Shown here piece by piece: positions 1 to 64,000 of a DNA stretch of 64,000 nt (positions are counted from its first letter, which is position 1; every line of letters begins with the position of its first letter). A program made the translations under genes and the position numbers. This DNA comes from Agromyces mangrovi. Its GTDB lineage: Bacteria; Actinomycetota; Actinomycetes; Actinomycetales; Microbacteriaceae. The notes beneath the pieces were generated by a model, which saw only the letters and a program-made list of their open reading frames with translations, was not told where the DNA came from and searched no databases. The stretch spans positions 1,426,001-1,490,000 of the forward strand of contig NZ_AP027737.1 of NCBI RefSeq assembly GCF_030296695.1, in the 5' to 3' direction.

Positions 1-446
1 TGGAAGTCGGCCAGCGTGCCGACGGCCTCTTCCACGGGGACCTGCGGATCGGGGTGATGGAGCTGGTAGAGCCCGATGCGCTCGACCCCGAGCGTCCGCA
101 GGCTGGTCTCCAGGTGTCGCCGCAGGGTGCTCCGGTCGTTGGAGATGCGCATGCCGTCCGGTGTGCGCCAGTGCCCGCCCTTCGTGGCGACGAGAACCCG
201 TTCGCGGTCGGGATGCGCGGCGAGCGCGGTCGCCACCATGCGCTCGTTGTGCGACTCCTCGTCGAGGGTCGTGTACGCGTGAGCGGTGTCGATCAACGTG
301 ATGCCCGCGTCGATTGCAGCGTGGATCGTCGCGATCGACCGCGCCTCGTCCGGTTCATCCACCAGTGACCACTGCACGCCGCCGAGGCCGACGGCGCTCA
401 CCTCGCTCTCGCCGATCCGGCGGGTCTTCACGCTCGTGCCGTTCAT
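1..446 (-). CDS. Aldo/keto reductase, 3' end cut off by the window edge
   Basis: NAD(P)H-dependent oxidoreductase of the aldo/keto reductase superfamily, expected to be cytoplasmic. About 148 residues are visible and the reading frame runs off the left edge, so the C-terminal half is missing. The family tetrad is present: Asp in LIDTAHAY (about residue 50), Tyr in the same motif, Lys in VATKGG and His in YQLHHPD. The ATG at 446 is preceded by AAGGAG at good spacing. It is the last visible gene of the minus-strand sugar ABC operon, about 60 bp after the putative glycosidase. It may reduce or oxidise the imported sugar or a derivative, but the substrate cannot be read from sequence. The family call is secure. 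Confidence 0.85.
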   Translation of the reverse strand, partial: MNGTSVKTRRIGESEVSAVGLGGVQWSLVDEPDEARSIATIHAAIDAGITLIDTAHAYTTLDEESHNERMVATALAAHPDRERVLVATKGGHWRTPDGMRISNDRSTLRRHLETSLRTLGVERIGLYQLHHPDPQVPVEEAVGTLADF

Positions 447-505
447 CTTTCTCCTTCGATGGTGCATGCGATTCAGGTCGGGTCGCGACACGCGCCGGGC
501 ATCCG

Positions 506-2536
506 TCACTCGACCCGGACTCCTCGGCGGTCGTGCAGCTGCATCCAGATCACGAGGTGCCAGTCCTGATCGTTCGCGAGCGGATCAGGACTGTGGGCGG
601 CCACGCCGTCGACCGCGGTCGGGAGGACGAATGCGCAGGTGGCGCTGCCGTCCGGGAAGAAGCTGCTCATCCCGCCGTGCAGGATGGAGCGCATCGTGTC
701 GTCGAGCTCGGGCGTGCGCAGCTCGACCGGGAGTTCGGCGATCGCCGCCGCCGTGAGTGCGCTCCAGTGATGCGGGAAGACATCGCCCCAGAGCCGGCGC
801 GTTCCGAACCAGAACCCGTCCCAGTGGCGGATCGCGACCCGGAAGAGCCTGGCATACGGCTGGGGCCCGCTGAAGGCGAGCAGCTTCGGCAGGTCCGTAC
901 GGAGGGCGGCGACGACGTCCTCATCGCCTGTGATCCGGTGCGCCTCCGCCAAGAGCGCCACCAGGGGCGCCGCCATCGACTGCTCGTAGCTCACCTCGTG
1001 GGCCGGGATGTCGGCGCCCCGCGCGAGGAAGTGTCCGGCGCTGGCCACAACCTCGGTCCGCAGGCGCGCGGCGTCCCCGCTCCTCCCGACGCGATCGAGC
1101 TCCGCAGCCAGGTCCGCGCAGACCTCGGGCAGGCCGATGGCGAGATAGGTGCCAACGCCCAGTTCGAAGGCGCGCTCCATGATGGCGAGCGCGTCCGCCA
1201 GGTCGCCGGGCTCACCGGTCCACCGGTACCGCTCCAGGAAGAACCTGGCCAACCACGGGGTGTCGTAGAGTCGGGGACCGGTGTGGTCGTTGGATCCTCG
1301 GCGAGGCGTGTGCCGTTCGTCGAGCAGGTGCGACCGGGCGAACGCGGCCCAGCGCGCCAGGACGTCGTCGACGTCTGCGTCGAGCCATCCCAGCCGGCGC
1401 CCCAGTTGGAGCATGATCGCCATCCCGATGCGCTCGGACCCGTCCGACCAGTCCGACCAGCCGTTCCCGGTCTGCGTGAGCCGCGTCGTCGTGTCGACGG
1501 GCACGAGCGCATCGCCGAGGAGTCCGGGGCGTTCCACGCTGCGCTGATGACGGAGGATGTAGGCGGCCCGCTTGCGCACGACCTCGGCCAACGGCTCATG
1601 GAAGCCCACCTCGGTGTGGGCCGCCTCCCCGATCCGCAGCGGGAAGACCCCCGCGCACCGGCTGGAGACCGCATAGCCACCGTCGACGGGCCGCACCTGC
1701 ACGGTCGACGCGGTCGACCGCACCGCCTCGCTCGAGCGCACGACGATCTCCGACGTGGTGCTCGACATCGGGTTCGGAATCTCCGCCGGCCCCCGCACGG
1801 CGGAGAGGAACGCCGCCTCGTCCGGGTACCAGTCGAGTTCCCACTCCAGCTCGTACCGTTCGCCCGGTGCGATGGCGATGACGGGCTGCCCACCGAAGGC
1901 GGAGGGGTTGCGGGCCGCGTCGGTCACGTGCAGGAGGATGTGTCCACGCGCATTCGAGGAGGTGTTCTGGTTCCTCGACTCGATCGAGTACCCGTTGAGT
2001 TCCCCACGCCGCACGATCAGGCCGAGCCGCATGCCGACACCCGACATCGGCTCGGCGAGCACCCATGCCCAACTGCCGCCAGTGAACACGTGCGCGTGCA
2101 CGGCCCGGGCGACCGCGTTCGCGGCATCCTCGTATATGTCTGCGAACGGCGTCTGGATACCGAGGCTCGTGATCCGGATCTCCTGGGCCGAGGTGTTCTG
2201 CCACGTGTAGCGCTCACGGAACCCGTCGTCGAAGTCGCGTGCGACTGTGAGGCGGAGGCCGGGCAGCGGACGGAACGACGACTCGACCCGGTCCTCGGTG
2301 ATGTGGAGGGTCTCGGGCGCGTTCCACCGGCCGGATCCGGATTCCGCGACCACGAAGCCGCTGCCCCACTGGTGTTCGACCGAGTGCCAGAGCACGTCGT
2401 GGTCGAGCAGGTACCGACGGTCGGGATCGGCCGGCGTGGAGAACTGCACCGGCGCACCGCTGACGGGGTCGAGCTGCACCACCCCGCGCCCGAACCGGTG
2501 GTGAAGACGGTCGGCGACCGCTGATGGCGAGGTCAT
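506..2536 (-). CDS. Unrecognised protein, putative (alpha/alpha)6-barrel glycoside hydrolase
   Basis: A 676-residue protein with no signal peptide, so probably cytoplasmic. I do not recognise the family. The first 270 or so residues are rich in Trp, Tyr and short beta-strand-like stretches, resembling a carbohydrate-binding beta-sandwich. Residues from about 330 onward are helical with repeated WxxxF/L-type segments and a WSDWSDGSERIG stretch, as in six-hairpin glycosidases. The ATG at 2536 is chosen over a TTG at 2548 that overlaps the permease stop codon. GAAGGG lies about 12 nt upstream of the ATG. It follows the two sugar permeases directly and so probably cleaves the oligosaccharide they import. 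A glycosidase role is inference from fold impression and operon position only. Confidence 0.6.
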   Translation of the reverse strand: MTSPSAVADRLHHRFGRGVVQLDPVSGAPVQFSTPADPDRRYLLDHDVLWHSVEHQWGSGFVVAESGSGRWNAPETLHITEDRVESSFRPLPGLRLTVARDFDDGFRERYTWQNTSAQEIRITSLGIQTPFADIYEDAANAVARAVHAHVFTGGSWAWVLAEPMSGVGMRLGLIVRRGELNGYSIESRNQNTSSNARGHILLHVTDAARNPSAFGGQPVIAIAPGERYELEWELDWYPDEAAFLSAVRGPAEIPNPMSSTTSEIVVRSSEAVRSTASTVQVRPVDGGYAVSSRCAGVFPLRIGEAAHTEVGFHEPLAEVVRKRAAYILRHQRSVERPGLLGDALVPVDTTTRLTQTGNGWSDWSDGSERIGMAIMLQLGRRLGWLDADVDDVLARWAAFARSHLLDERHTPRRGSNDHTGPRLYDTPWLARFFLERYRWTGEPGDLADALAIMERAFELGVGTYLAIGLPEVCADLAAELDRVGRSGDAARLRTEVVASAGHFLARGADIPAHEVSYEQSMAAPLVALLAEAHRITGDEDVVAALRTDLPKLLAFSGPQPYARLFRVAIRHWDGFWFGTRRLWGDVFPHHWSALTAAAIAELPVELRTPELDDTMRSILHGGMSSFFPDGSATCAFVLPTAVDGVAAHSPDPLANDQDWHLVIWMQLHDRRGVRVE

Positions 2537-2544
2537 GTGATGTG

Positions 2545-3477
2545 TCAACCCTTCAGCGAACCGGAGACGCCGCCGATGATGTGGCGCTGCATGACGAGGT
2601 AGAAGATGAGCAGCGGCAGTACGCCGAGAACGAGCATCGGGAACAGTGAGGTCCAGTCGGTCGTGAACTGGCCCACGTTCCGGCTGATCTGCTGGGTGAT
2701 GACGGCGTTGTCGGACCCGCGGAGGAAGTACAGCGGTCCCATGAAGTCGTTCCAGACGTTGAGGGTCGTGAGGATGGCCACGGTTGCGACGATCGGCCGC
2801 AGCAGCGGGAACACGATCGTGAAGAAGGTGCGGAGAATCCCCGCGCCGTCGATGTGGGCCGCTTCCTCCAGTTCGATGGGGATCGTTCGCGTGAACGCGT
2901 AGAAGAGGAAGATCGCGAACGGGAGGCCGGTCGAGGCGTTGATGAGGATGACCGCCAAGTGGGTGTTCATGATCCCGAGGCGGAGCACGACGTCGTAGAG
3001 TCCGAGAATCGCCATCTGGTACGGGAACATGAGTCCGGCGAGGAACACGAGGAAGACGAAGCCCGCGAACCTGCTCCGAGCCTTCCGGCTGAGCGCGTAC
3101 CCCGCCATCGATGCGACCAGGATCGTGCCGGCCACGGATCCGACCGTGATGACGGCCGTATTCAGGAACGCACGCGGGTAGTCCATCTCGACGAAGGCGT
3201 TGACGTAGCGGCTGAAGTCGATGGTCGTCGGCAGGCCCAACGGCGACTCGGCAGCCTGCTGCGTCGTCTTGAACGTGTTCACGAGCAGGTAGTACATGGG
3301 CAGCAGCACCAGAACCGCGAGGATCGAGAGCGCCGTGAATGTCAGGGCCACACGGCGCCGCGTGCCTCGGATGCGCGACCGTCGGCGCGCCGGCCGGGCC
3401 GACGTGGTGGTGGAGGACGTGTCGGTGTCGGGTTCGAGCGCCGCTGTGATCGCGGGCGGGGAGGCGTGGACGGTCAT
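2545..3477 (-). CDS. Sugar ABC transporter permease, MalG/CUT1 type
   Basis: Inner-membrane permease of a carbohydrate importer, 310 residues with about six membrane segments and the CUT1 loop EEAAHIDGAGILRTFF, which contacts the ATPase. A Ser/Thr/Arg-rich cytoplasmic stretch precedes the first membrane segment. The ATG at 3477 overlaps the stop codon of the other permease (ATGA), which fixes the start. An in-frame upstream extension belongs to the preceding gene's region and is not used. The partner is the MalF-type permease just upstream. The substrate is unknown, probably an oligosaccharide handled by the next gene. No ATPase gene is present in the operon. Confidence 0.92.
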   Translation of the reverse strand: MTVHASPPAITAALEPDTDTSSTTTSARPARRRSRIRGTRRRVALTFTALSILAVLVLLPMYYLLVNTFKTTQQAAESPLGLPTTIDFSRYVNAFVEMDYPRAFLNTAVITVGSVAGTILVASMAGYALSRKARSRFAGFVFLVFLAGLMFPYQMAILGLYDVVLRLGIMNTHLAVILINASTGLPFAIFLFYAFTRTIPIELEEAAHIDGAGILRTFFTIVFPLLRPIVATVAILTTLNVWNDFMGPLYFLRGSDNAVITQQISRNVGQFTTDWTSLFPMLVLGVLPLLIFYLVMQRHIIGGVSGSLKG

Positions 3478-4355
3478 GAGAGGCGAGCCTCGATTCGGCG
3501 GGAGAGTGCGAGCAGTGTCATGGTGACGAAGAGCGTGACGAGCAGGAAGAGCACGCCGTAGGCGGCGGCGTAGCCGTAGGTGCCCGCACCGAATGCGCGG
3601 TAGAGGAGGGTGAGCACGGTCTCGGTTGCGTCGCCTGGACCGCCACCCGTCAGTGCGTAGACGATGTCGAACACCTTGAACCCGGAGATGAGCCCGGTGA
3701 CGACGCTGAACTGGATGGCAGGGAAGAGGCCGGGGAGCGTGATGCTCCAGAACTGCTGCCAGCCGCTCGCCCCGTCGATCGACGCGGCCTCGTACAGGTC
3801 TGGATTGATCGCCTGGAGGTTGGCGAGGTAGATGACCATCGAATAGCCGAACCATTGCCAGACCTGAGTGAGGATGATCGACCACATCGCGATGTCCGGG
3901 TCACCGAGCCAGTTGACCGGCGGGATGCCGACGAGCGCCAGGCCGGAGTTGATGAGTCCGTACTCGTTCGAGGAGAGCAGGAAGCCCCACAGGTAGCCGA
4001 CGACCAGCACGCTCAGGACCGCTGGGCTGAAGAAGATCGCCCGGAAGCCGTTGCGGAACGGGATCCTGGCATTCAGGGCGACCGCGACGGGGATGGCGAG
4101 CATGTTCACCAGCACCAATGACGCGAGCGCGTACCAGAGCGAGTGCCCGATCGCGCCGAGTACCGAATCGTCGCTGAGTGCCCTGGCGTAGTTCTCGAGT
4201 CCCACGGTGGTCGTCTCGGGCCGGAAACTGCTGTCGTCGGTGAAGCTCATCGCCACGGTGCGCGCGACCGGGAAGATGAAGAAGACCGAGAACAGCAGGG
4301 CGGCCGGGACCACCATCAGGATGTAGGCGCCGTTCCGGCGGAGTGTGGTGCGCAT
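3474..4355 (-). CDS. Sugar ABC transporter permease, MalF/UgpA type
   Basis: A 293-residue integral membrane permease of the CUT1 family. The first membrane segment begins almost at the N terminus (YILMVVPAALLFSVFFIF), and the family's cytoplasmic EAA loop is seen as LYEAASIDGASGWQQF. It would form a heterodimeric channel with the overlapping MalG-type permease and take sugar from the lipoprotein encoded upstream. The ATG at 4355 lies about 60 bp after the binding-protein stop codon, and that gap carries a stem-loop. The family assignment is firm. The transported sugar is not determinable. Confidence 0.92.
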   Translation of the reverse strand: MRTTLRRNGAYILMVVPAALLFSVFFIFPVARTVAMSFTDDSSFRPETTTVGLENYARALSDDSVLGAIGHSLWYALASLVLVNMLAIPVAVALNARIPFRNGFRAIFFSPAVLSVLVVGYLWGFLLSSNEYGLINSGLALVGIPPVNWLGDPDIAMWSIILTQVWQWFGYSMVIYLANLQAINPDLYEAASIDGASGWQQFWSITLPGLFPAIQFSVVTGLISGFKVFDIVYALTGGGPGDATETVLTLLYRAFGAGTYGYAAAYGVLFLLVTLFVTMTLLALSRRIEARLS

Positions 4356-4374
4356 GTGTTCCTCGTGCTCGGAG

Positions 4375-4411
4375 GGAGGAGAGCGCCCGAAGGCCGCGGA
4401 CGCTCGCCTCC
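4375..4411 (-). promoter_or_regulatory. Intergenic stem-loop between binding-protein and permease genes
   Basis: The arms GGAGGAGAGCGCCC (4375-4388) and GGACGCTCGCCTCC (4398-4411) can pair over 14 positions with one mismatch and one G-U pair around a 9-nt loop. It sits between the binding-lipoprotein stop and the permease start. Such hairpins commonly protect or terminate transcripts so that the binding protein is made in excess. The role here is inferred. Confidence 0.5.
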
Positions 4412-4416
4412 ACGGG

Positions 4417-5694
4417 TCAGAACCGGGCGGTGTCGGCGACCTTGTCGACGTTGTCCGTGAACTGCTCCGGTGTGATCTCGCCGAGGATGAGCTTCTGCAG
4501 CTGCGAGATCACCTCGGTCCCGACGGTGCCCGAGTTGAGGCCGGCGTCCCATCGCGCGAGCGGGAATGCGACGTTTCCCTGCTCGAGCATCGGCAGGATG
4601 AGCTCGTACTCCGCCGGCAGGTCGGGGGTGACGCCCTGGAACGAGGAGAATGAACCGGGGTTCGCATCGACGAGCGCCTTCTGCACGTCGACCTGTGCGA
4701 GGGCGGCGAGCGCCGCGAAGGCGGCATCCGGATGCTCCGTGTTGGCGTTCACGCCGATCGGCTCGCCGGGGCCACCCACGAGCCAGCGGTTGTCGGCATC
4801 GGCTCCCACGTGCGAGAACACGCCGAAGGGCACGCCGGATTCCTTGAACTGCTCGTAGTGCCACGGACCGGTGATGATCATCGCGGCGCGTCCGGTCTGG
4901 AAGGCCTCGAGCGCCTGCTGCTCGGGGATGCCGAGCATCTCGGGCGTGAGGACTCCCTGGTCGATGGTCGCGGACCATTCCTCGACGGACGGCCCCCAGA
5001 TCTCCCCGAGGCTCTTCTCACCGAGCGCGAAGGCGACATCGTCCTCCGCGCTCCCGGCCCCGTTCTCGTAGTACGAGTTGTTGAGGTAGCCCTCGAGCGA
5101 GTGCATCGCGCGGTCGTTGCCCTGCGCGAGGCCGAATGCGATCGGGGTGATGTCGTTGTCGAGGAAGACCTGGTTCACGTCCGTGAGCTCTTCCCATGTG
5201 GTGGGCGGCTCGACGCGGTTCTGCTGGAACAGCTCCGTGTTGTAGAAGTAGGCCGAGAACCAGCCCCAGGTCGGGATGCCGTATACCTGGCCGTCGTCAT
5301 CGGTCGCCTTGAAGAGGCCTGCCTCATTGAAGCCCTCGTAGATGGAGGCGTCCTCGATGGGGAGCAGGGCCCCGGTGGTGATGAGGCTCGGGAAGTTGCC
5401 GGACGGCGTGAGGTCCGGGCCCCCACCGGACTCAATCTGCGTGTTGAGGAACGTGTTGTACTGCTCGAACTCGACGTACTCGTACTCGATCTGGACGCCC
5501 TCGGACGCCAGGTCCTCATTGGCCAGTTCGAGGCCGGCCGCGACCGTCTCCTCGGGCCACCACGCGGCGAACGTGACGGTGACCGGACCGTCCGCGGACG
5601 ATTCGGAGGCGCCGCATCCGGTCAGGCTCGCGACCGCGAGTCCCAGGACCGTGACGGCGCCGAGCGTGTTGGCGAGTACTCGTCTGTGAGTCAA
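4417..5694 (-). CDS. Sugar-binding lipoprotein of ABC importer (CUT1, MalE/UgpB-like)
   Basis: Extracytoplasmic solute-binding protein of 425 residues. It has a lipoprotein signal peptide ending in the lipobox LTGC, so it is anchored to the outer face of the membrane. The mature part has the family pattern: VTFAAWWPEE near the N terminus, GIPTWGWFSAYFYNTELF in the middle and GRAAMIITGPWHY later. The TTG at 5694 is the best start because GGAAG lies 4 nt upstream and the signal peptide then has normal length. Longer in-frame versions add a non-signal-like N terminus. It is the first gene of the operon and lies downstream of two LacI-type operators. Confidence 0.9.
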   Translation of the reverse strand: MTHRRVLANTLGAVTVLGLAVASLTGCGASESSADGPVTVTFAAWWPEETVAAGLELANEDLASEGVQIEYEYVEFEQYNTFLNTQIESGGGPDLTPSGNFPSLITTGALLPIEDASIYEGFNEAGLFKATDDDGQVYGIPTWGWFSAYFYNTELFQQNRVEPPTTWEELTDVNQVFLDNDITPIAFGLAQGNDRAMHSLEGYLNNSYYENGAGSAEDDVAFALGEKSLGEIWGPSVEEWSATIDQGVLTPEMLGIPEQQALEAFQTGRAAMIITGPWHYEQFKESGVPFGVFSHVGADADNRWLVGGPGEPIGVNANTEHPDAAFAALAALAQVDVQKALVDANPGSFSSFQGVTPDLPAEYELILPMLEQGNVAFPLARWDAGLNSGTVGTEVISQLQKLILGEITPEQFTDNVDKVADTARF

Positions 5695-5784
5695 TGTTCT
5701 TCCATTCGTCGGCGTTGACGGGATGCCGGCCGACCGCGCTGCGGGTGCCGGGAAGCGAATCGGGCTCGCGTCCCGATGACGGTA

Positions 5785-5818
5785 GCATACGTATCGGTTC
5801 AACTACCGATACGTATCG
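5785..5818. promoter_or_regulatory. Two LacI-type operators upstream of the first sugar operon
   Basis: There are two copies of an ATACGTAT-centred palindrome. The downstream copy CGATACGTATCG (5807-5818) is perfect and GCATACGTATCG (5785-5796) has two changes. Their centres are 22 bp apart, about two helical turns. Together they also form 10-bp arms ACGTATCGGT (5789-5798) and ACCGATACGT (5805-5814). The central CG is typical of LacI-family operators. They lie about 90-125 bp upstream of the binding-protein start and just beyond the LacI-family gene's stop, so that regulator is the likely ligand. Confidence 0.75.
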
Positions 5819-5850
5819 ATAACATTCCGGCAACGCCGAGGACCAGGTCC

Positions 5851-6891
5851 TCAGGAGATGCGAGCGGTCGTCTCCCGCCGCGTGATCCGACGGAGCTCGA
5901 CGAGCTCGCGGCGCCCGGGGTGGGCGTCGCCTCCGATCCGGTCGAAGAGGATCCGCATGCCTCGCTCGATGAGCTCGGCGGGTTCAGCGGACACGTTGGT
6001 CACGTGCGTCTCCCAGCCCGTCGCTCGGGCGTCGGTGCACATGCTCACCAGTGAGACGTCGCGGCCGACTCGCAGCCCCTCGACATCCAGCAGCTGCAGC
6101 ATCCATTCGGTCACCTGTGCGGTGCGCGCGATCACGCCGAGTCCCTCGGAGCGCTCGGCGAGTATGCGCGGTCCTGCTTCGCGGATGCCCGCCCAACCCT
6201 CCTTCGCACGATCGACGACCGTGAAGCCGATCCCCCGATCGACGGCTCGCCGACGTGCCGCCTCCTGGAACTTCGCGATGAACGGAAGTTCGGCGATCTC
6301 CTCGGCAGTCTCCCCGACGACCACGACGTGGCGGTGCCCCGTGTCGGCGAGCTCGTCCACGAGCAACTCGGAGGCGTGCGCCGTGTCGAAGTCGACCGCG
6401 TCCAACCCGTACGCCTCGGCGGGGAAGCCGACCAGCACCACAGGGAGCCCCAGCGCCGCAGCGACGGGAACACGTTCGTCGTCGCGCCGGATATCCATGA
6501 GCACGAACGCGTCGCAGACCCGGCGCCCCGCTAGGCGGCGGATCCCTTCCGGCCCTTCGTCCGCCGTGCTCAGCACCACCTCGTAGTCGCGCCGACGCGC
6601 CTGCTCGACGACCGCCTCGATGTAGGGCAACGTCTCCGACAGGTCGGCGTCCGCGCCGAGGTGGACGACGAGGGCGATGACGTTGGTCTTGGACCCACGG
6701 AGTGCACGCGCACCGGCATTCGGCTGGTAGCCGAGTTCGTGCATCGCCTGCTCGACTCGCCGGCGCGTGTCCGCGGCGATGGCCCGCTTGCCCGACATGA
6801 CGTACGAGACCGTGCTCTGCGACACGCCGGCGAGCTTCGCGACATCCTTGCTCGTCGGCAGCCCGCGCGGCTCTCCGTGGTTCTTGTTCAT
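5851..6891 (-). CDS. LacI-family transcriptional regulator of the first sugar operon
   Basis: A 346-residue regulator with an N-terminal LacI helix-turn-helix (TSKDVAKLAGVSQSTVSYVM, about residues 13-32), the hinge segment around GARALRGSKTN, and a periplasmic-binding-protein-like effector domain to the C terminus. It would repress the downstream ABC and glycosidase genes until the imported sugar, or its product, is bound. The strongest support is the pair of LacI-type palindromes located between this gene and the operon. The ATG at 6891 has only a weak ribosome-binding site. A possible -10 TAGGCT lies 9 nt upstream, so the leader may be very short. Confidence 0.92.
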   Translation of the reverse strand: MNKNHGEPRGLPTSKDVAKLAGVSQSTVSYVMSGKRAIAADTRRRVEQAMHELGYQPNAGARALRGSKTNVIALVVHLGADADLSETLPYIEAVVEQARRRDYEVVLSTADEGPEGIRRLAGRRVCDAFVLMDIRRDDERVPVAAALGLPVVLVGFPAEAYGLDAVDFDTAHASELLVDELADTGHRHVVVVGETAEEIAELPFIAKFQEAARRRAVDRGIGFTVVDRAKEGWAGIREAGPRILAERSEGLGVIARTAQVTEWMLQLLDVEGLRVGRDVSLVSMCTDARATGWETHVTNVSAEPAELIERGMRILFDRIGGDAHPGRRELVELRRITRRETTARIS

Positions 6892-7026
6892 GGCGCGCCC
6901 AGCCTAGTCAGCCACGCCACGCTTCCGTCCCGCATGATGCAGCCACCCGTCGGCCAGTGCTCCCGTGCTGACCCGTCGACGATCACGGCCACATCCCGAT
7001 GCGTGCGGCCTGCGAGACTTGCTGAC

Positions 7027-7611
7027 ATGCACGACTACTTCGCCGGCGACCCTCGTACCAATCGCGAGCGCATGCTGGCGGGCGATCTCTACATCGCCGA
7101 TGATCCCGAGAGCTTGCGCATCATGCACCGGGCGATGACACTCACTCGCGACTACGCAGCCGCGCTCGTCGACGACATCGACTCCGCACGCAGCATCCTC
7201 TCCGATCTGCTCGGAAGCGTCGGCGACGACGTGTTCGTGCGACCGCCCCTGCACGTGGACTTCGGCGAGAACATCCACCTCGGCGACCGCGTCTCGATCA
7301 ACTTCAACCTCACGGCGCTCGACGTCGCCGACATCCGTATCGGGGACGACGTGCTGATCGGCCCGAACGTCCAACTGCTCACCGCAACCCATCCGGTCGA
7401 TCCGCGACCGCGGCGCGACAAGCTCGAGTCGGCGAAGCCCATCACCATCCATGAGAACGTCTGGATCGGCGGTGGCGCCATCATCGGCCCGGGCGTCACG
7501 ATCGGCGAGAACTCCGTCATCGGCGCCGGCGCCGTCGTCCTCAAGGACGTGCCCGCGAACGTCATCGCGGCGGGCAACCCGGCGCGCATCCTCCGCGAGA
7601 TCCCCGATTGA
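7027..7611 (+). CDS. Maltose/galactoside O-acetyltransferase family (left-handed beta-helix)
   Basis: A cytoplasmic acetyl-CoA-dependent sugar O-acetyltransferase of the LacA/Maa group, 194 residues. The N-terminal helical part carries the family's RMLAGDLY motif. Hexapeptide repeats follow from about residue 70 (IHLGDR, IRIGDD, VWIGGG, VTIGEN, VIGAGA). The expected catalytic His is H122 in TATHPVD. The length is normal for the family. It is divergent from the LacI gene and may acetylate excess or non-metabolisable sugars, a detoxification role known for LacA. It ends at a strong bidirectional terminator. No clear Shine-Dalgarno is seen before the ATG. Confidence 0.88.
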   Translation: MHDYFAGDPRTNRERMLAGDLYIADDPESLRIMHRAMTLTRDYAAALVDDIDSARSILSDLLGSVGDDVFVRPPLHVDFGENIHLGDRVSINFNLTALDVADIRIGDDVLIGPNVQLLTATHPVDPRPRRDKLESAKPITIHENVWIGGGAIIGPGVTIGENSVIGAGAVVLKDVPANVIAAGNPARILREIPD

Positions 7612-7681
7612 GCGAGGCCGGCATCGCAGTCGGACACTCGAGGCACCTCGGAGTCGGTTCCTGCCCGTCAGCACCACGCCT

Positions 7682-7721
7682 GGGATGCTCTTGGTGGGCG
7701 TAGATCCACCAAGAGCATCCC
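7682..7721. terminator. Bidirectional terminator, 16-bp perfect stem
   Basis: Arms GGGATGCTCTTGGTGG (7682-7697) and CCACCAAGAGCATCCC (7706-7721) pair perfectly around an 8-nt loop. It sits exactly between the plus-strand acetyltransferase and the minus-strand GH28 gene, whose ends converge here. No T tract follows, as is common in high-GC actinobacteria. Confidence 0.85.
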
Positions 7722-7734
7722 CGTCCGACGTCGG

Positions 7735-10700
7735 CTACCCGGCGGTCGGTCCGTATGCCGCGACGAACGTGAAGTAGCTCGCAGCGTCGTTCGTGTTCGC
7801 GTTGTTGCCGCCGAGCGTGACGGAGTCACCTGCGCCGACGCCCTTCGAGAAGAGCACCATGTTCGCGAGCGACCCGTCCGCCACGATCGCGCGCAGGTCG
7901 GTCTCCTCGAAGCCCTGGGCGGCGACCCACTCGGGCCACCAGGTCCCACGACCGCGTGCGTCCAACGCCACGTAGACCACGGAGTCCTTCTCGACGGAGA
8001 ACTCGAGGTAGTCCGTGCCGCCGGACACGCGCTTGTCGTCGTTGGCTCCCGGGATCAGGACCGCGCCCTCCAACGCCTCCGGATAGCTCGCGAGCGGGTA
8101 GGTGCGGTCGGAGTACGGCATCACGCCGTCCTCGACCGGCCGCACCGCCTGCAGCTTCGCGGGGGCGACGACAGTGACATCCGTCGTCTCGATCGACATG
8201 GCGTCCACATCGATCGTGAACGGATCACCGGCGACCGTGACCCGCAGGCCGCTCGCGGGGTCGTCGAACTGCGCCTCCACGCTCAACTGCAGCGTGCCGT
8301 ACGCGCCGCCCGAGCGGATGACGCGCCACGTGGCCGCGACGGTCTCGCCCGGGTCGAGCGACTCGACGCCGGTGTCGGTGAGTGCCTCGGCGGTCCACCC
8401 GTCGGGAAGACGCGGGGCGAGCACGAGGTCCTCGACCGGAGCCGAACCCGCGACGCCCTCGTGTGCGAAGTTCGCCGTCACGTCGACTGATCCGCCCATC
8501 TGCGGACCGACGAACGGCTCGACGGCGACCGAGACCGGTGTGCGCTGGACCTGGAGGTGGTATACGACCGTCTGGATGTCGAGGCCATGGCTGAGGTTCA
8601 CCGCCACGTAGTGCCGGTCGCGGTACCAGTGCTGATCGTCGTCGAGCGTGATCGGTGCGGTCGTGAAGGTGCCGTCCGCCTCGATGGTCGCCGCGATCGG
8701 GGACGTGTCGCGGTCGACGTAGACCCGCAGCTGTCCCTGCTCCGGGAAGTCCGGATGATCGGCGAGATCGACCTTCCCTGTGATGGTGACCACGTCCCCC
8801 GGGACCGTGTGCACCTGGCCCGGCGCCGATGCGTCGGCCGCCGTGATCGAGATCGGCTCGACGCCCGGCACCGCGACAGCGGTCTCGTCGAGGAGGTCCA
8901 GCGGCGTGGTGTCGTACGTCGAGATCGCCCCCGTCGAGCGATTCACGAACGCCGCGTCCTCGACCACGAAGTCCGCGATGAACTTGTTGCGGTTGAATGC
9001 CGCCGCCGGATTCTGCGTGGAGTGCAGCACGAGGTCGCGCACGTGCACGTTCGCGACCGGAGACCGGGACACGGAGCTGGAGAAGCGGAACATCTGCGGG
9101 TTCCGGGAGGCGGGGAGGAGCTCCTCCGACGTCGAGATCCGGTCGAACCAGACGTTCCGGATCGTCGGGTCGAACGCATCGGCGTGCTCGAGGGACACCG
9201 TCTCCGGGTAGTCCGCATCGAACTCGACGATGGTCCAGTTGACGTTCTCGAAGACGCTGTCGCGCGCGTACCAGTTCTCGATCCCGCCACCGCGGTTCGA
9301 GTTCGTCTTCAGCTTGAACCCCATGATCAGGCCGTCACCGCCGAAGATCAGGTCGTGGGCGAACACGTCGCGGATGCCACCGGACATCTCGCTGCCCGCC
9401 GACACCCCTGCCGAGTTGCCGCCGTCGTTCCGGAACTCGCTGTTCCGGATGATCACGCCACTCGTCGGTTCGCGATGCTCGCGTCCGTTGGTGTTGCGAC
9501 CCGCCTTGAGCGCGACGCCGTCATCGCTCACCGTGACGTGTACGTCCTCGATGACGACGTTGGTCGTGGACTCCGGGTCGATGCCGTCGTCGTTGTTCCA
9601 GCCGGACGCCTGGTACCCGGTCGTCTTGTTGCTGTAGATGTCGATGCCACGGACGAGCACGTTCTCCGAGTTCATCGGATGCACCTGCCAGAACGGCGCG
9701 TTCCGGAGCTTCACGCCCTCGATCAGGATGTTGCTCGAGTGGTTCGGCTCGATGAAGTGCGGCCGGAACGACGACGTGAGCACCGTGGCATCCGCCGGTG
9801 TGTCGATCTGCACCACCTCACCGTCGCGGATCACGGGGATCGTCGCCGGCCGCGACCCGTCGTCGGTGAAGATGCGCGTCTCGACCGGGGTGTCGTCGAA
9901 GTTCATCTGGGTGAGGACGCCCTGCTGGCCGTAGTCCGCGTCCAGCGAGCGATCCTCGACGTCGAGTTCGCCCCAGTACCCCTTCTTCCACGGACGCCAG
10001 TTCCACATGTCCTCCTGGGCGTCGAGGGTTCCTCCGCCGGTGACGGCGATGTTCTCCTGCCCGAGCGCTCGGATGAACGACGCGAAGTTGTAGATGTCCG
10101 TGCCCTCGTAGCTCGTGAGCGTGACCGGGTAGTACTCGTTGGTCTTGTTGCGCATGAACTTGACGGTGGCATCCTCCTCGATGAGCAGGTTGACGTCGCT
10201 GAGCAGGTTGATCGACCCCGAGTAGTACGCCTCGTCGGCGTTCTCCGACTCACCGGCGGGGATGCGGACCGTGCCGCCACCCGCGGACGAGCAGTCCTCG
10301 ATCGCCGCGTTGATCGCGTCGCCGTAGTACCAGACGGTGCGCTCGCGGTAGACGAGCGGGGAACCCGTGTCGGCCGCGGAGCCGGACTCGTTCCCGTCGG
10401 CGTACACCTCGGTCGCCTCGCGCACCTGGTCCGCGTAGTCGTCGTCGGTGATGACGCACTCCCGCTGCGGGAACGTCGGCGTGCCGGCGTTCACCGCGCT
10501 GTCGATCTCGTCGTACCGCGCGGCATCCCAGTACTCGCCGTCCGCCGCCTCGGCATCCGGGTCATGGATGGCGACGGCGTACGAGCCCGTCGCCTTCCCG
10601 TTCTCCGCCGTCACGCCGAGCCGGTCGCCCTCGAGGACGGTGCCGATGCGTTCCGCGCCCGCGCCGTCGAGCACGACCCGGACCTGGTCCGACCCGTCCG

Positions 10701-13700
10701 ATGCGCGCAGTTCACCGAGTATCGACGCGGCCGAGCTCCCCGGCTCGACGGTGATCGTCTTCGTGCCGACGTTGCGCACGGCTGACGTCTCGTCGGCCGC
10801 GATCACCACCGTGCCGGTCGACAGGCCCTCGATCGCGGGGTCGTCGATCGGGCCCACCAGGTGCCACGCGTCGCGCTTCTTCGCGGCGCCCGGCTCCTGG
10901 TTGCGGGTCCACCACTTCGCCTCCCAGACGTTCCCGTCGTGCACTGCACGGTCACCGGCGAGGTACACCCACGACGCCGTCCACTCGCGGATCATGCCGT
11001 GCGAGGTCTCGACCTCGGCACCGATCTCCATCCACGAGCCGTACGGGTCGCCGGGGACCTGGTTCCGGGTCCACCACTGGGCCACCCAGGTGGAACCGCC
11101 GAACTGCACCTCGTCACCGGTGAGGTAGACGAGCGAGGGGTCCCACTCGGGGATCGGCGCCTCGTCGACGGACACGTCGACGGACGTCGCGAGCGACAGG
11201 TCGTCGGGGTTGGCGACAGCTTCGGGGAGCGTGACGAGGCCGTCGACCGTGAACTGCTGCGCCGCCTCCGAGGCCGGCTCGTACGAGCTGTCCTCGACGT
11301 TCCACGCGACGTCCGCCTCCACGGTGCCGGTGGTCGTCTCGACGACGACCTGCTCGGGGAGTCCCAGCGCCACCGCGGTCTTCTCGGTGCCGTTCGGCAC
11401 GCCGGTGATCGCATCTGGTGCCTGGACGGCGACGAATCGCGCCTCCTCGGGCTCCGCCTCGGTGATGGTCACGTCGTCGAAGCTCCACGTGCTGCCGTTC
11501 GCGCCGACGCCCGCGTACCCGTAGCGGTAGGTGGAGTCCTCGGCCTCGATGATCGGTGTGTCCTGGTGGTCGATGTACACCTGGATGAGGTCACCGTCGG
11601 TGACGACCTTCAGGTGATGGGGAATGCTCCAGTCGGTGTCGACCTGGGCGGTCCCCAACCGGGTGATGCTGGATCCCGCACGGTCGAGCTCGATGAGCCC
11701 GCCGTGGTTCCACGCGACGAAGTAGCCGCTGTGGTTGATGGTGTCGCTCTGCCGCGCCTTCCGGAACAGCAGCGCCGCCCAGTTCTGGCCCGACCCGTAG
11801 GAGATGTCGGCCTCGTAGGTCGCGTCCTCCCAGATCTTGTCGCTGATGGTCGACTGGTAGCGCCAGGAGTTGCTGCCGGAGCCTGCGGACTGGGTGTACC
11901 GGCCGTCGGCGGCCGACCACGAGCCGGTTCCCGGCGTCCAGTCGCCCGCTCCGTCGGCGAAGTCGTCGAAGAAGTCGCCCCCGGTGTCGAGGTCCATCGT
12001 CAGGTCGAGAGCGGTCGTCTCACCCTTGGCGACGGCGACGTCCGCGACCTCGAGGGGGACGTAGTGCTCCTTCTCGGCGGTAAGGGCGTAGCTGCCCGAC
12101 AGCGCGTTCTCGATCACGTACGCGCCGTCGCCGTCGGTCGTGGCCGAGTAGCCGCCGCCGCCGGAGGCGATCGCGACCTCGACACCGGAGACGGCATCGC
12201 CGTCGCTCGTCGTGATGCGTCCGTGGATGTTGCCGACGTCGTCGGACACCTCGATCGTGAACGGCTCGCTGGTGACCCCGTTGTAGGTCGCGGTGACGCC
12301 CACGAAGCCGACGTCGACGGGCGAGAGCATGCTGCCGTCGAGCGTCGCCGACGATCCGCCGGTCGCGATGTTCCACTCCACCGCGGCGGCGTCCATGCCG
12401 TGCGGCTTGCCCTGGGCGTCGCGCCCCGCGACCAACAGGTTCTCCAGGTCGTACCCGGTGCCGCCGATGGCGAGCAGCGGTGCGTCACCCGAGAGCTCGA
12501 GCGAGGCGAGCGCGTTCGCCGCCTGCTCCTGCTCGTCGGACGTGTAGTAGCGCAGGCTGACGTCCACGCCGGGGTCGTCGAACGATGCGGGGTCGATCTC
12601 GGTGGTCGCGGGCGCCTGGTTCACGCCGACGTAGCCCATCGGGTGGTAGCCGCCCTCGGTGTAGTTCTCCATCGCGAACCGCAGGCTCGGCACGTCGCCG
12701 CCCGGGTCGAGCACCGCGAGCTGGACGACGTAGTCCTTCGTCGGGAGGGTGTCGGGAACGGTGAACGTCCCGGACTCGGTGTGCGGCTCCGGCGCGGTCT
12801 CGTAGTCGAGCACGCCGTTGCTCCAGTTGCCGTCCTTCCGGCCGTTGAACGACGCGAAGCCGCTGCCGGGCTGCCACTCGGTGATGTGGACGTCCTCGAA
12901 CGTGTCGGCCCAGACCACCTCGTCGGTGTCGGGGTCGCGCAGGCTCACCTGCACGGGCCAGTCGTAGTACATCGGTGCCGAACCCGTGTTGGTGACGGTG
13001 AAGGAGACGTCGAAGGGGTCACCGGGCACGACCTGCTCCGGGTAGCTGAACTCCGACATGACGTACCGGTAGCCGAGCTCGCGCTGGATGACCTCGGCGC
13101 GGGAGTCGATGAGCGCCTTGTTCTCCAGGTAGGCCTCGCGACCCCCGGTGGCGTCGTCAGCCGTCCACCGAGAGCCGTAGCTGTAGTCGCCGACCCATGT
13201 CAGGTACGTGGCGTGGGTGTCGCGGATGGTGTTGGCGGTGTTGTGGGTGAGGTCCTCGTCGAGGTAGGTCTCCCGCACCAGCGACCCGTGGATCACGGCA
13301 CCGGCGTAGTCGTAGGCCGGCTCGCCGCCGATCGCCTTCGTCGCCCAGTTGTCGGCGGTGTTCCGGTTGCCGATCGTGTCGTTGTAGTGACCGAACTGAT
13401 CGGGGTTCTCCCACTGCCCGGTGTGGTGGTACCGCACCTGCACCTGCTTGTTCTGGAAGTACTCGCTGAAGTATTGCTCGATGTGCTCGGGCTCGGCGGT
13501 GCCGTGCTGCTCGCCCCACGTGCCGAAGACGCCCATCTGGATGTAGGCGACGCGGGGGTCGTCGTCCCACAGCTCGGCGAGGCGCTGCACCATGCGCTCG
13601 AGGCGGGCGTCGAACTCCGCACTTCGGAAGTCGCCGTCGGCGAGGTCGTCGGGCCAGTGGTCGCCGCCGAGCCCGTAGAACGACCCGGTGTTCCCCGACG

Positions 13701-14127
13701 TCTCCGCCGGGAAGCGCAGGTAGAGCCGCGGGATGACCTTGATGTTGTACTCCTCGTAGGAGCGCCAGACGCCGTCCGCGTCCTTGCCGCGCCAACGCTG
13801 GTCGAGGTAGTCCGCGATCTTGTCGATCGAGTCGCTCTCGTCGTTCTCCAGGTGGTCCCACGGGATGTACGTCATCGCCAGCGAGCCCCACGGCATGTAG
13901 TCCAGGGTCTGGTCCTCGGGGCTGGCGGGGTCCGTGGTGTTGACGAAGAAGTCCTTCTCCGACATCCCCATGAGTGGGTTCTTGATCGCCCCCGCATATT
14001 CGGTCGGGTTGACGACGGCGATGCCGGGTTCGACCTCCTCGGCGACGGCGGCGGGAGCCACCACCGCGGACAGGAGGAGTGCGCCGAGCGCGCTCCAGGC
14101 GGCGGTACTGCGGGCACGGATGCTCAT
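7735..14127 (-). CDS. Secreted 2130-aa multidomain enzyme: DUF4832-like, accessory domains, two CBM5/12-like modules, GH28
   Basis: Probably an extracellular pectin (rhamnogalacturonan) depolymerase. After a Sec signal ending VVAPAAVAEE, the order is as follows. Residues about 45-505 resemble DUF4874/DUF4832 (KNPLMGM, IQMGVFGTWGEQH, RELGYRYVMSE). Then come an Ig-like stretch, a carboxypeptidase-regulatory-like domain (about 630-709), a LamG/DUF1080-like domain (about 718-890) and another Ig-like domain. Two modules of the CBM5/12 type (about 988-1090) carry VAQWWTRNQ and EAKWWTRNQ. GH28 lies at about 1262-1731 with the acidic motifs NDDGID and SDDGVALK, then GSEMSGG and KLKTN. A beta-rich tail with a NEW3-like part ends the protein. 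The ATG at 14127 has AAAGGA upstream. It is last in the importer operon. Domain names other than GH28 and CBM5/12 are tentative. Confidence 0.85.
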   Translation of the reverse strand: MSIRARSTAAWSALGALLLSAVVAPAAVAEEVEPGIAVVNPTEYAGAIKNPLMGMSEKDFFVNTTDPASPEDQTLDYMPWGSLAMTYIPWDHLENDESDSIDKIADYLDQRWRGKDADGVWRSYEEYNIKVIPRLYLRFPAETSGNTGSFYGLGGDHWPDDLADGDFRSAEFDARLERMVQRLAELWDDDPRVAYIQMGVFGTWGEQHGTAEPEHIEQYFSEYFQNKQVQVRYHHTGQWENPDQFGHYNDTIGNRNTADNWATKAIGGEPAYDYAGAVIHGSLVRETYLDEDLTHNTANTIRDTHATYLTWVGDYSYGSRWTADDATGGREAYLENKALIDSRAEVIQRELGYRYVMSEFSYPEQVVPGDPFDVSFTVTNTGSAPMYYDWPVQVSLRDPDTDEVVWADTFEDVHITEWQPGSGFASFNGRKDGNWSNGVLDYETAPEPHTESGTFTVPDTLPTKDYVVQLAVLDPGGDVPSLRFAMENYTEGGYHPMGYVGVNQAPATTEIDPASFDDPGVDVSLRYYTSDEQEQAANALASLELSGDAPLLAIGGTGYDLENLLVAGRDAQGKPHGMDAAAVEWNIATGGSSATLDGSMLSPVDVGFVGVTATYNGVTSEPFTIEVSDDVGNIHGRITTSDGDAVSGVEVAIASGGGGYSATTDGDGAYVIENALSGSYALTAEKEHYVPLEVADVAVAKGETTALDLTMDLDTGGDFFDDFADGAGDWTPGTGSWSAADGRYTQSAGSGSNSWRYQSTISDKIWEDATYEADISYGSGQNWAALLFRKARQSDTINHSGYFVAWNHGGLIELDRAGSSITRLGTAQVDTDWSIPHHLKVVTDGDLIQVYIDHQDTPIIEAEDSTYRYGYAGVGANGSTWSFDDVTITEAEPEEARFVAVQAPDAITGVPNGTEKTAVALGLPEQVVVETTTGTVEADVAWNVEDSSYEPASEAAQQFTVDGLVTLPEAVANPDDLSLATSVDVSVDEAPIPEWDPSLVYLTGDEVQFGGSTWVAQWWTRNQVPGDPYGSWMEIGAEVETSHGMIREWTASWVYLAGDRAVHDGNVWEAKWWTRNQEPGAAKKRDAWHLVGPIDDPAIEGLSTGTVVIAADETSAVRNVGTKTITVEPGSSAASILGELRASDGSDQVRVVLDGAGAERIGTVLEGDRLGVTAENGKATGSYAVAIHDPDAEAADGEYWDAARYDEIDSAVNAGTPTFPQRECVITDDDYADQVREATEVYADGNESGSAADTGSPLVYRERTVWYYGDAINAAIEDCSSAGGGTVRIPAGESENADEAYYSGSINLLSDVNLLIEEDATVKFMRNKTNEYYPVTLTSYEGTDIYNFASFIRALGQENIAVTGGGTLDAQEDMWNWRPWKKGYWGELDVEDRSLDADYGQQGVLTQMNFDDTPVETRIFTDDGSRPATIPVIRDGEVVQIDTPADATVLTSSFRPHFIEPNHSSNILIEGVKLRNAPFWQVHPMNSENVLVRGIDIYSNKTTGYQASGWNNDDGIDPESTTNVVIEDVHVTVSDDGVALKAGRNTNGREHREPTSGVIIRNSEFRNDGGNSAGVSAGSEMSGGIRDVFAHDLIFGGDGLIMGFKLKTNSNRGGGIENWYARDSVFENVNWTIVEFDADYPETVSLEHADAFDPTIRNVWFDRISTSEELLPASRNPQMFRFSSSVSRSPVANVHVRDLVLHSTQNPAAAFNRNKFIADFVVEDAAFVNRSTGAISTYDTTPLDLLDETAVAVPGVEPISITAADASAPGQVHTVPGDVVTITGKVDLADHPDFPEQGQLRVYVDRDTSPIAATIEADGTFTTAPITLDDDQHWYRDRHYVAVNLSHGLDIQTVVYHLQVQRTPVSVAVEPFVGPQMGGSVDVTANFAHEGVAGSAPVEDLVLAPRLPDGWTAEALTDTGVESLDPGETVAATWRVIRSGGAYGTLQLSVEAQFDDPASGLRVTVAGDPFTIDVDAMSIETTDVTVVAPAKLQAVRPVEDGVMPYSDRTYPLASYPEALEGAVLIPGANDDKRVSGGTDYLEFSVEKDSVVYVALDARGRGTWWPEWVAAQGFEETDLRAIVADGSLANMVLFSKGVGAGDSVTLGGNNANTNDAASYFTFVAAYGPTAG

Positions 14128-14183
14128 GAGCGTCCTTTCATCGTTGAAGGGTCGTGCGGAGGGTGTTGCGTCGGTCGGTTCGG

Positions 14184-15086
14184 TCAGCCCTTGATCGCGC
14201 CGCTGGTCATGCCGGCGACGATCTGGCGGTTGAAGAAGATGAACATGATGAGCGGGGGGATCGTGATGAGCAGGATGTCCATGAAGAGGAGGTTCCACTG
14301 GTTCAGCGACTGGCTCTGGAAGTTGTAGAGCGTGAGCTGCACGGTCGCGTTCTCCTCGCCGGGGAGGAAGTAGAGCGGGCCGACGAAGTCGTTGAAGACG
14401 GTCACCGCCTGGACCACGATCACGGTGACGATGACGGGCTTCAGCAGCGGCAGCACCACGGTGAAGAACAGCCGCAGGGGCCCGGCGCCGTCGATGATCG
14501 CGGCCTCGTCGAGCTCCCTGGGGATCGTGGCCACGAATGCCCGGAACAGGAGGATGCAGAAGGAGAGGCCGAAGGTCGCCTCGATGAGGATCATCCCGGT
14601 CATGGTCTTGAAGAGCCCGATGCCCTGGAGCACCCAGATCGTCGGAACGACCGCGGGCGGGACGATCAGTCCGGCCAGCACGAAGAAATTGATGACGTGG
14701 TTCCAGCGCGAGGGGCGGCGCTGGAGGACGTATCCGACCATGGCGGCGAAGACCACCATGATCGCGACGCTGATGACCGTGAGCGTGATGCTGTTCACGA
14801 AGGCGCGGGCGAGCACGTAGTCGCGCGCCTCCCAGACCGCGATGAAGTTCTCCCACAGGAACCACCCCTGCTGCGGCAGCGAGAACTGGAGCAGCGAGGC
14901 CTCCTGTGGCGACTTCGCCGCGGTGAGGAAGATGAACGCGAAGGGGACGATGAAGACGACAACGGATGCCACGATCGCCGCGATCCCGATGAGATAGCGC
15001 TGCGAGAACCGGCGCAGTGACATGGGCCGTCGTGCGGGGCGAGTGGCCGCGCCGTCCGCCGTGGTGAGGGTTCGAGTGAGCGTCAT
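14184..15086 (-). CDS. Sugar ABC transporter permease, MalG/LplC type
   Basis: A 300-residue CUT1 permease with six predicted membrane segments and the ATPase-contact loop DEAAIIDGAGPLRLFF. The ATG at 15086 overlaps the preceding permease stop by ATGA, which implies translational coupling. It works with the MalF-type permease and the binding lipoprotein to import oligosaccharide, probably the products of the GH28 enzyme encoded 57 bp downstream. The substrate is inferred from that neighbour and from the divergent alpha-L-rhamnosidase. There is no ATPase gene in the operon. Confidence 0.92.
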   Translation of the reverse strand: MTLTRTLTTADGAATRPARRPMSLRRFSQRYLIGIAAIVASVVVFIVPFAFIFLTAAKSPQEASLLQFSLPQQGWFLWENFIAVWEARDYVLARAFVNSITLTVISVAIMVVFAAMVGYVLQRRPSRWNHVINFFVLAGLIVPPAVVPTIWVLQGIGLFKTMTGMILIEATFGLSFCILLFRAFVATIPRELDEAAIIDGAGPLRLFFTVVLPLLKPVIVTVIVVQAVTVFNDFVGPLYFLPGEENATVQLTLYNFQSQSLNQWNLLFMDILLITIPPLIMFIFFNRQIVAGMTSGAIKG

Positions 15087-16030
15087 GCTTCCACCTGCCG
15101 GCGGTTGAGGATGTAGAAGATCGGGACGATGATCGCGGTGACGACGAGGAAGAGCACCACGTTGCCCGCGGTCGAGAGGCCGTAGAACCCTGCCTGGTAC
15201 TGCTTGTAGATCACCGAGGCGATGACATCGCTGGTGAAGCCCGGCCCGCCCTTGGTCATGGCCCAGATCAGTTCGAACGAGCGCAGGCCACCGATCAGCG
15301 AGAGCAGGATGACCGTCGCGGTGGCGGGCTGCACGAGCGGCAGGGTGATGTTGCGGAAGCGGCTCCAGGCACCGGCGCCGTCCATCTTCGCGGCCTCGTA
15401 GTACTCCTGGGGGATCGCGACGAGGCCCGCGATGAAGATCAGCGTGGCGATGCCGACGCCCTTCCACACGTCCACGAGCGCCACCGAGAACAGCGCCCAG
15501 GCCGGGTCGGTGAGCCAGGCCGGCCCGTCGATGCCGATGACGGCGAGCGCCTGGTTGATGAGCCCGTCGAACGGGTCCATCAGCACCTTGAAGGTGATGC
15601 CGACGCCGATCGTGGAGACGAGCACCGGGAAGAACATGGTCGCCCGCAGGTAGCCGCGTCCGAGAAGCGGAATGGTGAGCAGCAGCGCCAAGGCGAGTCC
15701 GAGCACGACCTTCAGCGCGGAGGTCGTGAACCCGTAGACGAAGGTGTTCGTGAAGCCCTGCACGAGCATGGGCTCGTTGAAGAACGCGACGAAGTTGTCG
15801 AAGCCGATGAACTCGACGTCGAACAGGGTCCAGCGGGTGAGGCTGAAGTAGAACGACGCGAAGGTCGGGATGGCGAAGAGCACGATGTACAGCGCCGCGG
15901 TCGGGATGTAGAACCAGCTCGGGTAGTGGCTCTTCATCCGTCGCCGACGGGCTCGTGCCGACGTCCTCGGCGCGTCCGGCGCCTGCTCCGGTGCCCGCGC
16001 GGGGGCCGGAGGCGTCGCAACGGTGGTCAT
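15083..16030 (-). CDS. Sugar ABC transporter permease, MalF/UgpA/LplB type
   Basis: A 315-residue CUT1 permease. A proline/arginine-rich cytoplasmic N terminus of about 40 residues is followed by six membrane segments. The EAA loop reads YYEAAKMDGAGAWSRF. It is the first permease after the binding-protein gene. The intervening 73 bp hold a perfect 13-bp stem-loop. It couples to the next permease by a 4-bp overlap. Its likely cargo is a rhamnogalacturonan fragment, inferred from the neighbouring GH28 and GH78 genes. Confidence 0.92.
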   Translation of the reverse strand: MTTVATPPAPARAPEQAPDAPRTSARARRRRMKSHYPSWFYIPTAALYIVLFAIPTFASFYFSLTRWTLFDVEFIGFDNFVAFFNEPMLVQGFTNTFVYGFTTSALKVVLGLALALLLTIPLLGRGYLRATMFFPVLVSTIGVGITFKVLMDPFDGLINQALAVIGIDGPAWLTDPAWALFSVALVDVWKGVGIATLIFIAGLVAIPQEYYEAAKMDGAGAWSRFRNITLPLVQPATATVILLSLIGGLRSFELIWAMTKGGPGFTSDVIASVIYKQYQAGFYGLSTAGNVVLFLVVTAIIVPIFYILNRRQVEA

Positions 16031-16055
16031 GCGATCTCCCTCGTCGTCGTGGGGT

Positions 16056-16087
16056 GGGGTCGCGCCGCCCGTCGAGCGGCGCGACCC
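16056..16087 (-). promoter_or_regulatory. Perfect 13-bp stem-loop between binding-protein and permease genes
   Basis: Arms GGGGTCGCGCCGC (16056-16068) and GCGGCGCGACCCC (16076-16087) pair without mismatch around a 7-nt loop. It lies in the gap between the binding lipoprotein and the first permease. A partial terminator or mRNA-stabilising role that favours binding-protein output is likely but not shown. Confidence 0.65.
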
Positions 16088-16103
16088 CGAGGCATCCGGC
16101 TGC

Positions 16104-17432
16104 CTACCAGCCCTCGATGCCCAGCTGCTGGGCCTGCTTCTTCACGTCCTCGTCGTAGAGGGCGGCGCCGTCCTCGGCCGAGCGGATGCCCGAGCCGACC
16201 TCGACCGCGAAGTTCTCGAGGCTCGGTCCCTTGATCGGGGAGAGGAACTCGAGGGCGGGTGCGGTCGCACCGGTGTCGAAGTAGGACTGGATCTCCGCGA
16301 CCATCGGCGCCGAGTCCGCCGGGACCTCGCAGTTGCTGGTCACGAACGGACCGGCCGCCGTGCCCTGCGCGTTCTGGATCTCGCAGCCCTGCTCGGAGTT
16401 GATGAACGCCACGAGCTGCTTCGCCGCTTCGAGCTCTGCACCCTCGGTCGTGTTGGGGATGTAGACCGCGTTCGGCTGCCAGACGGTCAGCGCGGTGTTC
16501 GCCGCGTCGTCGGCCGGCAGGGCGAAGATGCCCACGTCGCCGACCGCGTCGGGAAGGTTCTGCTGGATGTTCGGGAGCGCCGCGCCCGAGAGCATCGGGT
16601 ACATCGCTGCGGTGCCCTCGCCGACCGCGCGGATCGCCTCGTCGTTGGTCGCCGAGGCGAAGTCCTCGTTGAGCAGACCGGCGTCGTGGACCTCCTGCAG
16701 GTGCTGGAAGCCGGCGAGCGCGGGCTGGTCGGCGTACTTCGCGGCGTTCGCGGTGTAGTCGTCGGCCCAGTCGGGGTCGGCGGTGTTCACGTTGGCGAAG
16801 TCGGCCAGGATGAACAGCTGGCTCGTCCAGGTGTCACCGAAGGCCTGCTGGACGGGAACGACCCCGTCGCCCTCGGCCTTGATCTGCTCCGCCACCTCGA
16901 GGAACTCGGACCAGTCGGTCGGCACCTCGAGCCCGAGCGACTCGAAGACGGGCTTGTTGTAGATCACGCCGCCGGCCTGCGAGGTGCTGACCGGCGCGCC
17001 GTAGAGTCCGTCATCGGTCGAGACGACGCGCTTGAAGTCGTCGGTGAGGCTGTCGACCCACTCCTCGTCGGAGAGGTCCACGAGCGTCTGGCTGGGGTTC
17101 AGCGCCTGCAGGAGCGAACCGCTGTTGTAGTAGAAGACCTCGGGCATCTCGCCGGTCGCGAGCTTGGTCTTGATCAGGTTGTCGCCCTCGGTGCCGCCGG
17201 GCTGCGCCTCGTGCGTGACGGTGATCTCGGGGTACTCGGCCTGGAAGGCCTCGATCATCCCGGTCGCGAGGTTCACGGTGACCTCGTCGTTCGGCGTCAG
17301 CCAGGTGATCTCGACGGTGCCGTCGGATGAGGCGCCGCCGCCGTCGGTCGCGCATGCCGCGAGCGATCCGGTGATGAGGGCCGCGCTCGCGAGGGCGATG
17401 CCCGTGCGCAGCAGTCGGGTGCGTGAGTGCAT
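16104..17432 (-). CDS. Sugar-binding lipoprotein of the rhamnogalacturonan-locus importer
   Basis: A 442-residue extracytoplasmic solute-binding protein. The signal peptide ends in the lipobox LAAC, giving a lipid-anchored mature protein that starts CATDGGG. CUT1 binding-protein features follow: VEITWLTPNDEV, GVIYNKPVFESLGLEVP and GEGTAAMYPMLSG. The ATG at 17432 is preceded by a near-perfect AAGGAGG, the strongest ribosome-binding site in the region, as expected for a protein needed in excess. It is the first gene of the importer and GH28 operon. A LacI-type operator lies about 70 bp upstream. Confidence 0.92.
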   Translation of the reverse strand: MHSRTRLLRTGIALASAALITGSLAACATDGGGASSDGTVEITWLTPNDEVTVNLATGMIEAFQAEYPEITVTHEAQPGGTEGDNLIKTKLATGEMPEVFYYNSGSLLQALNPSQTLVDLSDEEWVDSLTDDFKRVVSTDDGLYGAPVSTSQAGGVIYNKPVFESLGLEVPTDWSEFLEVAEQIKAEGDGVVPVQQAFGDTWTSQLFILADFANVNTADPDWADDYTANAAKYADQPALAGFQHLQEVHDAGLLNEDFASATNDEAIRAVGEGTAAMYPMLSGAALPNIQQNLPDAVGDVGIFALPADDAANTALTVWQPNAVYIPNTTEGAELEAAKQLVAFINSEQGCEIQNAQGTAAGPFVTSNCEVPADSAPMVAEIQSYFDTGATAPALEFLSPIKGPSLENFAVEVGSGIRSAEDGAALYDEDVKKQAQQLGIEGW

Positions 17433-17502
17433 TGCTTACCTCCTTGTAAGAAGTTCGGTACTTGGTGCTCGAGTGGAACCGCCGACCCTCGGGTTGATGA
17501 TC

Positions 17503-17558
17503 AAATGAACCGTTCCATTTCGATCGCTGACGCTAGCACCCGACGACCGATCGGTCAA
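17503..17558 (-). promoter_or_regulatory. Promoter and LacI-type operator of the importer/GH28 operon
   Basis: Read on the minus strand, a -35 TTGACC (17558-17553) and a -10 TAGCGT (17535-17530) are separated by 17 bp. Immediately downstream, 17503-17520 reads AAATGAACCGTTCCATTT, an imperfect palindrome with a GAACcGTTC core. This places an operator at the transcription start. The same core occurs in the divergent promoter at 17661-17676. Confidence 0.55.
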
Positions 17559-17633
17559 CTGTGAGCCGATCAAGTCTGCGTTTTGGCGCCTCAATGCGAC
17601 GGCCCACTCCTGAGACCTCATGGATCGGCTCAT

Positions 17634-17676
17634 TTGACACGGACTCGTGGAGCACGCATTATGAAACCGTTCATTT
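17634..17676 (+). promoter_or_regulatory. Sigma-A promoter with overlapping operator for the rhamnosidase gene
   Basis: A consensus -35 TTGACA (17634-17639), a 17-bp spacer and a -10 CATTAT (17657-17662) lead to the GH78 gene 62 bp downstream. The sequence ATGAAACCGTTCATTT (17661-17676) overlaps the -10 and resembles the operator at 17503-17520. The two sites probably let one LacI-family repressor control both directions. Confidence 0.7.
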
Positions 17677-17723
17677 GCGTGTTCATCATCCACGCACCGG
17701 TCGCGATCCGTCGAAGGAGATGC

Positions 17724-20609
17724 ATGAGCACGACCGCCACGGTGACGAGCCTGCGCCCGGAGTACGGGGGACTCGGTCGATGGACTCCGACCGCGCGCCC
17801 GCGCCTGAGCTGGAAGACCACGACCGCCGCCCGCGGGTGGGTGCAGAACGCCGCCCAGGTCGCCGTCCTCCGAGATGGCGTCGAGCACGTCCACGGGTTG
17901 CACGGGAGCGACTCCGTGCTGGTCGCCTGGCCGTTCGCACCGCTCGCAGCCCGTGAACAGGTGCAGGTGCGCGTCCGGGTGCACGGCACCGACGGCTGGT
18001 CCGACTGGAGCGATCGCGTGGAGCTGGCAGGCGCGTTCCTGCCCGACGGCGAGTGGTCCGCGCAGATGATCGGCGCCCCGGAGGGCCCGCCGAAGCAGCC
18101 GGCGCTGCTGCACCGCGAGTTCACCCTGAGCCGGCCGGTCGCGCGAGCGACCCTGTACGCGACCGCGCGAGGTGCCTACCAGGTCAGCGTGAACGGCGTC
18201 GCCGTCGACGACCAGGAGTTCAAGCCCGGCTGGACGAGCTACCGCTGGCGGCTCGTCCACGACACGACGGATGTCACGCAGATGCTCGCCGACGGGCCGA
18301 ACGCGATCGGCATCGAGCTCGCCGGCGCCTGGTTCACCGAGAGCTACGTCTCGACCACGCCGGGCCGCGGGCACTTCGGCGACCACCCGTCCGTCGCCGC
18401 CCAGCTCGTCATCGAGTACGCCGACGGCACCGCCGAGACGGTGGCCACCGACCACGCGTGGTCGTGCACGACGCGCGGCCCGCTCCTGACGAGCGGGATC
18501 TACCACGGCGAAGACTACGACGCACGACGCGATCTGGACGACTGGGCGCGTCCGGGCCTCGACGCCTCGTCCCCGGACTGGACGCCGGCTCGGGTCTTCG
18601 ACGACCGTGCGCCCGTGCCCGTGGCACGGACCGGGCCGCCCGTACGGGCCACCGCGAAGCTCCCGGTGGCGGAGGTCCTCACGACTCCAGCAGGGCGGGT
18701 CGTCCTCGACTTCGGCCAGAACCTCGTCGGCCGTGTCCGCTTCCGGGTCCGGGGTCCGCGCGGCACCCGCATCACCCTCCGCCACGCCGAGGTGCTCGAG
18801 CACGGCGAGCTCGGCACCCGACCCCTGCGCGGTGCACGGGCGACCGACACGTACACGCTCGCCGGCCACGAGGGCGGCGAGGTGTCGGAACCGCGCTTCA
18901 CGTTCCACGGCTTCCGCTACGTCGAGGTCGAGGGATGGCCGGGCGACGTCTCCCCGCACGACTTCACGGCCGTCGTGCTCGGTTCGGACATGGAACGCAC
19001 CGGCTGGTTCGAGAGCTCGAATCCGCTGCTCGACCGCTTCCACGAGAACGCCGTGTGGGGCATGCGGGGCAACTTCCTGTCGGTGCCGATGGACTGCCCG
19101 CAGCGCGATGAACGGCTCGGCTGGACGGGGGACATCCTCGCCTTCGGGCCCGCCGCCACCTTCCTCTACGAGTGCAACGGCTTCCTCGCGTCGTGGCTCG
19201 AGGACGTATGGATCGAGCAGGCGCAGAACGGCGGCGTCCCGCCGTTCGTCGTGCCCAGCGTGCTCGAACTCGATCCCGCCGCCGCGTGGGGCGATGTCGT
19301 GACCGTCCTGCCCACGGTGCTGCGCGAGCGGTTCGCCGACACCACCCTGCTCCGCCGCGCGTACCCGGGGATGCGCGCCTGGTGCGGCCGGATCCTTGCG
19401 CTCGCCGGCGACAACCATCTCTGGGAGGACGGGTTCCAGTTCGGTGACTGGCTCGATCCGGATGCCTCCCCGGACCACCCCGGCGACGGCAAGACCGACC
19501 CGGACCTCGTCGCCACCGCGTTCCTGCACCTCTCCCTGCGCCTGACCGCCGACGCCGCGCTCGAGTGCGGCCTCGATCGCGACGCCGACCGGTACCGCGA
19601 GCAAGCCCGTGCGGTGCGGTCCGCCTTCCTCACGACGTTCTCAACCGCCCGTGGGCGCCTCATGTCGGACTCCCCCGCCGCGTACGCCATCGCGATCGCA
19701 TTCGGCCTCCACGCCGACGAGCGCCAGCGACTCGACTTCGGCGACCGGCTCGCGCACCTGACCCGCGCGGGCGGCTACCGGATCCGCACCGGCTTCGTCG
19801 GCACGCCCCTGATCCAGGATGCCCTCACGGACACGGGTCACGCGGCGGCGGCCGCGCGCCTCATGCTCCAGACGGAGCACCCGTCGTGGCTCCACCCGGT
19901 GACCCTCGGCGCGACGACGATCTGGGAGCGGTGGGACTCGATGCGCGACGACGGCAGCATCAACCCCGGCGAGATGACCTCGTTCAACCACTACGCCCTC
20001 GGTGCCGTCGTCGACTGGATGCATCGCCGGTTGGCCGGTCTCGCGCCTGCGGAGCCCGGGTACCGCACGCTCCGGATCGCGCCGCTCGTCATCGACGGGC
20101 TCGACCACGCCCGTGCCGCCCACGAGACCCCGTACGGCCGGGCCGAAGCCGGGTGGACCCGCGCAGGGGACGACGTGACCGTGACCGTGGTCGTGCCGCC
20201 GAACGCCATTGCCGAGGTGCTGCTCCCCGACGGCCGGAGCGCACGCGTCGGATCCGGTACCTCCGCATGGACCGTTCGCGTCGCTGGCGCGAATGACGAG
20301 TCGCCACGCCTGCACCTCGACAGCCCCCTCAGCGAATTGATCGACGACTCCGAGGCGTACCAGTACGTGCGGCGGGTCGTCGAGGCACACGCTCCCGGCG
20401 AGCTGGACGAGTACGTGCACCACACCAAGTGGACGCCGGGTCGTCGCATCCGCGACGCCTTCCGCTACGCGCCGCTCGACTTCGTCGACACTCTGGGCGA
20501 CGCGCTCCGACGGTTCCGCGCAACGGACGACGCGATTCGCACGGACATCGCGACGGTGGAATCGGCCCGCACGACGGGTCCCGTACCTGCGATGCTGGAG
20601 ACCTCATGA
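17724..20609 (+). CDS. Alpha-L-rhamnosidase, GH78
   Basis: Removes terminal alpha-L-rhamnose from imported oligosaccharides. The 961-residue length and domain order fit GH78: an N-terminal Ig-like domain, carbohydrate-binding-like beta domains (the stretch with ATLYATARGAYQVSVNG), an (alpha/alpha)6 catalytic barrel, and a C-terminal beta-sandwich ending near residue 860. The signature MDCPQRDERLGWTGD lies about residue 453 and the second acidic motif is TTIWERWDS. No signal peptide is present, so it acts in the cytoplasm. The ATG at 17724 has GAAGGAG upstream. Its stop overlaps the LacI gene start (ATGA). The acidic tail after the last beta domain is unusual and unassigned. Confidence 0.92.
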   Translation: MSTTATVTSLRPEYGGLGRWTPTARPRLSWKTTTAARGWVQNAAQVAVLRDGVEHVHGLHGSDSVLVAWPFAPLAAREQVQVRVRVHGTDGWSDWSDRVELAGAFLPDGEWSAQMIGAPEGPPKQPALLHREFTLSRPVARATLYATARGAYQVSVNGVAVDDQEFKPGWTSYRWRLVHDTTDVTQMLADGPNAIGIELAGAWFTESYVSTTPGRGHFGDHPSVAAQLVIEYADGTAETVATDHAWSCTTRGPLLTSGIYHGEDYDARRDLDDWARPGLDASSPDWTPARVFDDRAPVPVARTGPPVRATAKLPVAEVLTTPAGRVVLDFGQNLVGRVRFRVRGPRGTRITLRHAEVLEHGELGTRPLRGARATDTYTLAGHEGGEVSEPRFTFHGFRYVEVEGWPGDVSPHDFTAVVLGSDMERTGWFESSNPLLDRFHENAVWGMRGNFLSVPMDCPQRDERLGWTGDILAFGPAATFLYECNGFLASWLEDVWIEQAQNGGVPPFVVPSVLELDPAAAWGDVVTVLPTVLRERFADTTLLRRAYPGMRAWCGRILALAGDNHLWEDGFQFGDWLDPDASPDHPGDGKTDPDLVATAFLHLSLRLTADAALECGLDRDADRYREQARAVRSAFLTTFSTARGRLMSDSPAAYAIAIAFGLHADERQRLDFGDRLAHLTRAGGYRIRTGFVGTPLIQDALTDTGHAAAAARLMLQTEHPSWLHPVTLGATTIWERWDSMRDDGSINPGEMTSFNHYALGAVVDWMHRRLAGLAPAEPGYRTLRIAPLVIDGLDHARAAHETPYGRAEAGWTRAGDDVTVTVVVPPNAIAEVLLPDGRSARVGSGTSAWTVRVAGANDESPRLHLDSPLSELIDDSEAYQYVRRVVEAHAPGELDEYVHHTKWTPGRRIRDAFRYAPLDFVDTLGDALRRFRATDDAIRTDIATVESARTTGPVPAMLETS

Positions 20610-21628
20610 ACGCGAAGATCGGCATCCGCGAGGTCGCGGCGCACGCGGGCGTCTCCCTCGGCACGGTCTCCAACGTGCTCAACGGTCTGCCGAGCGTGAC
20701 CCCGCGCAACGCGGACAAGGTCCGTCGCGCGATGGACGAGCTCGGGTTCGTGCCGAACGCCAACGCGCGCCAGTTGCGCGCGAGCAAGACCAACTCGATC
20801 GGCATGGTCGTGCTCAACATCGCCAACCCCTTCTTCGCCGAGGTCGCGCACGACGCCCAGGGCGTCGCGGAGTCGCACGGCACGGACATCGTCATCGCCA
20901 GCAGCGACCAGGAGCAGTCGCGCGAGGACCGCTACCTCGGCATGTTCGAGGAATCGCGCGTACGCGGCCTCATCGTCGCACCGGTCAACGGCGTCACCCA
21001 GCGGATGCAGCAGGTGGCCGCGCGTGGAACGCCGATCGTGCTGCTCGACGAGCACGTCGATGCCGCACGCTTCTGCTCGGTCTCGCTCGACGGCACGGTC
21101 GGCGGCTACACCGCCGCTCGACACCTCATCGACCTCGGGCGCCGGCGCCTGGGCTTCGTCGGCGGGCCACTGCTGCAGGTGGCCGACCGCGTCAGCGGCG
21201 TGGGCAAGGCCATCGCAGAGTCGCCCGGCGCGATCCTGGCCATGTTCGAGACCCCGGACCTGACGGTCGAGCAGGGCCGCGCCGCTGCCCACCGCATCGC
21301 CGCCCTGCCGGAGCGCGACCGCCCCGACGGCGTGTTCGCGGGCAATGACCTCGTCGCGCTCGGGCTCCTGCAGGGGCTCGCCGAGCAGGGCATCTCGGTT
21401 CCCGACGACATCGCCCTCGTCGGCTACGACGACATCGACTACGCCCGCACCGCGGCCATCCCGCTCACATCGATCGCGCAGCCGCACTCCCGCATCGCCG
21501 AGGAGGCGATCCGACTCCTCCTCGAGGAGGAATCGGACTCCGGCGGCGCCCATCAGCATCAGGAGGTCCGCCTCACGCCCGAGCTCGTCGTTCGCGCGAG
21601 CACGGTCTCGCGACCGACCCCTCGGTGA
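20606..21628 (+). CDS. LacI-family regulator of the rhamnogalacturonan locus
   Basis: A 340-residue regulator. The helix-turn-helix is IREVAAHAGVSLGTVSNVLN (about residues 6-25), followed by the hinge around ARQLRASKTNSIG and an effector-binding domain with the family motif DGVFAGNDLVALG. It is translationally coupled to the rhamnosidase by an ATGA overlap, so regulator and enzyme are made together. The GAACcGTTC-type sites in both divergent promoters are its likely targets. The effector is probably a rhamnose-containing sugar, by context only. Confidence 0.92.
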   Translation: MNAKIGIREVAAHAGVSLGTVSNVLNGLPSVTPRNADKVRRAMDELGFVPNANARQLRASKTNSIGMVVLNIANPFFAEVAHDAQGVAESHGTDIVIASSDQEQSREDRYLGMFEESRVRGLIVAPVNGVTQRMQQVAARGTPIVLLDEHVDAARFCSVSLDGTVGGYTAARHLIDLGRRRLGFVGGPLLQVADRVSGVGKAIAESPGAILAMFETPDLTVEQGRAAAHRIAALPERDRPDGVFAGNDLVALGLLQGLAEQGISVPDDIALVGYDDIDYARTAAIPLTSIAQPHSRIAEEAIRLLLEEESDSGGAHQHQEVRLTPELVVRASTVSRPTPR

Positions 21629-21822
21629 CGCTCGCCGACACCCCGCCAATGCACGGTGACGAGGGGATCGTCATCCTGGCCGCTAGCCCGAACGGGCAAG
21701 TGTAAGCCCGATCTGGGCTCGCCGCCGTCCGCAGTCCGCGTGCTGCCGAGGCGCCGCAGCAGGTCGGACAGCCGCTGTCCACCCCCTGCCGATTCTCGGG
21801 TTCGCGGAGTAGCTTCGCGCTG

Positions 21823-23088
21823 ATGACCTCCCCAGGACCCGTCGACACGGCGCACGCCGCCGGCGACGAACCACTGCTCGACGGGCGCTACCGCGTCGGG
21901 CCGCTGCTCGGCCGTGGCGGTATGGCCGCCGTGCACCGCGCCGACGACGTCATGCTCGGCCGCACGGTCGCGGTCAAGCTCTTCGACGCGGTCGCCGGCG
22001 GCATCGACGACGCGCAGCGCCGCGAGTCCGAGATCGCGCTGCTCGCAAGCGTCACCCACGCCCACCTCGTCACGTTGTACGACGCCGGCACCGACGTGGC
22101 CACCGGCCGCGAGTACATCGCCATGGAACTCGTCGACGGCGTCGACCTCGCGACGGAGCTGCAGTCGGGCCCGCTCGCGGCCGACGACGCCGCGCGCCTG
22201 CTCACCGACATCGGCGAGGCCCTGCACGTGATCCACGGGCGCGGCATCGTGCACCGCGATGTGAAGCCGGCCAACGTCCTGCTCGACCGCACCGCGCTGC
22301 CCCCGCGTCGCTGGCACGCGAAGCTGGCCGACTTCGGCATCGCGCGGCTCACGGATTCGTCGCGCGTGACGAGCACGGGCGCACTCGTCGGCACGGCCGC
22401 ATTCCTCAGCCCCGAGCAGGTGCGCGGCGAGGTGCCCGGCCCGCCGAGCGATGTCTACGCGCTCGGCCTCGTGGTGCTCGAGGCGCTCACGGGCACGCGC
22501 GCCTACCCCGGCGACGCGCTCGAGTCGGCCGCGGCGCGGCTGCAGCGCGATCCGGTGGTGCCCGACGAGCTCGGCGATGAGTGGGTGGCGTTGCTGCGGT
22601 CGATGACCGCGCGCGAGCCCGCCGGGCGGCCGTCGGCGGCCGAGGTGGCACAGGCGGGCTCGGCCCTGGCATCGTCGATCGCCGAACGCGCGGACGCGGT
22701 GGCCGACCCGACGGGGAACCCACCTGCCGGGGGCGGTGCGGATGCCACTGAGGCCCAGCCGCTCCCGACGACGGCGATGGCTTCGACGACGGATGCCACG
22801 CGCACACCTGCCACCGACGACCCGATCGCCACGCGGGCGCTCCCGCCGATCGCGGGCGAACCGGATGCGGCGTCGCGGCGACCCGCGCGCGGTCGGCGCC
22901 GCAGGCGGCAGCTGCGACCGTTCCTCTGGGCGGGTGTCGCCGCCGCGGTCGTCCTGGTCGGTGTGGTCTCCGCCCTCGTCCTGACCCGGCCGGCGCCCGA
23001 GGCGACGCCCGCAGCGCCGGACCTCCCCGCGATCGAGGGCGATCTGGGCGTGCACCTCGAGCACCTGATGGACACGGTGACGCCATGA
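21823..23088 (+). CDS. Membrane Ser/Thr protein kinase (PknB-like, no PASTA domain)
   Basis: A eukaryotic-type kinase of 421 residues. Kinase motifs are complete: glycine loop GRGGMAAV (30-37), Lys52, HRDVKPAN (144-151), DFG (170-172) and SPEQ (196-199). A linker rich in Pro, Ala and Thr follows, then an Arg-rich stop-transfer and one membrane segment (about 367-389) with only about 30 residues outside. It has no PASTA or other sensor domain, so input probably comes from partners. The next gene overlaps by 4 bp. A -10-like TAGCTT lies 7 nt before the ATG and no Shine-Dalgarno is seen, which suggests a leaderless transcript. Confidence 0.9.
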   Translation: MTSPGPVDTAHAAGDEPLLDGRYRVGPLLGRGGMAAVHRADDVMLGRTVAVKLFDAVAGGIDDAQRRESEIALLASVTHAHLVTLYDAGTDVATGREYIAMELVDGVDLATELQSGPLAADDAARLLTDIGEALHVIHGRGIVHRDVKPANVLLDRTALPPRRWHAKLADFGIARLTDSSRVTSTGALVGTAAFLSPEQVRGEVPGPPSDVYALGLVVLEALTGTRAYPGDALESAAARLQRDPVVPDELGDEWVALLRSMTAREPAGRPSAAEVAQAGSALASSIAERADAVADPTGNPPAGGGADATEAQPLPTTAMASTTDATRTPATDDPIATRALPPIAGEPDAASRRPARGRRRRRQLRPFLWAGVAAAVVLVGVVSALVLTRPAPEATPAAPDLPAIEGDLGVHLEHLMDTVTP

Positions 23089-23624
23089 CCCGGATGCACG
23101 CACGCGGCGTGGCCGCATTCCTGGCGACCGGTGCGCTGGTCTGGGTGCTCGCGGGCTGCGCGCCCACCCCCGCCCTCGACTCGGCGACCGGCGAGACACT
23201 CCAGACCGGGGTCGTCGAGATCGCCGCGCGCGCCGACGCGGGCGACCTGAGCGGGGCGCTCGCCGAACTCGACCTGTTCGAGGAGGAGCTCGCCGCGGCG
23301 GCCGATACGGGGAGCATCGACGCCGAGCGCGAAGCCGAGGTGCGCGAGGCCATCGCGATGGTGCGCGCCGACCTCGAGTCCGCGCTCGCCGAGCAGGAGG
23401 CGGCCGAGGCGGATGCGGCCGCCGAGGAGTCGGCGGACGCCGAGCCCGCGAGCGGCGACGGGGACTCCGGCCAGGGCGCCGCCACCGAGCCCGACGTCAG
23501 CGGGCCCGACGACGGCGAGTCCGGCAACAGCGGGCCCGGCAACAACAACGGCAACGGCAACGGGAACAGCGGTTCCGGCAACAACAACGGCAACGGGAAC
23601 GGGAACGGCAACGGCAACGGATGA
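23085..23624 (+). CDS. Lipoprotein with coiled-coil-like middle and Asn/Gly-repeat tail
   Basis: A 179-residue predicted lipoprotein (lipobox LAGC at about residues 22-25) with no recognised family. Residues about 40-125 are Ala/Glu-rich and probably helical. An acidic Ser/Pro/Gly stretch follows. The final 35 or so residues are almost only Asn and Gly, in two blocks separated by Ser. It is translationally coupled to the kinase (ATGA), which makes it a candidate partner, substrate or cell-wall-facing sensor. The low-complexity tail resembles that of the next gene product. The function is unknown. Confidence 0.8.
   Translation: MTRMHARGVAAFLATGALVWVLAGCAPTPALDSATGETLQTGVVEIAARADAGDLSGALAELDLFEEELAAAADTGSIDAEREAEVREAIAMVRADLESALAEQEAAEADAAAEESADAEPASGDGDSGQGAATEPDVSGPDDGESGNSGPGNNNGNGNGNSGSGNNNGNGNGNGNGNG
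23537..23621 (+). repeat. GGCAAC-type tandem hexanucleotide tract encoding Asn/Gly repeats
   Basis: Repeated GGCAAC and GGGAAC hexamers, interrupted by AACAAC and one GGTTCC, encode the Gly-Asn tail of the lipoprotein. Such tracts can change length by slippage, so the tail length may vary between strains. Confidence 0.75.
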
Positions 23625-23670
23625 GTTCGCCCCGGCTGCGCAGGTGCACGTCGACGGTTAACCTCGAACG

Positions 23671-24353
23671 GTGACGTCCGAGACCGAGGAGCCGGAGGGC
23701 GCTGCGGATCCGGCCACGACACCCCTGCCGGCGCAGGACGCCGCCGGTGCGGAGGCGGACGCCCCGACGCAGCTGCTGCCCGGGTTCTGGACCGAGGGCA
23801 TGGACGAGCCACCGGCGGCCGACCCCGCCGCTGCGGCCGGCGCCGCGACCCGTCGCGAGGCGCGTTCGGGCGAGCGCCGCCGACGCGCACTCGTGGTCTG
23901 GGGGCGGCGGCCGGCGTCGCGCTGCTGGTCGTCGTGGGCTCGATCCTCGCCGTGCCCGCGCTGATCGGTTCGGTCGGCATCTCCGAGGCCGAGGGCGTGC
24001 GGGGGACGATCGGCAGTTCGGGATCCGTCCCGACCCCGACGCCCGAACCCACTGCGGAGGACGAGCCGGCCGGCGATCAGGCAGAGGCGCCGTCGGACGG
24101 ACCCACCGAGCCGACGGACGACCCCGCGGATGCCGACACCGACCCGAGCACGGGCACGGGCACCGGCGGCGACGCCGGCACCGGCGGTACGGGCGACACC
24201 GGCGGCGCCACCGGCGGCTCGGGCGGGGGAACGACCGATCCCACCCCCACCACGGCGCCGGACGAACCGGCCGACGACGAACCGGGCAACAACGGCAACG
24301 GCAACGGGTGGGGGCCCGGCGGCAACCCCGACAAGGGCAACGGCGGCGGCTGA
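23671..24353 (+). pseudogene. Single-pass membrane protein with Asn/Gly-rich tail, apparent frameshift
   Basis: Two frames make up one sensible protein. The first frame (GTG at 23671) encodes an acidic cytoplasmic N terminus ending in RRRRALVVWG. The second continues with AAAGVALLVVVGSILAVPAL, a membrane segment, then a long Pro/Thr/Gly/Asp-rich extracytoplasmic part ending in an Asn/Gly repeat. The join lies in the five-G run 23900-23904. One extra G would restore a single frame of about 228 residues. The run length suggests a base-call deletion, though real inactivation is possible. It follows the kinase and lipoprotein genes and shares the Asn/Gly tail, so the three probably form a unit. 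The family is unrecognised. Confidence 0.65.
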
Positions 24354-24383
24354 GTCGGCACCGCTCCGGGCGCGCGATCCGCG

Positions 24384-26680
24384 TCAGCCCAGGTCGACCT
24401 CCACCTCGTGCCGCAGGTCGCCGCGCGAGAACCCCACCTGCACGGTCAGCGAGCCGGTCGGATGCCGCATGGCGCCGCCTGAACGCGTCGCCAGCGCCGC
24501 GGTGTCGACCTCGACCGCGACCGTGCGCCGCTCGCCCGGTTCGAGTCGCACCGCCGCGAAGCCGGCGAACGCGAGCGTCTCGCCGTGCGCGGGCCGCGCG
24601 TAGAGCTGCACCACGGCCTTGCCGCCCCGATCGGGACCGCACGTCAGGTCGACGTGCACCGAGCGACCGACAACGCGCGCCCCGGGGCTGCCGATCGTCG
24701 CGTAGCCGAGGCCGTGCCCGAACCAGTAGGCGGGCTCCGCACCGACCCGCTCGAAGCCGCGGTACCCCACGTCGACGCCCTCGAGCAGCTCGAGCACGCC
24801 GTCGGCGTCGACGCGCGACTGCGGCAGCCCGGCCCGGCCGGCCGGCCACGTCACCGGCAGCCGCCCACCGGGCTCGTCACGCCCCGACAGCACGCGCGCG
24901 AGCGCCGGGGCGAACCGCTCTCCGCCGTGCCCGACGTGCAGGAGCGCCGACACCCGGTCGCGCCACGGCGCGTCGATCGGGCCCGAGCCGTGCGTCACGA
25001 CCACGACCGGGCGGCCGGTCGCGACGGCCGCGGCGATGAGGTCCTCCTGGCCGGCGGGCAGGCGCAGCCCGTCGGAGTCCATGCCGGCACCGGTGGCGCG
25101 GCCCGCGAGTACCACGACGGCATCGGCAGCGGATGCCGCCTGCGACACCGCCCGCACCGCGGGCTCCCACGGCGTCACGCCGAGCGACAGGTGCGGCACC
25201 ATGCCGATGGGCGGCAGCACGAACGCCGGCCCGCTGCGGTACCGCACCACCAGCATCCGCTCGCGGTCGGATGCCGGGATCGCGACGCGCAGGACGAACG
25301 CGGGCCCAGCCAGCAGCGGCGAGGCCTCGCGCACCCCCGACGCGACGACCTCCCCGTCGAGCAGCACGTCGGCCACGCCAGCGAACTCGAGCGCCGCGAC
25401 GGCGGGCCCGAGCTGCGGCGGCAGCACCGCCGTCAGCTCCGCGCTCCAGGGCGCATCGGGGTCGTCCGGATCGGTCGTGAGCCGGGCAGCGTCGAGGTCG
25501 AACTCGCGGCGCCCCGAGGCATCCGTCACCACCGCCTCGAGACCCACGCAGTCCTCGGCACGCAGGGCCGGCAGCGGCACGTCGGGCAGGCCGCCCGCGT
25601 GCGACGACACGAGGAGACCCTCGGCGGCGAGGCACGCGTCGAGGTCGGGCAGCCGCCCATCGTCGAGCGCGACACCCGCCGACCCGCCCACCACGAGCCG
25701 GTGGCGCACCTCCTCGCCGCCGATGAGCGCGATGCGCGTGCCGCGCGCGAACGGCAGCACCCCGTCGTTGCGCAGCAGGGTCGCCCCCTCGACGGCGATC
25801 GTCTCGGCGGTGTCGAGCGCCGCCGGCGTACCGAGACCCGACGCATCGACTCCCCGGTCGCCGGACGCAGCCCGACCTGATCGGCCGCGGCACGCACGTG
25901 CGCGCCGATGCCGGCGACGAGTTCGTCTGACGCGGCCGACACCATCGCGGGGGTGCGCTCGGCGAGCGGCGGCGGGCCGGGCAGGTCGATCGCCGGCAGA
26001 TCGATACCTGCGGCGAGCGCCGCCTCGGCATCACGCACTGCGAAGAGGAAGTCGGGCATCAGCGCACCGGCGAATCCCCATTCGGTGCGCGGCACCCGCA
26101 GCAGTTCGGGCGACTGGCTGCAGTACTCCCCGTTGACGCGCACATACGAGGCGAGCAGCATTGCGACCCCGTGGTCCTGCACCGCCCGGCGGAACGGCTC
26201 GAGGTGCACCTCGTGCAGCGCGCGCTCGTCGATGCGCACGTCGCGTGCGTCGGTGCGCGCACCGTACGGCCCGTCGCCGGTGCGGAGGGTCTCGCGGTCG
26301 TGGGCGGCGAAGTGCTTCCCGACGGCGATCGCACCGTACGCGTGCACTCCGCGTGCGATGCGCCCGCCGAGCGCACCGACGAGCAGCGGCGCCTCGCCCA
26401 GGCACTCGCCGTTCCGCCCGCCGTGCGGGTCCCGCACCACGTCGAGCACGGGCCCCAGCAGCACGTTGCAGCCGGCCGCGCGCAGCTCCGCGCCGAGCAC
26501 GTCGCCGTACCGTTCGGCGAGCTCGGTGTCGAAGGTCGCCGCGAGCGTGATGCCGCTCGGCAGTGCGGTGGCGCCCTCGACCCCGCGGATGCCGCAGGGC
26601 CCGTCGGCGTACACGAACGGCGTCAGGCCGCCGCCGGCGAAGTCGTTCAGTGCGAGTCGGCGATCCTCATCGATGCTCAC
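24384..26680 (-). pseudogene. GH3 beta-glycosidase, apparent single-base frameshift
   Basis: A cytoplasmic GH3 enzyme split between two frames. The 5' part (GTG at 26680, GGGAGG upstream) encodes the TIM-barrel domain: DGPCGIRG, GRNGECLGE, VGKHFAAHD and the nucleophile region LMPDFLF. The 3' part encodes the second alpha/beta domain, starting ETIAVEGATLLRND, and the fibronectin-III-like domain with WFGHGLGYATIG. The frames meet at the four-C run 25852-25855 (G on the coding strand). One added base gives a continuous 765-residue protein of normal GH3 length. Neighbours give no substrate clue. A sequencing deletion is more likely than decay because both halves are otherwise intact. Confidence 0.8.
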
Positions 26681-26756
26681 GGGCACCTCCCGGTTCCGGA
26701 CAGCGTAGCGACCGGATGCCGCGGTCCGCACGCCCCCGAACAGGCGGCGAGCGGGC

Positions 26757-27593
26757 TCAGCCGCGCCCGGTGAACCGCTCCATCGAGGAGTACACGCCGA
26801 ACCCGTCGCCGATGACACGGTCGAACACGCGCACCGGCAGCACGGCCCGCAGCACGCGCGAGAGCCCGACGCTCCACGGCAGCTGGACGAGCGGGCGGCC
26901 TGCGATCATGCCCTTCCAGACCCGATCCACCACGACGACGGGCGCGAGCACCGGCGCGAGCAGCGGACCGCGGGCACCGGCGAACATGCCGGTCGACACG
27001 TAGCTCGGCGTGACGGTGGTCACTCGTACGTGGTCGTGACCGGCCTGCTCCAACTCGATGCGCAGCGAGTCGCTCCAGCCGATGACCGCCGCCTTCGACG
27101 CCGCGTAGACCGCCATGCGCGGGTTCGCGAGCGTGCCCGCCGCCGACGCGATGTTCACGATGCGCGCCGGGCGCCGGGACGCGATCATGCCGGGCAGGAA
27201 CTCGCGGGCGATGTACATGGGCGCGAGCGTGTTCACCCGCATGGTCGCGCGGGTGTCGTCGCCCGAGTCGGTCTCCCAGAAGTAGCGGTTGCCGCGCACG
27301 ATGCCGGCGTTGTTCACGAGCACGTCCGGCGTGCCCGCTGCCCGGCGCACCTGGTGCGCGGCCTTCGCGATCGCGCCCAGGTCGCCGACGTCGACCACGT
27401 ACGAGCGCACCTGCGTGCGACCGCGCGCGACGGCCCCGAGCTCGCGCGCCGTCTGGGCGAGGGCGGCCGAGTCGCGGTCCCAGAGGGTGACGGATGCGGC
27501 GCGTTCCGCGATCGCTCGCGCGGCGTACATGCGCCCCATGCCGCCCGCGGCTCCGGTGATGAGGATGTGGGCTCCGCGCGCGGTTCGAGGCAT
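26757..27593 (-). CDS. Short-chain dehydrogenase/reductase
   Basis: A 278-residue classical-type SDR. The cofactor motif TGAAGGMGR is at residues 13-21, NNAG follows the fourth strand, and the catalytic Ser and YxxxK are in NIASAAG and YAASK. A longer C terminus than usual (after SYVSTGMF) contains a segment with WSVGLSRVLRAVLPVRVFD that could associate with the membrane. Related actinobacterial proteins are often acyl or ketone reductases, so the substrate is open. The ATG at 27593 follows a G run, with AGAAT just upstream as a possible -10, so it may be leaderless. Confidence 0.88.
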   Translation of the reverse strand: MPRTARGAHILITGAAGGMGRMYAARAIAERAASVTLWDRDSAALAQTARELGAVARGRTQVRSYVVDVGDLGAIAKAAHQVRRAAGTPDVLVNNAGIVRGNRYFWETDSGDDTRATMRVNTLAPMYIAREFLPGMIASRRPARIVNIASAAGTLANPRMAVYAASKAAVIGWSDSLRIELEQAGHDHVRVTTVTPSYVSTGMFAGARGPLLAPVLAPVVVVDRVWKGMIAGRPLVQLPWSVGLSRVLRAVLPVRVFDRVIGDGFGVYSSMERFTGRG

Positions 27594-27692
27594 CCCCCAT
27601 TCTGCCGCCGGATCGGTGCACCGGGCGCGCCCGCGACGACGAGGCATCCGCCGCATACCCCTGGCGTGTGTTACGTCGTGTTCCGGGCCGGC

Positions 27693-27721
27693 CTGACACG
27701 GGCGGGCCCCGCGTCTACCTT
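27693..27721 (+). promoter_or_regulatory. Probable promoter of the nitrate/sulfonate-type ABC operon
   Basis: A -35 CTGACA (27693-27698, five of six consensus positions) is separated by 17 bp from a -10 TACCTT (27716-27721). It lies 38 bp upstream of the ATPase gene start at 27759. No operator was recognised. Confidence 0.5.
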
Positions 27722-27758
27722 CGAAGATGTCCCGATCAACGACCTGCGGAGCCACACC

Positions 27759-28628
27759 ATGAGCACCTCGACCGTCGCACCGATCGCCGGTCTCGGCGAG
27801 GTGCCCAACCACGCGTACGGCGTGCGGTTCGACGACCTCGGCCGGGCGTTCCCGGCGGCGGGAGGCGAGCAGCGCCAGGTGCTCCGCGACGTCGAGATCG
27901 AGGTCGAGCCGGGCGAGATCCTGGCGATCCTGGGGCCGAGCGGATGCGGCAAGTCGACGCTGCTCCGCATCGCCGGCGGGCTCGACGCGCCGACGTCCGG
28001 TTCCGTGACCATCGACGGCGTTCCCGTCGACCGCTACGACGCCCGCTGCGCCGTCGGCTTCCAGGAGCCGCGGCTGCTCCCCTGGCGCAGCGTCGCCGCG
28101 AACATCGCGCTCGGCCTGCCCCGCGGCACCGCCAAGGCCGAGGGCCGCGCGGTCGTCGAGCGCCTGATCGAACTGGTCGGCCTGGCCGACTTCGCCGACC
28201 ACCGCCCGCGCGAGATCTCGGGCGGCATGGCGCAGCGCACCTCGCTCGCCCGTGCGCTCGCGCGCAACCCCGGCGTGCTGCTGCTCGACGAGCCGTTCGG
28301 CGCACTCGACGCGCTCACGCGCCTGAAGATGCAGGACCTCCTGCTCGACGTGCACGCGGCCGCCCCGACCACGGTGCTGCTCGTCACGCATGACGTCGAC
28401 GAGGCGCTCCAGCTCGCCGACCGCATCATCCTGCTCGGCAACGACGGCGGTGCCCCCGGCGCCGACATCCGCCAGACCGTCGTCGTGCCGGGCCACCGCC
28501 CGCGCGACCGCGGCTCGGCCGAGCTCGCAGAACTCCGCGGCCGTCTCCTCGACGGCCTCGGCATCGACCGCCACGGCTCGGCCCGCGGCGTCGAGGTCAC
28601 GAAGACCATCCCGCACTACCCCTACTGA
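27759..28628 (+). CDS. ABC transporter ATP-binding protein (SsuB/TauB/NrtD type)
   Basis: A 289-residue ATPase of the nitrate/sulfonate/taurine class. Walker A is GPSGCGKST, the signature is ISGGMAQR, Walker B is VLLLDEPFGALD, and the H-loop is VTHDVDEAL. The C-terminal extension of about 70 residues, ending KTIPHYPY, is typical of actinobacterial members. It would drive import by the permease at 29784 with the lipoprotein at 28733. GGAG lies 9 nt before the ATG. Gene order is ATPase, binding protein, permease, acyl-CoA ligase. Confidence 0.92.
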   Translation: MSTSTVAPIAGLGEVPNHAYGVRFDDLGRAFPAAGGEQRQVLRDVEIEVEPGEILAILGPSGCGKSTLLRIAGGLDAPTSGSVTIDGVPVDRYDARCAVGFQEPRLLPWRSVAANIALGLPRGTAKAEGRAVVERLIELVGLADFADHRPREISGGMAQRTSLARALARNPGVLLLDEPFGALDALTRLKMQDLLLDVHAAAPTTVLLVTHDVDEALQLADRIILLGNDGGAPGADIRQTVVVPGHRPRDRGSAELAELRGRLLDGLGIDRHGSARGVEVTKTIPHYPY

Positions 28629-28732
28629 CCCGCACCACCCCACCGACCGGCGATGGAGCCGCGGGCGATCCCCGCTGCATCCGGCCGAGACGACCACACA
28701 GCACACCTGCACCCAGAGAAGGAAGCACCCCC

Positions 28733-29752
28733 ATGGCACGCACGAAACTCCTGACCCTCGCGGCTGCGGCCGCGGCATCCGCCCTGCTGCTCACCGGCTG
28801 CGTCGCGGGCGAGAACAGCGGCTCCTCCAGCGAGGGCACCGGCGACGGCTTCGAGGGCCAGAGCCTGAACATCGACTTCGCGACCTACAACCCGCTGAGC
28901 CTCATCATCAAGGACCAGGGCTGGCTCGAGGCCGAGGGCCTCGACGTCACGTGGATCCAGTCCGCCGGCTCGAACAAGGCCAACGAGGCGCTCCGCGCGG
29001 GCGCCATCGACGTCGGCTCGACCGCCGGTTCGGCCGCGCTGCTCGCCCGCGCCAACGGCTCGACCATCAAGCTCGTCGACATCTACTCGCAGCCCGAGTG
29101 GTCGGCGCTGGTCACCCTGCCCGACAACGGCATCTCGAGCGTCGAGGACCTCGTCGGCAAGAAGGTCGCCGCGACCAAGGGCACCGACCCGTACTTCTTC
29201 CTGCTCCAGTCGCTCGAGGCCGAGGGCGTCTCGATCGACGACATCACGGTCGAGAACGTGCAGCACGCCGACGGCTGGGCCGCGCTCCAGAACGGCTCGG
29301 TCGACGCGTGGGCGGGCCTCGACCCGATCATGGCCGGTGCCGAGGTCGACGGCGCGGAGCTGTTCTACCGCAACGTCGACTTCAACTCCTACGGTGCGCT
29401 GAACGCCACCGAGGACTTCATCGAGAACCGTCCCGAGCTGCTCCAGCTCGTGATCGACGCCTACGAGTCGGCACGCGTCTGGGCGCAGGAGAACCCGGAG
29501 GAGACCGCCGAGATCCTCGCCGAGGTCGCGAGCCTCGACGTGTCGATCGCGCAGAAGGTCATCGACGAGCGTTCGAACCTCGACGTCTCGGGCATCCCCG
29601 GCGACGCGCAGCTCGACCTGTTCGCGAAGATCGGCCCGGTGTTCGTCGAGCTCGGCGACGTCGCCTCGCAGGACCAGGTCGACGAGGCACTCGCCACGCT
29701 GATCGACGCGTCCTTCGCCGAGGCCGCCGACTCGAGCCGCTTCGGCGGCTGA
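28733..29752 (+). CDS. Substrate-binding lipoprotein, SsuA/NrtA/TauA type
   Basis: A 339-residue extracytoplasmic binding protein with lipobox LTGC near residue 23. The mature protein shows the family pattern: NIDFATYNPLSLIIKDQGWLE, a segment with AGAIDVGSTAGSAALLARANG, GKKVAATKGTDPYFFL and DGWAALQNGSVDAWAGLDP. These proteins bind sulfonates, nitrate, taurine or other small organic anions. The ligand here is not evident. AGAAGGA precedes the ATG at 28733. The linked acetyl-CoA synthetase hints at a carboxylate-containing substrate, but that is inference. Confidence 0.9.
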   Translation: MARTKLLTLAAAAAASALLLTGCVAGENSGSSSEGTGDGFEGQSLNIDFATYNPLSLIIKDQGWLEAEGLDVTWIQSAGSNKANEALRAGAIDVGSTAGSAALLARANGSTIKLVDIYSQPEWSALVTLPDNGISSVEDLVGKKVAATKGTDPYFFLLQSLEAEGVSIDDITVENVQHADGWAALQNGSVDAWAGLDPIMAGAEVDGAELFYRNVDFNSYGALNATEDFIENRPELLQLVIDAYESARVWAQENPEETAEILAEVASLDVSIAQKVIDERSNLDVSGIPGDAQLDLFAKIGPVFVELGDVASQDQVDEALATLIDASFAEAADSSRFGG

Positions 29753-29783
29753 CGCCAGCTGGCATCCTGAGGAGCGCCGAGCG

Positions 29784-30746
29784 ATGACCACCACGACGAC
29801 GACCGACCGGGCACGACCGGACGACCGCGACGGGGAGCGTCATCGCTCGGCGCATCCGCGCACCACCCCCGAACCCACCACGACCACGACCGCGAGGAGC
29901 GCCGGCATGACACAGCAGACGACGGATGCCCCGAGCCGGCCCGCGCCCGCAGCCGCGCGCCCCGCTGCGCCGACGCTCGGCCGCCGACTCGTCGACCGCA
30001 AGTGGTTCGTGATCGTCGGCGGGGCGATCATCCCCGTCATCGTGCTGCTCACCTGGCACCTGGTGTCGGAGAACGGCATCGTCCCGACCTCCCAGCTGCC
30101 GAGCCCGACGATGGTCTGGCTCGCGCTCATCGACCTCATCGAGCGCGGCCTGTTCTGGCAGTACGTCGCGATCTCGACCCAGCGCGTGCTCATCGGCTTC
30201 GCGATCGGCGCGACGCTCGGCCTGCTGTTCGGCGCGATCGTCGGCCTGTCGAAGCTCGGCGACATCCTGCTCACCCCGACCCTCGGCGCCCTGCGCGCCG
30301 TGCCCAGCCTCGCCTGGCTGCCGCTGCTGATCCTCTGGCTGAAGCTCGGCGAGGAGTCGAAGATCACGCTGATCATCATCGGCTCGTTCTTCCCCGTCTA
30401 CACCGTCGTCGCGAGCGCGCTGCGCCACGTCGACCGGCAGCTCATCGAGGCCGCCCGCGCGTTCGGCCTGCACGGCACGCGCCTGTTCGGCACCGTGCAG
30501 CTGCCCGCCGTCATCCCCGAGACCATCGCGGGCCTGCGCCTCGCGCTCGCCCAGGCGTGGCTGTTCCTCGTCGCCGCCGAACTGCTCGGCGCGTCGATGG
30601 GGCTCGGCTTCCTGTTGACCGACTCGACGAACACGGGCCGACTCGACCGCACGTTCCTCGCGATCATCCTGCTCGCCGTGATCGGCAAGCTCTCCGACTC
30701 GCTCATCGGCGTGTTCGAGCGCTGGGCCGTGCGCCGGTGGACCTGA
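29784..30746 (+). CDS. ABC transporter permease, SsuC/TauC type
   Basis: An integral membrane permease with about six membrane segments. The ATPase-contact loop is IEAARAFGLHGTRLF, as in SsuC/TauC. The first 70 or so residues are a disordered Thr/Arg/Pro/Ala-rich cytoplasmic tail, which is unusually long. The start is uncertain. The ATG at 29784 (GAGGAG upstream, spacing 8-9) gives 320 residues. The ATG at 29907, with AGGAG at good spacing, would remove 41 low-complexity residues and looks at least as good. It pairs with the ATPase and binding protein upstream. Confidence 0.88.
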   Translation: MTTTTTTDRARPDDRDGERHRSAHPRTTPEPTTTTTARSAGMTQQTTDAPSRPAPAAARPAAPTLGRRLVDRKWFVIVGGAIIPVIVLLTWHLVSENGIVPTSQLPSPTMVWLALIDLIERGLFWQYVAISTQRVLIGFAIGATLGLLFGAIVGLSKLGDILLTPTLGALRAVPSLAWLPLLILWLKLGEESKITLIIIGSFFPVYTVVASALRHVDRQLIEAARAFGLHGTRLFGTVQLPAVIPETIAGLRLALAQAWLFLVAAELLGASMGLGFLLTDSTNTGRLDRTFLAIILLAVIGKLSDSLIGVFERWAVRRWT

Positions 30747-30781
30747 TCGCCGCACCCGCACCACGCACCGACAGGACCCGC

Positions 30782-32790
30782 ATGACCCTCGACGCCCTGC
30801 TCCACGAGGAGCGTCGCTTCGCGCCCCCGCACCGTTCGCCGACGCGGCGAACGTGACCGCCGCCCACGCCGACGCGCTCCACGCCGCGGCCGCCGCCGAC
30901 CCCGTCGCGTACTGGGCCGAGCAGGCCGCGCGCCTCGACTGGGCGGAGCCCTGGCACACGACGCACACGTGGCATCCGGCCGCCCCGACCGCCGACGGCG
31001 GGCTGACCGTGCCCCGCGCCGAGTGGTTCGCGGGCGGGCGCCTGAACGTCGCCGTGAACTGCGTCGACCGCCACGTGGCCGCGGGTCGAGGGGAGAAGGT
31101 CGCGTTCCACTTCGAGGGCGAGCGCGGCGACCGCCGCACCCTCACCTACGCCGACCTCGAGCGCGAGGTGAAGCGCGCGGCGAACGCCCTCACCGCGCTG
31201 GGCGTCGAGCGCGGCGACCGCGTCGTGCTCTACCTGCCGGTCATTCCCGAGACCGTGATCATCACGCTCGCGATCGCGCGCATCGGCGCCGTGCACTCGC
31301 TCGTGTTCGGCGGGTTCTCGGCCGAGGCGCTGCGCTTCCGCGTCGAGGACACGGGCGCGAAGCTCGTCGTGACGACCGACGGGCAGTTCCGCCGCGGGGC
31401 CGCCGTGCCCGTGAAGCACGCTGCCGACGAGGCGGTCGCCGGCGTGGCATCCGTCGAGCACCTGCTGGTCGTGCGCCGCACCGGCGACGAGACGCCCGAC
31501 GTGCCGTGGACCGCCGGCCGCGACGTCTGGTGGCACGACGTCGTCGACACCGCGTCGGCCGAGCACGAGGCCGAGGCGTTCGACGCCGAGACGCCGCTGT
31601 TCGTGATCTACACCTCGGGCACGACCGGCAAGCCGAAGGGGCTCGTGCACACCTCGGGCGGGTACCTCACCCACGCGTCGGCGACCCACTGGGCGGTGTT
31701 CGACGCGAAGCCCGACGACGTCTACTGGTGCACCGCCGACCTCGCGTGGGTGACCGCGCACTCGTACGTGCTCTACGGCCCGCTCTCGAACGGCATCACG
31801 AGCGTCATCTACGAGGGCACGCCGAACACGCCGCATCCGGCCCGCCACTTCGAGATCATCGAGCGCTACGGCGTCACGACCTACTACACGGCGCCGACGC
31901 TGGTGCGCTCGCTCATGACCTGGTTCCCCGAGGGGGTGCCGGCAGAGCACGACCTGTCCAGCATCCGCCTGCTCGGCTCGGTGGGCGAGGCGATCAACCC
32001 CGAGGCGTGGGTGTGGTTCCGCGAGCAGCTCGGCGCCGGCACCGCGCCGATCGTCGACACCTGGTGGCAGTCCGAGACCGGCGCCGCCGTCATGGCGCCG
32101 CTGCCCGGCGTCTCGACGCTGAAGCCCGGCTCGTCGCTGCGCGCGCTGCCGGGCCTGCGCACGCGCGTGGTCGACGACCGCGGCGACGACGTGCCCCGCG
32201 GCTCGGGCGGCTACCTCGTGATCGACGGCACCTGGCCGGGCATGGCCCGTACGGTGTGGGGCGACCCCGAGCGGTATCGCGACTCGTACTGGGCGCGCTT
32301 CGCCGATCGCGGCTACTTCTTCTCGGGCGACGGCGCGAAGGTCGACGCCGACGGCGACATCTGGCTGCTCGGCCGCGTCGACGACGTCATCAACGTGTCG
32401 GGCCACCGACTCTCGACCATCGAGATCGAGTCGGCGCTGGTCGCGCACCCCTCGGTCGGCGAGGCCGGGGTGGTCGGGGTGTCGGATCCCACGACGGGCG
32501 AGGCGGTCGCGGCCTTCGTGGTCGCCTCCGACGGGCTGACGGGCGGGGCGGATGCCTCCCCCGAGGCATCCGCTCGCATCGCCGCGCTGCGGGCGCATGT
32601 CGCCGCAGCGATTGGCCCGATCGCGAAGCCGCGCGACGTCGTGCTCGTGCCCGACCTGCCGAAGACCCGCTCGGGCAAGATCATGCGCCGCCTGCTGGTC
32701 GACCTCGCCGAGGGCCGCCCGCTCGGCGACACCACGTCGCTGCAGGACGAGGCCGCGCCGGCCCGCATCGCGGAGCTGCTCGCCCGCTGA
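30782..32790 (+). CDS. acs: Acetyl-CoA synthetase-like acyl-CoA ligase, frame break near the N terminus
   Basis: AMP-forming ligase of the Acs group, cytoplasmic. It has the adenylation motif YTSGTTGKPKG, the Acs hallmark WWQSETG (with the acetate-pocket Trp) and the C-terminal lysine motif KTRSGKIMRR. Most of the protein reads from a GTG at 30853 (645 residues). The ATG at 30782 encodes the expected Acs N terminus (TLDALLHEERRFAPP) in another frame. The two join if the five-C run 30824-30828 gains one C, giving FAPPAPFADAANVTAA and about 669 residues. The gene starts 36 bp after the ABC permease, so it is probably in that operon. It may activate the imported compound. Confidence 0.85.
32548..32573. 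repeat. 11-bp perfect inverted repeat made of two facing CGGATGCC octamers
   Basis: GCGGATGCCTC (32548-32558) and GAGGCATCCGC (32563-32573) pair perfectly around CCCC inside the acs coding region. They encode the Ala/Asp/Ser-rich loop before the C-terminal domain. Confidence 0.7.
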
Positions 32791-32812
32791 GAGGCGGCCA
32801 CGAGCTGGTTCG

Positions 32813-32839
32813 TGTACATCTGAGATGTGCAGATGTACA
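32813..32839. promoter_or_regulatory. Operator of the toxin-antitoxin pair, two TGTACA hexamers in a palindrome
   Basis: TGTACATCTG (32813-32822) and CAGATGTACA (32830-32839) form a perfect 10-bp inverted repeat with a 7-bp spacer. The two TGTACA hexamers start 21 bp apart, two helical turns. The antitoxin start lies 9 bp downstream. TGTACA is the known core of the E. coli yefM-yoeB operator, which supports autoregulation by the antitoxin here. Confidence 0.75.
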
Positions 32840-32847
32840 CTTCGGGC

Positions 32848-33099
32848 ATGTTCAACGTCAGCGTCGCGGACGCCCGCAGCCACCTCTCCGACGTGATCAA
32901 GCGATCGCAGCGCGAGGCGGTCGTCATCGAGCGACGCGGTCGGCGCGCCGCGGTCGTGGTGAGCCCCGAGCAGTACGACCGCATGCTCGAGGCGCTCGAG
33001 GACGCCGAGGACGCCGCCGCCTTCGACGAGGCGATGGCGGAAGAGGGCGAGAACATCCCGTGGGACCAGGTCAAGCAGGACCTGGGCTGGGAGTCGTGA
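32848..33099 (+). CDS. Antitoxin, Phd/YefM family
   Basis: An 83-residue antitoxin. The N-terminal DNA-binding fold starts FNVSVADARSHLSDVIKRS and continues with VVIERRGRRAAVVVSPEQYD, as in Phd/YefM proteins. The acidic C terminus (LEDAEDAAAFDEAMAEEGENIP) would wrap around the toxin. The ATG at 32848 is preferred over an ATG 21 bp earlier because that one lies inside the operator palindrome. The toxin start overlaps its stop codon (GTGA), the usual arrangement. Confidence 0.92.
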   Translation: MFNVSVADARSHLSDVIKRSQREAVVIERRGRRAAVVVSPEQYDRMLEALEDAEDAAAFDEAMAEEGENIPWDQVKQDLGWES

Positions 33100-33353
33100 C
33101 CTACCGGATCGAGCTCCGGCCCGCCGCCGTCCGCGCACTGAAGCGCGTCGACCACCAGGACCGCGACCGCATCCGCGGCGCGATCGCCCTGCTCGGCACC
33201 GACCCCCGACCACCCGGGGCGAAGGCGCTTCGCGGCCGGGATGGGCTCCGCGTGCGCGTGGGCGACTACCGGATCATCTACACGATCCGTGACGACGTAC
33301 TGCTCGTGGTCGTCGTCACCCTCGGTCACCGCCGCGACGTCTACGACCGCTGA
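33096..33353 (+). CDS. RelE/ParE-family toxin
   Basis: An 85-residue toxin of the RelE superfamily, expected to cut mRNA on the ribosome. It has the family pattern: YRIELRPAAVRALKRVD, a basic middle with LRGRDGLRVRVGDYRIIYTI, and the C-terminal HRRDVYDR, which matches the RelE active-site end. The start is a GTG overlapping the antitoxin stop. The last 13 bp overlap the end of the convergent membrane-protein gene. Confidence 0.92.
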   Translation: MTYRIELRPAAVRALKRVDHQDRDRIRGAIALLGTDPRPPGAKALRGRDGLRVRVGDYRIIYTIRDDVLLVVVVTLGHRRDVYDR

Positions 33354-33769
33354 GCCAGCTCACGCGTCGGAGTCGCCTCGTCGGCCTCGGCGTCCGGGGC
33401 ATCCGACGCGGCGGGCTCGTCGTCGTCCCAGACGTAGTCGTCGGCCGCGTCGGCCTCGTCGACCGGCACAGGCTCCACGGCCGCGCCGCGCAGCGCGCCG
33501 AAGCCGACGAGCACCGCGAGTGCGGAGATCGCGACGACGGTGCCGATGATGCCGGCGCCGAGCACGGCCGCCCAGACGACGACCCACGACTGCCCGCCGT
33601 ACACGTCGGCCGCGGTCGCGGCGCCCGTGTCGAGCGCGGTCGTGAGGGCGCCCATGGTGCGCGCGGTCATCAGCGCGCCGTACGCCAGCACGGCGATCGA
33701 GCCGGCGAGGCCGATCAGCGGCAGCGCGAGCTTCGCGGGGGACACGGGGCGTGCGGGGGTTGCGGACAT
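33341..33769 (-). CDS. Small membrane protein of unknown function
   Basis: A 142-residue protein with two or three predicted membrane segments (LALPLIGLAGSIAVLAYGAL, then WVVVWAAVLGAGIIGTVVAI and a following hydrophobic stretch). The cytoplasmic C terminus of about 50 residues is strongly acidic and includes YVWDDDEP. I do not recognise a family. GAGG lies 6 nt before the ATG. Its 3' end overlaps the convergent RelE toxin gene by 13 bp. Confidence 0.75.
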   Translation of the reverse strand: MSATPARPVSPAKLALPLIGLAGSIAVLAYGALMTARTMGALTTALDTGAATAADVYGGQSWVVVWAAVLGAGIIGTVVAISALAVLVGFGALRGAAVEPVPVDEADAADDYVWDDDEPAASDAPDAEADEATPTRELAQRS

Positions 33770-34083
33770 GCGGGAACCTCGGCTCTCTCGGGGACTGTTG
33801 CGGCCACGGTAGGCAGCGATCCCATGAGCGGGCTATGCCTCGCACCGGCGCCCGCTGTGAGTCCGCGCGCTCCCTGCACGGAGCACGGGCACCCACCGCC
33901 TCGGACGCCGAACGGCGCAATGCTGCGCAGGCCCGCGAACTCCACCGCGGCTGGCCGCGCAGCCGCACGATACGTGCGTCAGATCGCAACCAATCGCCGC
34001 GATCTTGCGCCTAGCCTTGCTGCAAGCGGCAGATCCGCCGCTTCGCACCCTGGCCGACGACGGCCGCGAGATCGGAGGCAACC
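33770..34083. other. Intergenic region with no recognised gene
   Basis: These 314 bp separate two divergent genes and should hold both promoters. I see no convincing -35/-10 pair, no operator-like palindrome beyond the short CTTGCTGCAAG, and no coding pattern. A GGAGG lies just before the GTG at 34084. Confidence 0.5.
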
Positions 34084-35538
34084 GTGTCGCAGACCCAGCT
34101 CGACCCCCGCATCGACACCGCCGACGCGCCCAGCACGGCCGCCGGCATCGAACTCGCGCACGGCGTCGAGCACGACCCCGCGTGGCTCGACCTGAAGCAG
34201 GCCGCAACGGCCCTGCAGGCGCTCCAGGCGAAGGACGGTTCCGTCCCCGAGGAGGGCGACCACCCCGAGGCATCCGCTCTCGTCGACCGTGTCGCGAACG
34301 CCGTCGACGCCCTCGCGCCGCGCTTCCCGCACGACGCCGACTACCTCGCCCAGCTGCCGCGCGACCTGCGCCGCTGGCGCGACGAGGGGCTCGGCGTGCC
34401 CGACTTCCTCGACTCGCTCGTCGCGTTCCAGCCGCAGCGGCACCGCATCGACGGGCTGCGCCACCTCGTCGTGTTCCCGATGCTCACCCAGAACGGCTCC
34501 GCCGACCGGCACCTCGAGGCGCTCGTCGTCGAGACGATCTGGCCCGAGTCGATCGCGCACCTCGAGGCATCCGACTACGGCAACGCGCTGTTCGTGAGCC
34601 TGCGCCTGGTCGACTTCACGCCCGGCTACGACACGAACTCGGCCGTGCTGTTCCCCGAGACGGTCGCGATGCGCGAGATCCCGCCGTTCACGTGGGGCGC
34701 GATCTTCCAGGACCGCGAAGCCGCGCGCTACCGCCGCGTCGTGCGCGCCGCCGCCGACATCACGAAGCTCGACCTGCCCGCCGACGCCGCCCGCATGCTC
34801 GACGACCAGCGCCTCACCGAGCGCGTGTTCGTGATGTGGGACCTCATCCACGACCGCACGCACATGCGCGGCGACCTGCCGTTCGACCCGTTCATGATCA
34901 AGCAGCGCATGCCGTTCTTCCTCTACTCGCTCGAGGAGCTGCGCTGCGACATGACCGCGTTCCGCGAGGCGGTGCGCATCCAGCGCAGGCTCGAGGCCAG
35001 GGCGGCGGATGCCTCGGGCGAACCGCTCACCGACGTCGAGGCGTACGTGCTCGACCTCGCCCGCCTCGTGCAGTACGCGGTGATCTTCGACCGCATCTTC
35101 CGCTTCGCCATCACGGGCACGCGCGTGCGCAACTACGACGGGCTCGGCGGGCAGCTGCTGTTCGCGTGGCTGCACCAGCGCGGCGTGCTGCACTGGACCG
35201 ACACGAAGCTCGCGTTCGACTGGGAGGGCGTGCCCGACGCGGTCGTCGCCCTCGGCGACGCGATCGACGAGCTGTACTGGCGCTCGATCGACCGGCCGAA
35301 GACCGCGCACTGGCTCGCGGCGTACGAGCTCGTCTCGGGCGTGCTCGAGCCGAATCCGGCGTCGCAGTGGGCGCGCGGACTGCCCGACGAGGTGCTCGCG
35401 GGCGCCCCGCGCGGCTACACCGACCTCGTCATGGACGACGAGTTCCCGCTGTCGATGTTCTACGAGGCGCTCGAGAAGAAGATGCGCGACGTGATCGCCT
35501 CGACCGTGGGCATCACCGGCGCGACCCCCGACGCCTGA
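34084..35538 (+). CDS. DUF6421-like protein
   Basis: A 484-residue cytoplasmic protein that I recall as resembling the actinobacterial DUF6421 family. It has conserved-looking stretches rich in His and aromatic residues, such as WDLIHDRTHMRGDLPFD and PFFLYSLEELRCDMTAF, which could form a metal or cofactor site. No membrane segment or signal is present. The GTG at 34084 has GGAGG upstream. The SDR gene 75 bp downstream is probably co-transcribed, suggesting a joint redox or lipid-related reaction. The biochemical function is unknown. The family name is from memory and should be treated as tentative. Confidence 0.7.
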   Translation: MSQTQLDPRIDTADAPSTAAGIELAHGVEHDPAWLDLKQAATALQALQAKDGSVPEEGDHPEASALVDRVANAVDALAPRFPHDADYLAQLPRDLRRWRDEGLGVPDFLDSLVAFQPQRHRIDGLRHLVVFPMLTQNGSADRHLEALVVETIWPESIAHLEASDYGNALFVSLRLVDFTPGYDTNSAVLFPETVAMREIPPFTWGAIFQDREAARYRRVVRAAADITKLDLPADAARMLDDQRLTERVFVMWDLIHDRTHMRGDLPFDPFMIKQRMPFFLYSLEELRCDMTAFREAVRIQRRLEARAADASGEPLTDVEAYVLDLARLVQYAVIFDRIFRFAITGTRVRNYDGLGGQLLFAWLHQRGVLHWTDTKLAFDWEGVPDAVVALGDAIDELYWRSIDRPKTAHWLAAYELVSGVLEPNPASQWARGLPDEVLAGAPRGYTDLVMDDEFPLSMFYEALEKKMRDVIASTVGITGATPDA

Positions 35539-35612
35539 TCAGGGGCTGGCCGACCGGGCCGCGATCGGGCAGGCTCGAAGGACGACGCCGGCCCAGGCGA
35601 GGGGAGACGCAC

Positions 35613-36260
35613 GTGAGCACGGACGGACGCACGGTACTGATCGCGGGGGCGACGAGCGCGTCGGGGCGCGCGGTCGCGCGGGCGCTGCTCGCCGACGGGG
35701 CGCGGGTCATCGCGGTCGGCTCGAACCGGGGCCGACTCGACGAGCTCGAGGCATCCGTGCCCGGGGTGATCACCGAACTCGCCGACCTGACCGTCAAGTA
35801 CGACGTGCTCGAGCTGTCGATGCGCGTGCACGCCCGCATCGGCGACGTCGACGGCGTCGTGCACCTGGTCGGCGGCTGGCGCGGCGGCGGGGGCATCCCC
35901 GGGCAGACCGACGACGACTTCCGCGCACTCGAGACGAGCTTCACGGCGCTGCGGTTCATCAGCCGCACGTTCTGGGACGACCTCACCGCATCGGATGCCG
36001 GGCGCATCGCGATCGTCTCCTCCACCACGGTCGAGCAGCCCACGGCCGGCAGCGCGAACTACAGCGCGGTCAAGGCCGCGAGCGAGTCGTGGATGCGCTC
36101 CCTCGCCGACGGCTTCGCCAAGGCCGGCGACACGGGCGCGGCGACGATCTTCCGCGTCCGCTCGCTCTCGGGGCTCGAGGGCACGCTCGCCGACGCCGTG
36201 GTCGGGCTGTGGGCAGCGGATGCCACTGAGCTGAACGGCCGCACCACGACCCTCGCCTGA
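35613..36260 (+). CDS. Short-chain dehydrogenase/reductase linked to the DUF6421-like gene
   Basis: A 215-residue SDR. The cofactor motif is GATSASGRA (about residues 11-19), the catalytic Ser is in IAIVSSTT, and the YxxxK is YSAVK. A glycine-rich insertion GGWRGGGGIPG follows the fourth strand in place of the usual NNAG (here HLVGG), which marks an atypical subgroup. GGGGAG lies 7 nt before the GTG start. It ends before a convergent terminator. The substrate is unknown. Confidence 0.85.
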   Translation: MSTDGRTVLIAGATSASGRAVARALLADGARVIAVGSNRGRLDELEASVPGVITELADLTVKYDVLELSMRVHARIGDVDGVVHLVGGWRGGGGIPGQTDDDFRALETSFTALRFISRTFWDDLTASDAGRIAIVSSTTVEQPTAGSANYSAVKAASESWMRSLADGFAKAGDTGAATIFRVRSLSGLEGTLADAVVGLWAADATELNGRTTTLA

Positions 36261-36301
36261 GCCGGGCCGGCGGGCCCGCGCCTCCGCGCAACGATCACCC
36301 C

Positions 36302-36363
36302 TGAGGGCCGAATCTCGCACGGAGGGCCGGAGCTTCAGCACTCAGGCCGAGAATCGGCCCTCA
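36302..36363. terminator. Convergent terminator, 16-bp stem with one mismatch
   Basis: TGAGGGCCGAATCTCG (36302-36317) pairs with CGAGAATCGGCCCTCA (36348-36363) except at one position, around a 30-nt loop. It lies between the ends of the SDR gene and the membrane-protein gene and includes the latter's stop codon. Confidence 0.6.
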
Positions 36364-37050
36364 GACGGTTCCCGCCATCTGCTTCGCTGCGGACGCCTTC
36401 CGCACGCCCGCGCGCCGCGCGAGTTCGAAGCACCACACCGAGAGCGCGAGCAGCACCACCCCGGGCGCGACCAGCCAGCCGGGCCCGCCGGCGAGTCCGG
36501 CCACCACTGCGGCGAAGCCGAGGTCGAACACCACGCCGACCCACCACCACGCCGCACCGCCCAGCACGACCGCCCCCGCGATCGCGGAGCCCGCGACGAC
36601 CGCAGCCACGAGCACGACTCCGACGATCGCCAGCACGACGAGCGTCGCACCGAGCGCGTCGGGCCCGTCATCGAGCAGCATGAACGGCACCGCGCCGAAC
36701 AGCACGAAGAGCACCCCGACGCCGATCAGCACGGTGAGCCCCATGGTCCACGCGGTATGTTCGCGCACGCGGCCCAGCACGTCGGTCTGCGCCCTGTCGA
36801 GCACCCCCGACCACGTGCCCCACACGGGCCAGAACACCGCGATGAGCACGAGACCCGACATCAGGATCGCGGCTCCGACGTTCCGATCGCCGACTCCCGC
36901 CTCCGCGACGCCGAGGACGATCGCTCCCACCACGAACAGCCCGAGCCCGGTGAGGGCCGCACCGCCGAACACCCGATTCACGCGTCGGAGGGTCCGGACC
37001 CGTCGCAGCGATCGCATGCGGTGGAGGAATCGGGCGCGGCTCACCCGCAC
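36361..37050 (-). CDS. Multi-pass membrane protein of unknown function
   Basis: A 229-residue protein with an Arg-rich N terminus followed by about six hydrophobic segments (for example GLGLFVVGAIVLGVA, ILMSGLVLIAVFWPVW, MGLTVLIGVGVLFVLFGAV, ATLVVLAIVGVVLVAAVVAG). No family motif was recognised. The start is probably the GTG at 37050 or the second GTG two codons later. It begins 3 bp after the MFS gene's stop, so the two are probably one transcript. Confidence 0.75.
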   Translation of the reverse strand: MRVSRARFLHRMRSLRRVRTLRRVNRVFGGAALTGLGLFVVGAIVLGVAEAGVGDRNVGAAILMSGLVLIAVFWPVWGTWSGVLDRAQTDVLGRVREHTAWTMGLTVLIGVGVLFVLFGAVPFMLLDDGPDALGATLVVLAIVGVVLVAAVVAGSAIAGAVVLGGAAWWWVGVVFDLGFAAVVAGLAGGPGWLVAPGVVLLALSVWCFELARRAGVRKASAAKQMAGTV

Positions 37051-37053
37051 ACG

Positions 37054-38310
37054 TTACCCGTCGTCGCGGCGCTCCGCGGTCGTCGCCCGGTCGGCGGGGT
37101 GGTGCTCGCGCGCGCTCAGCGCGAAGAACGGGATCGCGACGGCGTGGATCACGCCGCCGATGGCCAGCGACGCGCCGTAGCTCCAGACGTCCGCCGCGCG
37201 ACCGAGCGCGGGCTGCACGACCGCGCCGCCGGCGCTTCCGACGAGCGAGGAGAAGGACAGCACGGTGGCGCGCTGCTTCGAGGGGATCATGTCGTTGAGG
37301 TACGCCTGGCGGATCGGCATCTCGGCGGCGAAGAGCACGCCCCAGAGCGCGATGAGCACGAGCGCGACCCAGAAGTTCTGGAACAGCCACATGGCAACGA
37401 GCACGAGCGAGGTGGCGCCGGTGATGAGTATCAGCGCGCTCGTGCGCCGTCGCACCAGCCGCCGCACGAGCGGGGCGGCGAGGCCGCCCACGACCTGGGC
37501 GCCGGCGACCAGCGCCGCGGCGAGCCCGGCGATGGAGTAGGCGTCGTCGTCGCCGAAGAGCTCGAGCAGGTAGGGCTGGAGGGCGTAGAACGCGTAGAAG
37601 CCGACCCCCGACGTGAACACGCCCGCGAGCATGATCCAGCGCACGGGCCGGTTGCCGAGCCCGTGCCGCAGCGATTCGCGCAGGATGGTCCTCGTCGCGC
37701 GGATCGGCCCCTCGCTGCGGTCGGGCGTGAACCCGAGATCGCGCATCGCGACGAACGCGAGCACGAACATCGCGACGAGGATGCCGGCGCGGACGAGGAA
37801 CGGCACGCCGAGGTCGGTCAGCTGCGCGATCACGCCGCCCAGCACCGACCCGACGAGCATCGCCACGCCGGAGACGACGACGCCGCGCCCGATCACGCCC
37901 TCGAGGGTTCCGGTGTATCCGGTCGCGGCGAGCGCATCGACGAGCCACGCCTCGACCGCCCCCGAGAAGAACGTGAAGCCGAGGCCGAGCAGCATCGACG
38001 CGAGCGCCCAGGCCCAGAACGGCGACTGCCAGAGCCACATCAGCCAGTAGAGCGCGGTGGTGACGGCGAGCGTGACGGTGCCGAGCAGGTACGACGCGCG
38101 CCGACCGACGGTGTCGGCGATGACGCCGGTGGGCACCTCGAACACGAGCATGCCGAGCAGGTAGAAGCCGTTCGCCGCGAACGCCTCGAGGTTCGACAGC
38201 CCCGCATCGAGCAGGAACAGGGTGTTGATGCCCCAGATGAACGAGGCCGCGAGCGTGTTGCCCAGCATGAGCGAGAGGTAGACGCCCTGCACCCGCCGTG
38301 CGGTCGTCAC
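37054..38310 (-). CDS. MFS transporter
   Basis: A 418-residue major facilitator with 10-12 predicted membrane segments. The loop between segments 2 and 3 reads EVPTGVIADTVGRRASYLLG, the MFS signature found in drug and metabolite exporters. A second copy-like motif occurs after segment 8. The substrate is unknown and export is more likely than uptake. The GTG at 38310 is the first plausible start. A membrane protein of unknown function follows immediately. Confidence 0.9.
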   Translation of the reverse strand: MTTARRVQGVYLSLMLGNTLAASFIWGINTLFLLDAGLSNLEAFAANGFYLLGMLVFEVPTGVIADTVGRRASYLLGTVTLAVTTALYWLMWLWQSPFWAWALASMLLGLGFTFFSGAVEAWLVDALAATGYTGTLEGVIGRGVVVSGVAMLVGSVLGGVIAQLTDLGVPFLVRAGILVAMFVLAFVAMRDLGFTPDRSEGPIRATRTILRESLRHGLGNRPVRWIMLAGVFTSGVGFYAFYALQPYLLELFGDDDAYSIAGLAAALVAGAQVVGGLAAPLVRRLVRRRTSALILITGATSLVLVAMWLFQNFWVALVLIALWGVLFAAEMPIRQAYLNDMIPSKQRATVLSFSSLVGSAGGAVVQPALGRAADVWSYGASLAIGGVIHAVAIPFFALSAREHHPADRATTAERRDDG

Positions 38311-38534
38311 CGCGCGTTCCCCGTCGCCGCTCCCGCCGCCGAACCCACCCTCATCATGCGCCCACCGGGCGTCCGCGTCGACCCCCGCGCGGGCGAGGCC
38401 TCCGCGAATGCACAGCCGTGGTGCGCGCGATTGCAGCGAGCGGATGCCGCCGGGGTACGATTCTGCGTCGCCCCGCGCGCCGACCCGAAACGGCGCACCG
38501 GAGCATCCGCACCCCGAACCGAAGGCACCACCCC

Positions 38535-39380
38535 ATGCGCAAGCGCACCGTCGCGCTCATCACCGTCTCCGCCGTCGTCGTCGCCGCCCTGGGCGCCGCG
38601 TACTGGGCGGGACGCGACCTGTTCCACATGCCCACCGCGACCGGCGTCGACTCGGTGATCGGGGAGGTCGGCGGCGAGCGCGTGCTCGGAGTCTTCGCCC
38701 ACCCCGACGACGAGCAGACCGTGAACGGGCTGTTCTGGCGGGCGAAGCACCACGACGGCGCCGAGACCGCGCTGATCACCGCGACGCGCGGCGAGGCCGG
38801 CCACCAGGTGCCCGTCGTCGCCCGGCAGGACGACCTCGGCATCGTGCGCGAAGCGGAGGCGCTGAAGAACAGCTTCAACCTGGGCGTCGACGAGCACGAC
38901 GTGTGGCACTACCCCGACGGCGGCGTGCCCGGGGTCGACGAGGAGGAGCTGGTCGAGCGCATCGCCGACGCCATGGCCGAGTTCCGCCCCGACGTGGTGG
39001 TCACGTTCTGGCCCGAGTCGGGCGCGACGGGCCACGCCGACCACATGGAGATCGGGCGGGCGACGGAGCTCGCGATCGGGCAGCTCGAGGCATCCGGCGG
39101 CCCCTACCCCGGGCCCGACACCATCGTCTACACGATCAGCCCGACGAAGGCGCTCACGATGTTCGGCGGCGAGACCGGCGCGTTCGTCGCCGCGAACCAG
39201 CCCGACCCCGACTACGCGATGCCTGCCGAGGTGGGCAAGAAGTTCGAGGGGTGGCAGATCCACGCCTCGCAGCGCGACTTCATGCCGGCGTCGTACATCC
39301 TGCCGACGTGGGTGATCTACGCGCTGTGGGACCACGAGTTCTACGCGGTGCGCGACCTCGCGGCCGACCCGCTCGGCTGA
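38535..39380 (+). CDS. PIG-L family N-acetyl-sugar deacetylase, membrane-anchored
   Basis: A 281-residue zinc-dependent deacetylase of the PIG-L/LmbE family. The metal motif AHPDDE is at residues 55-60 and the second His motif is GHADHMEIG. An N-terminal hydrophobic segment (residues 5-25) is an uncleaved anchor or signal, so the enzyme probably faces outside, unlike cytoplasmic MshB. It may deacetylate cell-wall or extracellular amino-sugars. The ATG at 38535 follows a C-rich stretch with GAAGG further upstream. Confidence 0.88.
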   Translation: MRKRTVALITVSAVVVAALGAAYWAGRDLFHMPTATGVDSVIGEVGGERVLGVFAHPDDEQTVNGLFWRAKHHDGAETALITATRGEAGHQVPVVARQDDLGIVREAEALKNSFNLGVDEHDVWHYPDGGVPGVDEEELVERIADAMAEFRPDVVVTFWPESGATGHADHMEIGRATELAIGQLEASGGPYPGPDTIVYTISPTKALTMFGGETGAFVAANQPDPDYAMPAEVGKKFEGWQIHASQRDFMPASYILPTWVIYALWDHEFYAVRDLAADPLG

Positions 39381-39425
39381 GTCGGGCGGTGCCCCGGCGC
39401 GCGTGGAACGCGTAGCGTGGACGCC

Positions 39426-40310
39426 ATGCTCCGACTCGACCACGTGTCCAAGTCGTACGGCGAGCGCCTCGCCCTCGACGACGTCTCCTTCACCGTCGCC
39501 CCCGGCCGCATGACCGGCTTCGTCGGCGGCAACGGGGCCGGCAAGACCACCGCGATGCGCATCGTGCTCGGCGTGCTCGAGGCCGACCGCGGCACGGTGA
39601 CGCTCGACGGGCGCGGGCTGACGCAGACCGACCGTCAGCGGTTCGGCTACATGCCCGAGGAGCGCGGGCTGTACCCCAAGATGCGCGTGCTCGAGCAACT
39701 CGTCTACTTCGCCCGCCTGCACGGCTGGGCGCCCGCCGCGGCGCGCCGCAACGCACTCGAACTGCTCGAGCGCCTCTCGCTCGAGGAGCGCAGGGACGAC
39801 AAGCTCGAGACCCTCTCGCTCGGCAACCAGCAGCGCGCGCAGATCGCCGCGGCGCTCGTGCACCGGCCCGAGGTGCTCGTGCTCGACGAGCCGTTCTCGG
39901 GACTCGACCCGATCGCGGTCGAGTCGGTGCAGCAGGTGCTGACGGATGCCGCGGCAGCCGGCGCCCCCGTGCTCTTCTCGTCGCACCAGCTCGACATCGT
40001 CGAGCGGCTCTGCGACGACCTCGTCATCATCGCGGGCGGCCGCATCGCCGCCGCGGGCGAGCGGGACGCGCTCCGCGAGGCGCACCGCTCGTCGCGCTAC
40101 GAGCTGCTGCTGAGCGTGGACGCGGGCTGGCTGCACGAAGTGCCGGGCGTCGAGGTCGTCGACAGCGACGGCGGGTGGGCGCTGTTCGACGTCGATGCGG
40201 ATGCCACGAGGCAGGCCGTGCTCCGCCGCGCGGTCGAGCTCGGCGAGGTCGTCAGCTTCACCCGCGAGCAGACCACGCTCGCCCAGATCTTCCGGGAGGT
40301 CGTGCGATGA
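39426..40310 (+). CDS. ABC-2 type transporter ATP-binding protein
   Basis: A 294-residue ATPase of the NatA/DrrA group. Walker A is GGNGAGKTT, the signature is LSLGNQQR and Walker B is VLVLDEPFSGLDP, with the H-loop in SSHQLD. The C-terminal DUF4162-like region extends from about residue 215. It powers the permease encoded by the overlapping next gene. A -10-like TAGCGT (39413-39418) lies 7 nt before the ATG, with no Shine-Dalgarno, so it may be leaderless. An upstream in-frame GTG at 39417 lies within that -10. Confidence 0.92.
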   Translation: MLRLDHVSKSYGERLALDDVSFTVAPGRMTGFVGGNGAGKTTAMRIVLGVLEADRGTVTLDGRGLTQTDRQRFGYMPEERGLYPKMRVLEQLVYFARLHGWAPAAARRNALELLERLSLEERRDDKLETLSLGNQQRAQIAAALVHRPEVLVLDEPFSGLDPIAVESVQQVLTDAAAAGAPVLFSSHQLDIVERLCDDLVIIAGGRIAAAGERDALREAHRSSRYELLLSVDAGWLHEVPGVEVVDSDGGWALFDVDADATRQAVLRRAVELGEVVSFTREQTTLAQIFREVVR

Positions 40311-41485
40311 GCCGGGTCGAGCAGTCCGGGGCCGCACCGCAGTCCCGGATCGCGTCCGACGCGCGACCCGCCGCACCGGGCTTCGCGGCCAGCGCGTGGC
40401 TCGTCGCGGTGCGCGAGATCATGGTTCGCCTGCGCAGCGTCGCCTTCGTCGTCTCGACGGCGATCATCGTGCTCGCCGCGCTCGCGGCCGTCGTGATCGG
40501 CAGCGTCGTGAGCGCGAACGCCGAGCCGCCGAGCGTGGCCGCCGTCGGCGAGGCGCAGGCGGCGCTGGCCGGCACCGACCAGCTGCAGGTCGTCGACGCC
40601 GTTGACACCGCAGACGCCGAGCAGCTGCTGCGCGACGGCGAGGTCGACGCGATCGTCGCGCCCGACGCCCTCGCCGCCGAGATCGTGCCCGACGCGGAGC
40701 CCGGCGCATCGCCGATCGGACTCACGGTCATCGGGTTCGACGGCCCTCCGGGCTCGGTCGTGCAGGCGCTGTCGGTGCCGCCGAACGTCGCGGTGCTCGA
40801 GCCGAGCGACCAGGACCCGGGCCTCGTCTACTTCGTCGCCCTCGGCTTCGGACTCGTGTTCTTCATGTCGGCGCTCACGTTCGGCCAGATCATCGCGCAG
40901 AGCGTGGTCGAGGAGAAGCAGACCCGCGTGGTGGAGGTGCTGCTCTCCGCGATCCCGGTGCGCACGCTGCTCACCGGCAAGGTCGTGGGCAACAGCCTGC
41001 TCGCGTTCGCCCAGATCGTGGTGATCACCGGGCTCGCGCTGCTCGGGCTGGCCGTGACCGGTCAGCGCGTGCTGTTCGGCGAGCTGGGCCCGAGCGTGCT
41101 GTGGTTCATCGTGTTCTTCCTGTTCGGGTTCGTCATGCTGGCCGCCCTGTTCGCCGCGGCGGCCGCAATGGTGTCGCGCGCGGAGGACGTGGGCACGACC
41201 ACCACCCCGGTCACGATGCTCGTGATGATCCCGTACTTCCTCGTGGTGTTCTTCAACGGCAACGAGACGGTGCTCGCGGTGATGAGCTACGTGCCGTTCT
41301 CCGCACCGGTCGGCATGCCCGTGCGGGTGTTCCTCGGCACGGCCGAGTGGTGGGAGCCGCTCGTCTCGCTCGTGATCCTCATCGCGACCACGGCGCTCGC
41401 GATCCTGGTCGGCAGCCGCATCTACGGCAACGCGCTGCTGCGCATGGGGGCACGCGTGAAGCTGCGCGAGGCGCTCGGGTCGTGA
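40307..41485 (+). CDS. ABC-2 type permease (NatB-like)
   Basis: A 392-residue permease. One N-terminal membrane segment (residues about 45-70) is followed by an extracytoplasmic domain of about 120 residues, then five or six membrane segments including the family's QSVVEEKQTRVVEVLLS cytoplasmic motif. This architecture matches NatB sodium exporters and related exporters. It is coupled to the ATPase gene by an ATGA overlap and ends at a strong hairpin. The substrate is unknown. Confidence 0.9.
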   Translation: MSRVEQSGAAPQSRIASDARPAAPGFAASAWLVAVREIMVRLRSVAFVVSTAIIVLAALAAVVIGSVVSANAEPPSVAAVGEAQAALAGTDQLQVVDAVDTADAEQLLRDGEVDAIVAPDALAAEIVPDAEPGASPIGLTVIGFDGPPGSVVQALSVPPNVAVLEPSDQDPGLVYFVALGFGLVFFMSALTFGQIIAQSVVEEKQTRVVEVLLSAIPVRTLLTGKVVGNSLLAFAQIVVITGLALLGLAVTGQRVLFGELGPSVLWFIVFFLFGFVMLAALFAAAAAMVSRAEDVGTTTTPVTMLVMIPYFLVVFFNGNETVLAVMSYVPFSAPVGMPVRVFLGTAEWWEPLVSLVILIATTALAILVGSRIYGNALLRMGARVKLREALGS

Positions 41486-41501
41486 CGCGGGCGTGACGAA
41501 G

Positions 41502-41535
41502 CGCCCGGCGGGCCGGCTGAAGCGCCCGCCGGGCG
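41502..41535. terminator. Bidirectional terminator, 12-bp perfect stem
   Basis: CGCCCGGCGGGC (41502-41513) pairs with GCCCGCCGGGCG (41524-41535) around a 10-nt loop, between the ends of the convergent exporter permease and VOC genes. Confidence 0.8.
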
Positions 41536-41547
41536 TTCCGCGCGCGA

Positions 41548-41970
41548 TCAGGCCGAGCTGGCCGAGGCCCCGCGCATCTGGCGCAGCACCTCGTCGGTCG
41601 GCTGCATGAGCGCGATGATGTTGCCCTCGCTGTCGTCGAACCACGCTCCGCGCGAGCCCTCGAAGTCGGCGACGCCGTCGACGGTCTTGAGCCCCTCCGG
41701 GAAGTCGTAATCGTGGAAGACGACGCCGTGCGAGCGGAACTCGGCCATGTCGGCGTCGAGGTTCTCGGTCATGATCGAGAGCACGGTGTTCTTGGCGGTG
41801 CCCGAGAAGCTCGTCTCGTAGACGAGCACGCTCGTGCCGCCGATCGTGTAGTAGTCGCCGGTGACGTCGGACACGGTCGGTTCGAGGCCGAACACGTCGT
41901 GCCAGAACCGGCGGGCGCGTTCGAGGTCGGATGCCGCCAGGACGGCGGTCATCGAGGTGAGATGTGCCAT
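41548..41970 (-). CDS. VOC (glyoxalase/bleomycin-resistance) family protein
   Basis: A 140-residue single VOC domain-pair protein. It starts HLTSMTAVLAASDLERARRFWHDVFGL and ends with FDDSEGNIIALMQ, the typical metal-ligand-containing last strand. Members bind or modify small molecules. The function here is unassigned. GAGGA lies 5-6 nt before the ATG at 41970. The protein is short and complete. Confidence 0.88.
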   Translation of the reverse strand: MAHLTSMTAVLAASDLERARRFWHDVFGLEPTVSDVTGDYYTIGGTSVLVYETSFSGTAKNTVLSIMTENLDADMAEFRSHGVVFHDYDFPEGLKTVDGVADFEGSRGAWFDDSEGNIIALMQPTDEVLRQMRGASASSA

Positions 41971-42176
41971 GAGGATTCCTCGCTTCCTGTGACGTTCCGG
42001 AGTGTACTCCCGCCGCGCGCCGCCCACACCCCGTACGCGGTCGAGCGGCACGACCCGACCACGTCGACCGGACGCGCGTCCGGCACGGTGCGCGGGGAAG
42101 GGTCGCGGGGCATCCGTCGTTGCATCCGATCGGGACCGCCGCCCGGCGCACCCGACGCTGCAGGAAGGCTCACCGC

Positions 42177-42572
42177 ATGACGAACCCCGTGATCCCGGAC
42201 GACCTCGTCGACCTGCTCGAGCGACCCCTGGTCGGCGCGCTCGGCACGACCCGACCCGACGGCGCCGTGCAGGTGCACCCGATGTGGTTCGAGTTCGACG
42301 GCACCGACATCCGCTTCACCCACACGACCAAGCGCGTGAAGTACCGCAACCTGATGGCCGACCCGGCGATGACCCTGCTCGTGATCGACCCCGACGACAC
42401 CGGCCGCTACCTCGAGCTGCGCGGACGCCTCGCCGAGGCCATCCCCGACCCGACCGGCTCGTACCTCGTGCACCTGGGCGCCCGCTACGGCAACCCCGGC
42501 ATGCAGCCGCCGGCCGACCGTGCCGACCGCGTCATCCTGCGGATGTCGGTCGAGCGCGCCTCGCGCCACTGA
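42177..42572 (+). CDS. PNPOx-like flavin/F420-dependent oxidoreductase
   Basis: A 131-residue split-beta-barrel protein. It has the family N terminus LERPLVGALGTTRPDGAVQVHPMWFEFDG, then IRFTHTTKRVKYRNLMADP and a GRLAEA strand. This matches F420-dependent or FMN-binding PPOX-class proteins of actinobacteria. AGGAAGG lies 8 nt before the ATG. It ends at a long hairpin shared with the convergent galactanase gene. The substrate is not predictable. Confidence 0.88.
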   Translation: MTNPVIPDDLVDLLERPLVGALGTTRPDGAVQVHPMWFEFDGTDIRFTHTTKRVKYRNLMADPAMTLLVIDPDDTGRYLELRGRLAEAIPDPTGSYLVHLGARYGNPGMQPPADRADRVILRMSVERASRH

Positions 42573-42590
42573 CCGGGCGCCGTCGGACGC

Positions 42591-42633
42591 CGGACGGGCG
42601 CGGCCGCGGAGTTCCCGCGACCGCGCCCGTCCG
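42591..42633. terminator. Bidirectional terminator, 19-bp stem
   Basis: Arms 42591-42609 (starting CGGACGGGCGCGG) and 42615-42633 pair over 19 positions with one mismatch around a 5-nt loop. It separates the convergent PNPOx-like gene and the end of the gan operon. Confidence 0.85.
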
Positions 42634-42648
42634 AGGGGCCGGTGAACC

Positions 42649-45615
<2,967 letters not shown>

Positions 45616-45635
45616 TCAGCGCGCCCGGCGGTTCG

Positions 45636-46562
45636 TCAGCCCTTGACCGCGCCCGCGGTGAGCCCGCCCACGATGTACCGCTGCAGCGACAGGAACAGCA
45701 CGAGCACCGGGATGGCCGCGAGCACCGCGCCCGCGGTGAACAGGCCCCAGCGCGACGTGAGCTGGTCGGACACCCACTGGTACATGCCCACGGCGAGCGT
45801 CCAGTTCTCCTCCGACACGAGCACGATCTTCGCGAGCACGTAGTCGCCGAACGCCGCGATGAACGCCAGCAGGGCGACCACCGCCAGGATCGGCGTGACC
45901 AGCGGCATGATCAGCCGCCAGAAGATCTGCGCGTGGGTCGCGCCGTCGATCTTCGCCGACTCGTCGATCTCGATCGGCACCGTGTTGAAGAAGCCGTACA
46001 TGAGGAACGTGTTCGCGCCGAGCGCGCCGGCCAGGTACAGCGCGATCAGCGCGATCTTCGAGTTGATGCCGAGTGCCGGGATGACCTCGCCGATCGCGAG
46101 CAGCATCAGCAGGATCGCGACGAACGCGAGGGTCTGCGGGAACATCTGGATGATGAGCAGGCCCGAGAGGCTCGCCCGTCGGCCCGAGAAGCGGAAGCGC
46201 GAGAACGCGTACGCGCCCGCCGCGCCGATGATCACCGCGCCCACGGCGGCGATGCTGCCGATGAGGAGCGTGTTGCCGTACCAGGCCCAGAAGTAGGTGT
46301 CGCCGAGCGCCAGGTAGTTCTCGACGCTCACCGCGGAGAAGATCGCGTTGCTCGCCGCGAGGCTGCCGCGCGGGTTGAGCGAGGCGGACAGGATGTACAC
46401 CAGCGGGAAGGCCGCGTAGAAGATGATCCCCGCGGCGAAGAAGTACTTCCAGCCGACCTCGAGCCACCACCGGCGACGGCGGGCGGAGGTGCGGTCGTGG
46501 GGCGGGCGGCTCCCACCGGCGCCCGCGGTCTCGCGGACGGTCGCTGCGCGCGTCTCAGTCAT
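45636..46562 (-). CDS. ganQ: Galacto-oligosaccharide ABC permease, MalG type
   Basis: A 308-residue CUT1 permease. An Arg-rich cytoplasmic N terminus is followed by six membrane segments, the first loop with FPLVYILSASLNPRGSL typical of MalG/GanQ, and the EAA loop IDESAKIDGATHAQIFW. The ATG at 46562 overlaps the stop codon of the MalF-like gene. Its place in an operon with GH42 and GH53 genes matches Bacillus ganSPQAB, so galactan-derived oligosaccharide is the probable cargo. Confidence 0.9.
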   Translation of the reverse strand: MTETRAATVRETAGAGGSRPPHDRTSARRRRWWLEVGWKYFFAAGIIFYAAFPLVYILSASLNPRGSLAASNAIFSAVSVENYLALGDTYFWAWYGNTLLIGSIAAVGAVIIGAAGAYAFSRFRFSGRRASLSGLLIIQMFPQTLAFVAILLMLLAIGEVIPALGINSKIALIALYLAGALGANTFLMYGFFNTVPIEIDESAKIDGATHAQIFWRLIMPLVTPILAVVALLAFIAAFGDYVLAKIVLVSEENWTLAVGMYQWVSDQLTSRWGLFTAGAVLAAIPVLVLFLSLQRYIVGGLTAGAVKG

Positions 46563-48202
46563 CAGAAATTCTCCAACCTGCGGGTCTGCCGGAACACGAT
46601 CGCCGCGATGAGGCCGATCACGATGAAGACGAGGATCGAGAGCGCACTCGCGAGCCCGTAGTTCGCCACGCCGCCCGAGATGCCTGCGATGTCGAAGATC
46701 GCGGTGATGAGCAGGTCGGTCGAACCGAGCCGGTAGGGCGCACCCGGTATGACGGGGCCACCATCGTTGAAGATGTAGATGACGGTGAAGTTGTTGAAGC
46801 CGACGGCGAACGAGGCGATCGCGAGCGGCGCCGTCGAGACGAGCAGCAGCGGCAGGATGATCGACCGGAAGCGTCGGAACTTGCCGGCGCCGTCGATGTC
46901 GGCGGCCTCGAGCGTGTCTGACGGCAGCGACTGCAGTGCGCCCGTGCAGACGAGGAACCAGTACGGGAACGACAGCCAGACGTTCACGAACAGCACGGCG
47001 CCCCTGGCCAACCATGGATCACCGAGCCAGTTGATGTCGGCGCCGAAGAAGAAGAGGTCGTTGATCACGCCGAACTCGGCGTTGAACATGCCTCGGAACA
47101 GCAGCGCGCTGAGGAACGCCGGGAATGCATACGGGAGGATGAACAGCACCCGGAGGAACTTCCGCGCGCGGATGCGCGGATCGTTGAACACCAGCGCGAA
47201 GAGCAGTCCGAGCGCGAACGGCAGCACCACCGAGAGCAGCGCGAACGCGAAGGTCCAGATGGTGACGATCAGCAGCGCCTCGGCGAGCGCCGGATCGGTG
47301 AAGATCGCGAGGAAGTTGTCGAACCCGACGTTCACGTACCAGCCGGTGGGCAGCGAACTGCCGTCCTCGGCGACGAAGCTGCCGCGGTCGTTCGGCGCGT
47401 AGACGGTGCCCGACACCGTGTCGGTGATCGTCTGGGCCTCCTCGTCCCAGACGAGCGTCGAGGTGTAGACGGCACCGCTCGAACCGTCGCGCGTGCGGAT
47501 CGCGCCGTCGTTCGGGTCCTCGGAGACCGGCACGCGCAGGTCGACCACCGCGGCCTGGAGCTCCTGGTCGGAGAGCAGCCGGCCGCGGTCGACGACCGTC
47601 CAGCCGGGCACATCGCTCGGGGCACCGCTCGCGGCCGGCACGTCGACCGACGAGAGCGGCTCGTTCTCGGTGCCGACGAGCACCTCGCCGCCGTCGTTGA
47701 TGGCGAAGCCCAGCTCGCCGCCGAGGCGCTCGACGATGGAGAGGGGGTAGGTGGGCGAGCCCTCGACTCGACGCTCGCCCTGGATGAGCGCCGCGTCCAC
47801 GGCCTGCTCCATCGATCCGGCGTGGCCGGTGCCGTAGTTCGTGAACGCGATGTAGGCGGTGTAGCCGAAGACGAAGATCTGGAAGACGAAGAGGAACGCC
47901 AGCCCCGGCAGCAGGTACTTGAGCGGGAGGGCCTTCTTCGTGAAGTAGACGATGTCGGCGATGACCAGCAGTGCGAGCGTGATGCCGAAGATCCACCACG
48001 ACTCCACGCGGAACGCGGAGATGAGCGCCAGCAGTCCGAGCGCGTTGATGACCGCCATGATGGCGAGCTTGACCAGGAACCCCCAGCCGAGCCCGCGCCA
48101 GCCCCGGGAGTGCGATTCCGCGGAGGGGCCGCCCCGGCGGGACGTCGACGGCGGACCCGAGGTGGTCTCGAGGTCCTGCGCCTCATCGTGCTGGACCGAC
48201 AT
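46562..48202 (-). CDS. ganP: Galacto-oligosaccharide ABC permease, MalF type with long extracytoplasmic loop
   Basis: A 546-residue permease. After three N-terminal membrane segments there is a long extracytoplasmic domain (about residues 125-295), equivalent in place to the P2 loop of E. coli MalF, which contacts the binding protein. Five further membrane segments carry the EAA loop LEAADIDGAGKFRRF. Most actinobacterial CUT1 permeases lack this insert, so it is a marker of the MalF/GanP subgroup. AAGGAG precedes the ATG at 48202. A 14-bp hairpin separates it from the binding-protein gene. Confidence 0.92.
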   Translation of the reverse strand: MSVQHDEAQDLETTSGPPSTSRRGGPSAESHSRGWRGLGWGFLVKLAIMAVINALGLLALISAFRVESWWIFGITLALLVIADIVYFTKKALPLKYLLPGLAFLFVFQIFVFGYTAYIAFTNYGTGHAGSMEQAVDAALIQGERRVEGSPTYPLSIVERLGGELGFAINDGGEVLVGTENEPLSSVDVPAASGAPSDVPGWTVVDRGRLLSDQELQAAVVDLRVPVSEDPNDGAIRTRDGSSGAVYTSTLVWDEEAQTITDTVSGTVYAPNDRGSFVAEDGSSLPTGWYVNVGFDNFLAIFTDPALAEALLIVTIWTFAFALLSVVLPFALGLLFALVFNDPRIRARKFLRVLFILPYAFPAFLSALLFRGMFNAEFGVINDLFFFGADINWLGDPWLARGAVLFVNVWLSFPYWFLVCTGALQSLPSDTLEAADIDGAGKFRRFRSIILPLLLVSTAPLAIASFAVGFNNFTVIYIFNDGGPVIPGAPYRLGSTDLLITAIFDIAGISGGVANYGLASALSILVFIVIGLIAAIVFRQTRRLENF

Positions 48203-48249
48203 CGTGCTCCTTCGTCGACGGATGTTGTTGCGAGTATCGTGCGAGCGGT

Positions 48250-48283
48250 GCCGTGGGGTGGGCAGGCGCGCCCACCCCACGGC
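48250..48283 (-). promoter_or_regulatory. Perfect 14-bp stem-loop between ganS-like and ganP-like genes
   Basis: GCCGTGGGGTGGGC (48250-48263) and GCCCACCCCACGGC (48270-48283) pair without mismatch around a 6-nt loop. It probably causes partial termination or protects the upstream binding-protein message, as the malE-malF hairpins do in enteric bacteria. Confidence 0.7.
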
Positions 48284-48290
48284 GGTCGGC

Positions 48291-49523
48291 TCAGCCGCCG
48301 AGCTCGGCCTCGAGGTCGCCGACCATGGTGTTCCAGGTCGGCACGGGGTCGGAACCGGCGATGATCTGGGCCTGTGCGGCGTTCCAGAAGTCCCAGACGG
48401 AGCCCATCTCGGGGATGCTCGGCATCGGCACGCCGTTCTGCGACGACGCGAGGAACCCGGCGATGATCGGGTCGGACGCGACCTCCTCGGCGACCGTGCT
48501 CCACGCGGGGATGCGCGGGTCCGCCTCGTACAGTGCGCGCTGCGCCTCCTCGGTCGCGATGTAGTTCACGAGGAACTCCTGCGCGATGAGGGCGTTCTCG
48601 CTCTGCGAGCTGAGGTAGAAGCCCTGCACGCCGACGAACGGCGCCGCGGTGCCGTCACCGGCCGGCGGAACCGGGTTGACCGCGACGTTGACGTCGGGGT
48701 ACTCGCCGATCGCCCACGGGCCCTGCACCGTGTAGGCGGCCTCGCCGCTGTTGAAGAGCTCGTTGTTGATCGCGTAGTCGACGGTCGTCGAGATGTAGCC
48801 CGTGCCCGACTCGCCGTTCTCCGCGAGCCACTCCGCGAACGCATCGCCGTTGGCGCCGCCCATGCCGACCTCGTTGGTGTACGAGCCCGAGGAGTCCTGC
48901 ACGAAGACCGGGGCGTCGAACGACGTCTGGAACGGGTACATGGTGTAGCCGTCACCGGTCTGGCCGGCCGTGTTGATCACGAACGGACGCTCGGCACCCG
49001 AGTCGATGCCGTTCTGGATCATCTCGTCCCACGTCGCGGGCGCCTCCTCGCCGACGAGGTCGACGTTCTGGATGAGCGCGATCGCCTCGAGCGAGTAGGG
49101 CAGCGCGTAGAGCTGGCCGTCGTAGGTCATGGCGTCCAGCGCGACCTGCTCGAACTCGCCGGTCTTGTCCGCGAGGTCGATCGTGTTCACGACACCCGCG
49201 CTCACGAGCGCACCCAGCCAGTCGTGGGCGCCGATCGTGATGTCGGGGCCCTCACCGGTCGGGACCTGCGTGATGAAGTCGTTGCGGATGTCCTCGAAGT
49301 TCTTCTGGACGAGCGTGACGGTCGCGCCCGTCTCCTCCTCGAACGTCGCTGCTGCGGCCTCGACCGCGGGCTCGCGGTTCTCGTCGACCCAGACCGTGAG
49401 CTCGACGCCGCTGGCGTCGACCGGCTCGCTCGACTCGTCGCTCGTGTCGCCGCCGCCAGCGCAACCGGCGAGCACTGCGACCGATGCGAGCGCGAGTGCG
49501 CTCATTCCGATGTGCTTTCGCAT
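48291..49523 (-). CDS. ganS: Galacto-oligosaccharide-binding lipoprotein (MalE/GanS type)
   Basis: A 410-residue solute-binding protein with lipobox LAGC (about residues 18-21). The mature protein has the maltodextrin/galacto-oligosaccharide-binding pattern: VELTVWVDENREPAVEAAAATFEE, GPDITIGAHDWLGALVSAG, LYALPYSLEAIALIQN, and GEAAYTVQGPWAIGEY. GAAAGAGG lies just before the ATG. In the operon it follows the GH42 gene, whose open frame as given runs into it only because of an apparent frameshift. Confidence 0.92.
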   Translation of the reverse strand: MRKHIGMSALALASVAVLAGCAGGGDTSDESSEPVDASGVELTVWVDENREPAVEAAAATFEEETGATVTLVQKNFEDIRNDFITQVPTGEGPDITIGAHDWLGALVSAGVVNTIDLADKTGEFEQVALDAMTYDGQLYALPYSLEAIALIQNVDLVGEEAPATWDEMIQNGIDSGAERPFVINTAGQTGDGYTMYPFQTSFDAPVFVQDSSGSYTNEVGMGGANGDAFAEWLAENGESGTGYISTTVDYAINNELFNSGEAAYTVQGPWAIGEYPDVNVAVNPVPPAGDGTAAPFVGVQGFYLSSQSENALIAQEFLVNYIATEEAQRALYEADPRIPAWSTVAEEVASDPIIAGFLASSQNGVPMPSIPEMGSVWDFWNAAQAQIIAGSDPVPTWNTMVGDLEAELGG

Positions 49524-49642
49524 TCCTCTTTCCCTTCAGAGTTGGCCGGCGCCGCGTGCCTCTGTGAATCGCGGCGTTGCGACCGGGTGGTGGTGCGTCG
49601 GGCGGATGCCGCGGCGCGAAGGTCGTGCGGGAGTCCCGCGGG

Positions 49643-51678
49643 TCACGAGTCGGGGCGATCACCCCCTCGCGACCGCGGTCGGTGCGGACGACGGCGACGC
49701 CGCCGCCCGGCACACGCAGGGTGCCCGGCGCCTCGGCGCCGGTGAGCAGTTCGGTTCCGGATGCCGCGAGCTCGGCCGCATCCTCCCGATGGTTGACGAG
49801 CACCAGGTAGTCGGCGTCGTCGCCTCGACGGGTGATCGCCTCGACGCCGTCGGGGAGTGCGGGCGGCTCGATGCCGGCATCCGCGTAGACCGCGCCGAGC
49901 AGCACGTCGAGGGCGTCGCCGTGCAGTCGCGTGGAGACGTACCAGCCCGTGCCTGCGCCGTGCCGGTTGCGGGTCACCGCGGGCCTGCCCGCGCCGGGAC
50001 CATCCACGTACGTCGCGATGGCCTCGGCGCCGCTCATGACGAGATCCTCCGTCCAGGCGTCCGCGGCGAGTCCATTCTCGCCCGGCCATTCAAGGGTAAC
50101 TCCGTCACCCTCCCGGAGGGGCAGGAATTCCTCGACCCGAACGCCGAGCGCCGGCTCGAGCGGCGCGCCGAACCCGCCCTCGTGCACGGCGTCGTGCTCG
50201 TCGACGATCGCCGAGAAGAACGACACGAGCAGGGTGCCGCCGGCCTCGACGTAGCGCGTGAGGTTCGCGGCATCCGCCGTGCCGAGCAGGTACTGGGCCG
50301 GGGCGATGACGAGCTTGTACGCCGAGAGGTCCTGGCCGGGATGTGCGAAGTCGATCGTGATGCCCGCGCGCCAGAGCGGCTCGTAGAACGCCCGGATGCG
50401 CTCCTTGTGGTCGAGCTCGACCGAGGGGCGCCACTCGAGGTCCTGCGCCCAGAACGACTCGAAGTCCCAGAGGATCGCGACGTCTGCGAGCACGCGCGAG
50501 CCCTGCACCTCGTCGAGCCGGTCGAGCATCGCGCCGAGCTCGACGACCTCGCGCCAGACCCGCGAGCCGGTGCCGGCGTGGGGGATCATCGCCGAGTGGA
50601 ACTTCTCGGCGCCCGAGCGGGATGCGCGCCACTGGAAGAACAGGATCGCGTCGGCGCCGCGACCCAGGTGGGTGAGCGAGTTGCGCGCCATCTCGCCGGG
50701 TCGCTTCGCGATGTTGCGGGGCTGCCAGTTCACGGCCGACGTGGAGTGCTCCATGAGGATCCACGGCGCCCCGCCGCCCAGCGAGCGGGAGAGGTCGGCG
50801 GCGATCGCGAGGCCGATCTCGCCCTCGGGGTCGGCGGCCCACAGGTAGTGGTCGTCGGCGACGATGTCGACCTCGCGCGCCCAGGCCCAGAGGTCGGTGG
50901 TCCAGCTCTGGTTGGCCATGAAGTTGGTGGTGACGGGCTGCGACGCGTGGGCGCGGATCGCGTCGCGCTCTGCGATGAAGCACTGCAGGAGCTGGTGGTC
51001 GGTGAACCGGTGGAAGTCGAGCCGCTGGGCGGGGTTGACCACCGAGGGGGCCGCCGCGGGCGCACCCACGTGGGCCCAGTCGGTGTAGTGCTGGCCCCAG
51101 AACGCGGTGCCCCACGCGCGGTTCAGGCCGTCGAGGTCGCCGTAGCGCTCGCGCAGCCATTCCCGGAAGGCGGCGACCGACTGCGGCGAGAAGTCCTCGC
51201 CCACGGGCACGCCGTACTCGTTGTGCACGTGCCACATCACGACCGCGGGGTGGTCGGCGTACCGCTCGGCGAGCGCACCCGCGATGCGCACGATCGCCTC
51301 GCGGTAGGCGGGCGACGAGTGGGAGGCCATGCCGCGCGAGCCGAAGCCCATCACGGTGCCGTCGGCGGTGATCACGCGCGCATCCGGATGGTCGGCGAAG
51401 AACCACGCGGGCGGGGAGGCGGTCGGGGTGCCGAGGTCGACCGAGACGCCGTTGGCGTGCAGGAGGTCGAGGAGCTCGTCGAGCCAGTCGAAGTCGAACT
51501 CGCCCTCGCGGAGCTCGATGAGGGCCCAGGAGAAGATGCCGACGCTCACGAGGTCGACGCCGGCCTCGCGCATGAGCGCGACGTCCTCGCGCCAGACGTC
51601 GCGCCCCCACTGCTCGGGGTTGTAATCGCCGCCGTAGGCGATTCCCCGAAGCTCGGGCCAGGGGTGGTGCTGCGTCAT
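49643..51678 (-). CDS. ganA: Beta-galactosidase, GH42, apparent frameshift near the 3' end
   Basis: A cytoplasmic beta-galactosidase that trims imported galacto-oligosaccharides. The acid/base is Glu154 in WHVHNEYG and the nucleophile Glu310 in ILMEHSTS. The barrel, the trimerisation domain (around VAILWDFESFWAQ) and the C-terminal beta domain are complete. As written the frame passes its natural end and continues to 49252, overlapping the binding-protein gene by 272 bp with non-sense sequence. One extra base in the five-C run 49662-49666 gives a stop at 49643-49645 and a 678-residue protein, the normal GH42 size. The ATG at 51678 is the first gene of the gan operon. Confidence 0.88.
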
Positions 51679-51740
51679 GACGCTCCGTCGGGTCGTGGGT
51701 GGTGCGGTCGTGCTTCGATCCCGTCACGTCGACCGTGCGA

Positions 51741-51784
51741 CTGTGACCGGTCACAGTATTACCCCTGCGGGCTCCGTCCGGCAA
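51741..51784 (-). promoter_or_regulatory. gan operon promoter with perfect LacI-type operator
   Basis: Read on the minus strand, -35 TTGCCG (51784-51779) and -10 TAATAC (51761-51756) are 17 bp apart. The perfect 16-bp palindrome CTGTGACCGGTCACAG (51741-51756) begins at the end of the -10 and covers the start of transcription, the classic place for repression. The GH42 gene starts 63 bp further on. Confidence 0.7.
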
Positions 51785-51811
51785 GTCGGGGCATCCCGAC
51801 CGTTACCCAAC

Positions 51812-51826
51812 CGTGACCGGTCACAG
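51812..51826. promoter_or_regulatory. Second operator, in the ganR promoter
   Basis: CGTGACCGGTCACAG repeats the operator at 51741 with one change in the outer arm. The centres are 70 bp apart. It overlaps a possible -35 (51820-51825) for the divergent regulator gene, whose -10 would be TACGAT (51843-51848). This suggests autoregulation and possibly looping between the two sites. Confidence 0.7.
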
Positions 51827-51855
51827 CTCGGCGTCGACGCGGTACGATCACGGGC

Positions 51856-52872
51856 GTGGATGACACGACGACCGCTCGGCGCAAGCCCACCATCCGCGAG
51901 GTCGCGGCGGTGGCCGGCGTCTCCCGTGGAACCGTCTCACGCGTCATCAACGGCGGACACTGGGTCTCGCCCGAGGCGCGCGTCGCCGTCGAGGAGGCGA
52001 TCCGCACCACCGGGTACACCGCCAGCCACGCGGCCCGCAGCCTCGCGCGGGGGCGCGCCGACTCGGTCGCGTTCCTGCTCACCGAACCGCAGCACCTGCT
52101 GTTCGACGACCCGACCTTCGCGCTGCTGCTGCGCGGCGCGGCCGCCGCCCTGGCCCAGCGCTCGATGACCCTCGTGCTGCTCGTGGCCGGCACTCCCGAG
52201 GAACGCAGCCGCGTCGCCGACTACGTCAAGTCGGGCCACGTCGACGGGGTGCTCCTCATCTCCTCGCACGAGGCCGATCCGCTGTACGACTCGCTGCTCG
52301 ACGCCCAGGTGCCGCTCGTCTCGTGCGGCGTGCCGCTCGGACACGTGGGCCAGGCGCCCGCGGTCTCGGTCGACGAGTCGGGCTCGGCGCGCGCGATGAC
52401 CCGCTACCTGCGCGAGCAGGGCCACCGGCGCATCGCCATGATCGCCGGCCCGCACGACACCCCGGGCGGCAAGTACCGCCTCGTCGGGTTCCAGGAGGAG
52501 ATGGGCGCCGACTTCGACGCCGACCTCGTGGAGGAGGGCGACTACGGGCTCGAGTCGGGCGCCGCCGCGATGGAGCGCCTGCTCGCGCGCACGCGCGGGA
52601 TCGACGCCGTCTTCGCCGCATCCGACCTCATGGCCGCCGGGGCGGTGCGCGCCCTCCGCGCGGCCGGCCTGCGGGTGCCGGACGACGTCGCGGTCGCCGG
52701 CTTCGACGACTCGGGACTCGCGGCCACGCACCGCCCGCCGCTCACGACCATGCGCCAGCCGTGGGACCGCATCAGCTCGGAGATGGTCGACATGCTGCTC
52801 GACGTCATCGGCGGCGCACCGCGCGAGCCGATCACGCTGCCCACCGAACTGGTCGTGCGCGAGAGCGCCTGA
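51856..52872 (+). CDS. ganR: LacI-family regulator of the galactan operon
   Basis: A 338-residue repressor. The helix-turn-helix is IREVAAVAGVSRGTVSRVIN (about residues 13-32), followed by the hinge AARSLARGRADS and an effector domain with IDAVFAASDLMAAGA. It is divergent from the gan operon, and both intervening operators have the CCGG-centred palindrome expected for this family. The GTG at 51856 lies 8 nt after the -10 TACGAT with no ribosome-binding site, so the mRNA is probably leaderless. The effector is likely galactobiose or a similar product, by analogy with Bacillus GanR. Confidence 0.92.
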   Translation: MDDTTTARRKPTIREVAAVAGVSRGTVSRVINGGHWVSPEARVAVEEAIRTTGYTASHAARSLARGRADSVAFLLTEPQHLLFDDPTFALLLRGAAAALAQRSMTLVLLVAGTPEERSRVADYVKSGHVDGVLLISSHEADPLYDSLLDAQVPLVSCGVPLGHVGQAPAVSVDESGSARAMTRYLREQGHRRIAMIAGPHDTPGGKYRLVGFQEEMGADFDADLVEEGDYGLESGAAAMERLLARTRGIDAVFAASDLMAAGAVRALRAAGLRVPDDVAVAGFDDSGLAATHRPPLTTMRQPWDRISSEMVDMLLDVIGGAPREPITLPTELVVRESA

Positions 52873-52927
52873 GCTCCGCCCCGCCCCTCGGTGCGGCGGG
52901 CAGGCCGCCGGGTGCGAGGATGGACGG

Positions 52928-54025
52928 GTGACCGCACGACTGCACGACCCCGCCCTGCGCGGCTTCGCCTCCGACAACTACTCCGGCGTGCACCCCGAGG
53001 TGCTCCAGGCCATCGCGAACGCGAACGACGGCCACCAGATCGCCTACGGCGAGGACGTCTACACGACTCGCCTGCAGGAGGTGTTCGCCCAGCACTTCGG
53101 CGAGGGCGTGCACGCGTTCCCCGTGTTCAACGGCACGGGCGCGAACGTCACCGGGCTGCAGGCGATGCTGCCCCGCTGGGGCGCGGTCGTCTGCACGAGC
53201 ACGGCGCACATCCACACCGACGAGGGCGGGGCGCCCGAGCGCGTGGCGGGCCTGAAGCTGCTGCCCGTGCCGACGCCCGACGGCAAGCTGACTCCCGAGC
53301 TCATCGACCGCGAGGCGTGGGGCTGGGGCGACGAGCACCGCGCCCAGCCGCTCGTCGTCTCGATCACGCAGACCACCGAGCTCGGCACCGCGTACACCGT
53401 CGACGAGGTGCGCGCGATCGCCGACCACGTGCACGAGCGCGGCATGAAGCTGCACATGGACGGCGCGCGCATCGCGAACGCCGCCGCGACCCTCGACGTG
53501 CCGCTGCGCGACTTCACGACCGACGCCGGCGTCGACGTGCTGAGCTTCGGCGGCACGAAGAACGGCCTGCTCTACGGCGAGGCGATCGTTGTGCTCTCCG
53601 ACGACGCGCTCGAGCTGGCGGGCACGACCGGGCCCGACTCGATCCGGTACCTCCGCAAGCTCAACATGCAGCTGACCTCGAAGATGCGCTTCGTCTCGGC
53701 GCAGCTCATCGCGCTGCTCGAGGGCGACCTCTGGCTGCGCAACGCGCGCCACTCGAACACCATGGCGACGCGCCTGCGCGCCGCCCTCGAGGCGGGCGTC
53801 GCGGCGGGCGAGCTGCCCGGCCTCGACTTCAGCCAGCCGACCCAGTCGAACGCCGTCTTCGCCACGCTGCCGACGGGCGTCGCCGACCGGCTCCGCGACG
53901 TCTTCCGGTTCTACGACTGGGACGCCGCCCGCGGCGAGGTGCGCTGGATGTGCGCGTTCGACACCCTCGCCGACGACGTCGACGCGTTCGTGGCCGCGAT
54001 CCGCACGGAGCTCACGCGCGCCTGA
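52928..54025 (+). CDS. Low-specificity L-threonine aldolase (PLP-dependent beta-eliminating lyase family)
   Basis: Cleaves threonine or allo-threonine to glycine and acetaldehyde, a fold-type I PLP enzyme. The 365 residues show the family's N-terminal FASDNYSGVHPEVLQAI, an Asp178-containing KLHMDGARIANA and the PLP lysine Lys211 in SFGGTKNGLLYG. The GTG at 52928 has no strong Shine-Dalgarno. A GAGGAT 6 nt upstream could be a -10, so the transcript may be leaderless. Family membership is clear, and the precise amino-acid specificity is not. Confidence 0.9.
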   Translation: MTARLHDPALRGFASDNYSGVHPEVLQAIANANDGHQIAYGEDVYTTRLQEVFAQHFGEGVHAFPVFNGTGANVTGLQAMLPRWGAVVCTSTAHIHTDEGGAPERVAGLKLLPVPTPDGKLTPELIDREAWGWGDEHRAQPLVVSITQTTELGTAYTVDEVRAIADHVHERGMKLHMDGARIANAAATLDVPLRDFTTDAGVDVLSFGGTKNGLLYGEAIVVLSDDALELAGTTGPDSIRYLRKLNMQLTSKMRFVSAQLIALLEGDLWLRNARHSNTMATRLRAALEAGVAAGELPGLDFSQPTQSNAVFATLPTGVADRLRDVFRFYDWDAARGEVRWMCAFDTLADDVDAFVAAIRTELTRA

Positions 54026-54253
54026 GCGGCGCGTACCGCCGGCCGACGGGCAGCCGTCCGTCCAGTGACGATGAGCCCGGCGAGCCATCCGTCCACCCAT
54101 CGCGCTGCGAGCTTCCTGAGAGCGGACGTGCTCTCCGTGCTGGCACTGGCGCGAGGCATCCGACCCGCGGTGAAGATGGGACGAACCGTCGCCCGGGGTC
54201 TCCCGGCGACGGTTCCCCGGTGATCCGGATCCGGGGCCGAGGGGGAGCGACGC

Positions 54254-54610
54254 ATGACGACGGGAATCGCACTGGTGGACGCACGCGAGGGGGATCGCGG
54301 ACGAGTCGACCCGCGAGAGGACGGGGCCCGCACGGTCGGCCCCGAGGGGCGCCAGCTCATCGTCGTCGCGGCACTGGTGTCGGCCTTCGTCGTGGTGCTG
54401 CTGGTGCTGCTCGGCACGCTGCAGCCCGTGATCGCCACCAGCGCCATCATCGGCGTGGTCGCGGTGTTCGCCGCCATGCTCGTCGTGCGCACGACCGTCG
54501 AGCGCGCACGCACCCGGGTGCGCGCGCTCACCGCCCTGCTGGGCGTGCTCATCGCCGGCTCGGTCGCCGCCGTGCTCGCCGTCTCGGCCGCGGAGTGGCT
54601 CCCCGCCTGA
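54254..54610 (+). CDS. Small membrane protein, three predicted segments
   Basis: A 118-residue protein. About 33 charged residues at the N terminus precede three hydrophobic stretches (LIVVAALVSAFVVVLLVLLG, ATSAIIGVVAVFAAMLVV, LLGVLIAGSVAAVLAVSA). No family was recognised. The start context GGGGGAGCGACGC before the ATG contains a GGGGAG. The 228 bp before it hold no recognised feature. Confidence 0.65.
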   Translation: MTTGIALVDAREGDRGRVDPREDGARTVGPEGRQLIVVAALVSAFVVVLLVLLGTLQPVIATSAIIGVVAVFAAMLVVRTTVERARTRVRALTALLGVLIAGSVAAVLAVSAAEWLPA

Positions 54611-54724
54611 CGCGAAACCCCATGCATCGTCATGGAATAGCGCGCCCTCCGCGCGCGTTCGGGCTCCACGTGCGCTCCGATGCTGCAGTGCGCAGTCCGC
54701 ACCAGCACCATCCGGAGGGCCCCC

Positions 54725-55315
54725 ATGACCGACGCGACCACGCACACCCGCACCGCGACCACCGACGCACCCCTACTCGACGTGCTCGCCGAGCGCTGGA
54801 GCCCGCGCTCCTTCGACGCCGACGCGACCATCGACGCGCACGCCCTCGACGCCGCACTCGAGGCGGCCCGCTGGGCGCCCTCGGCCAGCAACTCGCAGCC
54901 CTGGCGGTTCATCGTCGGCCGCCGCGGCACCCGCACGTTCGAGCAGGTCCACGCCGCGCTCGCCGACGGCAACCGCGTCTGGGCCGACAAGGCCGCCGCG
55001 CTCGTCGTGAACGTCGCAGAGACCGCCGACCTCGACGGCACCCCGCGCCCCTGGGGCCACTACGACCTCGGCCAGTCGGTCGCCTACCTCGCCGCGCAGG
55101 CGCACCACGACGGGCTGCACACGCACCAGATGGGCGGCTTCGACCGCGACACCGTGCGCCGTGCGTTCGGCCTCGACGAGCGGTTCGAGCCGGTGTCGAT
55201 CATCGCGATCGGCGTGCTCGCGAGCCCCGACGCGCTCCCCGAGCGGCTGCGCGAGCGCGAGGTCGCCCCGCGCCGGCGCATGCCGCTCGACGAGATCGTG
55301 CTGCACCGCGACTGA
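54725..55315 (+). CDS. Nitroreductase family protein (FMN-dependent)
   Basis: A 196-residue flavoprotein. Family features are the N-terminal ERWSPRSFD, APSASNSQPWRFIV and the later YDLGQSVAYLAAQAHHDGL. Such enzymes reduce quinones, nitro groups or other small electrophiles with NAD(P)H. GGAGGG lies 5 nt before the ATG at 54725. It is a single gene ending at a hairpin. Confidence 0.9.
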   Translation: MTDATTHTRTATTDAPLLDVLAERWSPRSFDADATIDAHALDAALEAARWAPSASNSQPWRFIVGRRGTRTFEQVHAALADGNRVWADKAAALVVNVAETADLDGTPRPWGHYDLGQSVAYLAAQAHHDGLHTHQMGGFDRDTVRRAFGLDERFEPVSIIAIGVLASPDALPERLREREVAPRRRMPLDEIVLHRD

Positions 55316-55316
55316 T

Positions 55317-55374
55317 CGGATGCCCCGGGGCCGGCCGCGCTCAGCGAGGGCGTGCCGCCCCGGCGGGGCATCCG
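55317..55374. terminator. Possible convergent terminator
   Basis: CGGATGCCCC (55317-55326) and GGGGCATCCG (55365-55374) pair perfectly over 10 bp, enclosing a GC-rich 38-nt loop with further pairing potential. It lies between two convergent genes. The arms are also two facing copies of the window's frequent octamer. Confidence 0.5.
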
Positions 55375-55378
55375 CTCG

Positions 55379-55846
55379 TCACGCTGCGGCGGTCCTGCGC
55401 GACGGCGCGAGCATCAGCAGCGCGATGCCGTAGAGCAGGAACATCACGCCGACGCCGGCCGCGAACAGCGCGACGCCGAACGACACGACCGACGTGAACA
55501 GCGACGCCCGCAGGAACGACGCGTTCATCATGACCGCGCGCACCGGGTCCTCCTGGTCGAGCTCGGCATAGGTCGCTCCGCCGCTCGCCTCCAGGGAGTG
55601 GGTGTTGATGATGTCGGCCTGCACGAACGCGGTGAGCGGCCCGGCGACCTGCTGGCCCTGGAACGCCATGGCGTCGTCGGGCACGATGATGTTCTCGGCG
55701 CGGAGCTGGTTCGACACCGCGATCCACGCGACGATGCCCACGATGATGAGCAGCGCGCCGCCCACGACCCCGAGCCATCCGAAGATCTTGACGGCGGTGG
55801 TCTGTCCGCCGGTGAGTGCGATCGTGTTGGTCCCTGTCTCGGCCAT
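55379..55846 (-). CDS. Conserved actinobacterial membrane protein, often misnamed LigA
   Basis: A 155-residue protein with two membrane segments (IFGWLGVVGGALLIIVGIVAW and the C-terminal VSFGVALFAAGVGVMFLLYGIALLML). Between them is an extracytoplasmic region containing GQQVAGPLTAFVQADIINTHSLEASGG and YAELDQEDPVRAVMMNASFLRAS. I recall closely similar proteins in databases as aromatic ring-opening dioxygenase LigA, a name with no support from this sequence. GAGGGGAA precedes the ATG. The function is unknown. Confidence 0.8.
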   Translation of the reverse strand: MAETGTNTIALTGGQTTAVKIFGWLGVVGGALLIIVGIVAWIAVSNQLRAENIIVPDDAMAFQGQQVAGPLTAFVQADIINTHSLEASGGATYAELDQEDPVRAVMMNASFLRASLFTSVVSFGVALFAAGVGVMFLLYGIALLMLAPSRRTAAA

Positions 55847-55956
55847 GGCGATTCCCCTCGTTCGACGCCCCTGACAGGGCCGACCATAGCGAACCTGAAC
55901 GTCGGTTGGGAAGAGGCCGGGTGCCGCGAGTCGGACCCCGGCCTCCGCCGATCGAC

Positions 55957-58131
<2,175 letters not shown>

Positions 58132-58157
58132 TGGGGTTCCCTTTCACTGGTTCTAAA

Positions 58158-58178
58158 CTTGAGTCGAGTCTACTCAAC
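58158..58178 (-). promoter_or_regulatory. HAIR element (HspR-binding site) in the clpB promoter
   Basis: CTTGAGT-N7-ACTCAAC at 58158-58178 matches the HspR consensus CTTGAGT-N7-ACTCAAG at 13 of 14 positions. On the minus strand a -35 TTGAGT and a -10 TAGAAC are spaced 16 bp apart and overlap the element. clpB starts 27 bp downstream. Heat-shock control by HspR is the known role of this element. Confidence 0.85.
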
Positions 58179-58239
58179 TTTGCACGCGGGCGCACGTCGC
58201 GAGGCTGTGAAGTGCCTGCGGGCGAGCGGATGCCCCTGA

Positions 58240-59607
<1,368 letters not shown>

Positions 59608-59672
59608 TCGGGAATGCGAGCGGGCGTGACGCGGTTGCCAGACGACGAACCGAGCTACAGGAGGACGCCCCG

Positions 59673-60110
59673 ATGCCGTTGACCGGAGAGTACGCACCCA
59701 GCACCGCCGAGTGGGCCCGCACGCAGGCCGAGACCTACGAGGCCACCGACGGCCAGGAGGCCGGCACCATGCGCGGGGTACCCGTGATCGTGCTCACCTC
59801 GAAGGGCGCGAAGACCGGCAAGCTCCGCAAGACCGCGCTGATGCGCGTCGAGCACGCCGGCGAGTACGCCGTGGTGGCGTCGAAGGGCGGCGACCCGAAG
59901 CATCCGGTCTGGTACTGGAACCTCAAGGCGCACCCGCTGGTCGAGCTGCAGGACGGCGCGGTCAAGCGCGACTACACCGCACGCGAGGTCACCGACGACG
60001 AGCGCGAGACCTGGTGGGCGCGCGCGGCCGAGGTCTGGCCCGACTACGACGCGTACCAGACGCGCACCGACCGGCAGATCCCGGTGTTCGTGCTCACGCC
60101 CACCGAGTAG
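59673..60110 (+). CDS. Deazaflavin (F420)-dependent nitroreductase family protein (DUF385)
   Basis: A 145-residue Ddn-like protein. The family pattern is clear: [49 protein letters not shown], then [15 protein letters not shown]. Such proteins use F420H2 to reduce quinones or other substrates near the membrane. GGAGG lies 8 nt before the ATG. It follows the transaminase gene by 65 bp and may be co-transcribed with it. Confidence 0.92.
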
Positions 60111-60120
60111 CCGTCCGGCG

Positions 60121-60690
60121 TCAGCCGCCGTGGGCGAGGATCTGGATTCCGATCACGACCCCGCCGAAGACGACGAACACCGAGAGCGCGACGAGCTTCG
60201 CCCACGGCTTCAGGGTGGAGCGGCGCACCGCGAGGTAGCCGATCAGCCCGAGCGTCGCGAGGTAGATGAACGAGTCGATGCGCAGCGCGTCGTGCAGGTC
60301 GAGCCAGCCGAGCCAGGCCGCGGCGATCAGCAGCAGCGGCAGCACCGCGGTACCGAGCGCGCCCGATGCGATGCGCAGCTCGAGCCGGAACTCGAGCCGG
60401 CTCGGCAGCGCGCCGTGCACCGAGACGTGCGCGACGATGTCGGCGAGGAGCCCGGCGATCGTGATGCCCAGCACGCCGAGGGCGAGCGTGCCGAACGCGC
60501 GGCCGGGCTCGATGTGGTCGAACTCGCCGAGCAGCACGAGGGTGATCGCGAGCCCCGTGAAGGTCGCGTAGACGCGCTCCTTCAGGTACGCGGTGATCGC
60601 GCGCCGCTCGTCGTCGTCGAACTCCTCCATGGCGCGGCGGTCGGGCCGGCCACGACGCGGTCCGCGGGAAAGCCGCCCGTGCTCGGTCAC
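60121..60690 (-). CDS. Membrane protein of unknown function, co-translated with AI-2E transporter gene
   Basis: A 189-residue protein with a charged N terminus containing EEFDDDERRAITAYLKERVYA and four or five membrane segments (FTGLAITLVLLGEF, FGTLALGVLGITIAGLLADIV, LGTAVLPLLLIAAAWLGWL, FIYLATLGLIGYLAV, LVALSVFVVFGGVVIGIQIL). No family was recognised. The GTG at 60690 overlaps the stop of the AI-2E-family gene (GTGA), supporting this start over the later ATG. Its 3' end lies 10 bp from the convergent DUF385 gene. Confidence 0.7.
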   Translation of the reverse strand: MTEHGRLSRGPRRGRPDRRAMEEFDDDERRAITAYLKERVYATFTGLAITLVLLGEFDHIEPGRAFGTLALGVLGITIAGLLADIVAHVSVHGALPSRLEFRLELRIASGALGTAVLPLLLIAAAWLGWLDLHDALRIDSFIYLATLGLIGYLAVRRSTLKPWAKLVALSVFVVFGGVVIGIQILAHGG

Positions 60691-61874
60691 GGTCGCTCCG
60701 GGTCGTCGCCGGCCTCGGCGACCGGTTCCGGTTCCGGTTCCGACTCCGGTTCCGACTCCGGTTCCGACTCCGGTTCCGACTCGTCGGGCGGCGGCTCGCC
60801 GGCGACATCCGCCTCGACCGCGTCGCGATCGCCCGACAGCCATCGGGCCCAGCCGTTGCGCGGGTCGCCCTCGAGCAGCAGCGCGCGGGCGAGCAGCGTC
60901 AGCGGGATCGCGAGGATGGCGCCGAGCGGGCCGATCACGAAGGTCCAGAACACGACCGAGAAGAAGCTCAGCGTGAGCGACAGGCTCACCGCGTCGGCGA
61001 CGAACTTCGGCTGCACGAGCACCTGCAGCACCACGTTCACGACGCTGTAGATCGCGATGACCGCGAGCATGAGCGGCCAGCCGCCGACGACCAGCGCGAG
61101 GATCGCGGGCGGCACGAGTCCCAGCACGAACCCGATGTTCGGGATGAAGTTCGTCACGAACGCGAGGATCGCCCACACCGTCGGCGCCGGCACGCCAACG
61201 GCCCAGAGCGCGATGCCGTCGATGATCGCGACCACGGCGCCGAAGCTCGCGTTCACCACGAAGTAGCGGCGCACGTTCGAGGCGTAGCGCTCGAACCGGT
61301 CGAGCGTGGCATCGCGCAGCCCGCGGAACGCCTGGTGCGCGTCGCGGTAGTGCGCAGCATCCGCCGCCATGAAGATGACGTACGCGAGCACGAAGAAGAA
61401 CGCCGTCAAGATGCCGAGCACCCAGCCCGAGACGGTCTCGGCGACGCCGAAGAGGAACGACGGGTCGAGCACGGATGCCACGGTGTCGGCCGCCTGCTCC
61501 TCGAGCCCGAGCGACGACAGCCACGCGATCACGTCCTGCGTGGTGTCGCTCAGCTCCGAGAAGTAGTCGACGACGAGCGCCCCGAAGCGGATGCCCGCGA
61601 AGGCGAGCATGGCCGCGAGGGCGGCGAGGATCAGGTAGGCGACCACGATGACGACCGTCGTGGCGGCCCAGCGCGACCAGCCGCGCCGCTCGAGCGGGCG
61701 GCGGATCGGGTGCACGATGATCACGATCACCGCGGCGAGCGCGAGGGGCGCGGCGATCTCGCGAGCGAACGAGACGCCCGCCAGCACGACGACGGCGGCG
61801 GCCGCGACGAGGATCGGGCTCGTCGACCGTGCGGGGGCGGGTTCGGGGCGGGCGCTCTCCGCTGCGGCAACCAT
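60687..61874 (-). CDS. AI-2E family transporter
   Basis: A 395-residue membrane protein of the AI-2E (TqsA/PerM) superfamily with seven or eight segments. Typical features are an early segment pair ending VHPIRRPLERRG, an amphipathic middle region with SELSDTTQDVIAWLSSLG, and the late FIPNIGFVLGLVPPAILALVVGG. The substrate is uncertain, since the family includes ion antiporters as well as autoinducer exporters. The C terminus carries an ESEP repeat. A -10-like TATCGT lies 6 nt before the ATG, suggesting a leaderless mRNA. Confidence 0.9.
   Translation of the reverse strand: MVAAAESARPEPAPARSTSPILVAAAAVVVLAGVSFAREIAAPLALAAVIVIIVHPIRRPLERRGWSRWAATTVVIVVAYLILAALAAMLAFAGIRFGALVVDYFSELSDTTQDVIAWLSSLGLEEQAADTVASVLDPSFLFGVAETVSGWVLGILTAFFFVLAYVIFMAADAAHYRDAHQAFRGLRDATLDRFERYASNVRRYFVVNASFGAVVAIIDGIALWAVGVPAPTVWAILAFVTNFIPNIGFVLGLVPPAILALVVGGWPLMLAVIAIYSVVNVVLQVLVQPKFVADAVSLSLTLSFFSVVFWTFVIGPLGAILAIPLTLLARALLLEGDPRNGWARWLSGDRDAVEADVAGEPPPDESEPESEPESEPESEPEPEPVAEAGDDPERP
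60724..60783 (-). repeat. Tandem repeat encoding the ESEP tail of the AI-2E protein
   Basis: Two copies of GGTTCC and four copies of the 12-bp unit GGTTCCGACTCC (the last slightly changed) lie in tandem. On the coding strand they encode alternating Glu, Ser and Pro. The tract is a candidate for length variation between strains. Confidence 0.85.
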
Positions 61875-61945
61875 GGATCGACGATAGCGGGCCCGGTCGC
61901 GACGCCCCGACCGACCCGCGTCACGGGGAGCGCCGGACGACGCGG

Positions 61946-62617
61946 CTAGAAGTTGCCCAGCCCCTTGCCGAGCAGCACGACCGCGAGCACGAGCAGCAGC
62001 ACCGCCATGATCGACGCGTTGTGCTGCACGAGCCATTCGCGCAGGCGCCCGAGCGGCGCCGTCATGGCATCGGATGCGACGAGGTAGGCGACCACCGGCA
62101 CCGCGACCGAGCACCCGGCGATGACGGTGAACACCACGATGCTCAGGACGACGGAGCCGACGTCGAGGCCCGCGCCGCCGATCTCGATGCCGCCGCCGGC
62201 CGCGAGCAGCAGGTTCTTCGGGTTGACCGCCGACAGGAGCACGCCGAGCCCGATGGCGCGGCCCGCGTTCATCTGGTCGATCGCGCCCATCCACTTCGGC
62301 AGGTCGGGCTCCTCGCCCTCGACCGGGCGGCCGCGCCACTGTCGCAGTGCGAGCAGCAGCAGCGCCACCGCGAGCACGATCTGCACGACGGCGGTGACCG
62401 GCCGCGAGGCATCCGCGTCGCCCTCGGGCAGTGCGGCGGAGAGCAGGGTGAAGACGGTCGTCGCGAGGGCGATGCCGACGATCCAGCCGACGAGGAAGCC
62501 GACGCTCGCACCCTTCGCCTTCGGCGACAGCAGCATGAGGATCGCCGCGACGATCGGTATCGGACTGATCGCGATGCCGACGGCGAGCGGCAGTATGGCT
62601 CCGATCACTGCGGCCAC
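61946..62617 (-). CDS. GAP family (LysE-like) membrane protein
   Basis: A 223-residue six-segment membrane protein. The N terminus AVIGAILPLAVGIAISPIPIVAAILMLLSPKAK and the middle AVNPKNLLLAAGGG are typical of the actinobacterial GAP/Sap family, which is related to LysE exporters. The GTG at 62617 has GGGAG 6 nt upstream and gives a normal N terminus. A longer in-frame extension is Arg-rich and unlikely. The cargo is unknown. In mycobacteria members take part in lipid export. Confidence 0.85.
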   Translation of the reverse strand: MAAVIGAILPLAVGIAISPIPIVAAILMLLSPKAKGASVGFLVGWIVGIALATTVFTLLSAALPEGDADASRPVTAVVQIVLAVALLLLALRQWRGRPVEGEEPDLPKWMGAIDQMNAGRAIGLGVLLSAVNPKNLLLAAGGGIEIGGAGLDVGSVVLSIVVFTVIAGCSVAVPVVAYLVASDAMTAPLGRLREWLVQHNASIMAVLLLVLAVVLLGKGLGNF

Positions 62618-62769
62618 GCCAGGCTCCCGTCTCGCGCCGACCCGGTGCCGACGGTGGTTCCATCGTGGCGCGGCCGGGACGGCCTGTCGACCCCGACGCA
62701 CGGCGCCCTACCGGTCGCCCGCCCCCGGAGAGTAGGTTGTGGAGCACGTCGACCGATGGAGGAATGCAC

Positions 62770-63159
62770 GTGGACTACGGATTCTGGGCGCTCGTGAGCT
62801 TCCTCCTGGCGGCGTTCGTGTTCGTCGCGTACCTGTTCGTGCTGGTGGCGGTGCTGGGCGACCTGTTCAGCGACCACTCGCTGAACGGCTGGTGGAAGGC
62901 CGTGTGGATGGTCTTCCTCGTGTTCGTGCCGTTCCTTACGGGCCTGGTCTACGTGATCGCGCGCGGGCACGGCATGGCCGAGCGCCGGGCCGCCGCGCGA
63001 CGGGCGACCGCGCCGCGTCAGGCGGAGTACTCGCCGCACGTGGCCGCACCGCCGTCGCCGTCGGATGAGATCGCCAAGGCGAAGTCGATGCTCGACGCGG
63101 GCACGCTCACCCCCGAGGAGTACGAGTCGATCAAGGTGCGCACGCTCGGCGAGGGCTGA
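62770..63159 (+). CDS. Small membrane protein with PLDc_N-like segments and SHOCT domain
   Basis: About 129 residues. Two membrane segments (FWALVSFLLAAFVFVAYLFVLV and AVWMVFLVFVPFLTGLVYVIA) resemble the PLDc_N module. The C terminus SDEIAKAKSMLDAGTLTPEEYESIK is a SHOCT domain. The GTG at 62770 is preferred because GGAGG (62758-62762) is 7 nt upstream. The ATG at 62764 is only 1 nt from it. The function is unknown, though such proteins are common in actinobacteria. Confidence 0.85.
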   Translation: MDYGFWALVSFLLAAFVFVAYLFVLVAVLGDLFSDHSLNGWWKAVWMVFLVFVPFLTGLVYVIARGHGMAERRAAARRATAPRQAEYSPHVAAPPSPSDEIAKAKSMLDAGTLTPEEYESIKVRTLGEG

Positions 63160-63202
63160 CGTCTCGGACGCCTCGGTCGGCTCGCCCGGACGGCTCGCTC
63201 GG

Positions 63203-63222
63203 ATACCCTACTGGGGTATAGT
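63203..63222 (+). promoter_or_regulatory. CsoR-type copper operator overlapping a promoter
   Basis: ATACCCTACTGGGGTAT (63203-63219) closely resembles known CsoR operators such as that of Bacillus copZA. A -10 TATAGT (63217-63222) overlaps its end, and the metallochaperone gene begins 35 bp downstream. A matching -35 is weak. Derepression by copper(I) is the known behaviour of such sites. Confidence 0.75.
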
Positions 63223-63256
63223 GGTGCGCGTCCGCACCGCGATCCGGAAGGCAGCC

Positions 63257-63619
63257 ATGACCGAGACCACCCGCACCGAACTCCCCCTCGTCTCCTCCGA
63301 CGCATCCTCCCCCGCATCGGGCGGCGGATGCTGCGGTGGCGGCGGCTGCGCCTGCGGGCACGGCTCGAGCGCGTCGGCAGGCGCGAGCGCGAGCGGCGTC
63401 GCGACCGCCGAGTTCCTCGTCGAGGGCATGACCTGCGGCCACTGCGTGTCGAGCGTCACCGAGGAGCTCTCCGAGATCGCCGGCGTCGAGCAGGTGTCGG
63501 TCGACCTGCGCCCCGAGGGCGCCTCGCGCGTCACGGTCGCCTCGTCGGCGCCTCTCGCCGCGCACGACGTGCGCGCGGCCGTCGAGGACGCCGGCTACCG
63601 GCTCGCGGCCGGCGCCTGA
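63257..63619 (+). CDS. Copper chaperone-like protein: Cys-rich N terminus plus HMA domain
   Basis: A 120-residue protein. The C-terminal 70 residues are a heavy-metal-associated domain with GMTCGHC (Cys60, Cys63), as in CopZ. The N-terminal half is unusual: a Gly-rich cluster around residues 22-36 holds Cys25, Cys26, Cys31 and Cys33 plus His35, a possible second copper site. Small actinobacterial copper chaperones usually lack it. GGAAGG is 6 nt before the ATG. It is the first gene after the CsoR-type operator and is followed by a CopA-type ATPase, so it probably delivers copper(I) to that pump. Confidence 0.88.
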   Translation: MTETTRTELPLVSSDASSPASGGGCCGGGGCACGHGSSASAGASASGVATAEFLVEGMTCGHCVSSVTEELSEIAGVEQVSVDLRPEGASRVTVASSAPLAAHDVRAAVEDAGYRLAAGA

Positions 63620-63648
63620 GCCGCCCCGCGCACCGGGCACCCACCCGC

Positions 63649-64000
63649 ATGAGCACCACCGCCTCCACTCCGGGCTCCGGCCCGGCCCTCGTCGACGTCG
63701 AACTCGACATCACCGGCATGACCTGCGCGTCGTGCGCGATGCGCATCGAACGCAAGCTCGGGAAGATGCCGGGCGTCGAGGCATCCGTCAACTACGCGAC
63801 CGAGAAGGCGCACGTGCGCGCCCCGGCGAACGTCGGCCCCGACGCGCTGGTCGAGGTCGTCGCTGCGGCCGGCTACGGCGCGAGCGTGCCCGAACCCGAG
63901 CCCGAGCCCGGCGAGTCCGCCGACGAGCTCGGGCCGCTGCGCCGACGCCTCATCGCGAGCGCAGCGCTGGCCGCCCCCGTCGTCGTGCTCTCGATGGTGC
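63649..64000 (+). CDS. copA: Copper-translocating P-type ATPase, N-terminal part, cut off by the window edge
   Basis: The first 117 codons of a heavy-metal P1B-type ATPase. The N-terminal HMA domain has GMTCASC (about residues 23-29), followed by a Pro/Glu-rich linker and the beginning of the first membrane segment (RRLIASAALAAPVVVLSMV). The rest lies outside the window. The ATG at 63649 is 29 bp after the metallochaperone gene. Copper export is inferred from the HMA motif, the neighbouring chaperone and the CsoR-type operator. Confidence 0.9.
   Translation, partial: MSTTASTPGSGPALVDVELDITGMTCASCAMRIERKLGKMPGVEASVNYATEKAHVRAPANVGPDALVEVVAAAGYGASVPEPEPEPGESADELGPLRRRLIASAALAAPVVVLSMV

Follow-up and report, generated by a model that had tools for sequence, protein, structure and literature searches.

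Which material is acted on by a secreted protein that carries a DUF4832-family barrel at one end and a GH28 domain at the other, and is the barrel a second enzyme? We address these questions for one gene in a window of 64,000 nucleotides from Agromyces mangrovi. The gene (7735-14127, minus strand) encodes 2130 residues, and a signal peptide read by eye points to secretion. We consider it probable that the gene is a fusion of a DUF4832-barrel hydrolase bearing a CBM66-like module with an exo-type GH28 alpha-galacturonidase, for a glycan containing rhamnose and galacturonate.

Architecture of the protein

The open frame runs uninterrupted over 2376 residues (7735-14865, minus strand). The ATG at 14127 lies inside it, downstream of GAAAGGA, and the putative signal peptide starts there (read by eye). 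Pfam and a PDB sequence search give the domain order: DUF4832 barrel and sandwich, CarboxypepD_reg, CBM66-like, two CBM5/12 modules, GH28, and NPCBM_assoc (Table 1). Frame, start codon, signal peptide, and Pfam matches bear out the sequence-only reading, which had described a very large secreted multidomain protein. That reading had also called the domain order unusual; a survey of related proteins found the complete architecture in none besides the query, and 0 of 180 matching plasmid records hold 80% of the protein.

The domain list itself has changed in part. DUF4832, the CBM5/12 pair, and GH28 are matched by Pfam, whereas the proposed DUF4874 is not: the query has no match to that model at E up to 1. 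Some distant members of the family do match it, for the most part with scores under the model's cut-off. Of the Ig-like calls, the first one, at 355-502, corresponds in the predicted model to the sandwich of DUF4832, and the presumed LamG-like domain is CBM66/levanase-like in the PDB sequence search. The CarboxypepD_reg and NPCBM_assoc domains were absent from the earlier list.

Table 1. Features of the gene and its surroundings, by position in the window
Feature	Residues	Position	Strand	Basis or remark
Whole fusion gene	1-2130	7735..14127	-	Open frame, Pfam; coordinates include stop codon
Putative signal peptide	1 to ~29	14041..14127	-	By eye; model has helix 9-18, low confidence
TIM barrel, DUF4832 family	45-350	13078..13995	-	Predicted model, alignment
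Glu206 codon	206	13510-13512	-	Alignment of relatives
Glu269 codon	269	13321-13323	-	Alignment of relatives
Beta-sandwich, C-terminal part of DUF4832	351-505	12613..13077	-	Pfam, predicted model
CarboxypepD_reg Ig-like domain	634-711	11995..12228	-	Pfam
CBM66-like (levanase-type) module	723-891	11455..11961	-	PDB sequence search, relatives; stand-alone N-half proteins stop here
Joint between halves	892-1102	10822..11454	-	Not covered by matches to separate proteins of either kind
CBM5/12 module 1	994-1032	11032..11148	-	Pfam, PDB sequence search
CBM5/12 module 2	1048-1085	10873..10986	-	Pfam, PDB sequence search
GH28 beta-helix	~1220-1739	8911..10470	-	Alignments, predicted model
NPCBM_assoc domain	1881-1952	8272..8487	-	Pfam
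C-terminal region	1953-2130	7738..8271	-	No significant Pfam match; common to P0003, P0007, P0141
ABC permease, second of pair		14184..15080	-	Start approximate
ABC permease, first of pair		15083..16030	-	Importer operon
ABC solute-binding protein, first gene of operon		16104..17432	-	Importer operon
LacI-type palindrome, copy 1, imperfect		17504..17519	.	Pattern scan
LacI-type palindrome, copy 2		17661..17675	.	Pattern scan
GH78 alpha-L-rhamnosidase		17724..20609	+	Start is ATG 17724 after AAGGAG; no signal peptide by eye
LacI-family regulator		20429..21628	+	Open frame as listed; true start probably later

The N-terminal barrel

TIM-barrel glycoside hydrolases of clan GH-A and GH14 carry strand-4 and strand-7 glutamates. 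The query matches DUF4832 (PF16116) over residues 291-423 (4e-15; 56.5 bits against a curated cut-off of 29.2), and its barrel is predicted with confidence (pLDDT 89). The model has a TIM-barrel fold; Foldseek TM-scores are low, and fold matches to known CAZy families (GH14, GH35, GH5, GH10, and GH39) lie at 6-15% identity. A search for an acid pair in this part found Glu206 after strand 4 and Glu269 at the end of strand 7 (DSSP; strand 4 is fragmented in the model). Both glutamates are invariant across 74/74 aligned sequences, query counted, as is D250. Together with R134 and R232, these residues are common to the query and L065, a DUF4832 protein whose gene adjoins a pel-type cluster; the query barrel is 27-28% identical to the pel-type group L065-L068. 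Searched with profile A2 at E up to 10, PDB sequences gave no match over the barrel; CBM66, CarboxypepD-like, and unrelated parts were matched instead.

One DUF4832-barrel protein, SIR_1591 of Streptococcus intermedius, is reported in PMC12345266 to be an active glycoside hydrolase. It is the sole assayed member found in the literature searched, and no further DUF4832-barrel paper was found in the literature on the barrel family and on gene fusion. As described there, SIR_1591 shares with the query a two-part fold of barrel then sandwich; it differs in having ~468 residues, a predicted transmembrane helix, and activity on Pel, a GalNAc-rich polymer, whereas the query is fused to CBMs and GH28. 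The comparison with SIR_1591 is by its description in PMC12345266, and the residue comparison used the relative L065 instead. The same paper gives aggregate disruption as the evidence for activity and no phenotype on deletion. Since a family member is reported there as active, a second catalytic barrel in the fusion protein is likely, and DUF4832 barrels are not a wholly unknown enzyme class. The sequence-only reading had suggested such a barrel; the predicted fold and the conserved glutamates agree with it, and what it did not take into account is the hydrolase already reported for the family in PMC12345266.

The GH28 half

Pfam places Glyco_hydro_28 at residues 1454-1665 (4e-13; 49.8 bits against a cut-off of 22.9). 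The motifs NDDGID, SDDGVALK, and GSEMSGG, named for this domain in the sequence-only reading, are present and align with the Thermotoga maritima exo-polygalacturonase 3jur. The catalytic Asp1514 is kept in 62 of 63 aligned sequences, and Asp1535 and Asp1536 in all 63. In place of the substrate-binding motif RIK, the query has KLK: Lys1605 aligns with the Arg of 3jur and 1bhe, and Lys occupies this position in 61/63 aligned GH28-half sequences. Not every GH28 enzyme has this Arg: 5olp, which we take from its PDB title to be a galacturonidase, has Phe in this column.

The GH28 half is closer to the exo-galacturonidases 3jur and 5olp than to the endo-rhamnogalacturonase 1rmg; among the Foldseek matches to its model, GH28 and beta-helix proteins were considered. 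It scores 182 bits against the cut-off of 800 for the BT4155-type alpha-D-galacturonidase model NF049892. Compared with exo-type GH28 enzymes (3jur, 5olp, and NCBIfam BT4155-type), the query has KxK where 3jur has RxK, a longer loop ahead of the first catalytic motif, and additional N- and C-terminal domains.

Two halves and the joint between them

Relatives of the N-terminal half stop at residue 891-892 and relatives of the GH28 half start near 1103. Streptomyces P0021-P0023, Paenibacillus P0006 and P0015, and P0004 share the query's domain order over ~16-891 at 47-62% identity, but do not match its joint, CBM5/12 modules, or GH28; P0004 and P0006 bear SLH domains. Conversely, the stand-alone GH28 and NPCBM_assoc proteins P0003, P0007, and P0141 are 51-63% identical from residue ~1100 to 2123-2128 and have no listed DUF4832 or CBM5/12 domain. 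Three Streptomyces strains, NPDC003247, NPDC090106, and NPDC059787, list both halves, on equal-sized contigs, so the separate halves are perhaps neighbours there. In the genus of G224, 392 genomes gave no real match to the N-terminal half (one weak piece at 31%), and 16 of 150 genomes gave GH28-half matches, as partial pieces of 30-48% identity.

The levanase CBM match at 726-889 has E 9.6e-7 with the query alone and 4.6e-12 with profile A2 (PDB sequences). Within the joint, CBM_5_12 scores 33.2 bits against a cut-off of 26.2 in two stretches, the best at 994-1032, and both copies match chitinases in the PDB sequence search; the two modules of this kind first read from the sequence are thus upheld. 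Literature searches found no multimodular GH28 and CBM66 pectin protein, and no bifunctional multidomain GH28 rhamnogalacturonan enzyme.

The locus

The gene is the last of an importer operon, which is divergent from a gene for a GH78 alpha-L-rhamnosidase. Both LacI-type palindromes sit between them; a 15-base pattern found both copies, and a 16-base pattern found the 17661 copy only. Single palindromes occur elsewhere too in the eight stretches scanned, so a lone one means little. The importer's binding protein matches chitin-oligosaccharide binding proteins among other sugar-binding proteins. The sequence-only reading had proposed a dual-activity rhamnogalacturonan enzyme encoded with its own importer. 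The ABC importer directly upstream agrees with the last part of this proposal; rhamnogalacturonan is a candidate substrate, and the GH28 half is nearer to exo-galacturonidases than to 1rmg.

Orthology of the importer with one in Paenibacillus was dropped as evidence: identity between the permeases is only 34-40%, and a second importer in the window scores equally. The GH78 protein and a Paenibacillus rhamnosidase-fold protein have no mutual match at E 1e-5, so our claim that each locus has a rhamnosidase extends to Pfam domains only.

A working model and its rivals

We propose that the protein is secreted and would be held on its substrate by its binding modules, two of which (CBM5/12) sit in the joint between halves that other bacteria encode in separate genes. 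The barrel would cut one linkage; its fold, together with the strand positions and the invariance of Glu206 and Glu269, makes these two the candidate acid/base pair. To judge by its family, the GH28 half would remove terminal galacturonate or a related uronate. The importer would take up the products, and GH78, with no apparent signal peptide, would remove rhamnose inside the cell; the local LacI repressor, acting on the two operator copies, may coordinate induction of the importer, the fusion protein, and the rhamnosidase. The protein's likely target is a glycan with both rhamnose and galacturonate, for example rhamnogalacturonan I or side chains of it.

The fusion hints that both enzymes act on one rhamnose-containing material. 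The chances are about even that the enzyme is bifunctional in the fuller sense, with the barrel opening a branch or backbone of such a glycan for GH28 and the fusion naming the partner and substrate class of the DUF4832 barrel. If true, this activity is one not described for the family in the literature found.

Alternatively, the barrel could act on an amino-sugar or other exopolysaccharide of a biofilm matrix, with the CBM5/12 modules binding a GlcNAc-type polymer and GH28 attacking a uronate that is part of the same material, whether bacterial or fungal. The GalNAc-rich substrate of SIR_1591 (PMC12345266), the active-site residues shared with L065, the chitinase-like modules, and the chitin-oligosaccharide matches of the binding protein all fit. 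We nonetheless hold this unlikely: the divergent neighbour is an alpha-L-rhamnosidase, the GH28 half is closest to exo-galacturonidases, and identity to the pel-type group is low, at the 27-28% given above. A non-catalytic barrel, serving as a binding or spacer platform while GH28 alone works, is decidedly improbable, given that E206, D250, and E269 are kept throughout the alignment and that PMC12345266 reports an active family member, although the reported evidence is aggregate disruption with no deletion phenotype. It is very improbable that two genes were joined into one long frame by an error of assembly or annotation. The survey did find the whole architecture in one protein only, from a one-contig genome of stated completeness 95.35 and contamination 4.41, but the frame is unbroken, the joint encodes whole CBM5/12 modules beyond the matches to separate relatives, and inspection by eye shows no further signal peptide past the joint.

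If, as we prefer, the fusion serves to degrade a glycan of this rhamnose- and galacturonate-bearing kind, then the joining to GH28 and the separate Streptomyces copies offer a lead on what the non-pel branch of DUF4832 cuts, and the locus, with its importer, rhamnosidase, and operator, makes the question of the barrel's substrate approachable by ordinary assays.

By the names of the relatives listed, DUF4832-barrel proteins are widespread, in Streptomyces, Paenibacillus, Bacteroides, Planctomycetes, and others.

Domain order of the fusion protein

The best-supported explanation of the large gene is that one secreted chain carries two catalytic modules, catalysis by the barrel being predicted. 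The sequence-only reading had placed this gene at 7735..14127, and an open-frame check bears it out, on the minus strand. The start codon (ATG, 14127) is preceded by GAAAGGA, and an apparent signal peptide begins there; the open frame extends farther upstream, overlapping the preceding permease gene in a different frame. The protein does not form a new class but is a variation on multi-modular carbohydrate enzymes of known kinds.

Modules of the fusion protein (residues) and genes of the importer downstream (window positions)
Feature	Location	Strand	Basis
DUF4832	residues 291-423		Pfam and PDB sequence searches
CarboxypepD_reg	residues 634-711		Pfam and PDB sequence searches
Levanase CBM66-like module	residues 726-889		Pfam and PDB sequence searches
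Two CBM5/12 modules	residues 994-1032 and about 1048-1085		Pfam and PDB sequence searches
GH28 (best Pfam stretch)	residues 1454-1665		Pfam and PDB sequence searches
NPCBM_assoc	residues 1881-1952		Pfam and PDB sequence searches
Second importer, solute-binding protein	4420-5802	-	Open frames/domain search
Second importer, permease open frames	3474-4355 and 2545-3885	-	
Second importer, own LacI regulator	5851-6891	-	

The two halves occur apart

A whole-protein search, scoring the 7986 candidates with most words in common, returned 19 proteins at E 0.001; only the protein itself exceeded 48% query coverage. BLAST alignments to the N-half relatives P0021-P0023 (Streptomyces, 894-897 residues) run from residues 13-22 and stop at residue 891, and that to P0024 stops likewise, at 892. 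Alignments to GH28-half proteins begin near the N-termini of those proteins: at 1103 for P0003, P0141, P0145, and P0158, at 1100 for P0007, and at 1093 for P0171. What looks by eye like an Ig-like stretch, together with the two CBM5/12 modules, fills the 211 residues between the halves, which lie outside the BLAST matches to both sets of relatives. Three Streptomyces strains (NPDC003247, NPDC090106, and NPDC059787) are listed for both sets, with the halves on equal-sized contigs (382086, 117467, and 82517). Of the 5 N-half relatives with an identity of at least 61%, these strains supply 3, and the other two carry no strain label; for the other 10 of 13 named Streptomyces GH28-half clusters, no partner was found in the list of N-half relatives.

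The DUF4832 barrel and the substrate

The available part of PMC12345266 describes the Streptococcus intermedius protein SIR_1591, which has a TIM barrel and DUF4832, as an active glycoside hydrolase; the purified protein breaks up Pel-dependent aggregates, the deletion mutant has no phenotype, and no active-site mutant was found there. Another paper reports DUF4832 genes contiguous with pel operons, as well as PelD proteins that carry an N-terminal epimerase domain (PMC7112168, in part; Paenibacillus is unnamed in the main text available), and a cellulosomal DUF4874-DUF4832-dockerin protein appears in a rumen metaproteome (PMC7480376, in part).

In the group of one Paenibacillus genome, DUF4832 genes lie beside pel-type biosynthesis genes at four loci, L065-L068 (Pfam check on L065). 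At L065 the neighbors encode epimerase + DUF4118, DUF2194, and DUF3492 + GT4 domains, an arrangement compatible with a pel cluster, with a uroporphyrinogen-decarboxylase-family gene on the opposite flank of the DUF4832 gene; L066-L068 were judged similar by gene lengths and order only. All 14 sequences of a comparison that takes in L065-L068 share R134, G202, W204, E206, H208, R232, D250, G268, and E269, SIR_1591 itself being known by description and outside the alignment. Foldseek scores for the barrel are low, and the assay of SIR_1591 is indirect in nature.

We hold with moderate confidence that the fusion protein acts on a glycan containing rhamnose and galacturonate, because of the GH28 type and the GH78 neighbor. 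An amino-sugar polymer, to which both the CBM5/12 modules and the substrate of SIR_1591 point, is kept as a rival; the low Foldseek scores and the indirect assay shift a little confidence to it from the main reading.

Another locus, L070, encodes a 1548-residue SLH-domain protein (6595-11238) in which DUF4832 comes after a stretch that matches Glyco_hydro_42 at 31.1 bits (cut-off 21), beside an oxidoreductase and an importer. The match is an independent sign of a beta-galactosidase-like DUF4832 barrel.

Genes and palindromes around the fusion gene

Upstream, on the same strand, lie genes for two permeases and a solute-binding protein. Divergent from this operon is a GH78 alpha-L-rhamnosidase gene (best PDB match 6gsz, 2.9e-195; ATG 17724 preceded by AAGGAG; no apparent signal peptide), followed by a LacI regulator gene. 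A LacI-type palindrome occurs twice between the divergent starts, at 17504 and at 17661. A 15-base pattern derived from the copy at 17661 matched, with at most 2 mismatches, just these two sites in the 3.6-Mb genome (reversed control, 0); since the pattern was drawn from this very site, what the search adds is the second copy and the lack of further sites. A 16-base pattern recovered one of the two copies in the window.

A second importer lies directly downstream of the fusion gene (2545-6891, minus strand), with a near-perfect palindrome at 5805, just 5' of its binding-protein gene. A maltose-acetyltransferase-like hexapeptide protein (6661-7608, plus strand) is encoded between the transporter operons, convergent with the fusion gene.

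At the Paenibacillus loci L002 and L003, importer genes and a gene for a rhamnosidase-fold protein likewise come immediately ahead of DUF4832, but their rhamnosidase-fold protein has no match to the window GH78. No GH28 gene was present among the neighbors scanned; GH28 matches in these genomes are partial (28-44% identity), on other contigs.

Distribution and other large relatives

The DUF4832 model matches in 3 of 100 relatives and the GH28-half query in 10 of 100, own genome counted in each; the other GH28-half matches are partial (31-46% identity). In 396 genomes of the phylum, a search with the barrel hit nothing but itself and three weak pieces in two genomes. Neither half has a close copy in the 59 other genomes of the genus sampled, so the gene was likely gained by transfer. 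In the group of that Paenibacillus genome, a barrel match of one kind or another turns up in 26 of 51 genomes.

A further large multi-module use of the barrel is found at L064:13294-19692, where an SLH-domain protein of 2132 residues combines two DUF4832 stretches with CBM_11; a DUF4832-fn3-CBM_6 protein of 976 residues is encoded about 7 kb away. The nucleoside-hydrolase domain PF01156, listed for the DUF4832 proteins P0082, P0089, and P0137 (clusters of 241, 775, and 241 sequences), is another fusion partner for the family. The GH28-half is matched by two stretches of P0005, a 2528-residue SLH-domain protein, the second at 53% identity.
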